Source: Amphibalanus amphitrite (Eukaryota > Arthropoda > Thecostraca > Balanomorpha > Balanidae). From it: a stretch of 64,000 nt of DNA. Positions 1 to 64,000 of the stretch are shown here, in pieces; within the stretch, counting starts at the first letter, position 1; each line of letters opens with the position of its first letter. The position numbers were made by a program, and so were the translations under genes. A model generated the notes under the pieces. The model did no database searches. It worked only from the letters and a program-made list of their open reading frames with translations, and was not told where the DNA came from. The stretch covers positions 124,001 to 188,000 of the forward strand of contig NW_024881838.1 in the NCBI RefSeq assembly GCF_019059575.1, in the 5' to 3' direction.

Positions 1-1880
1 CCCGAAATCTGCGCCAAAACTGACATTCCCCAAATCTGACATTCTCTACGCCACTGTAAGCAGTCAAGCTGACAAACCGTTGTGCCATCTTGCCCAGCGG
101 GGCCCCAACGACCTGTCAACAATCTCTCACGCGACTTACATTGATATTGACCCCTCCCCGAGCCCCGTCCACTGCTCGGATCAGGCGTCCGTGTGCTGTG
201 GTGCTACCATTTGTGGCTGTAGGCTTGGAGAGCACGCGCCCGGCCGCGGGCCCAGCACCCAAAGCAGCGATGATGCACATGTGGAACACGACCTGCAGCC
301 TCTTCGGACGGCGGCTGGCCGTCCCCTCAGCCTCATCGGCGCACCGCTCGGTGCATATTGAGCGGCGCGTCCCTGTCGTCGGCAGAGCGGCCGCTCGGAG
401 GACGCGCGATGTGGCTCCGATAGCTGCCCGGAGCGGCCCGATGGCCGACGCCGCGCGAGAGCCATCTCCATAAGCCGCGGCCTCCCCGGCGCAGGCCTCA
501 TCGGCCTACGAACGGTCACGGGAGCATAGTGTGGATGGGCACCAGCCCCGATCTGGAGACATTCAAGGAAGTAGTGTGTACAGTGTAGGTAGGCGCGAGA
601 CGGCCCAGGCCTGGGAACGGTCATGGGAGCAGCGTCTGGACGAGGAAGGAGGCAGCCTCTGACTCGAGGTGCCGCAGGCGGCATGGGGAGGGGACAGGCA
701 CGGCGGCAGGGGACTACTGCTGACCTCTGCGCCAACCATCGCGGAAACAGACAAGAGCCAGAGTAGGCCAATGCTCATAATACGAGTATAGCCGCGTGAG
801 AAGGAATGATATCTATCTCTAGAGTGTACCCAATGCAGGTGAGCCAGCCATCATGACAGTCGCTACCCGTGGGCAGGAGACAGCGACCACCCCGGCCCGG
901 AGCCGTGACACTACAATCTTCAACCGTCAAGGGTCACGGATGTGTCGCACGTCACTCCTATGTAAGTAGGTACAGTGGCCGTCTCCGGCGTTTGAACAGA
1001 GAAACTACCTTTGGTTCACAAGATGGTCCACAAGATCTAAGCGCAGCGATTATCTGATATTATGTACAGCACTTTGAGCCGGCCAAAGGGTGCACTGAGC
1101 AGACCCACAGTGGGAAGTTGTCGGTCAGACAGGGGCCTATTGTCGGTCACGAGCCTCAAGGATGACTAAGAGCGATCGACTGTGAGCGGTCGAGGATTTA
1201 TAAGACACTCGAGGTGACACTCCCGAAATTAGCCAACAATGAAAGGTCAATTTTCGATAGCTGTATCAGTGTGCAAAGCATGACCTCACCGCCATGGCAC
1301 TTGCTCGATAGTGTTGTGAGGCCATAGGTAAAGCACCCACTTGACAACTCATCATGCATAGATAGCTATGTCAACGCCCACACACTGCCACTGACGCCGT
1401 CGGCAGCAGCTTATGTGACGGGCGATGGACAGAAACCCATTCCGGGCTTCAGAATGGCGTGGACAAATGTTCCACTTCCTACAGGGTCTGCCTTCTACAG
1501 TCGTCACTCGTCGACAACTTACCCTGGCCTGGCCAATGCGCCTGCTATGGCGCTAATTTGTTGATTTAGGCCACAATTCGGACTTATGGGTTATTGACGC
1601 GCTCGTTTCTTCACGCGACCATCTCGAGGCCGTGGAATGGGAGGATATGAAAAATCTTTTTGCGATACTCCGACCATGGTGCGCCGCCGCAGCTACGGCA
1701 TCCCGCTAGGTTAGGCCGTTCAGCCGCTCAAAATCCAGTCCCCCCCCCCGCACGGGTTTATCACGTAGAAGGGATCCCTATCGTACTGAAGAAAAGACGT
1801 AAGTGTGTTCACTTAGAAAAACACACAGTCATAAAGGTTAAGGTCATAGGCCATAAAGGTCGAAAATAGAAAATCACTTC
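1..1880. other. Anonymous CpG-rich DNA, no gene recognised
   Basis: Overlapping open frames of up to about 196 codons occur on both strands in the first 800 bases. They have low-complexity Arg/Pro/Ala-rich translations, no recognisable domain and no convincing splice pattern, so I read them as GC-driven chance frames. I see no RNA gene or transposon end here. The stretch could be upstream regulatory or intronic DNA of a gene outside the window. Confidence 0.4.
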
Positions 1881-1899
1881 CAAATCATGCTATCCCCTA

Positions 1900-2350
1900 C
1901 CGACATCTACGTTCGGGCCGCGGGCTGCTCCCTGTGCAATGTGCAATGTGTAGTGTGTACTGCGCACGCTGCAGTGTGCAGTTGCTCCCTCCTTACCTCT
2001 GCGGCTCTCCGGCTCCAGGTCAGTGGCGCAGTGTTGCAGTGTCCAGCGCGGCGCGCGTGGCTCGTCCACTCCGTCCGTCCCGCGTCACACACCACGCGTT
2101 CACCGACATTCCGTGACGACTAGAGGAGCGCCGGCCGGCGGGCACCGAGCGTCGAGCGGCAGCGGGCAGCGACTGGGGCGCTCACGCCACCACCGCGCCG
2201 CCGCCGCCGCCGCCGCGAGCGCGACCGGTTCGACGACGCGCGGCGCGACCGGTCCGCCGGAGCGGCCGGCCGGCCGGCTTATCACCAATCATCTCGGCCG
2301 CTGACGGATGGCCGGCGCTGAGACAATGCGACGAACGGCCCCGCCGTCGG
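1900..2350. other. CpG island-like segment with a CCG-repeat tract
   Basis: CpG dinucleotides are very dense here, with a short run of CCG triplets near 2,200. Just upstream, at 1,935-1,985, is a degenerate GTGCAATGTG-type repeat. Such islands often mark promoters, but I find no TATA box, no first exon and no reading frame to attach to it. The function is inferred only from base composition. Confidence 0.35.
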
Positions 2351-2365
2351 CCGGCAGCGACGCAC

Positions 2366-2600
2366 CCGGCCGCGCAGACGGTCAAACACACAGGCGGTGG
2401 GACTCACAGACGGCCGGGCAGGGGCGGTCAGGTACTCATAAGGTCAGGCAGAGACGGTTAGACTCACAGACGGCCAGCTGCGGAGACGGTCAGACACACG
2501 GGCGACCAGACACACAGGTGATCACTGGTAAGACACACAAGCGGTCAGACATACACATTATACACGTCACAGGCGGTCAGGTAGAGGCGGTTAGATCATA
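2366..2600 (+). repeat. Degenerate minisatellite of GGTCAGACACAC-like units
   Basis: Roughly 20-base units built around GGTCAGACACAC, ACTCACAGACGGCC and similar variants repeat across this stretch. The open frame over it translates the repeat as a Gln/Thr/Arg-rich string and is not credible as a protein. Confidence 0.5.
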
Positions 2601-2609
2601 GGATCAGGC

Positions 2610-5600
2610 ACAGACAGACGGCCGGGCATTGTGTGTTTCTCTGAGCAATGTATCTGCATCAAGTCATGTTTGCGCGTTGCAGTGAATAACGTTTAGTCCA
2701 TTTTTTTAACGACCTGAGACTGTGGGTCCAACTTTACCATCCTCGCGCCTACTCCAGATTGTCAGCTGACAGCAGCTCTACCGGTCGGCGAACTACTCTT
2801 GTCCGCCATAGCTCAGCGAAACATCAACAGGTAACAGAGCAGCGTGAACGGGCCTTAAGCGTCGCCAAGTATTGGAGGATTGACACGAAAAGTTCGTGTC
2901 AGTCACACGCCACTATAGCGTGAGAGAGGCCCATCAGCAGAACTGTCTTGGTATAAGACAATCGCTTATGTCACAAGTAGGCAACAGGGATCAATCGCGA
3001 ACAATGGGCCACGGTATGCTGGTGCGGTCCCATTTTCCAGTATTTTAACCAGTATACGCTACCCTTTGTAATGGTACGGTGTAGGAATGCTCCTTGAGTT
3101 GTGTGGCTGATAGGCAACTCACGCTAAAAAACCTGCAATCGGTACACAAAGTTGAAAGCAGCTCTACAGACCTGCACGAGTCTGCTATCGTCCACGTTCA
3201 AACAGCATATTTCAAATGGGTGTTCGACATGGCTCCACGGAGGTTTGCATAAAAGTCTCTCGAGGAGGTATGTCGGCAATCGAAAACAAACATTACTCGG
3301 CTTGACATAGCCCATCGCTCTGAACGGTAAACTGCGCGACGGCTCAAATCAATGTCTGCTCAACTGGGCCTACATCGGACTATGCTCGGAATGTGCTGTT
3401 TACGCGGCCGCTGCCCGGCGGTGGCCGAACGGCGGCCGACGCCGGCGCCAGCCGCCGTATTTGCATTGGCAGACGGCGTTTAGAGGCGTTTTTGGTTCGG
3501 TCTCAGTGCGGCGGGGTTCGGCGGGCCTGCTTACCTCCTCAGCGTGCATGGATGTGTCGAACAGCGAGCGACTCTGCGGCGGTGCCGATGCCCCGGCGCC
3601 GGTGGCCGGAGCTGACACTCCTGAAAAAGGCCAGAGCAGACGTCAGCCTCGTCCCACGGCGGCGCCAGGGCAGTGTCGGGGAGGGGGGGGGGACGGGGCT
3701 GGGGAGCTGGCAGCGACCACTGGTCAGCCAGCGAGGTATTCACGAAACGTCGGCCGACGGGCCGCGTCGGCAGTGGCCAGACGTTTGCCAGAGCCGACCG
3801 CCCGCCACCTGCTGCGTACTGCGCACGGGGAACAGCAGTGCACCGCACCGTCCCAAAGTACCGGGAAAATGAGTCGGCGTTAGCATTAATTGATATGTTG
3901 GCCAGCATTGTCACATTTTCCTTAAAAAACGTTTACATAATCCTTTCCTGAGACGGTCATTGACCTCACGTATGACGGATGGGCGCAATTCAGGAAGATC
4001 TGGTTCTCCATGGGGCCATACGAAGGAAATGACCTGCAGATTGACGAGTCGGGGGAAGGGAGATCAATTATCAAGAGCGGGATGTCATACAGGTTACAAG
4101 TTATCCTAATTTATAGCAAGCCATCTGGTAAGGATGAGAACGTGTCAAACCCAAATGGATCGTAACGCTATTAAAATAGTGCAACGCTCTGAGCTTCGGA
4201 TCCAAGATCTTTCCATGTGTGGGCCAATAGTCGGCTGCAGTGAGGCTGGTGCAACATTAACAGCCTCCTCTTGGCAGGCGTCCAGAACAAAAGTCAGCCA
4301 TTGGCCATTCAACCGCCCCGACAGAATAATTAAGCGTCACTAATGGTTCAAAAATATAACTGAATCGCTAGCCACGTTCATATACGTCCATCTTAGTTTA
4401 AAGTTTAATGTTCAGTGTTCACATAAGCGTAACCCACCACAAAACATCGTACCGTTTGCGCTTTCGAGGGGTAAAAAGGGATACTAACCAGTCCAGTGAT
4501 ACACATAAGGCACTGCTTTGTGTGGGAGTGGCCCGATTCGGCCATGCTGACGCCAGAGTTATTTTTAGCCCGTCTCGCCGTGTCAGTGACACGCTGTCAC
4601 GGCGCGGGCCACACGGACACGACATGCGGACCGACTCCGGGGAACGGATTGCGTCAGGATCAGGAGTGGCCAGTGGGTCGTCTGGTCGGACCGGGCCGGG
4701 CGGAAATGCTGACCGTGGCAGGACGGGGACGGGGACGGGATCGGGGACGGGAATGAAGACCGACGGCGACTAGCCGAGACGTAAAAGACGGAGAGTTTAA
4801 GAAGAAATAGGGGAGCCGAGAGTAGAGACAAAGACGGGAATAGAGAAAGAACAGAGACAAAAAAGGGACGGACCAGAGCGGAGACAAACGCCAGAAACAT
4901 AGACTCAACAGAATACTGTCAACTAAACCCGCACCCCGCTATGAGACTAAAAACATTAGTAGTACTCGTTACTCGGCTGGTGATAAATGGATCATTGGCG
5001 CCGAGGCGTTACTGATCTCCCACTCAGAGCAAACTACTAACCGGGCGGTTAGCTGTCCATTATTTGCAGTACACGCTGTCTGCATGGCGTGACTAGAGCT
5101 ATCACTCACCGCCTAAGAGGCCATCGCACGTGTGCCACACGACTGGACGAGAGCAATGTAATGACTTCATTAGCGGCGCCACAGTAAAACGGCCAGTCAC
5201 CGGCCGGCCGCTACTGGACCCGGGCTGCTACTGGTGGTATATGGCCCGTGCCGAGCGGACGGTTATAGCTCCACTCAGCCGGGCGGCTGTGAACCGGAGA
5301 CTGACCGGGTCCATTCCGGTCCGGGCAGGGGTATAGGGGGTGGGGGGGGGGGGTGATCACGGTCACTTCCCGTCCGCCACCGCGTGGGTGAACTACTCAC
5401 CGAATCAGGCCCGGGACCGGTGAGTCATTGGTCGTCCACGGGACTGCACGGGACTGTCCCCGAGTTCGAACAGCTCGTCCTATCAGACACTTGACACACA
5501 TTTAGGTACAGAGGCAGCTACTGACGCACGCAGACACACATACAGACACAGCGAATGACACACCATACGTTCCGACGCAAGCAGACAGACGCCCCTGGCT

Positions 5601-6100
5601 GAACTACCTCCACCGTCTTCACAGAACTGGTTCACCAACCAGACGTTTGTGCTCCAACGATTATACCTGAACTTTGGCCAGTGTGATTGCACATATACAC
5701 AACCCCACAAGTCATGGGCTGACAGCAAAGGGCATTTGTTGCTTGGCTAGAGTTTGAGAACATAAGGGCATGTGTAAGGCACACCCAGATTCAAGATCTG
5801 CTGTTTCAGGTCAAATGTTTTTCTTTGTCGAAAAGCGATCCCAGGCCGGGCCAAAAGTCACGTCGGAGAGCGACGAGTCACTAGTCTCCTTCTGTTGTTT
5901 GGTGCGACTGATTTTATGTAACTCCCAGCTTGAAAAAAAAACTTTTGTTTATTGACCGTCTCGAATTAAGTACCGGCACCGTGTAAGTATCGATTATGAA
6001 TATTTTACGATTGAACTGTCCTATTTCATAAACGGGACAGACCGACATGGTCACGGTTAAAAAGGAATAATTCCGTCACCACCAACTCCGTCCTTCATAA
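2610..6100. other. Anonymous intergenic or intronic DNA
   Basis: No gene is recognised. Local oddities: a C/G-rich stretch with many overlapping short frames at 3,390-3,880; a GACGGG-repeat patch at 4,720-4,755 that could form G-quadruplexes; a purine-rich tract at 4,780-4,890; and a poly-G run at 5,335-5,353. All frames are short and differ in composition between strands, consistent with chance. Confidence 0.4.
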
Positions 6101-6250
6101 TAGGCGGCAGAACGGGGGGCATCGGGGCACCGTGCCCCCTTTTATTTTGGCATTTTAACATTAGCCCTTGTGGGCGTCGCATGGAAAGAATGGGACCAAA
6201 AGTCGGCAGTGCCCCCCCCCCCCCTAAAGCGAAGGTGTTCCCCCGCCACT
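6101..6250. repeat. Short dispersed TIR element, copy 1
   Basis: About 150 bases starting TAGGCGGCAGAAC and ending GTTCCCCCGCCA, so the ends are inverted repeats. The same sequence recurs at about 56,651-56,799: both carry the phrase GGCATTTTAACATTAGCCCT and both have a poly-C run shortly before the right end. Size and termini fit a miniature inverted-repeat transposable element (MITE). I cannot assign a superfamily. Confidence 0.6.
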
Positions 6251-7800
6251 ATACCGTCCTCGATACCTGACTTCTTCATCAGCCCACCAGCAGTGTACTG
6301 CCATTCATCGACCCCGCAGCAGCGCTCATCCTTCGGCTCACCCCTGTCCCACCCGGCTGTTTGCACGCGTGGATCTGGAGCTAGCAGCTGGCTGAGACAA
6401 ATTAATCGTCGACAACTCCGGCGCGTTGATGCGTTAATCGGTGACGCCTGTTCTGAGCAACAGGCTAACTGCTAACTGAACAGTCGAAGACAGCGACAAC
6501 TCTGGTCGATTACGACTGGCGCTCATTTATTGCTGAAGGATACATGATGAAGTGGCATTGAGAAGTGTGCATATTTCCAATCACCGCTCACCGCTGCGTG
6601 AGCAATGCGCATTTATCGTCCAAACGGCTGGAGAGTGACGTGGAAAGAAGGCGTGTCACTGAGGAGGGCCCCCATATTTCACGTCAAGGGCTGTGTCCCC
6701 TTGGTCATGGTGGGTTTGACTCCGACCTCAGTGACCACCACCGTCGGCCGGGCGACGTCCCTGGCAGCGACGCTGGTGACCGGCAGCGATTCGGACCATA
6801 ACAGACAGCAGGGACGCCTATGGACGCCAGTGACTACCTGCTAGCGATCAGTGCTGGACAGTCACATTGGCGACTGGTGGTGACATTGACCAGTGAGTAC
6901 CGAGTTGTAACACTAGCAGTGACAGTGCAGCGACCCTGGCGTCTGACGGTCATCTGAGGCCTGTCACAGGTCGCAGCCGAGTGTCAAAGGTCGGTCGGTA
7001 AAAGGTCGCGACATTGACATTAGAAGGACGGAGCGAGGAGTGGGGATAGCAGCTGACAAATCTGCCCCGGCTGTCCCTCCCGTCCAACAACCCGTCCAGC
7101 TGAGCAGTCCTACTTCTTTTCCCTCAGCAGTTCTTATCCCTTCCTGCCCAGCAGTCCGTCCTACTCAGAGCGAACTTCTGGGCGCCCTGACGTTCGCCCC
7201 ATTCAGAAGTCTCCCATCCAGTAGTCCGTCCCATTCACCACTCTCCCATCCAGCAGTCCATCCAGCGTTCCCTCCTACCCGGCGTCGCGGCGAGCTGGAC
7301 CTGCCGACGGCCGGTGGCGGGCCCGCTCGACGGACGGGTTTTTGTCGGCTGGCTCGGCCCGTCAGACATGCACGGCGTCGTGGCCGTCGGCGGCCAGGTC
7401 GCCAGGTAAAAACGGCCGACACACGTGAGCCGAATGGAGCAGCGGCCGGCTCAGGTGAGCGCACAGACGGGGACACGGGAGGCCAGGGAGCCAGATGTGT
7501 CGGGTCACCCGGCCGTGGCCACGTGGGTTCCCGGTCCCGGGTTAACCAGGCGTGGCCACGTGGCTGCAGCTCCGGCGGAACCAAAGGCATATGGACTGCA
7601 GGTCCGCCTCAGCGGCAATGGCCACGTAATGTGTGTATTGGATTGGATGTTTGTCGGAAGGAACAACGGGGCCAATTTGGCGCGTTTCTGCTAATTATCA
7701 ACGTGATAAGAACAATAAAGGGTTCGTGACAATATTTAATTGCAGCATTAAAATAATAAATGTTTCACTCCAATCTAACAAACAGTAACAGCACTAATCA
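6251..7800. other. Anonymous GC-rich DNA with CAGCAGTCC-type degenerate repeats
   Basis: Between 7,080 and 7,270 a degenerate motif, roughly CAGCAGTCCGTCC followed by CATTC or TACTC, recurs and creates a 229-codon Pro/Ser-rich frame (7,040-7,729). That frame has no domain. The remaining sequence holds nothing I recognise. Confidence 0.4.
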
Positions 7801-7805
7801 ATTAA

Positions 7806-8588
7806 AGGGACAGTATCACCATTTTGATGAAATTTGACATTGCATAGGCCCCACCTTTCTGGTCCGGGAACTGAAGACCGATCCTCGAAGCTCCACACCG
7901 TTATCCCGCTATCGCCGCTCAAAGTACGAAAGGTGTACTACACTTTGAATCGTGCTTCACTATCTTCACTGTTCAAATGTTTGCGCCGTTTTGAATTGAT
8001 CGCCAGTAATAAAACTTTTACCCTGGTCATTTCATCAAATTTTATAAAGCCAAAACGTTTTTCGCACTTATTCATCACAGTTAAATTCATTAAATAGTCG
8101 TAGGCAATTTCCGCTGTTTCCTTCGGATTCTAGCGGCTCAACAAAGGAATTCCTCCAGCTTGAATCACAATCTCCCTCCAATGTATGACGTTTATCACGT
8201 GATTGTCACGTGATATTTTCTCCCATTGTCAATTGTCACGTCCAATTGTCACTCCCTCCAATTGTCACGTGATATTTTTATAGGCAATACCTAAGGCTAC
8301 CTCTCCCTAAGGACAACTCAATCAGAAGAACGACCGCGTAAGCGTGGCGTCAATAATGTATTATCTGCGCCAGTTCTGTAGTAATTTGGCATGCTTCCAA
8401 ACTGGCGGCCATGCTTGTATAGTGGTGGTTCGCTCATGAAAAAGAATCATGAAAATGAAATGTGGTTGCAATATTTTTCACCGAGTTCGGTCCTCAAACT
8501 ATGTTTTTCTGATTCAGAAAAATAAGAAATGCTAGTAAAAAAAAAAATCAGCTCCATACATTGATTTTTTTTCGATGATACTGTCCCT
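7806..8588. mobile_element. TTAA-flanked TIR element (AGGGACAGTATCA family)
   Basis: The left end AGGGACAGTATCA is preceded by TTAA (7,802-7,805). The right end is the inverse complement of the same 13 bases and is followed by TTAA (8,589-8,592). At 783 bases with no transposase frame it is a non-autonomous element. TTAA target duplication is typical of the piggyBac and Kolobok superfamilies. The interior has TGTCACGTGAT-type repeats at 8,195-8,275. Its termini resemble those of the 21,239-21,735 element (AGGGACTATCCCACC), suggesting a common transposase type. Confidence 0.8.
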
Positions 8589-8589
8589 T

Positions 8590-11500
8590 TAAGTTATTTA
8601 TGTGCATTCAATGAGGCGGGCGGTTAATTGGCAGTGTAGCTAATCGCCGGTGTCCCACCGCGGCCTCTGATCGGCACCCTCTCTCCCGGACCGGAGTGCC
8701 CCGATCCTGGCTCCCGGGTCCGCCGATATCGCTCCGACCGGATCCAACGGCTCAGGTTCGCTGCCGCTGGCCGCGGCCGTTCGGGGGCACGGGCACGAAC
8801 CGATCGGAAACTTCCACCCCAGACCAGACGGCCGCCGCTCGTGACGCGCTGACGTGACGCGACGCCACCGCGGCCGTGACGGCGCACGGAGGGCGTGACG
8901 CGCCGGGCACGGGACACGGATGGGAAACGGTGACGGGAGGGAGGAGCAAAGGAAACGTTGAAGGGGGCGAGGACATGTAAAAGGTAATGTTGGTGGGTAG
9001 GTTGGGTGTGTAAAAGAAACTATGTCATATCGGTCAGGTTCTTCATACGGATCACGGGAGCTTACCTAATCATATTTTGATAGGCGTGGAGGGCTGTCGC
9101 TGCATACCATTTGTCATGAGTACCCAGCCTTATCTGAGCAAACATTGCCGCGGGCTCCGAGTATCACATCAGTCGGGACAGGCACAGAAAGAACGATTAT
9201 AATCGATCGCTTTCATCGGCAGCACTGCATGGGTGCGATATTGAAGCACCACCGAACCCAGAGGCACACGGCCCCCTTCAAGAGGTGACAAAGCTTGGTC
9301 AGAGTTTAATGGCGAGACTATCGGACACATTCCTTATGATAAAATCGGCATATTGGAATGGGGCTTGACAAACAGACAACGGGTCAGTTTAGAGAGCCAA
9401 ACGTTGAAACACATTTTGGTAGCGCATGTCAATTCTGAAGTCAATAAACGAAAAGGCGACGCCTCATTTTCTGAATGTTGTTGATGTCAGAACATAACAA
9501 TGGTCTTGTTATTCGGCTCGCCTCATGAGCTCAAAGTGAACCGATTGATAACTTTTTGGGAAAAACGTCTCGCCGGTACGTGGATCGCGCTGACTTTGAC
9601 GTCCTTTGATTGACGTCCTCGGACGTCAGACGTCGGTCCGTGCTTATTGTTCGCAAATTAGCTTTTACCTACGACGGCTAGTGCAAGTTCGTATGACGCT
9701 CCGTCAAGAGTTTCATAACGCGGCCCCTCCGATTTCCATTGCCGGTGCGGCAGTCGGTACTTACCATGAGGGAAGTTTACCATTGCTCGATATGGAACCG
9801 TCCCCGTCACCAGTTGGTCCACTATTCCGCCACTATTCCACCGCTGCTGGTCCACACTCCACCGCTAGTCCACAGCCAATCAACTGTTTCCACCGTGTGT
9901 CACAACTGACGTCCGTCCAGCGTGTGGCGTCAGCCGCTGCTCGACTTTTCCACATCACCCGCGCTGCGCTGCCAGCGTGAAGTGTCAATCTCAGCGATTC
10001 ACGCCGACCGGTCGGCTGTCTCTGACCGTATTGCATCAGAAGTCTGTGCATCATCTCATCAGAGCACCTGGCGACAGTCGACGCAGTGGTGCCATGACGG
10101 TCTGCCGAGGCCCGAAATCGTCCTGCGCCCTCCCAGAGCCATCTCTGGACACGCCACTGCTACTGACTGTCTCAAACACGCGCCCCTAACATCAAGCCAT
10201 CTCTCAGTGAGAGCTCTCGTGTGAGCGCCGGTGAGTTACTGACGGCTGTGTCACTGCCTGGGTGCGCCTCTGCGTGAGACGGGCGACGGCGCTCGGAGCC
10301 GTCAGTGAGGCCGGCCTGTGCGCGCCTGTGTCGGCCGTCCGGCGCTCGGCCGGCCAGACGAGTTTACATGAGGCGGTGGCGGTGTGCCGACTGCCGGTGC
10401 AGGCTGGCCTCGGGACGATCCGGGGTACGGCAGGCTGTCTGAGCTTGTCTCACGACGACGACAAGCACCTGCATGTTCAGTGGACGGTAGGGAACGAACA
10501 CTGGCCCGTTAAACTCAGAGAGCAGATATTGGGCCCGTCAGACTTAGATACCGGGCTCGTCAGACCAGAGAGTGGATATTGGGCCCGTCTGAACTAAATC
10601 GAACCAGCCAAGTATCTGACTGTACTTCCTCAGTGAATGCAAGGTCACACACATTCAGTTCAGCGTATGGTGTGTTCGTCCTGTGCACACTGCACAATGC
10701 ACAGTGCACACACCTCCCACCCAGTCAACGTACCGGCTGCCTCGCCTCGGAGGAGCACGCAAGCCAGCCGTATAGAGCGCGTCCCATTTGCAACACAGTG
10801 TCTGGAGACACGTCATGACGCAGACGATGAGTCAGCCGCCGACGTCCCGACTATCCTGGTGATTTGGCCAGCTGCTGACGAAACACCGCCGGCTATCACA
10901 GTATCACACCCGACAGCCTTTGCCCACATCCTGTGCGGGCCACGCACGTCCCCGCCCCGCCACTGTTGGTGACGCTGCGGCACCCACCGCGCACCAGCCA
11001 CGCCTCCGTGACGTCATCGCCGTGCTTTCCGCCCACGGCCGCGGCCGAATGTGGTGATCCGGCCCGAGCTGCGCGGCACGACCGGAGCGGCGCGGCGGTC
11101 GGCTCAGCGGCCACAACCGGTCGGCGCCGACCGGTCGGCCACGCCGCCTCACCTAAAAAGGTCGGCGGCGCCGGCACGCGGCCGCGCCGGTGACAGCGGC
11201 CCCGGACGGTGACAGCGGCGGCCCGGGCGCGCAGCAGTGGCCGCGGAGCCTGGTCGGCAGCACTGCAGCAGTGCAGTACAGCGGTACTGCAGCGGCCGCA
11301 GTCGGACCGCGGCTGTGACAGCGGCGGTCGGCCGACCGGCCCTAAGCCGGACGTGTTGTTTTAGTGGCTCATTTCCAGCGAGGGCGCCGACTCGACGGTG
11401 CGGGCGGCGAATTTAGCGGGGCTCAAGGCCCGGGCCGCGGTCGGTGCCGAGTGGCAGAGTCAGCTGATGGGCGTCGGAGCGGCGCGCAGCTGATGGAAGG

Positions 11501-12215
11501 GGTCAGCTGACCGGGCGCTCACCCCCCCCCCCCCCTCCGGCGGGCCTGCCATCGGGGGGGGGGGGCAGCGCACCACCGGGCGAGCAGTGACTGAGGGCCG
11601 CAGCTGGGCGCCACTGCCCCCTGCAGCGGGGCCCATGCAACTCCGGCTGAATGATAGAGCTAATAGCCCAATAGTCATAGCGAGCCGCCAGGTTGGAACC
11701 CTGATAAATTGGCCAAACATTCTTGGCATTTTCAAAATGATTTCAGTGACCAATATTGATATGAAATAACTAAGGAACCATAAAGCTGCTAAAAGCACGA
11801 TGCGATGTAAAGTAAAATAAAAGAAATTTCTTCCATAAGTGTGCGGTATGTCCTGCTGCTCAAAATCAAACTGTGTATGTGCAGTGTGCACTGTGATGCA
11901 ACATACCGTTGGTGGCATGTTGCATCAGACGACAGCAAAAGGCGTCGGACATTGCTGGTCGAGTGGCTAGTCTGTCACCGACCAAACAAACACCAAACGT
12001 CTCCTGGCGCCAAACGTGTTTTTAGTCGACCCGTTTCTTCCAGCATCGACGGGAATATTTCAAACAGGCGAGTGTGGTGCGCGGATTAGTATATCCGTCG
12101 TCCGATGTTTCGACGCCAGCTAGGGCAGATAGGCGGCTGGAGAGCCTGGGCAACTCAACGTGACGCTCAATCAGACGGGCAATGGGCAGCTAAACGTCAG
12201 TTGAGCCCGGCGGCC
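8590..12215. other. Anonymous DNA with a CpG-rich core (10,930-11,480)
   Basis: No gene is recognised. The segment 10,930-11,480 is strongly CpG-rich with CGGCCGCG-type clusters and could be a promoter island, but no exon can be attached. At 11,520-11,568 a poly-C run and a poly-G run separated by about 20 bases form a potential hairpin. Open frames of 100-150 codons here overlap on opposite strands and lack domains. Confidence 0.35.
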
Positions 12216-12219
12216 CACT

Positions 12220-12400
12220 GGACCATTTTTAGGACAGTTGAGTCAAGCAGCCCTTCTGGACAATGTTTAGGTCAGTTGGGCCGGCAGACCCCTGAATCGT
12301 GTTTAGGTCAGTTGAGCCAAGCAGCCTTTCTGGTCTCTTGGACCATGTTTAGGTCCGCTGGGCCAAGTAGCCCTTCTGGACCATGTTTAGGTCCGTTTGG
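12220..12400 (+). repeat. Tandem minisatellite of GGACCATGTTTAGGTC-type units
   Basis: Four to five imperfect units of about 40-60 bases, each containing a version of GTTTAGGTCAGTTGGGCCA and CAGCCCTTCTGGACCA. The 152-codon frame over them reflects the repeat, not a gene. Confidence 0.6.
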
Positions 12401-13157
12401 TTCGAATCGGCCGCCATTTTACCAAGTTCTATTCGGCAAATATCGACTGCACCATGCATGCACCTGGCAGTTACCGGCGGCTAAGACACGGCCGAGTGAA
12501 GTTCGGCGGCCGGATCGCTGTACGATCCTCAACTCAAGGCGAGAGCTCACCATCGCGACATAAACTGAATAAACCCTTTAACGATCGATACATCAATCCG
12601 CTATTCATGGACAAGTGGGTCAAGGCTGTGTAATTGAAATAATTTTCATTGGCGATCTAATTTGTAATTGCCGTCACGTTTGGGGTCACGGGTTTTTCAT
12701 AAACGACACAATTATAAAGTGAGGATGCAATATCGCTTCCATGAAGTGCCTATACCATGAGCTGAAGGTAAAGAGCATGCGCTGTCTTTCAGCCATGCAA
12801 TCGATCGCCAAATGCTGAGGTTCCCGTCAGTGCTTCAATATAATGAATTCTTAAACGACGACAGGTATGTACAATTGTGCATATGTGTTGATTCTATCCA
12901 ACAAACAATTATTGATAAACGATAAAAATAACTTTGATCCATACGCGTCCGCCAGCGTCCGTTAGCGTTTATTTTAAGAGGACAAACTCGGATACTTTTT
13001 ATCGGGTTAGTGCCTTTAAGACTACCTATTTTAAATTTCATGGCTAATAGAGTAAAAATAGATTTAGGATCCACCTACACCCCTTATTTTATGCCCACTT
13101 CGAAGCAGAAGGAATAGTTCGAGCCGAACCAAAGGGTTCGAGGCTGCAAAATACCTA
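12401..13157. other. Anonymous AT-richer DNA
   Basis: No gene, repeat or transposon end is recognised between the minisatellite and the TA-flanked element that begins at 13,158. Confidence 0.4.
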
Positions 13158-14114
13158 GGGGAGAGCGGGGTGAGTTGTATCATGTCCAAGTTGTATCAGG
13201 GCGAATTGTGCCAAACTTATCCAATAGATAGCGCTCGTGACACGACCAGTCGACGAGGTTTTCCGGGTGCCATCTTTCCCTGTTCTGTCGTGTGGCTGGG
13301 TGGACGCGTCTCGAGGTGAGAGCCGATTTTATGTTTTTTTAATGGCATTCAAAAAAAATAGGTAGCAGGAAAATGTGTGTTTTGGGCATTTAGATGTGCA
13401 CGAATTTCAAAGATCTCCGTAGCGGTGGTGAGGGTAGGTTCTAAGGCTGCGTGAGTGAAAATGGATTTCTCCAGCTGTCCGCTGTTTTTGAGCACGAAGA
13501 TGTTTTTTCCAAGATGGCGGCGAGGTACATGTTGTATCAGAGCCGGGTGGGGTATGTTGTAACATGTATGTATGTATGTATGTATGGGTATGTTGCTTTT
13601 GATCGCGAAAGCTAAGCCCTGGCTCGCGTTTGTAGGTAGCTAGTCAATACTCGTTCCTTTTCGGCACAATGTGTTGGCTGCTTTGCTCTTAACGGGTCAC
13701 TTTTGCGTCTAGTCTGTTGATGTTTCGTTCGTTTCGATGTTTCGTTCGGATTGACCAAGTTTGGTCTAATAAAAGTGAAGCCTTTGAGCAAATACATTGT
13801 ATTAACCCCATTTAATGTTGTTGTTATGTTCAAAACCAGTAGCAAACACACTCCCTGAAACGTGAAATAGTGATACAAATTACCCCACCATGTGATACAA
13901 CTCACCCAAGCCATGGGGCAAGTTGTATCAAAAACATTGCTCTCTTCGGCAGACCGTAGAAGAAAAACTAGTAGAGGTAACGGAAAAGTTACCTTGCACA
14001 AAAAAGCAGAAGAATCAAGGAAGGAGATAGTATGGAAATAATGAGTTTATCACGGATAGTTACGAGGTTATGGGTCTCGGAGTAAAAACTGATACAACCC
14101 ACCCCACTCTCCCC
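13158..14114. mobile_element. TA-flanked TIR element of the GGGGAGAG family (TTGTATCA variant)
   Basis: Begins GGGGAGAGCGGGGTGAGTTG after TA (13,156-13,157) and ends with the inverted form CCACCCCACTCTCCCC before TA (14,115-14,116). At 957 bases it has no transposase. The subterminal word TTGTATCA, or its complement, recurs several times near both ends (13,187-13,200, 13,535-13,560, 13,870-13,930). It contains a TGTA microsatellite at 13,564-13,585. Three other members share the outer terminus, at 20,688, 32,494 and 36,532. Element 35,711 is a probable divergent relative. Confidence 0.8.
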
Positions 14115-14514
14115 TATTTGATTTATAGATAAAACCAATTTCTATCCACATTAAAATCCCTTAGCAATATTGTGAATTGACAAGCATCAAACCAATAGGT
14201 AGGTATATAAAAAAGATGCAAGACACATAGGTACCTAAAACGGACAGTGCCTTTAGTGCACTGACGTTGGTCAGCTGGCCTAATGAATGAATGCAGCAAC
14301 CAGTTTATTTCATTTAATGAAAAATACTATTATTAGGTAATGACTCATATGCTGCAGGTGCCTCAAAACGGCCGCTCCACAGTTCACATTCAATTCATTA
14401 TTCACAGTAGGTGCTCCTCCGACGGTGCGCCATGGCCGTCTCGCAGCGGCCGGGTGGCACGCGACCCCTCCCTCCCCCCCCCCCCCCTCCAGCCCTCCGC
14501 CAGTGCCGTCTGCA

Positions 14515-15799
14515 TTAGTGGTGTCAATTTCAGAAAACGTATGTCCAAAGTCCGTCCAATGTCCAAAGCTTACGTCGACTGTCCGTCCAAAAATGTCCAA
14601 GCCAGCCATTTGTCCAAAGATGTCCGACACATACGCAATAGTTTACGCTCAACACTGTTATTTAATTTGCTTTTCATGTACCGTTACCAGCTCAAAAGTG
14701 TTAATCATATTGAAAGCAGAGCTTTCTAATAGCCAATAAATGTTAACCCTCGCCGGCACAGGCCATTTTGAGTCCTTCGACGGCATAAGGGGGGGGGGGG
14801 TTGGTACGACCCCCCCCCCCTCGCGTTTGGCCCCTGATCGAGCTAGAGCTTCGCGGAAAAAACGAGCGTGTTGCCCGTCACGAGAGGAAGCCGATGATAT
14901 CCAATTTTAAGGTCCTAGGTCATCGGGTGACCTTCCAGGTCAGGTCAATGACCCGAAAACCGGGAAAATCGGGACTTGTTAGAAAGTCGTAAATTGTGGC
15001 TGCTATGTAGTTTTCTGGGGTGCTGATCACGAATATCGTGTTAGTTTTGATCAGAGATGATGTCTTTAAGCATTTAGACCAGGTCGGGTCAGGTCAGGTC
15101 AGGTCAACCGGTAGGGGTTGTGACGGGTATTCGTAATACGTATCCACCGCCTCGGACAGCTTCGTAACATGTTACGAAGGCACCAAAACTACTTCGTAAA
15201 TGTTCAAATGGTTGCTAAATTCGAATTCAGCTCCAAAACCTAGCCTAGAAACATGTAAAACTCGAAAAAGTGAACCGAGGTCACCCGAGGTCACCAAAGG
15301 TCAATGACCTGACCTGACCTTCAGGTGACCTTGACACCCACCCTAATGCATGGGAGCAACATCAAATCACATGTTTGAACGTTTGAAACCACGAAAAGCT
15401 TGCAAACGCGCGGCTAATGCGAGCCGACATGCGCCTAACCGCGATTTCGGCCAAACATGGTCACAGAAAAGAGGTCACAGGTCAAAGGTCATTGGGGTCA
15501 GGGTCATGAAATTTTCAGGGTAGGTGTAAAATTGATCAATGCGAGGGTACTGAAAGTTTCGTCGCGATCGGCCGCTTTTTACGCGAGTTATTTGCGAAAA
15601 ACCTTAGGGGGGGGTTGCATCAACCCCCCCCCCCTGTGCCGGCGAGGGTTAAACACGATTACTTTTTAAAAATGTTGAGTTGTAGCAAGCGATTGTCCAA
15701 AGTTGTCCAAAGCCTGCTGCCATTGTCCAATCGAATTCCGAATTGGACATTGGACAAAATCGGAATTCCGTAGATTCAAGTTCCGATTGACACCACTAG
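14515..15799. mobile_element. hAT-like non-autonomous element interrupted by another element
   Basis: The left end TTAGTGGTGTCAAT and right end ATTGACACCACTAG are inverted repeats. The flank TCTGCATT precedes TAGTGG on the left, and TCTGCATT also follows the right end, giving a 6-8 bp target duplication depending on where the tips are placed. The word TGTCCAA is repeated many times on both sides (14,539-14,612 and 15,694-15,757). The interior is split by the TTAA element at 14,747-15,648. Target-site size and terminus shape fit the hAT superfamily; this is inference, as no transposase is present. Confidence 0.65.
14747..15648. mobile_element. TTAA-flanked element rich in AGGTCA half-sites (CCCTCGCCGG family)
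   Basis: Begins CCCTCGCCGGCACAGG after TTAA (14,743-14,746) and ends with the exact inverse complement before TTAA (15,649-15,652). Just inside each tip is a poly-G/poly-C tract. The interior has AGGTCA or TGACCT repeated in direct arrays, for example at 14,926-14,952, 15,078-15,106, 15,280-15,332 and 15,474-15,507. There is no coding frame. It sits inside the hAT-like element 14,515-15,799. Related elements occur at 17,062, 43,893 and 60,304, and a partial one ends at 23,819. Confidence 0.75.
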
Positions 15800-15829
15800 T
15801 CTGCATTCCTTGGACGCCGCGCCACCCCA

Positions 15830-16245
15830 CTTGACCGGCAGCCGGCCCATGACCGTAAAAGGCGGTCACCACAGCTCGGGGAGACCAGAAGACCCATATG
15901 GCGGCGGCGCGTCTGCCCGCGGCCCGGAACTCACCTCTGCCGGTGCGTGATGTCGCAGACCCGCCCGGACCCACGGCAGCTGACCGCTCACTGGCGCGCC
16001 CCGTCGCTAGCGCGTCCACCCGTCTGACGCATCGGCGCCCCGCCGGCCGGGGGCGCCAGCTGCGCGGTCAACGCGCGCGCAGCCGCCCGACGCGCGCTAG
16101 GCCCCGCCCACCGGCCAATCACAGGCGAGGACGGCGCTCGCCAGGCGCGCGTGCTCACTTCCTGGTAATATTGATTCCCATGGGTAAATATGCGGTCCAA
16201 TCACCGGGGAGAGAGTGCGGCACGTCTCCCGGGTGAAAAAACAAC
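15830..16245 (+). promoter_or_regulatory. Candidate housekeeping-type CpG promoter
   Basis: A CpG-rich stretch carries a GC-box-like CCCCGCCCAC, two GCCAATCA/TCCAATCA CCAAT boxes near 16,110 and 16,197, an ETS-like CACTTCCTGG near 16,156, and the YY1-type motif ACATGGCGG overlapping an ATG at 16,246. This combination is common at TATA-less animal promoters. Direction is inferred from the ATG. No downstream exon of the same gene could be recognised inside the window. Confidence 0.4.
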
Positions 16246-16359
16246 ATGGCGGTCCGAGATGACGAGGGTGCGGAAAGACAGGTGAACGACGCAGCAGGCG
16301 GGAAGCGGAGAAGACTGGAGAGGGCTGCGGGGGCTCGATTCTCCCTAGGCTTACTTTGA
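16246..16359 (+). CDS. Candidate first coding exon, unknown protein (low confidence)
   Basis: ATG at 16,246 in good Kozak context (AACATGG) opens a 37-codon frame that ends in TGA at 16,357-16,359. It begins MAVRDDEGAERQ and contains the basic cluster GGKRRRLERA. A possible splice donor (CAG|GTGAAC) follows the twelfth codon. It sits directly downstream of the CpG/CCAAT promoter-like region, which is the main reason to list it. I do not recognise the peptide. It could equally be a short upstream ORF or chance. Confidence 0.25.
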   Translation: MAVRDDEGAERQVNDAAGGKRRRLERAAGARFSLGLL

Positions 16360-16449
16360 TCTGATAAGGGATGAGGATGGTATATTTTTCTAAAGGCACA
16401 TGTAAAAAGGCACATTGAATGCGGTCCTGCGCCTGCAGAGAAGCTCAGC

Positions 16450-16640
16450 AGTCAGCTAAAATACGGTTTCTCCAAATAAAAGAAAAAACTTCTCCGATTC
16501 CGATTCCTTACGCACTGCTGTGCAGTTTAGAACAAATTTGTTCTTACAAAAGTTGCTTAGCTTTCTTTTTTTATCTAAAGAAAACCTAAATAATCGTCTA
16601 TTTGCCCAAATGCCCCTCCCCTTCCTTGATCCGACGACCG
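16450..16640. repeat. Dispersed repeat shared with 31,370-31,640
   Basis: The phrases TTTCTCCAAATAA, GCAGTTTA(A/G)AACAAA and CCCCAAATGCCC-like text occur in the same order here and at 31,370-31,570. No terminal repeats were resolved, so this is an unclassified interspersed repeat fragment. Confidence 0.45.
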
Positions 16641-16810
16641 ACTGTGCAATCATGGTATCTATTTGTGCGATGAAAACTCACAAAGCCTAACGACACAAAA
16701 ATCGTTCCGAATTCTATAACTTCCATTCTCCATTATTTGCAAAAATGCTGCGATACATTTGGCCGCGTCAGTCGTCGTACTACTCACGAGTCACGAGTCA
16801 CAAGACACTA

Positions 16811-18903
16811 GCCGTTTTCACGACGGCCATCTGGTACACATTTGGTGCACATCCGGTGCAGATTAGGTGCAGATTTGGTCAAGTTAGGTTCAGTGTTTGA
16901 ATAGGTGTAGCAACGTATCTCTTTAGTGAAGGATACCTTTCACCAAAGTTTCAGATTGGTGAAGGATCCTTCACCAATCTTGGGCAATGCAAGGGAGGGT
17001 CTTCACCTACCTATGCTTAGAACTACTGGATTCGACGGTTGATCAAATGTCTGTTTTTTAACCCGCGCCCGGCTGGGGGTCCTGGATTTCCACGCCCTGC
17101 TGGGGGAGGGGTGTTTGAACACTCCCCCCTTCTAACTCGGCTCCTGGGCCACGTAGCGATACGCGGAAGGCGGCGTTCGAAAGAGCGCCAAAAATAATGA
17201 CGAAATCACCTCGGTCACTTTTTTGGTCAGGTCAAAGGTCAGGTCACCAGAGGTCATTGAAGGCAAAATTTCGCCGATTCCAGGTCGAATGTCGACAATT
17301 TCCAAGAAGCCAACGCATAGCTCGGGAACCAATAGAGCTACAGCGCCACGGAAAAGCGCATTCGATAGCCCTATTGACGCCCTTTCTGAGTAATTCTCTC
17401 AGATTTGACCTAACCTGCAGGGGGCAAAAACTGCGAAAATAGACGATTTTTCGGGAACAGTTTTTCCGCAATAACTTTTGACTCAAGCCTTGCACGAGCT
17501 TTCTTTTACCGACATCGTGTTCCTCTTGTCAAGACGCATCGAATGAACTATAATTTGACATTGAAAGTTCAACTTAAAAATTTGACCTCTGGTCAAGGTC
17601 ATGATTTGACCGGACATTGTCATGTTGCATATTAGTGGATCTGGGGCCGTATTCACGTCGATCATTTTTGTAAGAATTATCTTACGTTTGACCTACTTCT
17701 TAAGTATTTTTTTTTTATTCACGTGAACTCCGTCGATAAAAACTTAAGAAGTCTCGACGTGAATACCAAATTATACTTACGAAAGAAAATCGACTTACGA
17801 AGTCGACGTGAATACGGCCCCTGTATCGTCGAGCTGAACATATATAAGGCGTTTTCATCGCTCTAGCATGCCTCTTTCAAAAGTTAGTCGCAAAAAACTG
17901 TTAGATACCATTCGTGACCTGAGATGACCTTAGGGGCATAAACAGGGGTCACGTGCCGTTTTCATGTCCAGTGTGTCAAAGTTACTTGTAATTTAGTGTT
18001 TGAGAGTGTTTAGAATGACTTTCGTCCGAAAAAGACGGTTTTGAATTTTCTCCCATCGACTTATAATACCTAGAGAGGTCGCAAAATTGACCCGACCTTA
18101 GGTCACCGATATGAAAATTCCGAATTTTGTACATACTGTTGCACTTATCAATTGCTGAAAGCTTCAAAGCGATCCGTCACTTGGTGTAGCTATGGCATAC
18201 ATTGAAACATTTTATGATGTGTTTATGAGGTGAGGTCACTTGTAGCGACCTGGTGACCTGACCTTGGGCTTGAAGGACCCTGGTCTGAAATTTTCACAAA
18301 ATGTATAAAATTGATAGATGATAAGGTGCCGCCGTTTTTTCAGATATCCGCGAAAAAACGCATGGGGGGGTGGGGGGGGGGGTGTTCAAAAACCTCCCCC
18401 CCCCCTCCCAGCAGGGCGCGGGTTAACACACTTTGACCATTTGCCCCAGTAGTCAAAATTCCTTAGCCGAGGCCCTGATTTACATCTTGCCGTCATGGCA
18501 AGATGCACAATTCAATTTTAGGCAGGCATTGAAAATTTGACGTTAATGGGATGATAAGGGCGTAAGATATCTACGAAAAACAAGGGGTTGGCGAAATTCG
18601 CCCCCCCCCCCCCGCTTGCACTGTGCGTGTTGGTTGGCACGGTCCTGTCCCTTTTCATAAGGTTCAGGTGGCATCCTTCACCAATATTTTTGGCGCTCCT
18701 ACACCCGTGAGTGTTTCTCTTATTAGCTATCAGCTAGGGTTGCACTAATTGCTTATATGCCTGCTTTGTCATATTATCAGAGAGCATCATTGATTAAAAC
18801 ACTGAAATACATTCAAAAAATGAAGATATTTGCTGTAAAAGAGATTAGGTGCTGATTTAGTCAAATTAGGCGCAGTCGCCGGATAGCCCGTCGTGAAAAC
18901 GGC
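16811..18903. mobile_element. TA-flanked TIR element (GCCGTTTTCACGACGG) carrying a nested TTAA element
   Basis: Starts GCCGTTTTCACGACGG after TA (16,809-16,810) and ends with the inverse complement before TA (18,904-18,905). Subterminal GATTAGGTGCAGATTT-like words appear on the left (16,860-16,880), with similar words on the right (18,843-18,872). No transposase is present. The TTAA element 17,062-18,422 lies inside it and accounts for about two thirds of its length. Confidence 0.7.
17062..18422. mobile_element. TTAA-flanked element, CCCGCGCCC termini, AGGTCA-rich
   Basis: Begins CCCGCGCCCGGCTGGG after TTAA (17,058-17,061) and ends with CCCAGCAGGGCGCGGG before TTAA (18,423-18,426). Poly-G/poly-C tracts lie next to the tips. 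The interior carries AGGTCA/TGACCT repeats (17,225-17,258, 17,580-17,610, 18,230-18,265). A separate inner inverted repeat, ATTCACGTCGA-like at 17,651 and TCGACGTGAAT at 17,802, flanks GGCCGTATTCACG/CGTGAATACGGCC, suggesting a further small palindromic insert at about 17,645-17,820. Confidence 0.7.
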
Positions 18904-18972
18904 TACCGTCGCTTTACGCCGGGGTGTGGGAGTCGAAACGATCACTCAGAACCGTCACTTTCGGTTCCGGTA

Positions 18973-19870
18973 GTTTCGTGCAACTTTGGCCCACTTATTT
19001 GGTTAAGCCTCAATAATTCAGCTATCTGTTTATGAACAATGTTAATTGTTGTAAACAATTCCGTAGTTTCGTGCAACTTTGGCCCACTTATTTGGTTAAG
19101 CCTCAATAATTCAGCTATCTGTTTATGAACAATGTTAATTGTAAGGAAAATCTGAGATATACAAGTTGTGAGACCTCAGGAGGATACTACATCCTGTAAG
19201 TTTCATCTCCCTGTGAAAGTTCACCTGGCACTGAGGGCCTTGCAAAGTTGTGACACCTGAGGACCGTGCAGAGGTTTATCTATCTATCTCATAGGTCAGT
19301 GACCTGACCGGACCTGAAAATGCGTTTGGTGTCACAATATACGGCTTGGATCAAAGGTCAGCTATGCCGAGCTTCAGCTCCATATCGCTGGCGTGCTTAG
19401 AGCTATCGTGAACAAAAATCCTAGGGGGAGGGCGGCAGATTTCAAACTGGGCCAAAGTTGCCCGATTTTGATCTAAAAGTGTGTGACAACATTGCCCACC
19501 TATATTTTCATTTTAAAGAAAAGAGCTACCATTCTGAATTTTTGTGTAGCCCGAGCTAACCTTAACCACTACAAGTTGGAAATCACAAGTTCACTACTGG
19601 CGCATCCGTTTACCGTCCTCACTGGATCCTAGCCAACCCTGATTTTCCCTTAATTTCTCATGGGCTGTTTTAAACCCCCATAGCCCTTCAACTTGGTCTT
19701 AGGAACAATTCAGGGCTGCTCCCAAAGGTAACCGATGAACAGTCGTACCAAACGACAACAACAGCATTTTTGTACTGGGTAAGAGTTAAAAGCTACAGCA
19801 AAACAAAGTCTTTTTCCAGGCGTGGGCCAAAGTTGCCCTTATGCCCTTGGTGGCCAAAGTTGCACGAAAC
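18973..19870. mobile_element. TA-flanked TIR element (GTTTCGTGCAACTTTGGCC) with duplicated left end
   Basis: The left end GTTTCGTGCAACTTTGGCC follows TA at 18,971-18,972. The same end with its following 80 bases is repeated 103 bases further on (19,076), so the left terminus is a tandem duplicate. The right end, the inverse complement, runs to 19,870 before TA. Inside is the phrase GGGCCAAAGTTGCCC. It also contains a segment (19,160-19,320) whose inverted relative is at 22,925-23,090. No coding capacity. Confidence 0.65.
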
Positions 19871-20142
19871 TACGGTTTCGAAGACGCACGAGCATTAAGT
19901 GCAGGGTAGATACCCCCGACCTCTCAGGCCATATTTAGGCATGTGGATAGATATATTTCCATTATATATTTCATATGGAAATATGTATATGTGTACGTGT
20001 AAAACCGACATGTCCTGCGAGGGTACCTGTATGTCAATCGTATTGTATACTATACCATTTGTATTCACCATTTATTGTATGTTTGTGTGCGACACATCAG
20101 GACAGGAAGGACCGCCCTGACCCAGTGACCTCAACCTGACGA

Positions 20143-20442
20143 GTCACGGGAAGCTGGAGCTTCCTGTGAACGTCATCGTGCCGATATCACTACCCTGCGG
20201 ACGTGGACGGGCCCCAGGGAACTCCGGGAGGGGTCGAACGCTGTGCATCACCCGCCTGAGGGCGGACGCGCAGCTGCAGCAGCCTGGATAAGGGCAGCAT
20301 TGATAAGGAAGGCTGCCTCGGCCCTCGGTCCGTTCGAGGTCTGTGACACACACTCCTCGACAGCTAGACAGGAGCAAGACAGTACCTTGCTGGCCGGTCA
20401 GTCCCACTCGGCCTGTGAGCTCAGCACATCACTGAGCTATAG
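20143..20442 (+). other. Predicted 5' leader exon of receptor paralogue 1
   Basis: This segment aligns by eye with 35,357-35,632. Shared phrases include GTCACGGGAAGCTGG, GCGGACGTGGACGG, TGATAAGGAAGG, GGTCTGTGACACACACTC, TGTGAGCTCA and CACATCACTGAG. Both copies end at a consensus splice donor (here TAG|GTAAGAT). It lies upstream of the start-codon exon at 25,711 and has no long plus-strand frame, so I read it as a spliced 5' untranslated exon duplicated with the gene. The 5' limit is where homology begins, not a mapped transcription start. Confidence 0.6.
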
Positions 20443-20687
20443 GTAAGATGCACTGATAGAGACCACTAGCCGCTGTCCCGACTGTAATGTTCGTCATTAT
20501 GTGTCTTGTTAGGTATATGAAGAATAGAGATAATGAAGTGGTCAATAAAATGGCAGAAATGTAAAATCTTTGACTATAAAGTTGGCCAAGTACTAACTAA
20601 CTTGGTACCATCTCAGATATTAAAAGTTACTTATTATAATATTTTTCGGTATTGTAAGACGATTTAGATATCGCGCGCTGTAGTGTA

Positions 20688-22177
20688 GGGGAGAGCGGGG
20701 CCAGTTGAACCACTTTTTATATATTGACATGCACAGCGAGATCTAGTTGTCATATCGAAAAATGCACAATGCCATGAAAAAATATGCTCTTTTGGCTTTA
20801 TTTTAAGATATGTAAAATTATGTTTCAAACATATTTTGCTGCCAAACGCATGCTTATAAAACAGCTCTACGCCCGTTTCAAATGACCCCGATGCGAGGGT
20901 CAATTGAACCAGCCCATGGGGTTAATTGCACCTATACCTTAACAATGGGATGTTTTCCTCTTTAAGGCCACTTTCTTAAGGAGATATTTTGTCCGGTTTA
21001 CTTTTCCAAATGCTACATTCAATAGGTCGTTGGAAAGCTAAAAGTGCAAAGTTCCTCATAATAGGTGACATAAAGTACATAGACTATGGGAAAATGGGCG
21101 GATGAGAAAAATGAGAAATATCTTAGGCTTTAGTGTGCTTTCAAGCAAAAGGCTGGAGAAAAAGGGTCAAAAATTGAGCTCTATTTAACCACTATTTCAG
21201 TTTAAAAGCTCATTTCAAAGGTGGACTATTTCCTTTAAAGGGACTATCCCACCTTTAACATGGGGTTTGAGTTGAGATAGCCAAGTTTGCGGCGAGGTTC
21301 AGAAACCACTATCTATCTAGGTTGCAACCCCCGCGGCCTCTTGGTGTTGAAGAAATTCGTTCCCTTCATTTGAAAATGGGCCTTGTACAAGGCCCTATCT
21401 TCAACATGGAGCGACCGTTAGTGTGACGTCACCTCGTTTAGTCATTCTGATTTAAATGGGTTTGTTCGTTGAAAAATCGCTTAAAACTTGGTCTGAACTT
21501 TGTTGTGGTACCTACAGAGTAAAAAGAATCAGCTTTATGACAGTAATGTGGCCTGGGGAAGGAGGTAATTTTGGGCTGTGACGTCACATATTTGAAAGTT
21601 TGTGTTTGGAATATGGGAAGCCTAAGATGTTTAGTGAAAAATAAATGCCAGAACCGTGTTCCTGGTCATCCAATCTATAAAGTCGGGCACAATTTAACTG
21701 GTTTTAACAACATTTTAGAAGGTGGGATAGTCCCTTTAATGATTACAGCCCCTGAACAATAACCATTGCTGTTTCAACTGACCCTCAGAGAAGCGTTTCA
21801 ATTGACCCCATCCGCTCCCGCCATCTCGCACGCGCCGTAAAGCACATGTCAAACGAGCTGGAGGGACGGCATCATGCTGAATGAAGGGCCAAATAAGGTG
21901 TTATTCCGGAGCCAGGAGTTCTTCTTTCAGCAAACAAAGGTATATGAGATACCTATCACAAAATATTCATAAAGACGATTTCTCCCAAACGCCCCTCAAA
22001 AACACAAAAACAAGTGTCAAATCAAAATTACCGTCCGTTTGCCGCCCAAACGCCGTTGACAAAGGAAGTGGTCGAGCGCGGATGCGCAGTGGTGTCGGCA
22101 ACGTCATATGTTGCATACTGTTGAAAATAAAGCCATGTTTCATCTGACCCCGTGTTTCAACTGGCCCCGCTCTCCCC
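20688..22177. mobile_element. TA-flanked TIR element A, copy 1, with a nested TTAA element
   Basis: Begins GGGGAGAGCGGGGCCAGTTG after TA (20,686-20,687) and ends with its inverse complement before TA (22,178-22,179). The subterminal word CAATTGA(A/C)CC, meaning GGTTCAATTG or GGGTCAATTG, recurs on both sides. Without its 497-bp insert (21,239-21,735) and one TTAA it is about 989 bases. That compares with about 1,021 for the inverted copy at 36,532-43,501 once that copy's insert is removed. Located in the leader intron of receptor paralogue 1. Confidence 0.85.
21239..21735. mobile_element. TTAA-flanked MITE B (AGGGACTATCCCACCTT)
   Basis: TIR AGGGACTATCCCACCTT, flanked by TTAA on both sides (21,235-21,238 and 21,736-21,739). 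The empty site is directly visible in the other copy of host element A near 37,010-37,020, where a single TTAA joins the same flanks. Its left half is also found inverted at 51,990-52,158 and a left end is at 63,823. No transposase. The TTAA target fits piggyBac/Kolobok-type transposition. Confidence 0.9.
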
Positions 22178-22179
22178 TA

Positions 22180-22865
22180 TAAGCAAGTGATGCGTTGATG
22201 CCAAGCTCAAACGTGCGGTGATGGGAAGCTTGACATGGCCTTCAATTACGTATGTACCTACATTTAAGCTTGCATATAAGTATAAATAAGTACGATTTAA
22301 GTAGATTGTTTTCACTGTTTGGGGAATAGGGGAGATCGGCGTTATCACGCTGCATGAGATAGGTGCCTCTAAAGTAGGCACACTTATTTATTTTAATCGG
22401 TTTAGGTCTGGTTTCTTTTTTCATGTCGTTATCTGTAGGTCTGGACGTCGAACGACGAAGCTGTTGTTAGCGATCCGCGATCTCTTTGATTTGTGGCAAA
22501 GCCAGATTGGTGGTGGACATGGCGACGAGCGGCCCCCAGTCAATGGCATTGGTAGCTTCACGCTCTGGTGACGTAAGCAGAGCGTGAAGGTTTTTTTATT
22601 TTCCCTTCACTAGTGCTTTACCTATGGGAGATACCGATTTCGAAGGCAAAACTAAAAGTCGATTTATTAAGTTATTAGTCGAGGTACGTATAAACCGAGT
22701 GTACCATACGACAGCCTGATCTTTCTTCTATCGATACCCGCATCCACTTTGGCGATGGTACATACATAAAACGCTGAAATTTGGCGATAGGCGGGAAGGT
22801 GCAATCCTAAACGGTATCATTCAATTACATCTTGATGGTTGCTTTTTCGAATGCTCGGAACATAC
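22180..22865. other. Leader-intron DNA of paralogue 1
   Basis: No gene or element was resolved. It includes a perfect 12-base inverted repeat, CTTCACGCTCTG (22,556-22,567) and CAGAGCGTGAAG (22,578-22,589), with a 10-base loop containing the CRE-like core TGACGTAA. Just before it, ATG at 22,519 starts MATSGPQSMALVAS, which superficially resembles the receptor start exon, but no homologue exists in paralogue 2. Confidence 0.35.
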
Positions 22866-22869
22866 CGAG

Positions 22870-23819
22870 TAGTGATGAACCTGACCTTTGATTCAAGCCG
22901 GATCTTGCAATACCAGCAGCTTTTTCAGGTCAGGTCAGGTCACTGACCTTTGACGTCATAAGTGAACCTCTGCACGGTCCTCAGATACCGCAAGTTCGCA
23001 ACGCCCTCAGTGTCAGAGCAGATTTCACAAGGAGATGAAACTTGCAGGACCTAGTATCCTCCAGAAGTCTCACAACGTGTATATCTCGCTTTTTTATTCA
23101 AGGTCACATGAGGTCAGGCCGGTCATATGAAGTCACCATTATAAGCCAATGGGGGAAACTTATAAACAGCTATTTTGGAGCCCAGAACGATCTCAGACTA
23201 GCTGTAACACACGCAACCGTGATTATTTCATGCACTCTTTACAAGGTTCGATGCTTCATTTTTGCACCAAGAGCTTGCATGACGTCATTGATGACGTCAC
23301 TAGTGTCATAAGTTTTTCGACAATAACTTCTGATCAAATTGAGCTAGCGAGTCGGGAAAGCCACCAATAGACTCGGGAAGACCTGCCAAATCGAATGATA
23401 TGTGACATGACCTCCTTCGACCAAGTTCGTGCCCTTGGGATCTCTGACCTCATCGTGACCCGAGGTCAACACCCAAAGTTGGCCTCACCCAAATAAAAAA
23501 GAATACCATTCGACGCGTCTGAGCAGGGCGAATACGATGCTGTCAAAATCGCGGCCCTGCAATCATTTTTTGTGAAGTTATTCGCCAAAACCGAACCCGT
23601 ACCTTGGGCCACTTAACCTGACCTCAGAGGTCACCGGTTGACCTGAGACCTTAAAATCGGGTACAAAACGCTGCATCTCGTAGCGACACACACGCTCGTC
23701 TTTTCTGCGACGTTCTAGCTCCATTAGGGGCGAAACGGCGAGATGGGGTCGTACCCCCCCCCCCCCCACCCCTGCCCCCGGCCGGCGCGTATGTAGAAAA
23801 CCAATAAGTCCGGCGAGGG
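22870..23819. mobile_element. Partial AGGTCA-rich TTAA element (right end intact)
   Basis: The right tip GGCGAGGG is followed by TTAA (23,820-23,823), preceded by a poly-C tract, and the interior is rich in AGGTCA/TGACCT (22,925-22,955, 23,098-23,130, 23,455-23,475, 23,615-23,650), matching the 14,747-15,648 family. I could not find a matching left tip, so the left limit is approximate. Confidence 0.5.
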
Positions 23820-23823
23820 TTAA

Positions 23824-25700
23824 GCGGGTTCCACTGTGCACAAACAGCTAAGGGTTGTGCATTTAGTATGGTCATGAGAGAATCCTGTTTGGTTTAGGCT
23901 CATAATACAATGCATGATCACTTCCTGTTCATAAGTTTAATTGATTTTCTTCTTCCCAAAAACAAACAATAAATGCTCTTCTCCATATTCCCCTTCACTC
24001 AACAACTTTTGATCACTTTTCCCTAAAGGCCTAAGGTAATGCATTGGTAAAAACACAAATGGATGGCTCATCTCAATAGTCAATACTTCTGTCTCCTAAT
24101 GCTCCTAATGCCTTTGATCATGGTGGCAATGCGATGTGATGATGACAGCATTCCATTTATCACCACTGAAACACAACTTAGCTCAAAAACACTCATATAC
24201 ATAAATTTATTTATCTCCATTTGTGCAAAATTACTTAACTTATCACATTCTTTGACTATTGCTTCAGAAAGACATATCAGACCATAAGATTGTGTGAAAC
24301 AAGAAAAGATTATCAGGCAATAGAGTTGATATATGTGTAGATGAAGTCCAGATTGTAGACTTGAGTTTGGTAGGTTGTAGGAGTTAGGTTGTAGGTTTTA
24401 GGCTGGTGGGTTCGTAGGTAGTATATTGGTAGGTTGAAAGCTTTGAGTTAGAAGGTAAGGTTAGGTCAGGTTAGATGTTCAAAATCTTCACTGGACTTCA
24501 TCTTCACATTTACCACAGAGTTGACACTTGACAAGCTGTGCCAGCCAATCTAGCAACTAAGTATTCCGCACTAGCACGCACATAGGCTGGAAATGTGCAC
24601 AATCACACGAAAAAAGGCTGCAAGTTTGGGAACTCTGCACTTATATGGAAACTACACTAATATTCAATGATGTCTCATTTGCCTTCTGAAAATTTCTTAG
24701 ATAGCATTGCATCAACAATCAACAGTGTCAGCTCATATCACAGCACAGCCATTCGGCATGGCATTTACCACATCATGGCACGCATTGTGCACTGATCCAC
24801 ACAAAATTCACACCACAATTAATCTGCACTGCATTGTGCATTGGCTAAGTGCCTCTGCCTGCACATACATCTTGCTGAACTGCCCTTCTTGGCAATATAA
24901 TGTTGCAGCCGCAGGCATTGTAAGCATCAGAAGAGAGCCTGATGTTCTGGAGATTAACGGAGCAGTTTGAACATGCTTGCAAATCTGATGTTATTCATAG
25001 GTCTAAGCCTGACTTCGAGGAAATTTGAAGAATAATTTGAAACCAGTTGCAATACTGTTATTCTAGCCGTTTCAGTTTCACTTTTCAGCGAGGTCAAGGT
25101 TGTGCAGGGCCATAACAAGGCCTTCTTCACTTCAAATAATAATTGCAATTGCAAATCAGAGGCAGAACTGAATACCACAATTATTGAACAAAATTCTAAA
25201 ATTGAAAATCACTGCGACGAAAAAGTACTGACGGCAGGAGACGCGATTTCAATAATAGAAATAGCATATCACCCAAAGCTACCTATACTGTAATTTGTTT
25301 ACCTCGGCCGCCGAAAACACGTGTTTTTTTCCGACCGACTGCATTCGCCGACTCGCGGCCCCAGATGACGTAATCAACAAATAATTGGCCAATTAAGATA
25401 ATAAAAATGATTGTTGGAACAATTTAAGAAAAAAACAGGTAACACTATCTAATTTTGTTATTTAATAATGTCAAAAATTCGTCTTAACGACCTTAGATGG
25501 GGACTTTTTACTTTATGACGTCATGTGTGCCAACAGTTTTCAAGAGGAAGTATAACAGTGGAATAAAACTACCTCTATTTGTAACTTGTTCGCCATTTCT
25601 GTCGACATTTGACTGCTACCATATCCCAAACTCTGACTGTACCCGGTGTTCTATATACTCTGGCGACGAGTTTCACCACGCCGCTAGACCAGCACGACTC
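23824..25700. other. Leader-intron DNA of paralogue 1, AT-rich
   Basis: No gene is recognised. At 24,355-24,480 a degenerate TAGGTTGTAGG/TTAGG-like patch recalls the arthropod telomere word TTAGG but is too irregular to be telomeric. A 63-codon frame at 25,102-25,293 is AT-rich and unsupported. Confidence 0.35.
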
Positions 25701-25710
25701 GACGGTAACC

Positions 25711-25754
25711 ATGGCGACAAACCTCACCACGCCGCTAGACCAGCAATTCGGCTT
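25711..25754 (+). CDS. Paralogue 1 coding exon 1: start codon and N-terminus
   Basis: ATG in strong context (ACCATGG) begins MATNLTTPLDQQFGL with an NLT glycosylation site. The exon ends in phase 2 at TT|GTGAGT, and the first G of the next exon completes Leu. Upstream in frame, the same peptide theme (ATSFTTPLDQ) is present at 25,660-25,689, but it starts at CTG rather than ATG, so the 51-nt unit is tandemly repeated and only the second unit has an ATG here. Confidence 0.75.
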
Positions 25755-28700
25755 GTGAGTTTGTAGGTACCAAGTCCTTGGTACACTCGGGGGCAGATTG
25801 ATGTTCCACCACTCCCTACCCATCGGGCTCCTATATATGGCTAAGCACTGGCTGCTGCCAGTGGCAGCACTGGCAGCACTGGCACTGGCAGGCAGTGCTG
25901 AGCAGTGCTGACGGCAGGCAACACTGGCAGCAGCCAGTGCTGAGCCATAGGAGCCCGATGGGTAGGGAGGGTTCTGCGACACCTGAGCGAGCGTCAGTTC
26001 AGCGAACGACATTTGAGCGAAGCCTTTTCAGCGATTATCAATTTAAGCGATTGACTTTTTCAGCGATTGTCAAGTCGGCGAATTCAATCACAGCGATTAT
26101 CAACTTAAGCGAGGACCAGAATCAGCGAAACCATATTGAGCGAATATATGGAGGTCAATGGGGGACCAATTGAGCGAACACAGTTACAGCGAAACCGAAC
26201 GCGACGGAAGTCAATCATTTGCTACTTTTCTGGAATTATTGCCCTTGGAATACCTGCTTGGTATGTGTCATGCTTCAAGCTGCGCGCGGCAAATTAAAAA
26301 TTTGCTTTTAAGCTTGGAAACCACAAAAAAATATCTGGCCTCATTCTGCAACCTTGATCTGGAAATGTGGAACGTGAGAGATAGGACGATGGAAGGAATG
26401 CCAAGGACCGATAATAAGCTCGAGGGATGGCACAGGGGGATCTAGTCTATGTTTCAGGGACCTCACCCAAATATCTGGAAATTAGTACGTTGCTTGGGGC
26501 AAGAACAAATTTTTCAACATGGGGAACTGATCCAAATTCAAGGGGGGAATTTCGCGAAAAACAGCACAAGCAATATGAATCTCTGAACAAACGTTTGGTC
26601 ATCATTATTGGCAAACAGCAGGGGGGGGGGGGGGGTGAAATCGAACCGCTGGAATTTTTGAGCAGTGTGGCATTAAATTTGGAGCTTAATGTCTGAACTT
26701 TGAACGTGACATCCGCCATCCAGTTCCGGATAACCATGGAAAGTTCCGGAAACATTTGTTGTACGTACGCTCGCAAAAGAAAAAAGAAAAAAGAAAAATA
26801 CACCGTTACGGGACAATGAAGTGTTTCGCTGAAATGAGAGTCGCTCAAACTGTAGTCGGCGAAAAAGATGTCGCTGAAATATAGCTTTCGCTTAAATTGA
26901 TAATCGCTATATTTGATAATCGATCAATTTGATATTCGCTAAGTTGCCAGTCGCTGAAAATGGTTCGCTCAAATGACGTTCGCTCAAATGACACTCGCTA
27001 AAGTCGCTCGCACCGGTAGGGAGTGGTGGAACATCAATCTGCCCCCGAGTGTACCAAGTAGGTACGGTCTTGCGAGATTAAGCGGTAGGTTTTGCACTTT
27101 TACATTTCCGGTTATATCTCAGAAACTAATCGATCTACGATGAAGCCATTTTACACGATCATGGCCGGCTTGTTACCCAACAAGTCGATCGCATCTTCAA
27201 CACTTACAAGCTTAAGACGACGAAGATATAGCCTGAAGTATAATTTTCTAGGTGCAAAACCTACCGCTAAAACCCGCGAGACCTGTACATATGTACAGTG
27301 GCCACTGGCCATGGACTATGGTGACAAGACAGTGAGTCACAACTAGCAACTATTTGGTGATTGCATTGATATCAGTTTTGATTACTCAGTCCACACCGTG
27401 GCCAGCTTTGTTTTATGTGTTTTCGTGTTTCAGGTTTCCCGCTGAGCTGATAAGGGTGCGCTCAGGGACGCTCGCCTTCTTGATGGTTGTGGGTTTCGTA
27501 GGGAATTTCCTGACATTGGTAGCCATCAAACGCACTCCTAGTCTGCATAATGCCACCACCGCATTCATCGCCAGGTAATAAGTGTGAATAACGCTCGCTG
27601 GGGGGGGGGGAGGGGGGGAGTGCTCCGTGCCATAGGGCATACCTTCCCAGTAACCCCATATCTATTGAATGGCTACCGGATATAGCTGCAGAACGTAGTG
27701 TTGCATTTCGTGCGTTACCGATTTGATGTTATACATATACATTATCTATCTGTCGCAGATAGTTTCGCTATATCTGCAGAGTTGTGTCGGCCTAACTGCA
27801 GCCATCTATAGCAGTCTGCCGTTGTACCTATGGCATGGAGTGGTGCTGTTTCAGTCTGGGTGTAGCAGATCTGATGTTCTGTGCGCTGGTCTTGCCATTG
27901 GATATTGTCCCCTTCTCCGAGAGCAGCTGGCTGAACGGCAACAGCGTCCTCTGCGTCATGCAGACCTTTCTCAAATATCTATCGGTGATGGGTTCGCTAT
28001 TCTCCATCAGCCTGGTAAGACTGCAGGGTCACAATTTACTGTACCTATATATGTGTAGGTAATGTCACAATAGCTTGCACAATTTTAAGACAAAAAAAGG
28101 ACTTTGCGTGTAATTATTTCGGCTTGAATTACACGGATTTGACAGTTCCACGGTGATGGAAGCCCGGCGTATACGCTAGTTGGTCTGGTCGATTATGTGT
28201 TAGATATAAGTACCTACATACCTACCTAAAGAGACCCGAATCCACTCGCGTGGCCGTCCATTGCAGGGTTATCGGGCAAAACGCACCCGTGCATTAAAAT
28301 GTCTGTTTACTATTTCATATTTGCATGCATTTTCAAGCAACCTTTAGTGTCATTTAGGGTCATTTTACCTTCAGTCAGGTAAAATGTAGCTTAATTTATC
28401 ATTAGGGGTATAGGTTGGTGCACATTGTAGCACCTTTACCTATTAACTATCCCAGAGCATTTACACTGTCTTTCGTTCTTTTTCAGATATCGTTAAACAG
28501 GTACGCATTTCTTCGATATCACCTTTTAGCGCTATCTCTAACCAGAAAGACGTTATAGATGAAGTCTCACTTTTATCTCCAGATAGGCTATACAGTAAGG
28601 TAGCCCATTGCCCAACGGTAGTTTTTAGAAGAGTGATTGTTCAATACCAATTGCAACATTTTTGTTCTGAGCAGGTCGAACAAGAGACATGGGAGTCCCT

Positions 28701-31700
28701 CATGTAGTTAAGTACTAGAGTTATAGTAAGTTAGGCATGCAAGATTTAGAACCTTCGTCTCGCGGTACAGCGAGAACGCAAAATGTAAATTCTTAGCATG
28801 TAGGTATAGGTGCCCCAGCCTTGCCACTCCGGGGAGGTATCCAATGCGCTGACTGCCCAGCGTCCGTCAGGTTTGTGTTGATCATCTGTCCTCCTGGCGT
28901 CTATCACCGGCTGTACCAGAGACGGTGGGTAGCGGCGCAGATCGCCGGCATCTGGAGCTTCAGTCTCGTCATGCTGACCCCCACCCTGGCCGGCGCCTGG
29001 GGTAAGCGCTTATGAGAACGCATGTATATTTGTTGCATTGCACACTGAAAGTTATGTTGACCAGCACCCACGCCTATGATAGGCTACAAAACTACATATA
29101 TCTGGGCCTCTGGCGAACTAGTCGATACGAGGCGAAAACGAATGGTAATGGATTATGAATGCGTGAATCAATATAGCAGTTTAGGATATGGGCGCTGACA
29201 CAGGATCCCAATTTTGAGCACTACAGCAGTGAAGTAAAAAGCATTACCTGCGTATCCTACGAAATGTGTGCACTTAACTTCAATGAGCACACCAGCCTAG
29301 CCTGACGGGGGCCGCGTGCGGGACAGGCCGGTTCGGCTACCTGCCGCGGCTGCGGTGCTGCGCCATCCTGCCGGTCAACGGTCGCTCTCCCAACGTCGCC
29401 CTCTTCATGATCACCTTCCTGGCGCCGTGTGCCGTCATCTCTGTCTGCTACCTGGCCATCCTGATCGCCGTGATGAGGTAAGGACTAAGGCACAGCCCGC
29501 GGTTACTGCAGTGAGAATGTAATCAGACGCTTTTGTCAAACAATTTGTCTAAAAAAATCACCATTCATTTCATCATTATTCATTCATTTCTTTGTTGTTT
29601 TATTTCTTTAGAGCTCACATGATATCATGTGCAGCCTGTTAGTTCCAGCTGTCTCCCTCGGTACCCACCAGCCCCCCCCCCATGTGGATGTCAGAGCGCC
29701 GCGTTTCCTTCCAAAGGTCGAACAGGCGGCAGCGGCAGTACTTAGCGCCACAAAACGGCGAGGTCAGCAGCCAGCACGCCCTACGCCAGCGACGCCACGA
29801 GGTGCGCGTCACCAGAATGTCCCTGGCCGTCTTCATGGCCTTCATCGTGTGCTTCACGCCGCTCACGATCATTAACATCTGGGACGTCGGCTTCAACCAC
29901 CCAGGTGACAGACAACCACCAGAGACGGCTAAACTTTATCTGTGACTTGACCGAACGGCGTACGGCTACAACCATACGGGTAACTTCCCCCGCATCCCGC
30001 AAGACCATTCAGCCGAGCGCACCCTGCCGGGTGGGGGGGGGGGGGTGGGGGGGATTCTGCACCTTGTCTAACTTCCGAATGTGACCTGTGACCTGCTAAG
30101 GCCGGTCATAAATTTGGCCTTAGCAGGTCACAGATCAGGTCAATGCCACGCCAAGAGTAAAAACTGCAGGTTCCTACATTACCAGCTTTGGATCTCAGTT
30201 GACGAATAATGGACTGAGCTGATTGATCATCTAAAAGCGTTTTTAGGCTACCATGACAACATGCATTCCAAATATTTTTTTTTGCGAATGTCAACGGTCC
30301 ATGTTAAGTCACGTCACCAAAGACGAACTATTGAATAGGATGTGAACGACACACATTTTCTGGATAATTTTACTCAAAGAACTCAGGGGTATGCTGAAGT
30401 AGTGATATGGATGGACCATATTTGGATAAAGTTTACATCAAAGTCAGGATAAGGACAGGGTTAGGTTCAGTATTGAAGTTCGGTATTGGCTGAGACAAAA
30501 AAAAAAATGTCTAGTGCTGATGCAGTTTTTTCTCGGCGAATCGAATTGTGCTGTATTTATTCCTTTACAAGGTCTCAGCCTCCCAATTTTTTTTTTATTT
30601 GTACCTTTGTGTCGTCGCGTCCTTAAAATTTGAGAAATAGTGCCTACATTTTTAACCGACTCCCCTTAAAAAATGGGATGTAGTTAAGTGCAGAGACTGC
30701 ACCTACCTCTCTAATATAATTTTGGTTTTTCGATAAACGGAACTTTTTTAATGCTACCAAAAAATCCATAATTAGAAAGTTTGAATAAAAGGCCAAAATT
30801 TTCTAAATAAGCTGTAGAGACATTTCAACTAAGAGGAAAATTTACGTGCATGCATTTCGTTACGTCTTGATTTATTAAAAACTGAATATGGTAGGTATAA
30901 AGGTGCGTTTGAAGTTTTGCAGTTTTGAAGCGGAAATGACATGACATGACGTTTTGATTTTCCTCAAACGTTTCGTCATTTTCCTCAAATTTCCCGACAG
31001 ATTTCGTTGAAAGTTTCAGGCAGCATGTCGAATTGAGGTAGGTATATGATAAGGCACTAAAAGACTGTCGGTGCCGGCTTGACTCGCCTAGAAGCCATTG
31101 GCGAGAAAGCGTGAGGGGAAGATTCTGCCAAACACCCCTACGGAGCGTGGTTAAATACGAATCACGGTGTTGGAGGTGAGCCCTGAGACGACGACTTACG
31201 GCTACCACTATTTTAACTTCTGGTATACTCGGAAAGTGGCAGCCCTGTGACTCGGATGGCCGGCGGCTACAACCGGCAATGTGACTGGCAATAAACATTA
31301 AGCAGACTCGACAGCTCACTGGCAGACCCAGGAAGGCGGTCTTCAACGCTGCGGAGGGCATACTCCCAAAAAGTTTCTCCAAATAACAAATACTCATCGG
31401 ATTTGAATTCCTCGCGCACTCTTGTGCAGTTTAAAACAAACTTTTCCTCATACAAGTTGTTTTGTTTTGGCTTTATTTTCGAAAAAAAACAAACAAACAA
31501 ATTTTTGTCGATTTCGGGCGCTGCGATGGGGGGGGGGGGAGGGGCAAGAGACATTTTCCCCAAATGCCCTCGCACTATCGGGGATCCCCCCTGGATTCCC
31601 CAGTGCGACAGCTGCAGTGTTAGGACTTCGAGGGTAGGTAGTGACAGCTAGCACAGTAGCAGGGTTCTTATGTGCGCCCATGTAGTGACTCGTGCTCGCA

Positions 31701-33533
31701 TTTCCAGTGTTGCACGTGGTCGGGTACGTGATAATGTGCGCCTCGAGCTCCATCAACCCCATCATCTACGTGGCGCTGAGCCAGCAGTACCGGCGTGCCT
31801 ACTGGTCATTGTTCAGCTGTGGAAAGCCGCGACGCGGCCCAGAGACCTCGTCAAACGGTGAGACACCAGTGTCGGTAACGAAAGCAAAGGCAGCCCGGGA
31901 CGCGACAGACTCGACTGCCAGCTTAGCTTGGGCGGTAACTCTATAAAAGATATGGTTAGTAAAGCCATTAAAAAGCCTTTTGGGACGACAACAAGGGAGC
32001 GAAACGGTGAGCCCTGCACGTGCAGAAGCGCAAGGGCCGATGGGTACTTCCAACTGACTTGTGCAGTGTGCACGGCACCCCTGGCCTCTAGCAGTGTGCC
32101 AATTTGGGCGCAATGGGCCCAGCCACTCTTGATATATGGGAGTGGCACCCTGCATGTGACCATGCGCAATCTGGGTCCCAACTAACTTTTGCACGGCACC
32201 CTATGCTAATTGCCGGTCCCTGGTCGTGTACCAATTTTGATTGCAATCGGCCCAGCCGTTCTTGAGATCTAGGAGCAGCCCCTGCATATGCGCACGTTGA
32301 CGTACATTAATCGTCAGTGACCGTCACCCACATATGTCGGTACTATTTCAAACAAACTACGGTTAATAATGAAATGGTTCGAAGAAGGAATGGAATACGG
32401 CCCGGCCACTCATATTCAGGATTGTTTGCTATCCTACGAAGGACTTCGCTCTCTTGTAATAAACACTTGAACGGGTGGTTTGAAAATGTCATAGGTGAGA
32501 GTGGGGCAAAGCGGCCACCCGGGGCAAAGCGGCCACCCATCGTTTTAGCCCTTCATAGCTGACGTCAGTTCCAATTTATGGTTTCCAATTATACTTCTCT
32601 TCACGGTCGTTCGAATGAGCCAGACCGGGGTTTCAGGCCCATCACCATTGTTCTGTGAAACACGGAAAAGCATTTCTTGCCAGTTTACCAACTATGTTTA
32701 CAATTTTTAAATGTTATGTTATTCCATAACCGTTTGAAATTTTTATAAGCGTTCTTGTCCATACATTGCATGATTATCGTACATGTATTCTACCAGTTTT
32801 AATGTTTTCTACCCCACTAATAGCTAAGCTGGAATATTTTTGTCTCGGACGGTATGCGCGGGGCAAAGTGGCCGGGGCAAAGTGGCCACCCCCCAATTGG
32901 CCATAAGTTGCTTCCATCTGGATAAAAAACATTATGTATATTCAAATGTGTCGTCATGCATTCATCTTGGGCACTTTTCAGTTGCATGAGTTACCAAATA
33001 ATGCAATTAAATGTTTATTTTCATGAAAATCCTTTCTTTGTTTACCTACAGGTGGAAGATGATAAAGTAAACATCCATCCTCGCTTAACCTTGTCACCAT
33101 CAAATACCCTATAGTCGTACACGAGGCAACTATTTTGTTTCTCATATCGGGACTTGAGAAGACGCCGGTGGCCACTTTGCCCCAGGGTATGGGGCAAAGT
33201 GGCCAATATGCATAGGTTTAAAGTTTTGTCAATATCTTTAATATGTGAACGCCTTTGTAAATAAAACGCAGTTGAAATAAAATGCAACTTAATAGGGATC
33301 ACATTGGTATAGAAAGAATCTTTCCAAGTTTTAAAATCAAGCGTTGGCATCGTGAGAAGCGTTAGGGTGGCCGCTTTGCCCCACTCTCCCCTACATTCAA
33401 ATAACGAAATTGATAACCGAATTGATAAAGGGCAAGTATATCGCTGCACCTAACCGAATCGCACATGTTTCTGATGTTTCTCAATGTTGCAGGCCCCGCA
33501 CTCACCTACGTCACCGGCCTCAGTCACCAATAA
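25711..33533 (+). CDS. Moody/Tre1-like GPCR, paralogue 1 (nine coding exons)
   Basis: Predicted seven-transmembrane receptor that would signal through heterotrimeric G proteins at the plasma membrane. Coding exons are 25711-25754, 27434-27574, 27855-28014, 28487-28500, 28871-29001, 29327-29477, 29672-29904, 31708-31857 and 33493-33533. They sum to 1,065 nt (354 residues) with consistent splice phases. Landmarks in order: N-glycosylation site NLT near the N-terminus; TM1 GFVGNFLTL; TM2 VADLMF; Cys in LCVMQTF before TM3; NRF replacing DRY; TM4 IAGIWSF; ECL2 Cys in CAILPVNG; TM6 CFTP; TM7 NPIIY; then a short basic helix 8 (QQYRRAYWSLF). The NR(F/Y) motif, the WGRFG...CAILP loop and NPIIY followed by QYRRAY are typical of the insect Moody/Tre1 group, known for blood-brain-barrier and germ-cell-migration roles. 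The ligand is unknown. A tandem paralogue lies at 36,416-59,809. Confidence 0.88.
25777..27058. mobile_element. TIR element K with AGCGA arrays, in intron 1 of paralogue 1
   Basis: A perfect 44-bp terminal inverted repeat starts CTTGGTACACTCGGGGGCAG. Inside the left arm AGCGA recurs at short, irregular spacing (25,980-26,200). The right arm carries the complement TCGCT at similar spacing (26,825-27,010). A 150-bp hairpin with GCAGTGCTG-type repeats lies at 25,818-25,970. TAGGTAC is found just outside both ends (25,764-25,770 and 27,059-27,065). The element starts 22 bases inside the intron. A diverged relative is at 57,852-58,000. No transposase recognised. Confidence 0.75.
27434..27574 (+). 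CDS. Paralogue 1 coding exon 2: TM1 and ICL1
   Basis: Acceptor TTTCAG|G, donor CCAG|GTAATA, 141 nt, phases 2 to 2. It encodes FPAELIRVRSGTLAF, then the TM1 core with the conserved Asn (GFVGNFLTLVAI), then KRTPSLHNATTAFIA. Paralogue 2 has the same length and borders. Confidence 0.9.
27855..28014 (+). CDS. Paralogue 1 coding exon 3: TM2, ECL1 and most of TM3
   Basis: Acceptor TGTTTCAG|T, donor CCTG|GTAAGA, 160 nt, ending in phase 0. It contains the TM2 Asp (SLGVADLMF) and the disulfide Cys (VLCVMQTF), and finishes at LFSISL just before the NRF motif. Confidence 0.9.
28487..28500 (+). CDS. Paralogue 1 coding exon 4: 14-nt microexon encoding ISLNR
   Basis: Flanked by TTTTTCAG| and |GTACGC. The 14 bases encode I-S-L-N plus two bases of Arg; the third base is the first G of the next exon. 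It carries the N-R of the N-R-F motif, the family equivalent of D-R-Y. An identically placed 14-nt exon with one silent change exists in paralogue 2. Skipping it would shift the frame. Confidence 0.88.
28871..29001 (+). CDS. Paralogue 1 coding exon 5: ICL2 and TM4
   Basis: Acceptor GTCAG|G, donor TGGG|GTAAGC, 131 nt. It encodes FVLIICPPGVYHRLYQRRW, then TM4 with Trp (AGIWSFSLVML) and the TPTLAGAWG boundary of ECL2. The intron before it is about 370 nt in this copy but 2.4 kb in paralogue 2. Confidence 0.9.
29327..29477 (+). CDS. Paralogue 1 coding exon 6: ECL2 and TM5
   Basis: The acceptor GGGACAG|GC has a poor pyrimidine tract but is the only nearby choice that keeps phase 1, and it is conserved in paralogue 2. 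Donor ATGAG|GTAAGG. It encodes RFGYLPRLRCCAILPVNG with the ECL2 Cys, then TM5 ending CYLAILIAVM. Confidence 0.85.
29672..29904 (+). CDS. Paralogue 1 coding exon 7: ICL3 and TM6
   Basis: The acceptor ACCCACCAG|C was chosen because it keeps phase without a stop; the stronger-looking TTTAG at 29,611 leads to TAG at 29,640. It encodes a basic ICL3 (ERRVSFQRSNRRQRQ) and TM6 with CFTP (MAFIVCFTPLTIINIW), ending at HP|G. It is 9 nt shorter than in paralogue 2, the difference being at the start of the loop. Confidence 0.8.
29905..31707 (+). other. Intron 7 of paralogue 1
   Basis: Contains a poly-G run (30,031-30,052) and the dispersed repeat shared with 16,450 (31,370-31,640). At 31,240-31,300 a segment is conserved with 59,205-59,265 of paralogue 2 (CTGTGACTCGGATG, GGCGGCTACAACCGGCAAT, TGGCAATAAAC). 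The conserved segment ends in AATAAA and may mark an intronic polyadenylation site, which would give a receptor lacking TM7. This is inference from conservation only. Confidence 0.45.
31708..31857 (+). CDS. Paralogue 1 coding exon 8: TM7 and helix 8
   Basis: Acceptor TTTCCAG|TG, donor AAACG|GTGAGA, 150 nt. It encodes LHVVGYVIMCASSSINPIIY, then a helix-8-like QQYRRAYWSLFSCGKPRR. If the donor is not used, the frame continues for 29 more codons to a stop at 31,944-31,946 (GETPVSVTKAKAARDATDS...). A very similar read-through tail exists in paralogue 2. Confidence 0.9.
32494..33391. mobile_element. TA-flanked GGGGAGAG-family element (GGGGCAAAGYGGCC variant) in intron 8
   Basis: Begins GGTGAGAGTGGGGCAAAGCG after TA (32,492-32,493) and ends with CCGCTTTGCCCCACTCTCCCC before TA (33,392-33,393). 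The word GGGGCAAAG(C/T)GGCC recurs at the left end (two copies), in the middle (32,858-32,890, two copies), at 33,170-33,205 (an inverted pair) and at the right end. No transposase. Paralogue 2's matching intron is only 224 nt and lacks it. Confidence 0.8.
33493..33533 (+). CDS. Paralogue 1 coding exon 9: C-terminal tail and stop
   Basis: Acceptor TTGCAG|GC. It encodes GPALTYVTGLSHQ followed by TAA at 33,531-33,533. AATAAA at 33,529-33,534 overlaps the stop codon; the same overlap exists in paralogue 2. Confidence 0.75.
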
Positions 33534-34359
33534 AGTAAACAGCCACGCCGTGGGTCTGGGTGGAGGGTCCGCCAGCGCGGGACCGTGAACATGTTCCGCT
33601 CGGCACAACCGGTCAGAGAAGTAACAGCGAATCGTCGTCTGGCCGCGAGGAAATACGAGTGATATAGTGACAGTGTCCAGTTTGTGCGGTCAGGGCCGGC
33701 AACGGATAATCCAGAAGAACCACGGAGACTGTTGTTTCTCGATCCGCTGCAATAGACTCATTTCATGTACAGATGCGGCACGTTAGCCCAGCAACACATT
33801 GGCGGGACAGATTAGACATGCTTGGGTCTTCTTGCTTTGTGTTGCATGCGCGGCGCGCGCTGTCATGCTTATTGTTTACACCATTTATAACATGAATTAT
33901 GATATCCATGATGTAGTAAATGTGTACGAAACAAACGTTGAAACGGATTAAGCGTGCACGAACTATAAGATGTCTGTCAGCCATGAAGACGCGATGTGAT
34001 CATGCCATAATGCACGTTTCGTCCGGCAAATCACCGAACCAGAAAGATGGGCATCGAATTCATATGTTGCATTGAAATCGATTTGCACCACACGTATGAG
34101 TGCTGAGCATGCTTGTACCCAACGTAAGCACCGGCTCTTTCAATTCTGAAGTCCCGTAAGTCGCACTGATTATTGAATGCTTTGGAAAAAAACCGTGAAC
34201 CGTGACGTTTCTAATTCGATCCCCGAGACATAGGTACTAACTGTTATTATTGTTTCTTTGAACGTTGTTGGTCAATCGAGTCATACAGTGACCTTCTCTT
34301 TGAAATGCTTATATGCTTCACGCCTGGAATACCTATTTCGCAGATGTTATTTCCTCATG
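33534..34359. other. 3' flank of paralogue 1 within the duplicated unit
   Basis: Homologous in patches to 59,810-60,300 and 61,430-61,740 of unit 2, for example AAGACGCGAT, ATGCACGTTTC, GCATACTTGTACCCAAC-like text and AATTCT(G/T)A(A/G)GTCCCGTA. It has no gene of its own. Probably 3' untranslated and intergenic DNA. Confidence 0.5.
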
Positions 34360-34367
34360 GGCACAAG

Positions 34368-34870
34368 CAGACTGGTGTTTGATTCATCTGTGATTGAATC
34401 GATTGGATTGAATCAAACAAAATTTGTTGAATCAAAAAGGTTTGATAAGATTCACCGTCAGGATTGTTTGATTCACAAGCCATGATTGAATCAAACGCAT
34501 TGGGAATCAGGGTTGATTGAATAAAAAAAAAAGATTCATGAACTTAAAAAAATTGAAGTGAACGAACATAGTTCATTATCAACAATATTAGCACTACTGC
34601 CATTACATGACAACAAAAAGAACACAACAAATACAATACTATCCCTGATATTTTGTATATTTTATTTTTTAATTGAATCAAAAAAGAATCATTAAGAAAA
34701 ATGGCTGAATCAAACGTGAATCATTCCTTTTATTGTTTTTTGATTCTCTGTATCAAAAGGAATCGATTCACCAAATTTTTTGAAGGAATCAAACGGTGAT
34801 TGAATCAAACAAAAATCAAATGAATCAACGATTGAATCGATCCAAAAAAGGTGAATCAAAAACCAGTCTG
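34368..34870. mobile_element. hAT-type MITE made of TGAATCAAAC words
   Basis: Ends CAGACTGGTGTTTGATTCA and the inverted TGAATCAAAAACCAGTCTG. The flanks GGCACAAG (34,360-34,367) and AGCACAAG (34,871-34,878) match at 7 of 8 bases, an 8-bp target duplication typical of hAT elements. The interior is dominated by TGAATCAAA and its complement, arranged as subterminal arrays. Unit 2 shows the uninterrupted site near 61,810. Confidence 0.8.
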
Positions 34871-34878
34871 AGCACAAG

Positions 34879-35251
34879 TTGGTTAAAATTTTGTCATTCA
34901 CTCCGCATCAAAGCTCTGATAAAATAAGAGTCCTATACCTATTTCAGCATGAAAACGCGAAAAGCAGACACCCCAGGGCATTATAGATCCCATTATTCTG
35001 CGTAATTAAATGCAAAACAAAGTCATTCAATGAGTAACTACTCCGCTGTTTACTGCGTAATTACTCCGCCGTTCAGCTGTTCATTTGGAATGCGTTTCCC
35101 GCTCAGCACTTTCAATTTAGATAAAGTACCGATTTTTTCCGCTATTATGCCTACGATAGCTATAACTCGCCAATCGCCATACTGTCTGCATTAGCCTTCC
35201 ATTCAATTGATAAAAAATGTTTTTGTTTCCTCGTATCTTTTATTTGTTTTG
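34879..35251. other. Duplicated flank preceding the TATA-containing block
   Basis: Aligns with 61,820-62,186 of unit 2 with moderate divergence (AAAATTTTGTCAT, AAAATAAGAG, ATTTCAGCAT, AAACGCGAAAA). No gene recognised. Confidence 0.5.
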
Positions 35252-35330
35252 TATAAATAATAAAATCTGGCCGGCCAGCGCCGTCGGCAATCGAGTGGGA
35301 TAGTCGTTCACTGTCGGCGCGGAGGTTGTC
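35252..35330 (+). promoter_or_regulatory. Candidate TATA promoter of paralogue 2, near-identical to 62,187-62,265
   Basis: Starts with TATAAATAATAAAATCTG and continues through GCCAGCGCCGTCGGCAATCG and GGATAGTCGTTCACTGTCGG. The same 79 bases occur at 62,187-62,265 with one difference that I can see (G versus T). Flanking duplicated sequence is clearly more diverged. The block lies directly upstream of the paralogue 2 leader exon, so a core-promoter role is the simplest reading, but no start site is mapped. Confidence 0.5.
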
Positions 35331-35356
35331 AGATTTGACCACGCTGTTGGCTGAAG

Positions 35357-35632
35357 GTCACGGGAAGCTGGTGCCACTATCACTGTCCTGCGGACGTGGA
35401 CGGACAGACTGCACCGGCACTCAGGGAACCCCGGGAAGTGGCGGTCCCGCTCCTTTGCAGCGCGCTGTACCCGGCTGAGGGCGGACGCTGAGCTGGCAGC
35501 GCTGATAAGGAAGGGTGTCGGAGCCTCCGCTCCGTCTATGGTCTGTGACACACACTCGGCAGCCAGTCGGGATGCCGAGGCAGTAGCGGCCGCTCAGACC
35601 CACTCGGTCTGTGAGCTCATCACATCACTGAG
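35357..35632 (+). other. Predicted 5' leader exon of receptor paralogue 2
   Basis: Homologous to 20,143-20,442 and ending at the donor CACTGAG|GTGAGA. It lies about 80 bases downstream of the TATA-containing block. No plus-strand coding frame is conserved between the two copies, supporting an untranslated role. Confidence 0.6.
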
Positions 35633-35710
35633 GTGAGAGATACACTAAATGCGTCTTGTTCTTTACCTAAATAGCGGTACTTTTCACTGTAATTGTCAAT
35701 TGTCATGGTA

Positions 35711-36158
35711 GGGTATACCGGGGCAACGCGCGCCCCTGAGGTAATGCGCCCCACGTCAACATCTTAGGTATATTTTTTAAGTTCCTGCCGACCAATGAAC
35801 AGGCTCTCTGCAGAAAGGTCGCCTATTATCAATATTTTGGCAGGATTGATCGGAAGGTGGCGCTGCTCTGAGGTCAGTTTTGTTTTATGCGATTTTCATA
35901 ATATTCAAGACATTTTTAACCAGTGTGTACCTATTCGTGACTTATATTATATGTTAAAGGACGCACGCAAGCGTACCTACTGCCATAGTTTTCATGGGAG
36001 ATATGATTTTTGCCAAACATAGTTTGCGTCACTTACGCCGTCGGTGCGTCAGGTGACAAAGTATGATTTAGTTGACGCGGGAGTAATGCGGCACAGCATA
36101 GCAATTAGCAGGGGCAAGAAGCGCAGCATCAGGGGGGCGCTTTGCCCCAGTTATGCTG
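35711..36158. mobile_element. Degenerate TA-flanked element of the GGGGCAA family
   Basis: The left end GGGTATACCGGGGCAACGCG and the right end (inverse: CAGCATAACTGGGGCAAAGC) align imperfectly. TA lies on both sides (35,709-35,710 and 36,159-36,160). At 448 bases it has no coding capacity. Located in the leader intron of paralogue 2. Confidence 0.6.
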
Positions 36159-36415
36159 TACAAAGCATATCATAAAGGCACCTATATGTAACCGTCGCGT
36201 AGGAGGAAAGGGGGAGGGACATGGGCCGGACCATTTTACTGCAGTCACTCAGCCAGAGACAGATATCAATGATGCTTCGTCTGCGTTGAACGTCGTCCAT
36301 CGTCCATAGGTTTGCGTGACGCTGCTGTATCTGAGTGGCACGCTCTTAGATGATGATGACGAATATGACTACGAACCTCGACACGCCGCTAGACCAGCAG
36401 GACTGGACAGTAGCC

Positions 36416-36459
36416 ATGGCGACGAACTTCACCATGCCACTGGATGAGCAGATAGGCTG
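36416..36459 (+). CDS. Paralogue 2 coding exon 1: start codon and N-terminus
   Basis: ATG in GCCATGG context begins MATNFTMPLDEQIG and ends in phase 2 at TG|GTGAGT. An upstream in-frame ATG cluster at 36,350-36,358, directly after CTCTTAG, would add 22 residues (MMMTNMTTNLDTPLDQQ...). Those residues repeat the same peptide unit, giving two or three extra glycosylation motifs (NMT and related). Either start is possible. The 36,416 start matches paralogue 1. Confidence 0.7.
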
Positions 36460-39400
36460 GTGAGTACTGAGTAGTTCTGGGCCGCTGAGTAGCCATTATA
36501 TGTCAAGCCAGTGAGCCACTACGAGCAAATAGGGGAGAGCGGGGCCAGTTGAAACACGGGGTCAGATGAAACATGGCTTTATTTTCAACAGTATGCAACA
36601 TATTGCATTGCCGACACCACTGCGCATCTGCGCTCGACCACTTCCTTTGTCAACGGCGTTTGGGCGGCAAACGGACGGTAATTTTGATTTGACACTTGTT
36701 TTTGTGTTTTTGAGGGGCGTTTGGGAGAAATCGTTCTTATAAATATTTTGTGATATCTCATATACCTTTGTTGGCTGAAAGAAAAATTCCTGGCTCCGGA
36801 ATAACACCTTATTTGGCCCTTCATTCAGCATGATGCCGTCCCTCCAGCTCGTTTGACATGTGCTTTACGGCGCGTGCGAGATGGCGGGAGCGGATGGGGT
36901 CAATTGAAACGCTTCTCTGAGGGTCAGTTGAAACAGGGCCACAGGCCGTTTCAATGGACCCCGGTGACCTTTGCAATGGTTATTGTTCAGGGGCTGTAAA
37001 CATTAAAGGAAATAGTCCACCTTTGAAATGAGCTTTTAAACTGAAATAGTAGTTTAATAGAGCTCAATTTTTGACCCCTTTTTCTCCAGCTTTTGCTTGA
37101 AAGCCCACTATAGCCTGAGATATTTCTCATTTTTCTCATCCGCCCATTTTACCATAGTCTATGTACTTTATGTCACCTATTATGAGGAACTTAGCACTTT
37201 TAGCTCTCCAACGACCTACCCAGCCAGCCTTCCCAAATGGGGCCCATATGGGCTGAAAGTGGGGCATCTGGGCTTAAGTGGGCATGGGCTACATGTGGGC
37301 TATTATCTGGGCTAAATCTGGGTCCCATATGGGCTGAGCCCCAGCAAACATGCCCACATGGGTCCCATATGGGGTGAACATGGGCCAGATGGGCCCACGT
37401 GGGACATGGGCTACAGATGGGCTACCCACATGGGCCCCATATGGGATAAAAATGGGCCAAGTGGGCAAAACGCATGTGGGCTGGAGATGGGCATCCCATG
37501 TGGGTCCCATATAGGGCGAACATGGGCCAGATGGGCCCACGTGGGACATGGGCTACAGATGGGCTACCCATATGGGCCCCATAGGGGATAAAAATGGGCC
37601 AAGTGGGCCAAAGGCATGTGGGCTGGAGATGGGCATCCCATGTGGGTCCCATATGGGGTGAACATGGGCCAGATGGGCTCACGTGGGACATGGGCTACAG
37701 ATGGGCAACCCATATGGGCCCCATATGGGATAAAAATGGGCCAGGTGGGCCAAACGCATGTGGGCTGGAGATGGGCATCCCATGTGGGTCCCATATGGGG
37801 TAAACATGGGCCAGATGGGCCCAGTGGGACATGGGCTATAGATGGGCTACCCATATGGGCCCCATGTGAGATAAAAATGGGCCAGGTGGGCCAAACGCAT
37901 GTGGGCTGGAGATGGGCATCCCATGTGGGTCCCAGATGGGCCCACGTGGGACATGGGCTATAGATGGGCTACCCATATGGGCCCCATAAGGGATAAAAAT
38001 GAGCCAGGTGGGCCAAACGCATGTGGGCTGGAGATGGGCGTCCCATGTGGGTCCCATATGCGGTGAACCGGGCCAGATGGGCCCACGTGGGACATGGGCT
38101 ACAGATGGGCTACCCATATGGGCCCCATATGGAATAAAAATGGGCCAGGTGGGCCAAACGCATGTGGGCTGGAGATGGGCATCCCATGTGGGTCCCATAT
38201 GGGGTGAACATGGGCCAGATGGGTTCACGTGGGACATGGGCTACAGATGGGCTACCCATATGGGCCCCATATGGGATAAAAATGGGCCAGGTGGGCCAAA
38301 CGCATGTGGGCTGGAGATGGGCATCCCATGTGGGTCCCATATGGGGTGAACATGGGCCAGATGGGCCCACGTGGGACATGGGCTACAGATGGGCTACCCA
38401 TATGGGCCCCATATGGGAAAAATGGGCCAGGTGGGCCAAACGCATGTGGGCTGGAGATGGGCATCCCATGTGGGTCCCATATGGATCACCCATGTAGGCC
38501 CCATTTAAGTTACTCCAAGAGCATAAAAGCAAAAAAGGTGACTGTTGTTCATGTGAATTTTGGACTCCAAGTACATCAAGTTCATACATGATGCCATATG
38601 GGGTCAATGTAGGCTGGCCCATATGGGTCCCTGATGTGGGGGCCGCGGGGGTCTCATATGGGGCCTACGTGGGCTTGCCCATATGGGTCCCATGTGTCAC
38701 CCACTGCTATTCCCATGTGGGGCCCATATGGAAGAGGTGGGGGGCCATGTGGGCCCCATATGGGAACCATGTGGGCATGTTTGCTGGGATATGGACATTT
38801 CCTTTACTACAAAATGTTGGTATCTGACCCGACACCTATCTGGGCTGGATCCCAGCAAACATGCCCACATGGGTCTCATATGGGGTGAACATGGGCCAGA
38901 TGGGCCCACGTGGGACATGGGCTACAGATGGGCTACCCATATGGGCCCCATATGGGATAAAAATGAGACAGATGGGCCAAACGCATGTGGGCTGGAGATG
39001 GGCATCCCATGTGGGTCCCATATGGGGTGAACATGGGCCAGATGGGCCCACGTGGGACATGGGCTACAGATGGGCTACCCATATGGGTCCTATGTGGGCG
39101 CCGCGTGGGTCCCATATGGGGCCTACGTGGGCTGGCCCATATGGGTCCCACGTGTCACCCACTGCCATTCCCATGTGGGGCCCATATGGAAGAGGTGGGG
39201 GGCCCATGTGGGCCCCATATGGGAACCATGTGGGCATGTTTGCTGGGATGCGGGCGCCATGTGGGCAAACTGGACATCAACAAGCTGGGCACACCCAGCC
39301 GGGGCCCACATGGGGCCCGGCCGCCCACATGGACAAAATTTACTACAAAACTTTGTTAACTGACCCGACACCTAGGTATCTGGGCTGGATGCGGGCAGCA

Positions 39401-42400
39401 TGTGGGCAAACTGGACACCAACACGCTGGGCACACCCAGCCGGGGCCCACATGGGGCCCAGCCGCCCACATGGGCAAAATTTACTACAAAACTTTGTTAA
39501 CTGACCCGACACCTATCTGGCCTGGATGCGGGCAGCATGTGGGCAGACTGGGCACCAACAAGCTGGGCACACCCATCCGGGGCCCACATGGGCAAAAGTT
39601 ACTACAAAACTAATTGTTAACTGACCCGACACCTACCAATCTGCAATAAACATTTCCTTTATTACAAAATTTTGTTAACTGACCCGGCACTTATCTGGGC
39701 TGGATGCGGGCAGCATGTGGGCAAACTGGGCACCAACAAGCTGGGCACACCCATCCGGGGCCCACATGGGGCCCAAATGGGCAAACTTTACTACACTTTG
39801 TTAACTGACCCGACACCTATCTGGGCTGGATGCGGGCAGCATGTGGGCAGACTGGGCACCAACAAGCTGGGCACACCCATCCGGGGCCCACATGGGGCCC
39901 AAATGGGCAAACCTTACTACAAAACTTTGTTAACTGACCCGACACCTATCTGGGCTGGATGCGGGCAGCATGTGGGCAGACTGGGCACCAACAAACTGGG
40001 CACACCCATCCGGGGCCCACGTGGGGCCCAAATGGGCAAACCCCAGCCAGCATGCCCATGTGGGCCCCACATGGGCAGTTGATGGGCATGGTGGGCTAGG
40101 TGGGCCATGGGCTAGAGATGGGCAAATATGTGGGCTGCATGTGGGCCCCACATGGGCTGCCCACATATTTTTTGGCAGGTATAATGCTTGATAATGAGAT
40201 TGCTTGCACATGTACGAGGGCATATCCAGGAATTTTGGTGAACACAGGCATTCACGCGGTGTTCCTGTATGGTGGGCTTAACATGGGCACTGCGTGGGCA
40301 GCCCATGTAGTGGGGTGTAGGTGGGCTGGATGTGGGCAGCCCATTATTTATTTTTTCACTGTCCAATGTGTATGATATTACAAGAAAAAAGAACTCGCTG
40401 TTTAGTCTCATGCCTCCAAAATACACTTCGACGTCGTGAGGAAGTCGCATAGTTGATGGTTGTGAGACCAGCTACGGCTGATATTGGACAGTCAATGTTG
40501 TGATTGTGTCGTATGATTGTGTCGCCTGAGCCCGCCCCTGCGCGGGCGACCCGCCGGCGGAGCTCGGCCCACCGGACGGGGCCTGGGGCCGCCTCTGCAC
40601 CGCCCGGGGCGGTGACCGGCCGACCGGCTGGCGGGGCTGCGGCGTCTGGGCGGGCCAGTTGGCGTTGAGACTCTGAGTGGTGTGCGTGTCCAATAAAGCC
40701 TTAATTCGGGCAGAACCGACACATGGCGCGGTCGGTATTAGCTCGAACCCGCCCATAGTGAGTACAAAGTGCGATTAACGAAAGTGAAAGGAAGCAGGAA
40801 TGCGTAGCCGTGGCGGCCGCGCCGCAACCACGACCGCGTTCGAGTCTCTTCGGAGAGGCGCGCCCGCAGCGACGCCAGCTGTATCGCTAGTTGGTCGAGT
40901 CGCAGCTGTGACATCAGGACGCTGGACGTAGTCGTCCCATCTCTCCTTCCAGAGGTAGAAGGCGTCACTGCGGTCGGTGGAGATGTCCAGTCGGTCAGGC
41001 CGGATCGGCTGCAGGCTCGTCATACCACAGCGATTACGAAGGACTGTTCTAGAAGCCCTCCACGCCAGCCACCTGGGGAAGGAGAAAACGAAGGCCCGCG
41101 CAAGACAGATCGTCTACTGGCCCGGGATCTACCGGGATGTGGAAAATGTCACCCGCTGCTGTACCAGCTGCCAGAGAGATCTACTCGCTCAGCAGCAAGA
41201 GACCATGATGAGGAGACCGCCAGCGGAAAGGCCGTTCGAACTACACATCGACTTTGCCGATCACGCCGGCAGGAAGTACCTCGTGGCAGTGGACAGATAC
41301 TCCGGGTGGCTGTTTGTCGCCGACCTCGGTGTAAGCGCCCCCGCTTACACCGGTCCGAAGGACGATAGCAGGCGTCATGACGAGCGCACTCGCTACGCGA
41401 CTTAGCGTAAATGGACGGCACGGGAAAAGGGCTTTCGGCGGTACCCGGCTTTTTGATGTCGTGTTCAGTAAGTAATGGTTTTATCTCTTTATTTAATTGC
41501 CCAACTCCCTTGGACACCTGATAGCGGATGTCAGAATAACAGCAGCACTCCCATTCATATGTTTTTTTTTCAGGTGTCGTCAATTACTGTCCGATTAGCG
41601 AATTCCAAGCAGCCGACTTATAAAGCACTAATGTCTTTTGTGTCCATCATAATCGGACCTTGTATGTTTATTCTGCATCAGATTATTTCCTGCAAAAAAA
41701 ATATCTTAAGTTCATTTCTCAATTAATTCAAGTCAAATCAGATGATGTTACTTTTAATGCAGGTAATACAGAATCATGGTAGAACACAGCACGGGCAATA
41801 CACAATTCGCTTATGTGTCTGCACCTTTTACATTGCTGGTGCTTATTTTACAGGAGCCGTGCGGCGGAACGGGCTTACCCAGGACACCAACAACGGCCAG
41901 CTGGAGGTGGCGCCACGAAAGTGGTTTACGGGTGCCAGGAACCGCGACGGAGGCCGCCAGGAGAGGACACCAGCTGGAGTTTAAGCGGAGGAGCATGGAT
42001 GAGAGAAGAAGTCTAGAGATAAACAGAAGAGAGGAGAGAGTTTAAACCAAGATTCTTGGTTTAAACAGCATTTTTGTGTTTATCGATAATATAAATATTG
42101 ATCACTGACAGTTTGTTTTGTTGCGGTGGCGAACGTTCAGCAATGATCAGGGGGAGTGATTGAAATAGCAGACATCGATTATATTATAATCATATTGAAA
42201 TTAATTGTAGGTTCTGGTGGGAACTAAGATGGGCTTTGGTGAATATTTATTGATTAATACAAACGATGCTAGGGAGGTGACGTGAGCCAGCATGGGGCCC
42301 ACCTAGGGCCCACATCTGCTGGCCCACGTGGACCCCATATGGTACCCACCTTGAGCCCATGTGGGCCACATATGGTGCCCATCTTGAGCCCATGTGGGCC

Positions 42401-45400
42401 CCATATGGTACCCACCTTGAGCCCACGTGGGCCAGCCCAGGTGGGCCCCACCATTTACCCAGGGACAAATTTATGTGGGCCCCACATGGGCTGCCCACAT
42501 GGGTCCCACCAAGTGGCCCACCTGGGCCCCATGTGGGGCCAAGGTAATAATGTTGGCTGGGTATGGGTCCCAGCTGGGTCCCATTTCGAACCCACATGGG
42601 CTCCAGGTGGGATTTTTCGCTTATACCCATTTGGGTCCCGGCTGGGAAAGCCCATATGGGACCCGGCTGGGCCCCATATGGGTCCAATGTCGAACGCACA
42701 TGGCCCCATGTGGGATTTTTCGCTTATACCCATGTGGGTCCCGGCTGGGAAAGCCCATGTGGGACCCATATGTGCCCCGGCTGGACCCCATTTGGGTCCC
42801 ATTTCGAACCCACATGGGCCCCATGTGGGATTTTTCGCTTATATCCATGTGGGTCCCGGCTGGGAAAGCCCATGTGGGACCCATATGTGCCCCGGCTGGG
42901 CCCCATATGGGTCCCATTTCGAACCCACATGAGCCCCATGTGGGATTTTTCGCTTATACCCATGTGGGTCCCGGCTGGGAAAGCCCATGTGGGACCCATA
43001 TGTGCCCCGGCTGGGCCCCATATGGGGCCATCTGGGCTGCCCATATGGGACCCAGTTGGACGCCCATGACAAACACATCTGGGCCCCAAGTGGGCAGCCC
43101 AGATGGGCCCCAGTTTGCTGCCCACTTGGGGCCCATATGGGCCCCATTTGGGAAGGCTGGCTGGGTATTGAATGTAGCATTTGGAAAAGTAAACCGGACA
43201 AAATATCTCCTTAAGAAAGTGGCCTTAAAGAGGAAAACATCCCATTGTTAAGGATAGGTGCAATTGACCCCATGGGCTGGTTCAATTGACCCTCGCATCG
43301 GGGTCATTTGAAACGGGCGTAGAGCTGTTTTCTAAGCATGCGTTTGGCAGCAAAATATGTTTGAAACATAATTTTACATATCTTAAAATAAAGCCAAAAG
43401 AGCATATTTTTTCATGGCATTGTGCATTTTTCGATATGACAACTAGATCTCGCTGTGCATGTCAATATATAAAAAGTGGTTCAACTGGCCCCGCTCTCCC
43501 CTACCTATTTAACTCGCAGTGATAGTAGAGCGATGCAAATACCTTACGTTTAGCCTCTGGGGGTTAAATCGTTGACCCTAAGTCAAATCTGAGGACAGTC
43601 TACACAGAAAGCTAGCGTTAAAAAGGCTATCGATTGCGCTTTTCCGTGACGCTAGCTATAGCCTATAGGTTGTATGAGTTATGTTATATTCGACGTTTAT
43701 CTGAAGGTTATGTTCATGTTGCTTTATGTTTATGGTGTATATCTGATTATGTTATAAGAGATGGTGCCTAGTAGTGATGTCAATCGGATACCAACATTTT
43801 GGTATACCGATACCAAACCGATACCAACTTGGTATTTGGTATTTCAATCCTAATATGTTTGGTATTTTGTTGGTATTATAAACCCTCACTAACCCGCGCC
43901 CTGGTGGGGTCTGTTTATAACGCGACCTGGTGGGGGGGGCTATTTTTTGCCCCCCTCGTATCTCCGAAACTACTGGACGGATCCGCAAAATTCAAACGGC
44001 GTTCGAAAGGCCTGTCAAATTTGTCGAGGGAAACCAAATTTCATTGACCTCGGGGTCACCGATGACGTCACAGGTCAGGTCAAAGATGAAATGTTTCACC
44101 GTTCACGGGGCTTCTAGGGAATGCGCTATAACACCGAGGAAAACGCATTTTGTCAAGAATCAGCGATAGGGCGTCAGTTGCCTAGTAGATATGTTGCTAT
44201 TAGAGGTCACTGACAATACCAGGTCACGTCACAGGTCAGGTCACCAAGGGTCACAGGTCAGGTCACTGAGCCCAACTTCACTAAGGTTGTGTAATGCATG
44301 TTTTATGGCCAATTTTTCATTTCCAACTCAATGGTGTTGGTTATAAGACTATCAGGTACGGCTTAGGTCACTTTCTGGTGAAGTTCAGGTCAAGGTCAGG
44401 TCAAGGTCAGGCCAAAAAAGGTCAAATTTTAAAGTTGATAGTTTTGCATAAAATGGGTATTGATTCGATGCGGCTCGTCACGGGGAGTCTAATGGTGGTC
44501 TTTGTTTTGCGCTACGTGGTCTAGAATTGCTAAAAATTGAGTTTGAAAATTTGATGTCATCAATTTTTAACAGTTTTTTCGCTATAACTTCGCCAAAAAA
44601 AGAGGTATCAATCTCAAATTTGGTATGTGGATGTAAGGTGGTATGGACTATCACATATATTCCGGTTTTTGCGAAATTCAAAAAACTTTTTGGATTTTTA
44701 GATCATTATATCCAAAAAAATTGATTTTTTGATTTTTGGGGGTCAAAATCCAAAAATTTCAAAAATCCGAGATAGCAGTTTTGTAGCCCTGTTAATTCTA
44801 CAGCTTTTATGTCCGTATCATTTTTCTGTATTTGCAAAGCTATAGGCCTGAGGACAGCTCTTCCCGTGAAACCCTTTTTTGGGTCGAAAACGGCAGAACA
44901 TGACGTCACTCTGACGTCATTTCCGGCCAACCTATCATAGCCTTTGGAATTTTTTTTTGTCACCATATGTAAAATTGATGTCCGGGAGGGTACTGAAAGT
45001 TTGGTGACGATCGGCGCAGCGGTTCTGGAGATATATCGAAAAGTCTGGAGGGGGGGCAAAAAATAGCCCCCCCCACGGTTCGTCGGAAGGTCATCTCAGG
45101 CTCAAAAGAAACGATATATACCATTCGAAAGCTGAATCCAAAAATGTAATTTTTATCAAAATCGATCGATGGCCTTTTTTGAAAATTGCGTTTTTGTAAA
45201 AACTTAATAATCTTTTATTCAACGGGCTGTCCCGGACATTCTTGAAAACATAAAAAATATATTTTTGAGTTCCAGTGAAAGCTGAACGCCAAAAGAACAA
45301 TATTTAGCGAAACAATATTTCCAAACATTAATATGCGTCTCCCACAGCCGACAATAAGGCGCAATCACACAGTTCAGTGTCACGATGGACCAAAGTCAGC

Positions 45401-48400
45401 CACAAAAAAGCGCGAAATGACCCTTATCGATTCACAGACCCGGCGCTCTCGGCCCGCCTGACCGGCCACGGAAAGAACGTTCGGCTCTCGTTCTAATAAA
45501 CAAATGTCATATTTGTCAGTTTAACTGTCCACATCGCTATAAAAGTTATTCAGGATACCTGTGAAGAAAATTCATTGTTCTGTCATCTTCACATCATGCA
45601 TTAATTTGCATTTGTTCATGTCTGCTTTGCTCAATTGAGCTTGGTATCATGCCCATATAAGGAAAATTGGCCGCGCTGAAATGTCAGAGGTTGCACCGGC
45701 CTCAGCTCGGGTGGAGTGGGGGTAGCGCCCGGCGGGGCAGGGTAACCTTTGACCGGTCGCACGGCCGAGCAGCTGTCACCAGTACAGCCTCTGACAGTGA
45801 AACCCCGCTCACTTCCCCTGCGCGGGCACTGATCGCAGCTGGATGGAACAAAACATGTATAAGAAAAATGTAAATTAAAGAACGTTGTAAATGAAGCAGA
45901 ACAATGAATTTTCTTCACAGGTATCCTGAATAACTTTAATAGCGATGTGGACAGTTAAACTGACAAATTCAACACTTGTTTAACAGGACGAGACTCGAAC
46001 GTTTCTTCCGTGGCCGGTCAGGCGGGCCGAGAGCGCCGGGTCTGCGAGTCGATAAGGGTCATTTCACGCTTCTTTGTGGCTGACTTTGGTCCATCGTGAC
46101 ACTGAGCTGTGTGATTGCGCCTTATTGTCGGCTGTGGGAGACGCATATTAATGTTTGGAAATATTGCTTCGCTAAATATTGTTCTTTTGGCGTTCAGCTT
46201 TCACTGGAACTCAAAAATTACATGTTTATGTTTTCAAGAATGTCCGGGACAGCCCGTTGAATAAAATATTATTAAGTTTTTACAAAAACGCAATTTTCAA
46301 AAAAGGCCATCGATCGATTTTGATAAAAAATACATATTTGGATTCAGCTCACCGTCAGCTTTCGAATGGTATATACCGTTTCTTTTGAGCCTGAGATGAC
46401 CTTCCGACGAACCGTGCCCCCCACCAGGTCGCGGGCTAATGTACAAGAGGCTGAGAAATTGGCAGTGGTTTCCGCATGCGATAGGATGAGAGATAAACGA
46501 TAAACGATAATTATCGCTGTTAATAAAGGGACTATCCCACCTTCGAAAAAATCCCGTTTAGGATTCGGAAATGTTACTTAGGGCGTTGTGACGAATTCTG
46601 CAAGTTTTTACGCGTTTTCATTGTATACTTTTTGAAATATTGCGACTTTTATATTTCATCGTGACGTCATTTAGATCGGATCTGTGACGTAATGAAGGAT
46701 TTACTTCATGCCAATGAAGGGGGAAATTTGGCAGCAAATATATATGCTTTCAAATACGACGCGGCTCATACAATAACAAAAGTGTCTCTGATTGGGCATT
46801 TTGTGGTTGGTGGTATGATAGTCAAATGTAAGTATGTTTGACTTCCTGCATGTAAAATTCAAATACTAACATCACAATTCACATAGGAAAAGAACATATT
46901 TTCACCATAACTTAAAAAATTTGTGTCAATTTGGAATGCAATTGAAGTGAACAAGTGTGAAATTTGAATGAAAATAACCAACATTCCTGACCTAACCTTA
47001 CCTACTTTCCTAAAAAGTTTGTAATACCCTTAATACCAACTTAAAACCCCCATGCCAGATGTCTACAACATACAAACCTTTCAACCAGACTACTACAGTA
47101 ACACCTCACAACCTATTCCATTCTGAACCTATTGATTGGGATTTTTGTATACCTACTTTTACTCATTGCATCCTAGCTTGCTATTATAGCAAACATGCAG
47201 GTATTTAAAGAAATGTTTTGTTTTTCCTTCTTAGCTGTTGAAATTTCTTGAATGCCAACACAACACAACACACCATGCGCACATGACAGAGGTCTCCGTC
47301 ACTGCGGAAGGAAGATCGCAATGCTGCTTGCAGGCTGTTGACAGAAAGTGATCAGTAAGTTATGACCCTATGCATAATGCTACAATTATTTTTTTTTGTA
47401 TGCAGGTAGTTGGTCAGAGATTGAACATGTCTCAGCATCATATATTTGAATGCTGATAATTATGTATACGAGCATTGACCAATCAATTGAAACTAGAAAA
47501 GTAGATAAAAGCTTAACAAAATGGATTGGTGAAGATTAGATTGCCTATATAAAGCATGCAATGTTGACTACATAACATACTGCATAAAATGTAGTCTGTT
47601 CCAATGTTTGCGCCTATGGTCAAAGCTGCTTCTTCAATTTGCTTCTTCGTTCAATGTAGGGATGTAGCCAAGGGGGTGGCCACGGGTGTCATGGTCTCCC
47701 CCAAAGGCGAGAAATTAAATAAAATAAAATAAAGATAAATAAAAACAGCTGTACCATACCCCTAAAAATAGTGGGCCAAATCTGAGTTTTCCTTTTTTGG
47801 AGGGGGTACGACACTAGGCCGCGACCCGTGGCCCCTCCCTCAGTAAAATCTTGGCTATGGCTCAATAATTTGAGTCTATGCTTTATGTCTATGACTATTC
47901 TATACAGGAGCTATGCAATCCTGTTTTCTTTCTAGGTTCATGCTGTTCTGAGGTGAAACATTTTCCTGGCATGGTGGCACTTTGTCAGTGTGGGGCGAGG
48001 TAGGCATCCACTGTGATGTGGCTGACCCTGTCGGCTCCCACTCCCCCTCTGACCCGGCCATGCGTCCCGCCAGGTTGTCGTGTTCCGCCAGCTGCTGCGC
48101 CGGGGTTGGCAGCGCACAGCCGCTACCAGCTGACACGCCGACCGGTGCGCGGCGCGCGTGCGCCGGGCGCCGACGGCCGTCGTCTGGCAGCAACAGCGCT
48201 GCCAGTGACTCGCGCTGCTGCTGCAGAAACTGGGCAAGGATCGTAGAATCCTGGCGTGTTTTTGTAACGTCCATTAGAGTGATTTAGACGCAGCGTGTAG
48301 AAAGGACTCGTTTATTGACGTGTGACTTTCTGACAGCTCAGTCACCTGTTGACGGCGGCGCACAGCGTCACCTACCCGCCCTACAGCCGCCCAGCAGGGT

Positions 48401-51400
48401 GAGTAGTGAGTACCAATACCCGCCCTGCAGCCGGCCCCAGCAGGGTGAGTAGTGTGTACTGAGTAGCGCTCAGTGTTAGCTTGAAGTTGTTTAACATGAT
48501 GCACTGTTTTTCATGAGTCGTCCCCATCGCTGCTTGTGACTTGCAAGTTCCTTCTTTTTCGGCAGTGCGTCCCAATTATATCAGCGATTTTCACCTCTGA
48601 GAAGTGTAGTTGCCGTACTAGTGAAAAAGCGTGTATCTTTGAAATAAACATTCCGTTTCATCTGCCCACTACCACTAACGCCCCTCTGCCCTCTCCTGCA
48701 GCGGACGGGGAGACCCACCTGACCGCCCCTTCCCCTTGTTTTGCTGCAGGCGGGGAGGCCCGCCCTGACCTTCTCCTCTACCCTCTGCCCTCTCCCGCAG
48801 CGGACGGAGAGGCCCGCCCAGGCCCAGTGCCGCACGGAGAGGCGGCGGCGCTGGAGGCCAACACCCCATCTCGCGGCCTGTAGCTGACGGTGCTGGAGCC
48901 GCGAGTCACCGTGGTGGCTGGCCATGGAGACTTGGGGAAAAGGTGGGTCTCCGCACAGCGGAGGAAGGGGCGGCGGCTGACAGTGGTGGCCGCCAACGGG
49001 GAGCTGGGCGGCGTGGGTCCGTGCATAGCGGGGATGTTCGAAAGGGCAGCATCAGCTGCATTGTTTGAAGAGCTGCTGCAGTTAGGCGTTGAGATATGAT
49101 CGCAGACTTGCAAGGAGATGGGCTCCTGAGATGCGTGCTTTTTTTGCTCCGATGATCCGGCTGATCGCTGTTGATCTATGGGGTCGCATCACCCGCCCAC
49201 GGTCACCAGGCCGGGGAGGTATATACGTCTACAGCAGCTGTGTTATTTGTCTGTCCCGGTTGTATCACCCAGTCCTCCCCCGTCCCCAGGCCGGTGAGGT
49301 GCGTCTCCCAGCATTGCTGGTGTATTGTTTATCTGTCCCGGATCCCCCGTCCTCAGGCCGGTGAGGTGCGTCTCCAGCTGCGCTGTCAGACGATCCAGTG
49401 GAACGAGCAGCAGCCCATGTACCCGTCCCGGCTGTGCCGGTGTGTCTCCCAGCTTGAGCGTCGCCGGCCGACCGCTGCGCTGCTCTACAACTGCCACGTC
49501 CACACACGATGCACGGTCAGTCATTATACCGAGTAATGCTAATTATAACCGCGGGTGTTTTGTTAGAATGGCCCTGAGAGTGTGCCTTTGTTGTGTGATT
49601 ATTGTTGAGTGCGTTTTCTAGTTGTGAAGTACACTGTGGTTAGGTAGGCTCGACATAACTACTCATTAGAAGTGGCGGGAACACTGCTCCAATGCCCTAT
49701 TGTCGATTGAAAATGAATAACTACGGCCGCGGCTCCTGACTGTATCCCTTTTCCCCGTGCGCCCTACAGGTGACGGCTGACCAGGCGGTGCTGGTCTCGG
49801 CCGCGGCCGACGGCCAGCCCGCCCAGGAGCACCAGGTCGCCTCGCTCTCCTCAGCCTGGGTCTACTGGAAGGCCCTGCTGGCGCCGGCCCTGTGGGCCGG
49901 CTCCCAGCACCCGCTCACAGCAGGTGTGCCACTACTGCGAGCTGAGCGTGCGCCAGGGCGGCCGCCTGCTTCGGCTGCGCCGGCGCCGAGCCAGCCGGCT
50001 CGCAGCTGGACCTGCCACTAGAGACGGACCTGTGGGACCTGGACGTGCGGCTGTGTCAGACCGGCTGGTGCTGGGCCGGCGCCGCCCGGTGCGCTGTCAG
50101 CTGGACGGCCGGCCGTGCTGGCCGCGCCCCAGGCGGCCGACGCGCCGGCTCCCGGCGGCGAGCGGGCGGTACGGGCGCTGCTGCAGCTGCCGACAGCTGC
50201 CGCCGCGGCGGACAGCTGCCCGCTGCTGGTGGTCGTCTCCGAGCCGGCCCTGCTCTGCTGGCAGCCGGCACTGCTGCTCTGGCTGTCCCTGGCCACTCAG
50301 CTGGCCAGCAGCTGAGTGGCCCGGCGCCGCCGCCACTGCCCCAGCCGCCCGAGCCGCCGCCGCCGCCGCCGCCAGCGGAGGACCTGTCTGTCTGTTCCAG
50401 CCGGCTCCCAGCTGCGCTCGCCGAGCCAGACGCAGCAGGTGATGTCGCCGTCGGTCGTGGTGCGCGACTGTGCGCCCATCCCGCGTCGAACGCCTCCCCC
50501 CCCCCTCCACAACGCGCGCTGTAGCGCCTGCCGAGCGCCGGCTGCTGCCGGGCCCGCCGTCGTACTTTTATGGCCTTGCGCCGTCAGTCGCCAGCTGGTG
50601 GTGGCGACCCGTGATCGCTCGCGTACGTTCGCCGGCGCGCCCATTGCAGAGAAGGGGTTCGCGCATGCCCATTATAGAGGGGCGCCCTTGCGGAGGCGGT
50701 ACGCGCTACGCTGTAGACACTACTGCTTGTACCTGGTTGGGTAGCTCCTTTGCACATTGTTTGTTCATGGATGTAAATACAAGTTACATGACTGATGAGT
50801 GTAATGCTTACATTTTGGAACTAAGAAATGCCACAGGGCAGGTTACCTCGGTGAGTTTCTGATATCAACATACTGAACATAAGAGCAGAATAATTATCCA
50901 TAGAGCGTTAAGGATTTTAGTCACCGAATTCACCTGTCAGTAATTGCATATGGTGGCACCATGAGCATGAGCACCTTGCCTTGTCCGATCCTTTTCACAA
51001 CAAGCAAGTAGAATCTGGGAAAAGGCAGGGAACTTACAAAGCATGCACATATGTAGATAACTGATGATTGTCTCTGTTCAAGCATGATCTGAGTCTGCAG
51101 CCTGTTCTGTTCCACATGAGTTACCGGGACAGCATCACACATGAATTTCTGCGTGCTTTAAACAGAAATGCCTTCATTTCCTTAAAATATATTCATTTTT
51201 CACACAAAGACAACAAAAATGTACATGTAGGTGGGTGCTGTGGCAAGAAATTACATACAAATGTATTTTGCCATGTAGGTACCCTTCTTTCACAGCATAA
51301 TCATCAATCATAATTAAGAGCACCAAGGCGTTCTTTGCAACTTGCGAGCCCAGCCGTGTCAGACCAGCTGATGCAGGGGCTCTGTCACAGGGGGCACAAG

Positions 51401-54400
51401 GCCCAGTGGTTATGTCACAGCACAATGTTGTATAACCTGCTATTCAAGAACACTTAAATCTTGAAAAACCTGTAGCTCTCTTTTGTCGCCTCACTTTTCG
51501 CACTCTTGACAAATCAGTCGGATCAAGACTGAAACTTGAAGAGGATAAGGTCTTTTGTGGGATGTACTTGCAGTTTCAATTCAATGACATAAATTACTCG
51601 AAATTACCATTGAAATTGTACTGTACCATGACGAATCTACCATTGAAAGAAAATTGTATCATATTCATGACCCTGCTATAAAAACTGAAACTGAAACAAG
51701 CTCCAATTGCATATGATAAATTTGGCGATGTTTATAAATCTTGCTGCCTTAGACAAGCAAATCTTCAATTTGTTTCCATTTCAGGAAATGGAAACAAATT
51801 GAAAAAAAATAAAACAAACGGTAAATTTATCCAAACCCAAGTCCAAACCCAAGATAATCAATCAATTACTCTGGGTGCCGCCGGGGCGCCGAGTCAGCCA
51901 ACGCCAGCTTATTCGTAAATCAAGTGATACTCTACTCGAATGCGTAAGAGGCGTTCAAAGGGCAAATGACGTCATCAGAATGCCGTTAATGGTTAAGAGA
52001 TTGGGCCTTGTACAAGGCCCATTTTCAAATGAAGGGAACGAATTTCTTCAACACCACGAGGCCGCGGGGGTTGCAACCTAGATAGATAGTGGTTTCTGAA
52101 CCTCGCCGCAAACTTGGCTATCTCAACTCAAATTTAATGTAAAGGTGGGATAGTCCCTTTAAGTAAATCAGTTATCGTTATCGTTTATCGCTAATTTTTC
52201 AAAATTATCGCTCATCCACTTATCGCAAGTTACAAAAATTATGAACGATAAACGATAAAATGTAAAACGGGATGATGGAAAAATGGAAGACGATCGACAG
52301 TGTCGTCGTCTGTCTGTACTGTCGATAGACTGTATAAAGATAGACTGACGATAAAGCACTGTCGATCGACTGTCGGCGATGTCGATCGTTGCATATATGC
52401 CGCGCGACAGTATGTGTGCGCATTGCGCAACCTGTTGCCATCTGCTAAGTGTACAGATCTGTCAGACGGCTGACGGGTGGTATAAAATTTGCGCACCGGG
52501 CAGAGGTCAGTCACAAGGGGGGGGGTCCACTACCGCATATCTGGGGGATTGAACAAGTACATATATAAATGAACTTGCTCGAGAAAGTCAAACTCAGCAT
52601 AAAAAACTACGCCACCTTGGCTCAGGTTTCCGTCTTTGTACACTTTAAGTACACTTATTTAAGCTGTATTTATCGCTTTTGTTATCGCATTTAAAAACAA
52701 TTATCGTTATCGTTTTATCGTTTATCGTTTCGTTATCGCTGTTAAAAAACACTTATCGTTATCGTTTTATCGCTTTATCGCTATCGCTGTTAATTTTTTG
52801 AATATTTTTATCGTTTATCGTTTATCGTTATCGCAAACCTTTCTTATCGTTTTATCGTTATCGCAGGTCCGAAAATTAGTTATTGCGTAAAGCACGGGAA
52901 ATTGGTAAAAATTTGGTAGTTGCCTCATGTTCCTAGGTTGGTCCGGTTCCTCATTTCCTCACGGTTGTGGTCGGTATTTGGTTTGGTATCGGTATTCCGA
53001 TTTTCTGTAATTGACATCACTAGTGCCTAGAGTCAAGCACACTGTGCTTTTGCACCACTCTTATATCATTTTGCTTTATCTTTCTTATTCATGCTCATTT
53101 TCCGATCGTTTTACTAGGTTGTCGATGCGCAATAAACATTAACTGGAATGAAAAAAAGGTATATTGGTTCCGCAGTTACATATACACCGGTTTGTTGAAA
53201 AAAATATTGAAAAAAACAATTTTGACCTTTGATGACCTCTAGTGACCTCACCTAAAATGTGGCCGACGTATTCTCGTCATGAGTTTTTTTTTACACTTTT
53301 TCGATTGCCGCTTACCGCGTGTCGCTACGTGATCCAGGAGCCAAGTTAGAGCTTTGCCTGCGGTGCGCCCAGGTGCGCCGTTTTTAGCTATAGTGCGGCA
53401 AAAAGTGGGGGCGTTTAACGCCTCTCCCGAGCAGCTCGCCGGTTACTGGGTGACACCAATTGACATTTTTATTCCTCACCGTGATCAACTTTGTTTTATG
53501 ATTAAGTATCGTGTTGATTTATCATTTATCTAATTTGTTTATCGTGTTCCAGGTTTCCTACTGAAATGATATGGGTGCGCTCAGTCCTAATCGCCTTCTT
53601 CATGGCTGTGGGTCTGGCAGGAAATTTCCTGACATTGGTAGCCATCAAACGCACTCCCAGTCTGCATAATGCCACCACCGCATTCATCGCCAGGTAAGAG
53701 GTGTGAAAAACGCTCACTGAGGGACACCAGAATTCCGAGGAACACCGCACCACTCCGTCATCTTTGACTGCCGGTTATATTTATAGGTATATTGCAATTT
53801 ACAGTGCTGCATTTCGTGTATGGCCGATTTGATGTTCTACATTATCTGTGGAGATAAAGTTTCGTGTATCATATGTGGCACTGGGTCGGTCTGATTGCAG
53901 CCGATCTGTAAGCAGCCCATGCCGTTGTATAGCATGCTGTGATGCTGTTTCAGCCTGGGTGTAGCAGATCTGATGTTCTGTGCGCTGGTCATGCCACCGG
54001 AGATTGTCCTGTTCTCCGAGAACACGTGGCTGAATGGCAACAGCATTCTCTGCGTCCTGCAGACTTTTCTTGAATATCTGTCGGTGGCGGGTTCGCTGTT
54101 CTCCATCAGCCTGGTGAGACCATGGGGTCAGGGGAGTGTAATCATGCAAACTGGCACAATTTCAAAACAAAATGATAAATATTTAATGTGTAAAATTACT
54201 TCGGTTTGCATTGTCGCTTCATACACGCTCGACGGTCACCAGCTCGAGAGGTGTGTTAGCGTGCGTGACCTTGGCATCATCTTAGATAGCAAGCTTAACT
54301 TCGCAGACCATGTTGACGCTATAGTCTCGAAGTCGAACCGCATGCTGGGCTTGCTGATGAGGAGCATGCAGGTCTCGACACGGGTGCATCGAGCGCAGTT

Positions 54401-57400
54401 CGACTGTGTCGCAGCCCTCACCGCCTACAAGGCGCACGTGCGTTCCGTAATGGAATACGGCTGTGTTATCTGGTCGGGTGCCGTGTCACCCACCTGCGCC
54501 GATTAGAGCGACTACAGCACCGTTTTCTCATGTGGCTGGGCGCCCGGACACAGGCGAGGTGCCCTTCACTCGACTATGCATCGCTGCTTAAACTGTTCGG
54601 CTGCGAATCAGTGAGGTCACGATTCACACAGTGTGACATCAACTACATGCGCTCCGTGTTCAGTGGTCGATTGGACTGTCCCGACATCTTGGCCATGTTT
54701 TCTCTGTCGGCACCCGGCCGTCGCACGCGCCGTCCCGAGCTCTTTCATGTGCCACGCGGAAGAGTGGACACTGTGAAGCGAGGATTTCTGATTCGTCTTC
54801 CCCAGCATGTGAACTCGCTTGTCCACAGCAGCCCCGAGGCCGATTTCTTTATGCCTAGCTGCAGGCTACGGTCGGAGATAGCCAAGTTTGCTGACGACCA
54901 GGGAACATACTTAGCCTAAGGTCACTGATATTGCTCCTCATGTAGCAACTAGCCGTTACCGGTTTTATTCTCATTGTCATTGTCTACGCTCATTTTTCGT
55001 CTTTTTGTCTTTTTATTTCATCCACTGTCATTCTTGCTTAGGTATACCTATACACTCTTTTAGGATTTCAGGCTATTGCCTGTGCTGTTTACTTTTAGGG
55101 GATTTCTCATGTCAGTATACTTTTAGCCTCGCTCATTCGCCAGGTGCCTATACTTGTATATTCTCTTAGGCTTTTGCTCATGTCTTCTATATTCTTAGGC
55201 TGTTGCCTGTCGGTTTACTTTTAGGCTCTTGCCATCTTGTTAATTTATTTGGATTTTGATCAGTGTTATCACTCATATTTATTTCCATCCAGTGTGTGTG
55301 AGTGGTTGTTATTGTCAGTGTGCGACTGCATCCGTAAGTGGGGCTTTGCCTGTGGACGCTATGCCAATAAATAAACAAATAAACAAATTAGTCATATTCA
55401 ACGCTTCCTATGTGATGGGCTCCTTATACACGCCTACCTGGTCTGGTTTATGATGTGGTGACTGGTAGTTACCTTTACCTAAACAGAAAGCCCGTTCGTG
55501 GCAAGTTGTACCATGAGGGATTCTCGGGTAAAACGCTCCGTTATTATTATTTTTTTAACTCCTTATGTACCTATGTCTGTTATGTATTTGCAATTTGCAT
55601 GCATTTTCAAGCATCCTAGTGACATGCTGCTGTCTTGCGACATATAAATGCTAGTTTCATGTGGTACCTATGCATGTATCAAGTATGTACCTATCAACTA
55701 GTTATCAGAACGTTTACATTTTTCTTTCTTCTTTTTTCAGATATCGTTGAACAGGTATGTATGTACTTCTTCAGCAAAACATTTAAATGCTATCTCCAAA
55801 CAGAAACACGGGGATAACTAGATGGCTCCCATTTTCTACTCAAGATTAGCTACAATTCTACTCTAGCTACAATTAGGTTATAGGTAGCCTGATTCTAGCT
55901 TTTAACACGCGCAGTGGAACACTGGAAGGGGGGGGGGGCGGATTTCGCCCACCCCTCCTGTTTTTCGCCAATAACTTGCGCCGCAAACACAATATTAATG
56001 TGAAATATCGGCTACCTGTCCATAATTGAATTGCAGATCTTCTCGTGCAAGAAATAAGAAAAGCGGCGGGACGGTACCGTCTTTACATCGCGCTCCTTAC
56101 CGCTGCTTATATTCGATACGCGTCAAATTTTGTGAGAAGACTAAAGAAATGTACAGGCAATCTTATGGTGAAAGAATTTTGCAAATCGGCCGGTAAAAAC
56201 GTGAGTTATGAGTGTGTACACACAAAATTGTGATTGCCGCTTTCCCGCGTCGGCCGAATCTGCTTCAGCCGGCGACATCTTACTCTGCAGGCTTCTAACT
56301 GCCATATTTATTGTTGGATTAACTAGAAATTCACCGTACATACTCAGAAATGTATGTTCTTTCGTATAGTGAAAGAAAAAAGTAAATCAACCGGCAACTT
56401 TTTGAGTTATCGGCGTGTAAACGCAAAAACGTCGCTCATATGGCAGATTTGACCACATTTGACCTCATTTGACCTTGAAGATATTGACCTAGGGTCATAA
56501 AATTCACACACAATAGAGTTCCCCAGAAATTTCGTCTTTCTAGCTCCAGTGGGAGCTGAGATCTTAGGAGATCTTAGAGGGGGGGGGGGGGGCGACATCC
56601 GCCCCCACCCCCTTCCACTGGACGTCAAGTACTCACAACCCTTCCACTCATAGGCGGCGGAACGGGGGTGGCACCGGGACACCGTGCCCCCTTTGATTAT
56701 GGCATTTTAACATTAGCCCTATAGGCGTTGCATTGAAAGAATGGGAGTTAAAGTCGGCAGTGCCCCCCCCCCCCCTTAATTGAAAGTGTTCTTCCGCCAC
56801 TGCTTCCACTGCGCATGTTAAACATAGGTGATTGCTTGAATCTCATACAATAATTTTCTTACGAAGAAGATTGAAGAATGAGGGGTACCAAACCCAAACA
56901 GTAGGTACCCATCTTGCTTGTCAGTGACTACTATGGACGTCAAACCCCTTGAGACCCCACTTTTTTGCGATAATTTTTAAATGCGTCAACTCTCGTTGAC
57001 AATATTCTGGCAATGTGTGTTTTAGAACCTGCCGAAACTTTTATTACTAAGGTATTTTGACGCCAAACGATTATGAAAGGTACTTCTCATTCTCTCGTAA
57101 TGTTAATTTTCACGGAACGAATCTGCTGTTTGGGTAGAGGCTACGCGCTCATGGGGCGGAGCCACGCAATGACGTCAGCGCTAAGCTCCGCCCTACCCCT
57201 CCGGCGCTCCTTGCCCGGCGACCGGTCACTGGCGTCTCTCGCTCCATTCAGGCTTGATGGTGGGCGGTAGCTGGTAGCGGTAGCGGGCGCTGGTAGATGG
57301 CATTTAGAGCAGATGGCGCTGGTGGCGGGGCTCAAGGGTGGCCGAGCGCAAGCCTCTGCCCGGGCCTGAATTGACCTTAGCATTACGAGTGAATGAGAAG

Positions 57401-59809
57401 TACCTTCCATAATCGTTTGGCGTCAAAATACCTTAGTAATAAAAGTTTCGGCAGGTTCTGAAACATACATTGCCAGAATATTGTCATCGAAAGTTGACGC
57501 ATTTACAAATTATCGCAAAAAAGTGGGGTCTCAAGGGGTTTGACGTTCATAGTAGGTGGGCATAAACGAAACATTCAGAACCTTTGTTTTCAACACAGCG
57601 AGAACGCCCAATTCAAGTCTTAAAACCCTCGCCCGTAGGTATAGGGGGGGGGGGGGGAGACGATCGGACCCCACCCCTCGGTTTTTTCGCGAATACGGAA
57701 TAACTCGCGTAAAAAGCGGCCGATCGCGGCGAAACTTTCAGTATCCTCGAGTTGATCAATTGTACAGACTGTATATTTATACATACATACGCAGCGACGC
57801 TCGTTGTTATTGCGATTGGCAAATACGCCCCTGCAGTTAGTGCAGTACCTAGGTACAGTCGGGTACAGGTTGATATTATGGTCCACTACTCTTTATCCAC
57901 CGGGTTCCTATGGCTCAGCATTAGCAGCAGCCGCCTGGTACCGGTAGGCTGTGCCGCATGACCCGAGAGTGAAACGGCACAGCCTACCCACACTGTATCA
58001 ATGACACCGGCTCGGGTCGCCTGGTAGAGCGATTTGACCGGACGCTGCGTCACACCGGCTAGGGGGGGGGGGGTACCCTAGTCTACCGAGTACCCTAGTC
58101 TTGTCCGAGTATAGGTATATTCTATACGCGCTGACTGCCCAGCGTCCGCCAGGTTTGTGTTGATCATCTGTCCTCCTGGCGTCTACCAACGGCTGTACCA
58201 GAGACGGTGGGTAGCGGCGCAGATCGCTGGCGTCTGGAGCTTCAGTCTCGGCATGCTGACCCCCACCCTGGCCGGCGCCTGGGGTAAGCGCTTATGAGAA
58301 AGAATACCGATCACATACAGCACCGAAAATATGTCTACCACCCTTCATGCAAGGTTGCTTTTACATTGATTACAGCACCCAATAGGCCTGCGAGTATCTA
58401 TTGGAGGATAGCATAACAATGAAAAACGTTCAGTCCGATTTTTCCGTTTGCCAGCCAGAAAAGCTACAAATAATTTACCTTAGGACCTCACGTGCTGTAG
58501 TGCTCCTAGTCGTTCGCCGCCTGGACCGGTCGCGGCGGCCGACTGACCGTGCCCGCGTGCGGGACAGGCCGGTTCGGCTACCAGCCGCGGCTGAGGTCGT
58601 GCGCCATCCTGCCGGTGAATGGACGCTCTCCCAACGTCGCGCTCTTCATCATCGCCTTTCTGGTGACGTGCGCCGTCATCTCGGTCTGCTACCTGGCCAT
58701 CCTGATCGCCGTGTTGAGGTAAGGCGCAGTCCGTTTACTGCAGTGACAGTGTAAACGAGCGTTTTTGTCAAATCATTTGTCTAGAAATCTTTACAATTCA
58801 TTTATTTATCATCAATTCCCTTCTTCGTTATTTTCTTCAAGCCCGAGTCCTCCATGTATGCAGTGTTTGCCAGAGCGCCGCGTTTCCTTCCAAAGGTCGA
58901 ACAGGCGGCAGCGGCAGCACTTAGCACCGCAAAAGGGCGAGGTCAGGAGCCAACGCACCCTGCGCCAGCGGCGCCACGAGGTGCGCGTCACCAGAATGTC
59001 CCTGGCCGTCTTCATGGCCTTCATCGTGTGCTTCGCGCCGCTCACGGTTGCCAACATCTGGGACGTCGGCTACGATCACCCAGGTGACTACCCAAACACA
59101 AATACCTTACGAACGAAAAACGGTCATACAAATTACTGCAGCCTCAAGTCCAAACGGCTACATCTACTCAGGAAACGTAACTTCATATTGTCGGTGTTCG
59201 GAAGGCAGCATCCCTGTGACTCGGATGACCGGCGGCTACAACCGGCAATTTAATTGGCAATAAACAGACTCGTCACTGAATGGCAGCTATAACAGCCAGT
59301 GCACTCGTTATTGGATTAGAAGTTGTCAGTGTTCGCGTGTGCGCAGAGTGGCTCAGCTGAGCACCGCTGGCATTTGACGCCGTGCTCGTATTTCCAGTGT
59401 TGCACGTGATCGGCTACGTGGCAGTGTGCGTCTCGTGCTCCATTAACCCCATCATCTACGTGACGCTGAGCAAGCAGTACCGGCGTGCCTACTGGTCATT
59501 GTTCAGCTGTGGAAAGCCGCGACGCAGCTCAGAAACCTCGTCAAACGGTGAGGCGCCAGTGTCGGTAACGAAAGCAACGGCAGCTCGGGACGCGACAGAC
59601 TCGACTGCCTGTTCAGCATGGGCGTTACAACAAACTCTAATGATATCAACAATAAATCAATAAACAAAATGATAGAAAAAACGAAGGTACTTAAAATGTT
59701 GGAAACTACGATGGATGCACGCACGACCTGTCTAGAATCTAATGAATCGTATCCGTTTCTCAGTGTTGCAGGCCCCGCAGGCACCCTGGTCACCGGCTTA
59801 AGTCACTAA
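36416..59809 (+). CDS. Moody/Tre1-like GPCR, paralogue 2 (nine coding exons)
   Basis: Tandem paralogue of the 25,711-33,533 gene with the same exon borders. Coding exons are 36416-36459, 53553-53693, 53954-54113, 55741-55754, 58153-58283, 58568-58718, 58842-59083, 59398-59547 and 59772-59809. They total 1,071 nt (356 residues), or 378 if the in-frame ATG at 36,350 is used. Landmarks: NFT glycosylation site; TM1 GLAGNFLTL; TM2 VADLMF; Cys in LCVLQTF; NRF; TM4 AGVWSFS; ECL2 SCAILPVNG; TM6 CFAPLTV; TM7 NPIIY; helix 8 KQYRRAYWSLF. The reading frame is intact with no stop or frameshift, so it looks functional despite a 17-kb first coding intron filled with transposons. Membrane helices are closely similar to paralogue 1; the extracellular N-terminus and ICL3 start differ most. 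Ligand unknown. Confidence 0.87.
37330..38500. repeat. 142-bp tandem array inside element C
   Basis: About eight units. The phrase GGCTACAGATGGGCTACCCA starts near 37,409, 37,551, 37,693 and so on at about 142-base spacing, with one shortened unit near 37,930. Two more units lie at 38,880-39,075. The period is not a multiple of three, and both strands are open in several frames, so it does not encode a repeat protein. Confidence 0.9.
39380..40030. repeat. Tandem array of about 125-175-bp units inside element C
   Basis: Five units starting GATGCGGGCAGCATGTGGGC near 39,388, 39,526, 39,703, 39,828 and 39,958. Each contains CACCAACAAGCTGGGCACAC-like text and ACTTTGTTAACTGACCCGAC. The spacer AACTGACCCGACACCTA recalls the TGACCC words of host element A. 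Confidence 0.8.
40690..41405. mobile_element. Rearranged LTR-retrotransposon fragments within element C
   Basis: The plus strand has AATAAAGCCTTAATTCGGGC followed by TGGCGCGGTCGG, like an LTR end and primer-binding region. The minus strand 41,023-40,775 encodes a gag-like start (MTSLQPIRPDRLDIS, then SDAFYLWKERWDDYV). The plus strand 41,010-41,335 encodes an integrase fragment. Gag and integrase point away from each other, so this is a scrambled remnant. Confidence 0.55.
41010..41335 (+). pseudogene. Integrase fragment, Ty3/Gypsy-type retrotransposon
   Basis: Shows the zinc-binding H-H-C-C module (LHASHLGKEKTKARARQ, YWPGIYRDVENVTRCC, TSCQRDL) and the start of the catalytic core with its first Asp (FELHIDFADHAGRKYLVAVD, RYSGWLF). 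It then runs into unrelated sequence (from about 41,336) and a stop at 41,403. No protease, reverse transcriptase or RNase H lies upstream, so it is a broken relic. Confidence 0.8.
42550..43060. repeat. About 115-120-bp tandem array inside element C
   Basis: Four units built on TTTCGAACCCACATGGGC, GATTTTTCGCTTATACCCAT and GTCCCGGCTGGGAAAGCCCA. Open frames of 150-270 codons on both strands are by-products of the repeat. Confidence 0.85.
43893..46435. mobile_element. CTAA-flanked AGGTCA-rich element carrying a fold-back
   Basis: Begins CCCGCGCCCTGGTGGGG after CTAA (43,889-43,892) and ends CCCCACCAGGTCGCGGG before CTAA (46,436-46,439), a variant of the TTAA target. It has dense AGGTCA arrays at 44,068-44,110, 44,205-44,270 and 44,385-44,425. 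The left 1.2 kb is closely related to 60,304-61,420. The right half is the long inverted repeat 45,074-46,415. Confidence 0.65.
45074..46415. repeat. Long inverted repeat (arms of about 510 bp, spacer of about 315 bp)
   Basis: The arm 45,074-45,582 (CACGGTTCGTCGG ... TTCATTGTTCTG) returns in inverted form at 45,897-46,415 with modest divergence. Shared internal phrases include GACGGGCTGTCCCGGACATTCTTG-like text, GGCGCAATCACACAG and CGCGAAATGACCCTTATCGA. A transcript would fold into a hairpin of about 500 bp. It is either a fold-back transposon or a double-stranded RNA source. Confidence 0.85.
47900..48480 (-). pseudogene. Possible gag-like retroelement fragment (minus strand)
   Basis: A minus-strand frame starts at 48,274 with MDVTKTRQDSTILAQFLQQQ and continues RESLAALLLPDD, which resembles the Gln-rich coiled start of some arthropod gag proteins. 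Upstream on the same strand AATAAACGAGTCC near 48,312 recalls an LTR polyadenylation signal. The frame runs 124 codons and lacks zinc knuckles. Weak call. Confidence 0.25.
49345..50330 (+). CDS. Coding-like exons of an unrecognised GC-rich gene or captured fragment
   Basis: At 49,358-49,514 a frame reads AGEVRLQLRCQTIQWNEQQP and on to CHVHTRC, ending at a donor-like ACG|GTCAGT. A possible next exon begins after CCTACAG| at 49,770 (TADQAVLVSAAADGQ ... SSAWVYWKALLAPALWAG) and leads to VCHYCELSVRQGGRLLRL with a CxxC pair. Downstream frames are interrupted. I see a weak resemblance to the HECT_2/UBE3D-type E3 ligase pattern (CxxC modules), which would need a profile search. It lies inside the 46,527-52,158 element. 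Confidence 0.25.
50500..50850 (+). CDS. Further coding-like segment downstream of 49,345-50,330
   Basis: A second CxxC (NARCSACRAPAA) near 50,510-50,545, in a different frame from what follows, is trailed by SSFAHCLFMDVNTSYMTDEC and AYILELRNATGQ (50,745-50,850), ending at a donor-like CTCG|GTGAGT. Base composition drops sharply after 50,740. The order CxxC ... AHCL ... YILEL faintly recalls UBE3D. Frame changes mean this is either multi-exon or a pseudogene. Confidence 0.22.
52163..52870. repeat. TTATCG/CGATAA-word repeat region
   Basis: TTATCG, GTTTATCG and complements recur dozens of times in irregular spacing (52,168-52,260 and 52,660-52,870). The same words occur at 46,490-46,520 on the other side of the 5.6-kb element, so the element was inserted into this repeat-bearing element. 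These are probably subterminal repeats of another transposon. Outer tips were not resolved. Confidence 0.6.
53120..53460. other. Intron 1 remnant before exon 2 of paralogue 2
   Basis: Contains TGACCTTTGATGACCTCTAGTGACCTCACC-type half-sites (53,222-53,250) and a GGGGCGTTTAACGCC-like tip, so it is probably a fragment of the AGGTCA-rich TTAA family. No coding sequence. Confidence 0.4.
53553..53693 (+). CDS. Paralogue 2 coding exon 2: TM1 and ICL1
   Basis: Acceptor GTTCCAG|G, donor CCAG|GTAAGA, 141 nt. It encodes FPTEMIWVRSVLIAFFMAVG, then LAGNFLTLVAI and the same KRTPSLHNATTAFIA loop as paralogue 1. Confidence 0.9.
53954..54113 (+). CDS. Paralogue 2 coding exon 3: TM2, ECL1 and most of TM3
   Basis: Acceptor TTTCAG|C, donor CCTG|GTGAGA, 160 nt. 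It has the VAD Asp of TM2 and Cys of LCVLQTFLEY, ending at LFSISL. ECL1 has TWLNGNSILC, keeping the family Trp. Confidence 0.9.
54210..55389 (+). mobile_element. 5'-truncated non-LTR retrotransposon (Jockey-like) in intron 3 of paralogue 2
   Basis: Encodes the C-terminal part of a LINE reverse transcriptase polyprotein: VSVRDLGIILDSKLNFADH, the MLGLLMRSM segment and VMEYGCVIWSG, then in the next frame LRRLERLQHRFLMW and RRPELFHVPRGRVD. A frameshift near 54,490 breaks it. It ends in an AATAAACAAATAAACAAA-type tail (55,366-55,389). Flanking intron sequence matches 28,085-28,200 of paralogue 1, which lacks the element, so insertion postdates the gene duplication. The remnant is inactive. Confidence 0.85.
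55741..55754 (+). CDS. Paralogue 2 coding exon 4: 14-nt microexon encoding ISLNR
   Basis: Flanked by CTTTTTTCAG| and |GTATGT. It differs from the paralogue 1 microexon by one synonymous base (TTG for TTA, Leu). It joins LFSISL to FVLIICPP to complete N-R-F. Confidence 0.88.
55906..56817. mobile_element. TTAA-flanked element with GCGCAGTGGAA tips
   Basis: Left tip CACGCGCAGTGGAA after TTAA (55,902-55,905). Right tip TTCCACTGCGCATG before TTAA (56,818-56,821). It contains poly-G tracts, AGGTCA/TGACC(T) words (56,450-56,490) and the nested short TIR element at 56,651-56,799. No coding capacity. Confidence 0.65.
56651..56799. repeat. Short dispersed TIR element, copy 2
   Basis: Matches 6,101-6,250 end to end (TAGGCGGCGGAAC at the left, GTTCTTCCGCCA at the right). 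It is nested near the right end of the 55,906-56,817 element. Confidence 0.6.
56928..57558. mobile_element. Long-TIR fold-back element in intron 4 of paralogue 2
   Basis: Arms of about 190 bp (56,928-57,118 and 57,370-57,558) are inverted copies. Shared phrases include ACGTCAAACCCCTTGAGACC, TTTTTTGCGATAATTT and GGTATTTTGACGCCAAACGA. The central 250 bp is GC-rich with CpG clusters. No transposase. Confidence 0.8.
57560..58080. repeat. Fragments of the AGGTCA family and of element K
   Basis: 57,640-57,765 carries CGGTTTTTTCGCGAATA, AACTCGCGTAAAAAGCGGCC and GATCGCGGCGAAACTTTCAG, the inverse of 15,550-15,610. 57,852-57,960 resembles the left end of element K (ACAGTCGGGTACAGGTTGAT, then CCGGGTTCCTATGGCTCAGC). 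Both are decayed pieces. Confidence 0.5.
58153..58283 (+). CDS. Paralogue 2 coding exon 5: ICL2 and TM4
   Basis: 131 nt, same borders as paralogue 1. It encodes FVLIICPPGVYQRLYQRRW and TM4 (AGVWSFSLGML), ending AGAWG. This is one of the best conserved exons between the paralogues. Confidence 0.9.
58568..58718 (+). CDS. Paralogue 2 coding exon 6: ECL2 and TM5
   Basis: The acceptor GGGACAG|GC and donor TTGAG|GTAAGG are both conserved. It encodes RFGYQPRLRSCAILPVNG and TM5 (VTCAVISVCYLAILIAVL). The single-Cys context (RSC) contrasts with RCC in paralogue 1. Confidence 0.87.
58842..59083 (+). CDS. Paralogue 2 coding exon 7: ICL3 and TM6
   Basis: Acceptor CTTCAAG|C, 242 nt. The loop begins PSPPCMQCLPERRVSFQRSN, three codons longer than in paralogue 1. 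TM6 reads MAFIVCFAPLTVANIW. It ends CCAG|GTGACT in phase 1. Confidence 0.83.
59398..59547 (+). CDS. Paralogue 2 coding exon 8: TM7 and helix 8
   Basis: Acceptor TTTCCAG|TG, donor AAACG|GTGAGG, 150 nt. It encodes LHVIGYVAVCVSCSINPIIY and KQYRRAYWSLFSCGKPRR. Read-through past the donor continues in frame to 59,663 with a tail like that of paralogue 1 (GEAPVSVTKATAARDATDS). Confidence 0.9.
59772..59809 (+). CDS. Paralogue 2 coding exon 9: C-terminal tail and stop
   Basis: Acceptor TTGCAG|GC. It encodes GPAGTLVTGLSH then TAA at 59,807-59,809. AATAAA at 59,808-59,813 overlaps the stop, as in paralogue 1. Confidence 0.75.
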
Positions 59810-59898
59810 TAAAGAAAGTAAACGGCCACGCCGTGGACTGAGGATCCGCCAGCGCGGGACCGTGAGTCAGTGAACAGCTTCCACTCGGCACGACTGGC

Positions 59899-60146
59899 AA
59901 ACGAAATGACAGCGTATTGTCGTCCCAGGGAGTGTCCGCAGATAGTCCAGAACAAGGCCCAGAAGTACCATGCAGAAGACTGTTGCTCCCCGAACCTCTG
60001 CGTAGACTCATTTGGACAGATGAAACGAAATGACAGCGTATTGTCGTCCCAGGGAGTGTCCGCAGATAGTCCAGAACAAGGCCCAGAAGTACCATGCAGA
60101 AGACTGTTGCTCCCCGAACCGCTGCGTAGACTCATTTGGACAGATA
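59899..60146 (+). repeat. 124-bp tandem duplication in the 3' flank of paralogue 2
   Basis: AAACGAAATGACAGCGTATT ... GACTCATTTGGACAGAT occurs twice, starting at 59,899 and 60,023, nearly identical. The paralogue 1 counterpart (about 33,620-33,770) is single-copy, so the duplication is specific to unit 2 and recent. Confidence 0.85.
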
Positions 60147-60303
60147 CTGCCCCTTAGCCCAGCAATACATTGATGGGACTTACAATATGAGACATACTTT
60201 GATTATCCTGTTTATTTTGAGGTCAATACGTGATGACATGTATATTGTATACTGTATATTGCAAATGTGTATGGAATAAACTTTGAAATGTGGAAAGCTT
60301 TAA

Positions 60304-61420
60304 CCCGGCAGGCGGTGGGCCTCCCGGCCACCTTCCGCGCGGTGGGGGTGGGGATGGGGGACATTTTTTTGCCCCCCTCTGTATCTCCGAAACTACTGGA
60401 CGGATCTGTAAAATTCAAACGGCGTTCGATAGCCCTGTCAAATTTGTCGAAGGAAACCAAATTTCATGGCGTCACCGATGACGCCACAGGTCAGGTCAAA
60501 GATAAAATGTTTACCGTTCACGGGTCTTCTAGGGAATGCGCTATAACATCGAGTAAAACGCATTTTGTTGAAAATCAGCGATAGGGCGTCAGTTGCCTAG
60601 TACATATGTTGCTATTAGAGGTCACTGATAATACCAGGTCAGGTCACCAAGGGTCAGCACATGAACCCAACTTTACTGGCGTTGTGCGATGCATGTTTTA
60701 TGGCCAATTTTTCATTTCCAACTCAATGGTGTTGGTTATAAGACCATCAGGTATGGTTTAGGTCACTTTCTGGTGGAGGTCAGGTCAAGGTCAGGTCAAA
60801 AAGGTCAATTTTCGAAGTTGACATTTTTGCATAAAATGGGTATTGATTTGATGCAGCTCGTCACGGGGAGTCTAATGGTGGTCTTTGTTTTGCGCTACGT
60901 GGTCTAGAATTGCTAAAAATTGAGTTTGAAAATTTGACGTCATCAATTTTGAACAGTTTTTTTTTCGCTATAACTTAGCCAAAAAAGAGGTATTGATCTC
61001 AAATTTGGTGTGTGGATAGAAGGCGGTAGGGAATATCACATATACCTATTCCTTTTTTCGAAATTATTTTTTTTTTGAAATTTCGACTATTATATTCAAA
61101 TTCTTTTTATTTTATTTTGGGGGGTCAAAATTCAAAAATTTCTAAAATCCTAGATAGCAGTGTTATAGCCCTGTTAATTCTAACCTTTTATGTCTAAAAC
61201 ATTTTTCTATATCTCTAAAGCTGAAGGCCTGACAGCTCTTCCCGCGAAGCCTTTTTTGGGGTCGAAAATGACAGAAATGACGTCACTCCGACGTCATTAG
61301 CGGCCAACCTTTCAGAGCCTTTGGATTTTTTTTCGTCACAATGTGTAAAAGCTATTCACGGGGGTGCTTAAAGTGTTCTGAAGAAAAAACTAAGGGGGGG
61401 GGGGAAACCCCCACCTGGAA
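60304..61420. mobile_element. AGGTCA-rich TTAA element in the 3' flank of paralogue 2
   Basis: The left tip CCCGGCAGGCGGTGGGC follows TTAA (60,300-60,303). The body aligns with 43,930-45,060 through many phrases (CTCCGAAACTACTGGACGGA, GGTTATAAGAC, GCTCGTCACGGGGAGTCTAA). AGGTCA arrays lie at 60,488-60,500, 60,636-60,655 and 60,775-60,810. The right end (CCCCCACCTGG near 61,420) lacks a clear TTAA. Unit 1 retains an uninterrupted TTAA site near 33,948. Confidence 0.65.
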
Positions 61421-61424
61421 GGGG

Positions 61425-62186
61425 ACGTCTGCCAATCGTAAAGACGCGATTTCATCAATGATCATGCCTATCATGCACGTTTCATCCGGTAATTCACTGA
61501 ACAAATCCGGTACCGATGGCCATGCACTTATGCTGCATTCAAATCGATATGCAGTATGCACATGTGGATTGTGAAATGAGCATACTTGTACCCAACTCGT
61601 ACACCGGCCCTTCCAATTCTTAGGTCCCGTAGGTTGCAATGATTATTGGGTGTTGACTAAATGTTCAATGTGCCATCATGCGCTTTATCGTGACGCTTGA
61701 AACTCGATCCCAGAGTCCAATTTGTTTGGCAAATCGAGTCAACCAGTGGATTGCTCTTCCAAATATGTTTTAAGCATGCTTGGGACATATCGTAGGTGCG
61801 TCCGTTTCGTAGGCAAACGTTGGTGAAAATTTTGTCATACGCTACGCCGCAAAGCTTTGCTAAAATAAGAGCCATCATATATTTCAGCATCTAAACGCGA
61901 AAAAGCACAACACTTCCCAAATGGCGTATAGATCTCATTATCTTGCTTAGTTAACTTCAACACCCCGCAATGAGTTAACTTCAACACCCCGCAATGAGCA
62001 CTCCGCCGCGGTTCACTGCGCATTCGACTATTCACTTGGAATGCGTTCCCTGCTCAGCACAAGTTAGATACCAAAGTTCATTTTTTCCCTGTTGTGCGAA
62101 AGCTTTAAGATTGCCAATACTGGCTGCGTTAGTTCACCATTCGATCGAAAAAAAGTGTGTTTCCCCGGATCTTTTATTTTATTTTG
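61425..62186. other. 3' flank of unit 2, homologous to 33,970-35,251
   Basis: Diverged duplicate of the unit 1 flank. It includes a 22-bp tandem repeat, AACTTCAACACCCCGCAATG, at 61,953-61,996. No gene recognised. Confidence 0.5.
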
Positions 62187-62265
62187 TATAAATAATAAAA
62201 TCTGTCCGGCCAGCGCCGTCGGCAATCGAGTGGGATAGTCGTTCACTGTCGGCGCGGAGGTTGTC
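62187..62265 (+). promoter_or_regulatory. Second copy of the TATA-containing 79-bp block
   Basis: TATAAATAATAAAATCTG followed by the same GC-rich sequence as 35,252-35,330. Homology between the units stops just after it. The sequence downstream (62,266 on) is GC-rich and unlike the receptor leader exon, so the block may drive a different, downstream transcript or be an orphaned promoter. Confidence 0.4.
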
Positions 62266-62545
62266 GATTTCGGACCGGGGCTCGGACCCCGGCGCGTCAC
62301 TGACTGTCTGTCGGACGGACGACAGCAGCAGAGACGGCGGCGGCGGCGGCGAGCGGCCGGGACCGGCGGCCGCGGCAGCGGGGGAGCGCCGCGCCGCGCG
62401 GCCACGCCCGGCCCGGCTGAGAGGGGCACAGCAGCTGGCCTGTCGGAGGAGCGGGCAGCCGTCACACGACAGGACATCGTTACAACGCAGCTCAGGTCGA
62501 CGGCAAGCACACCGTGCAAGTGCATTGCAGCAGCAACAAAACCAC
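62266..62545. other. GC-rich stretch downstream of unit 2, possible leader exon
   Basis: Contains GGC-triplet runs (62,335-62,353) and dense CpG. A donor-like GCTCAG|GTCGAC lies near 62,495. A 95-codon Arg/Ala-rich plus frame and a 177-codon minus frame overlap and look compositional. No homology to the leader exons at 20,143 or 35,357. Confidence 0.3.
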
Positions 62546-62549
62546 TGAT

Positions 62550-63034
62550 AATTATATGTATCTCCTCAAGCAATATCGTGACAACTGACAATTCCATTAA
62601 ATTGAGTAAATTCTTCTTTACGTCGACAGAAAGAAAATTGCATAGGATTCTGAGATTCGCTGAGCCTTTAATTTAAAAGCATGATAGAAACGTTTTCCCC
62701 AAGCACCTTGTTTGTTATGTACAAATATTTTTTGTTTATTTGTTTGTTATGCACCTATCACCGCTATTGATTAGTGACTTGCTGCAATTATTTGGTGTTG
62801 CATGTTTGGAGAATAGGCGTCGACAATGACATTATGTTTGTTGCCAAATTGTATAGAAATCATACTGATTGTGCAGCCCTCTTAGCCCATTTCCCTCTAT
62901 TCATCGCCCAAGGGCAACGAGAAACACCGAACAAGCACGTGGTGTCTTTCATGTTCCATTTGCGAGAGTAAACGCGGTGCAGATGTCACTTTTTGTTAGC
63001 GCACCATCGTTTGTTAATAAGTTTTTGTTTCAGT
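62550..63034. other. Anonymous AT-rich DNA
   Basis: Nothing recognised between the GC-rich stretch and the hAT-type MITE. Confidence 0.4.
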
Positions 63035-63042
63035 GTACTGAC

Positions 63043-63669
63043 CAGAGTTGGCCTACGTTACGTTATTTTGAAGTTTTCGGTAACCCGTAGCTGTCAGTAC
63101 CGTTTCGTAGCGTAATTGGGATGTTTCGGTAGCGTAGTACGGAAAATAATAGAATAACGTAGGAACTACGAAATGGATTCCGTAGCAATTACAGGTCAGC
63201 TGTATTTGTATAAGGTACATAATTTTTTCAGTTTACTCATATCGTCACCAGACCTCCGGCCGTTTACACGGATGTGAGACGCCTGCTATATGAATACCAC
63301 TGAGTCTTTCTTCGGGCCGGACCGACACCGGGGATTTCCCACTGGGGAGTCCCAGGGAATTCCCTGTCGGAAGTCCAGCGCATCTAGCGAGTAGCGCGTA
63401 GGCACCGCCGCACCGACGATGCTGCAAAGCCGGCGATCATTGTGCGCAGCATTTGGCCTACTAGAGACTAACCGTTTCCACTGGGTAGTGGATGATGACA
63501 TATTGCATAACGTAGTACGATAAAATAATTTGCTGCGTTAATTAACAAATACCGTAATTCAGTAACGTAGCAATATATAACGTATCGTAATTCGGTATCG
63601 TAGTTTTGGCCAAAAAAGCAAACGTAGCGTAACGTAGTGCGTAACGTAGCGTAGCGCAGGGCAACTCTG
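63043..63669. mobile_element. hAT-type MITE with CGTAACG arrays
   Basis: Tips CAGAGTTG and CAACTCTG match the hAT consensus CAG(N)G(N)TG. Perfect 8-bp target duplication GTACTGAC at 63,035-63,042 and 63,670-63,677. Subterminal CGTA(A/G)C words recur in both arms (63,052-63,185 and 63,505-63,655). At 627 bp it has no transposase. Confidence 0.9.
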
Positions 63670-63822
63670 GTACTGACTACTGATGCTGATGTATTCCATG
63701 ACTTAGGGCTTAGGGTCAATGTGTCAACACATAAAAGAATTGTAAAATTATATCGTAGTTGCATTGTCCTGTCAGAGTGCTTGTATTTAACATTTGGCTG
63801 ATTTTGAGTGCTTGGGCATTAA

Positions 63823-64000
63823 AGTGACCATCCCACCTCAACATTAGTTTTGAGTTGAGATAGCCAAATTGGTGGCCATGGCCTGCAAATACTGGTTTGG
63901 GCGCTCACAACATCGAAAAATGCTTTAATTCGGAGATATGGAATTTCAAACTTGCAGTTTTCGGATTCTAAGGGGCTAATGCATTGGAATGCCCCTTAGA
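63823..64000. mobile_element. Left end of a MITE B-related element, cut by the window edge
   Basis: TTAA (63,819-63,822) is followed by AGTGACCATCCCACC and then TTTTGAGTTGAGATAGCCAA, as in 21,239-21,300. The right end lies beyond the window. Confidence 0.65.

Follow-up and report, generated by a model that had tools for sequence, protein, structure and literature searches.

The locus described here, in a stretch of 64,000 nucleotides of Amphibalanus amphitrite DNA (the whole of which we call the window), raises the question of whether a large block of tandem repeats is a satellite lying between inverted ends or a component of a mobile element and, if it is the latter, what kind of element carries it and from which sequence the repeats were built.

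The block lies within an element of 5,947 bp (37219-43165) whose terminal inverted repeats (TIRs) match each other perfectly over 35 bp, the left on the forward strand at 37219..37253 and the right on the reverse strand at 43131..43165, with TA at either side (37217..37218 and 43166..43167). These target-site duplications were read from the sequence and from comparison with a paralogous empty target site, which was located by alignment to the element flanks within the same 64-kb window and lies in inverse orientation (20685..21238, reverse strand, junction TA at 21023-21024). The right flank (43166-43504) is matched there at 99.1% by 20685-21024 and the left flank (37003-37218) at 95.4% by 21023-21238, both inverted, and the target without the element reads CCAACGACCTATTGAATG, with one TA only. 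The element was inserted as one unit, and the proposal of the initial annotation that the repeats belong to a mobile element whose ends can be defined is confirmed in each of its parts: the 35-bp TIRs, the TA on both flanks and the empty site.

Reading inwards from the left, on the forward strand wherever a strand can be given, the element begins with the terminal module of the family to which it belongs, family A (37219..37339), which shows 0-2 mismatches per 121 bp across 20 other copies. There follows a nested element of a second type, B, with CCCAGCAAAC ends (37340..38788) and without a duplication at its own borders, the interior of which is expanded into a tandem array of about eight 142-bp units (37359..38484). 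A second, solo B element of 397 bp with an AT duplication (38851..39247) has inserted in the window copy; this site is uninterrupted in 14 of the 20 other A copies, carries a substitution in one and is not shown in the remaining five. Next come an array with a period of 126-141 bp (39246..40042) and a non-array core (40044..42290), which encloses a piece of an LTR retrotransposon bearing the remnant of an Integrase_H2C2 zinc-binding domain (41022..41177; PF17921, E=2.4e-18). To the right of the core lie a 33-bp tandem repeat of 3.4 copies (42322..42433) and a 115-bp array (42575..43026; 42651-43026 in the output of Tandem Repeats Finder). The 33-bp repeat was delimited with Tandem Repeats Finder and the three larger arrays with the same program together with copy comparison. 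No transposase is encoded in the window element.

The 807.55-Mb host assembly contains 140 exact occurrences of the 16-base A end, against a single occurrence of the reversed-pattern control, and the same layout recurs at other loci, as expected if further genomic copies with these ends exist. Among 100 listed ends of the 140 there are, besides the window copy, 27 convergent pairs no more than 11 kb apart; 20 of these were fetched, giving with the window copy a set of 21 copies of 1.7-9.5 kb, in which, L028 excepted, the 142-bp array comprises about 4-22 units. For a further 44 of the 100 there is no exact partner at a distance of up to 11 kb, which implies that some members of the family are broken, have diverged or are truncated where contigs end. 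The core is present in 18 of the 20 other copies with 0.5-2.3% substitutions relative to the window copy, about 400 bp of it being missing from L023 and L026; L012 and L028 lack it entirely. Between pairs of the 19 copies that have it, core divergence is 0.14-2.65% (median 1.27%). Because their cores differ by 0.5-2.3% from that of the window copy, the A copies read are young, a description limited to these copies since the 20 others were picked by their exact ends and older ones are under-represented. Several copies hold stretches of 0.4-4 kb common to few or no others, including a LINE-like insert in L028 that has domains for reverse transcriptase and endonuclease. L012 is a 1,673-bp copy, flanked by a TC duplication, that is made up of nearly nothing besides arrays and ends (a single copy).

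That the block might instead be a true satellite, caught between inverted ends by chance or through an unrelated insertion into satellite DNA, is suggested by the size of the tandem arrays and the presence of several periods. The distribution of the repeat speaks against this. An exact 24-base word of the 142-bp unit is found at 640 sites (control, 0), and among the 100 of these listed, which are on the first contigs, 76 fall within eight A-type elements (for two of which a single exact end is listed), while 14 solo B elements account for 23 and a larger CCCAGCAAAC element for one; no unit site in assembled DNA was found outside elements among these 100. Similarly, 28 of the 30 best matches to the 142-bp unit, several of them from one element, are accompanied by an A end in the 2.5-3.1 kb examined, and for the other two a listed A end is present on the same contig. 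Long arrays that stand apart from any transposon, the mark of a satellite, were seen at none of the 100 listed sites of the 640, nor did the arrays occur mainly without the ends, the observation that was to count against a mobile element. Given also that the same layout recurs at other loci, each with its own duplication, we regard a captured satellite as very unlikely. The suggested route from DNA transposon to dispersed satellite holds in its first half, in that the array is dispersed with the element, and is unsupported in its second, no free array having been found among those 100 sites.

The TA on both flanks of the window copy, together with the single TA in the empty site, would fit a Tc1/mariner-type element inserting at TA, and it is the survey of duplications at other loci that decides the matter. 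Sixteen of the 21 A copies have a 2-bp duplication (CA in three, TA, TT, TC, AA and AT in two each, and CC, AG and AC), four have a 3-bp duplication (TAA, TCA, ATT and TTA) and one, L024, has none; when the boundaries are shifted outward by 1-8 bp as a control, 2 bp or more are duplicated in at most 4 of the 21. All 18 solo B copies likewise have duplications, of 2 bp in 17 and 3 bp in one. Duplications of 2-3 bp and of variable sequence are therefore found in 20 of the 21 A copies and in all 18 solo B copies, TA accounting for just two in each set, and the others being CA, AA, TT, TC, AT, CC, AG, AC, CT or 3 bp long. An element specific for TA is refuted by this survey, and we give a mariner origin next to no credence. 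The TA reported at the window copy is real but not typical of the element; since duplications elsewhere are 2-3 bp long and varied in sequence, it is incidental, a matter of chance.

The ends point to a different class. That of the window copy reads CCCAGCCAGCC, beginning with CCC, as do the B ends (CCCAGCAAAC), in the manner of the TIRs of the animal CACTA relatives (TRC), which are described in the available part of the report on them as having CCC ends, 2-bp duplications and a Transposase_21 domain (PMC1636069). The Aedes TRC end given there is CCCAGTCAAC, and for SmTRC1 a 2-bp duplication is recorded in 7 of 14 copies (PMC1636069); the end of Hydra EnSpm-4N1_HM, also called Spongebob, is printed as CCCAGCCAACATTGAC in the portion of the source available (PMC4298943). 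As far as these excerpts extend, the TRC/EnSpm elements (SmTRC1, the Aedes and Tribolium TRCs and Hydra Spongebob) share with the window element CCC ends, a 2-bp duplication and non-autonomous copies, and SmTRC1 also has an internal tandem-repeat region. The window element differs from them in having no transposase, in ends that are alike through CCCAGCC only, in consisting mostly of tandem repeat and in some 3-bp duplications. Its agreement with TRC/EnSpm extends to repeated palindromes: subterminal motifs repeated in direct and inverted orientation, a feature described for plant CACTA elements, are represented by 96 CCCANNTGGG palindromes in the element, compared with none in the remaining 58 kb of sequence and with a mean of 1.2 and a maximum of 5 in Markov-1 resamples of the element. 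Their commonest spacing is 11 bp (22 of 95).

The class has been assigned from the ends, the length of the duplication and the subterminal repeats, and this favours, to a degree, the alternative of a non-autonomous element from another superfamily. ISL2EU and Mirage are superfamilies with 2-bp duplications. The end CCCAGCC is, however, that of the published Hydra CACTA/TRC element, and CCCAG that of the Aedes one; the duplications here are a mixture of 2 and 3 bp; and the genome has open, multi-copy CACTA-like transposase frames. We consider another superfamily unlikely, and the best explanation overall is, with high probability, a non-autonomous cut-and-paste transposon related to the animal CACTA elements (TRC/EnSpm) and carrying an expanded, nested B array.

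An autonomous relative was sought, as the initial annotation had recommended, and none with the same ends came to light, the open CACTA-like frames lying elsewhere in the genome. The profile PF02992 gave no match in the genome at E<=0.001, the 14 control genomes likewise giving none; at the looser limit of E<=10 there were two weak matches, the best with E 0.07. One of the two, a 785-aa open frame (C136), has a zinc finger followed by PF02992 (E=0.0013) and then PF13960 (E=0.0053), both Pfam matches being below the curated cut-offs. PF02992 followed by PF13960 is the domain order of CACTA transposases. Comparison of this frame with the PDB returned zinc-finger chains only among the 16 matches listed. 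Used as a query, it has at least 73 matching stretches including itself (57 of 178 candidates scored); many of the 72 further stretches are in stop-free frames of 777-917 aa, and some, in uninterrupted frames of 783 and 844 aa, fall into groups with almost the same score. Open frames for a CACTA-like transposase are thus present here in multiple copies. No listed A end (100 of 140) and no listed B end (100 of 344) has one of the 73 stretches near it; where a stretch and a listed end share a contig, the smallest distance is about 390 kb, and no autonomous relative with A ends was found among the stretches. C136 itself was rejected as the autonomous partner: its 3.3-kb locus contains no CCCAG[CT], and no inverted match between its flanks was found. 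A CACTA-like transposase encoded elsewhere in the genome would act on the A ends in trans.

The origin of the 142-bp array is to be found in the B element. Its terminal sequence, CCCAGCAAACATGCCCACATGG, starts at position 122 of the A element, where it is exact in 18 of the 21 A copies, and this end, which carries CCCAGCAAAC, occurs exactly 344 times in the genome (control, 0). Of 20 short B loci fetched, 18 are solo elements of 386-489 bp; the other two (L071 and L077), each of which turned out to belong to the left end of a larger element, were left out of the solo set. The larger CCCAGCAAAC-ended elements measure 5,935 bp, with an AA duplication, and 3,132 bp, with a GA duplication; both have about 0.9 kb in common with the window element, at 95%, and the former also shares the B module at 94%. 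In one solo B element (L063) the interior contains a repeat offset by 144 bases, identical at 60 of 60 positions. The 142-bp array arose by expansion of the inner part of an older, nested element of about 400 bp with CCCAGCAAAC ends. It did not come from the tips of the outer element, as the initial annotation had supposed in proposing that terminal sequence was amplified inwards, because the unit is the B interior, which holds that repeat. The arrays do have motifs in common with the tips, as had been noted, but alignments of three units to both ends on both strands (12 comparisons) are all weak, with scores of 24-46 that exceed their own shuffled maximum (28-33) in ten cases and fail to do so in two. 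Set against the match to the B interior, these alignments led us to reject amplification of the element's own tips as the source of the 142-bp array.

The length of the array varies from copy to copy. The range of about 4-22 units, in totals that also count a few matches lying outside the array, holds for the A copies read except L028 (1.9 units), a copy broken up by inserts. L015 and L016 are 0.64% apart in their cores and 7.8 units apart in their arrays, while L013 and L022, 0.14% apart, have equal unit numbers; over the copies, array length correlates weakly with core relatedness (r=0.35, with 103 of 2000 permutations as high). Since the copies read differ by 0.1-2.7% in their cores, change in the array can be gauged against a substitution clock. 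Unequal exchange between units would alter the length of the array, and transposition would then copy whichever array a lineage carries to new sites.

Satellite arrays borne by CACTA elements and by MITEs have already been published, and the window element is a well-resolved new case, perhaps already catalogued in Repbase. The accessible part of the work on Jozin, from Chenopodium quinoa, describes a CACTA element with a captured, multi-kb array of a 171-bp satellite (PMC8978399). On that description Jozin resembles the window element in being of CACTA type, with a multi-kb tandem array near one end, and in being dispersed over chromosomes; it differs in its plant host, in having a Transposase_21 domain and in its single array of other sequence. 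Another published satellite has its origin in the transposase gene of a CACTA element, according to the available extract (PMC7320549). In Drosophila virilis, Tetris and DAIBAM are, in the portion of the source available, a non-autonomous element and a MITE that share the last part of their ends and have internal tandem repeats varying in number, as here; they differ in that Tetris is a foldback element and that the repeats there also form long satellite-like arrays, none of which was seen here. The authors suggest that extra repeats raise the efficiency of transposition via additional binding sites (PMC4079207). A review lists, in the section available, miDNA4 and Xstir in Xenopus among MITE-linked satellites (PMC9659126). 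Their tandem repeats are likewise tied to a MITE, though miDNA4 is listed there as Tc1-mariner and in the present case the expanded small element sits within a larger transposon. No paper on family A was found among those listed from the open-licence PMC literature, and of the end words searched for in papers only CCCATATGGG matched, among the 15 of 34 papers listed, in contexts that are unrelated judging by their titles.

The present case has the merit that its array can be traced to a nested element and that its time scale is fine. One TA duplication is not enough to identify a mariner element, and within one genome the steps can be seen by which a solo element of about 400 bp with a short internal repeat gives way to a nested one of about 4-22 units, which is spread by the outer element. 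In plant CACTA elements, subterminal repeats that form palindromes serve a binding protein encoded by the transposon, according to the part of the report available (PMC2613891), and the CCCANNTGGG palindromes are putative subterminal binding sites of the same kind. We tentatively suggest, as a possibility that we ourselves regard with some doubt, that these palindromes, often about one helical turn apart, are predicted sites for the mobilising protein and that the arrays are kept and enlarged because more sites aid transposition. If this is true, what looks like a satellite would be an amplified control region of a transposon, handed from a small element to the larger one that swallowed it.

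Within the core of the CACTA-type transposon of the window, the element that defines family A, lies an LTR-retrotransposon fragment (about 40500-42060, its bounds drawn by eye), which is kept, whole or in part, in 18 of 20 other copies read of the family. Among the 20, the 1,673-bp copy L012 has both ends intact, is flanked by a TC duplication and consists almost solely of the 142- and 115-bp arrays.

Elsewhere in the window, a near-palindrome of 1,343 bp (45074-46416), with ends CACGGTTCGTCGGAAGG, matches its reverse complement at 85% identity and looks like a foldback-type repeat. Two open frames (53943-54506 and 58747-59253) resemble, by eye, pieces of G-protein-coupled receptors, and the regions 27407-35336 and 53525-62270 have collinear pieces in common at 72-97% identity.

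An open CACTA-like transposase frame with a C2H2 zinc finger is found elsewhere in the genome at locus L081 (C136:943677-946031). Together with 72 further matching stretches, it makes up a multi-copy set (57 of 178 candidates scored) of CACTA-like transposase frames, many of them without stops, among which are a 783-aa and an 844-aa group with nearly equal scores within each. These multi-copy frames may represent young autonomous families.
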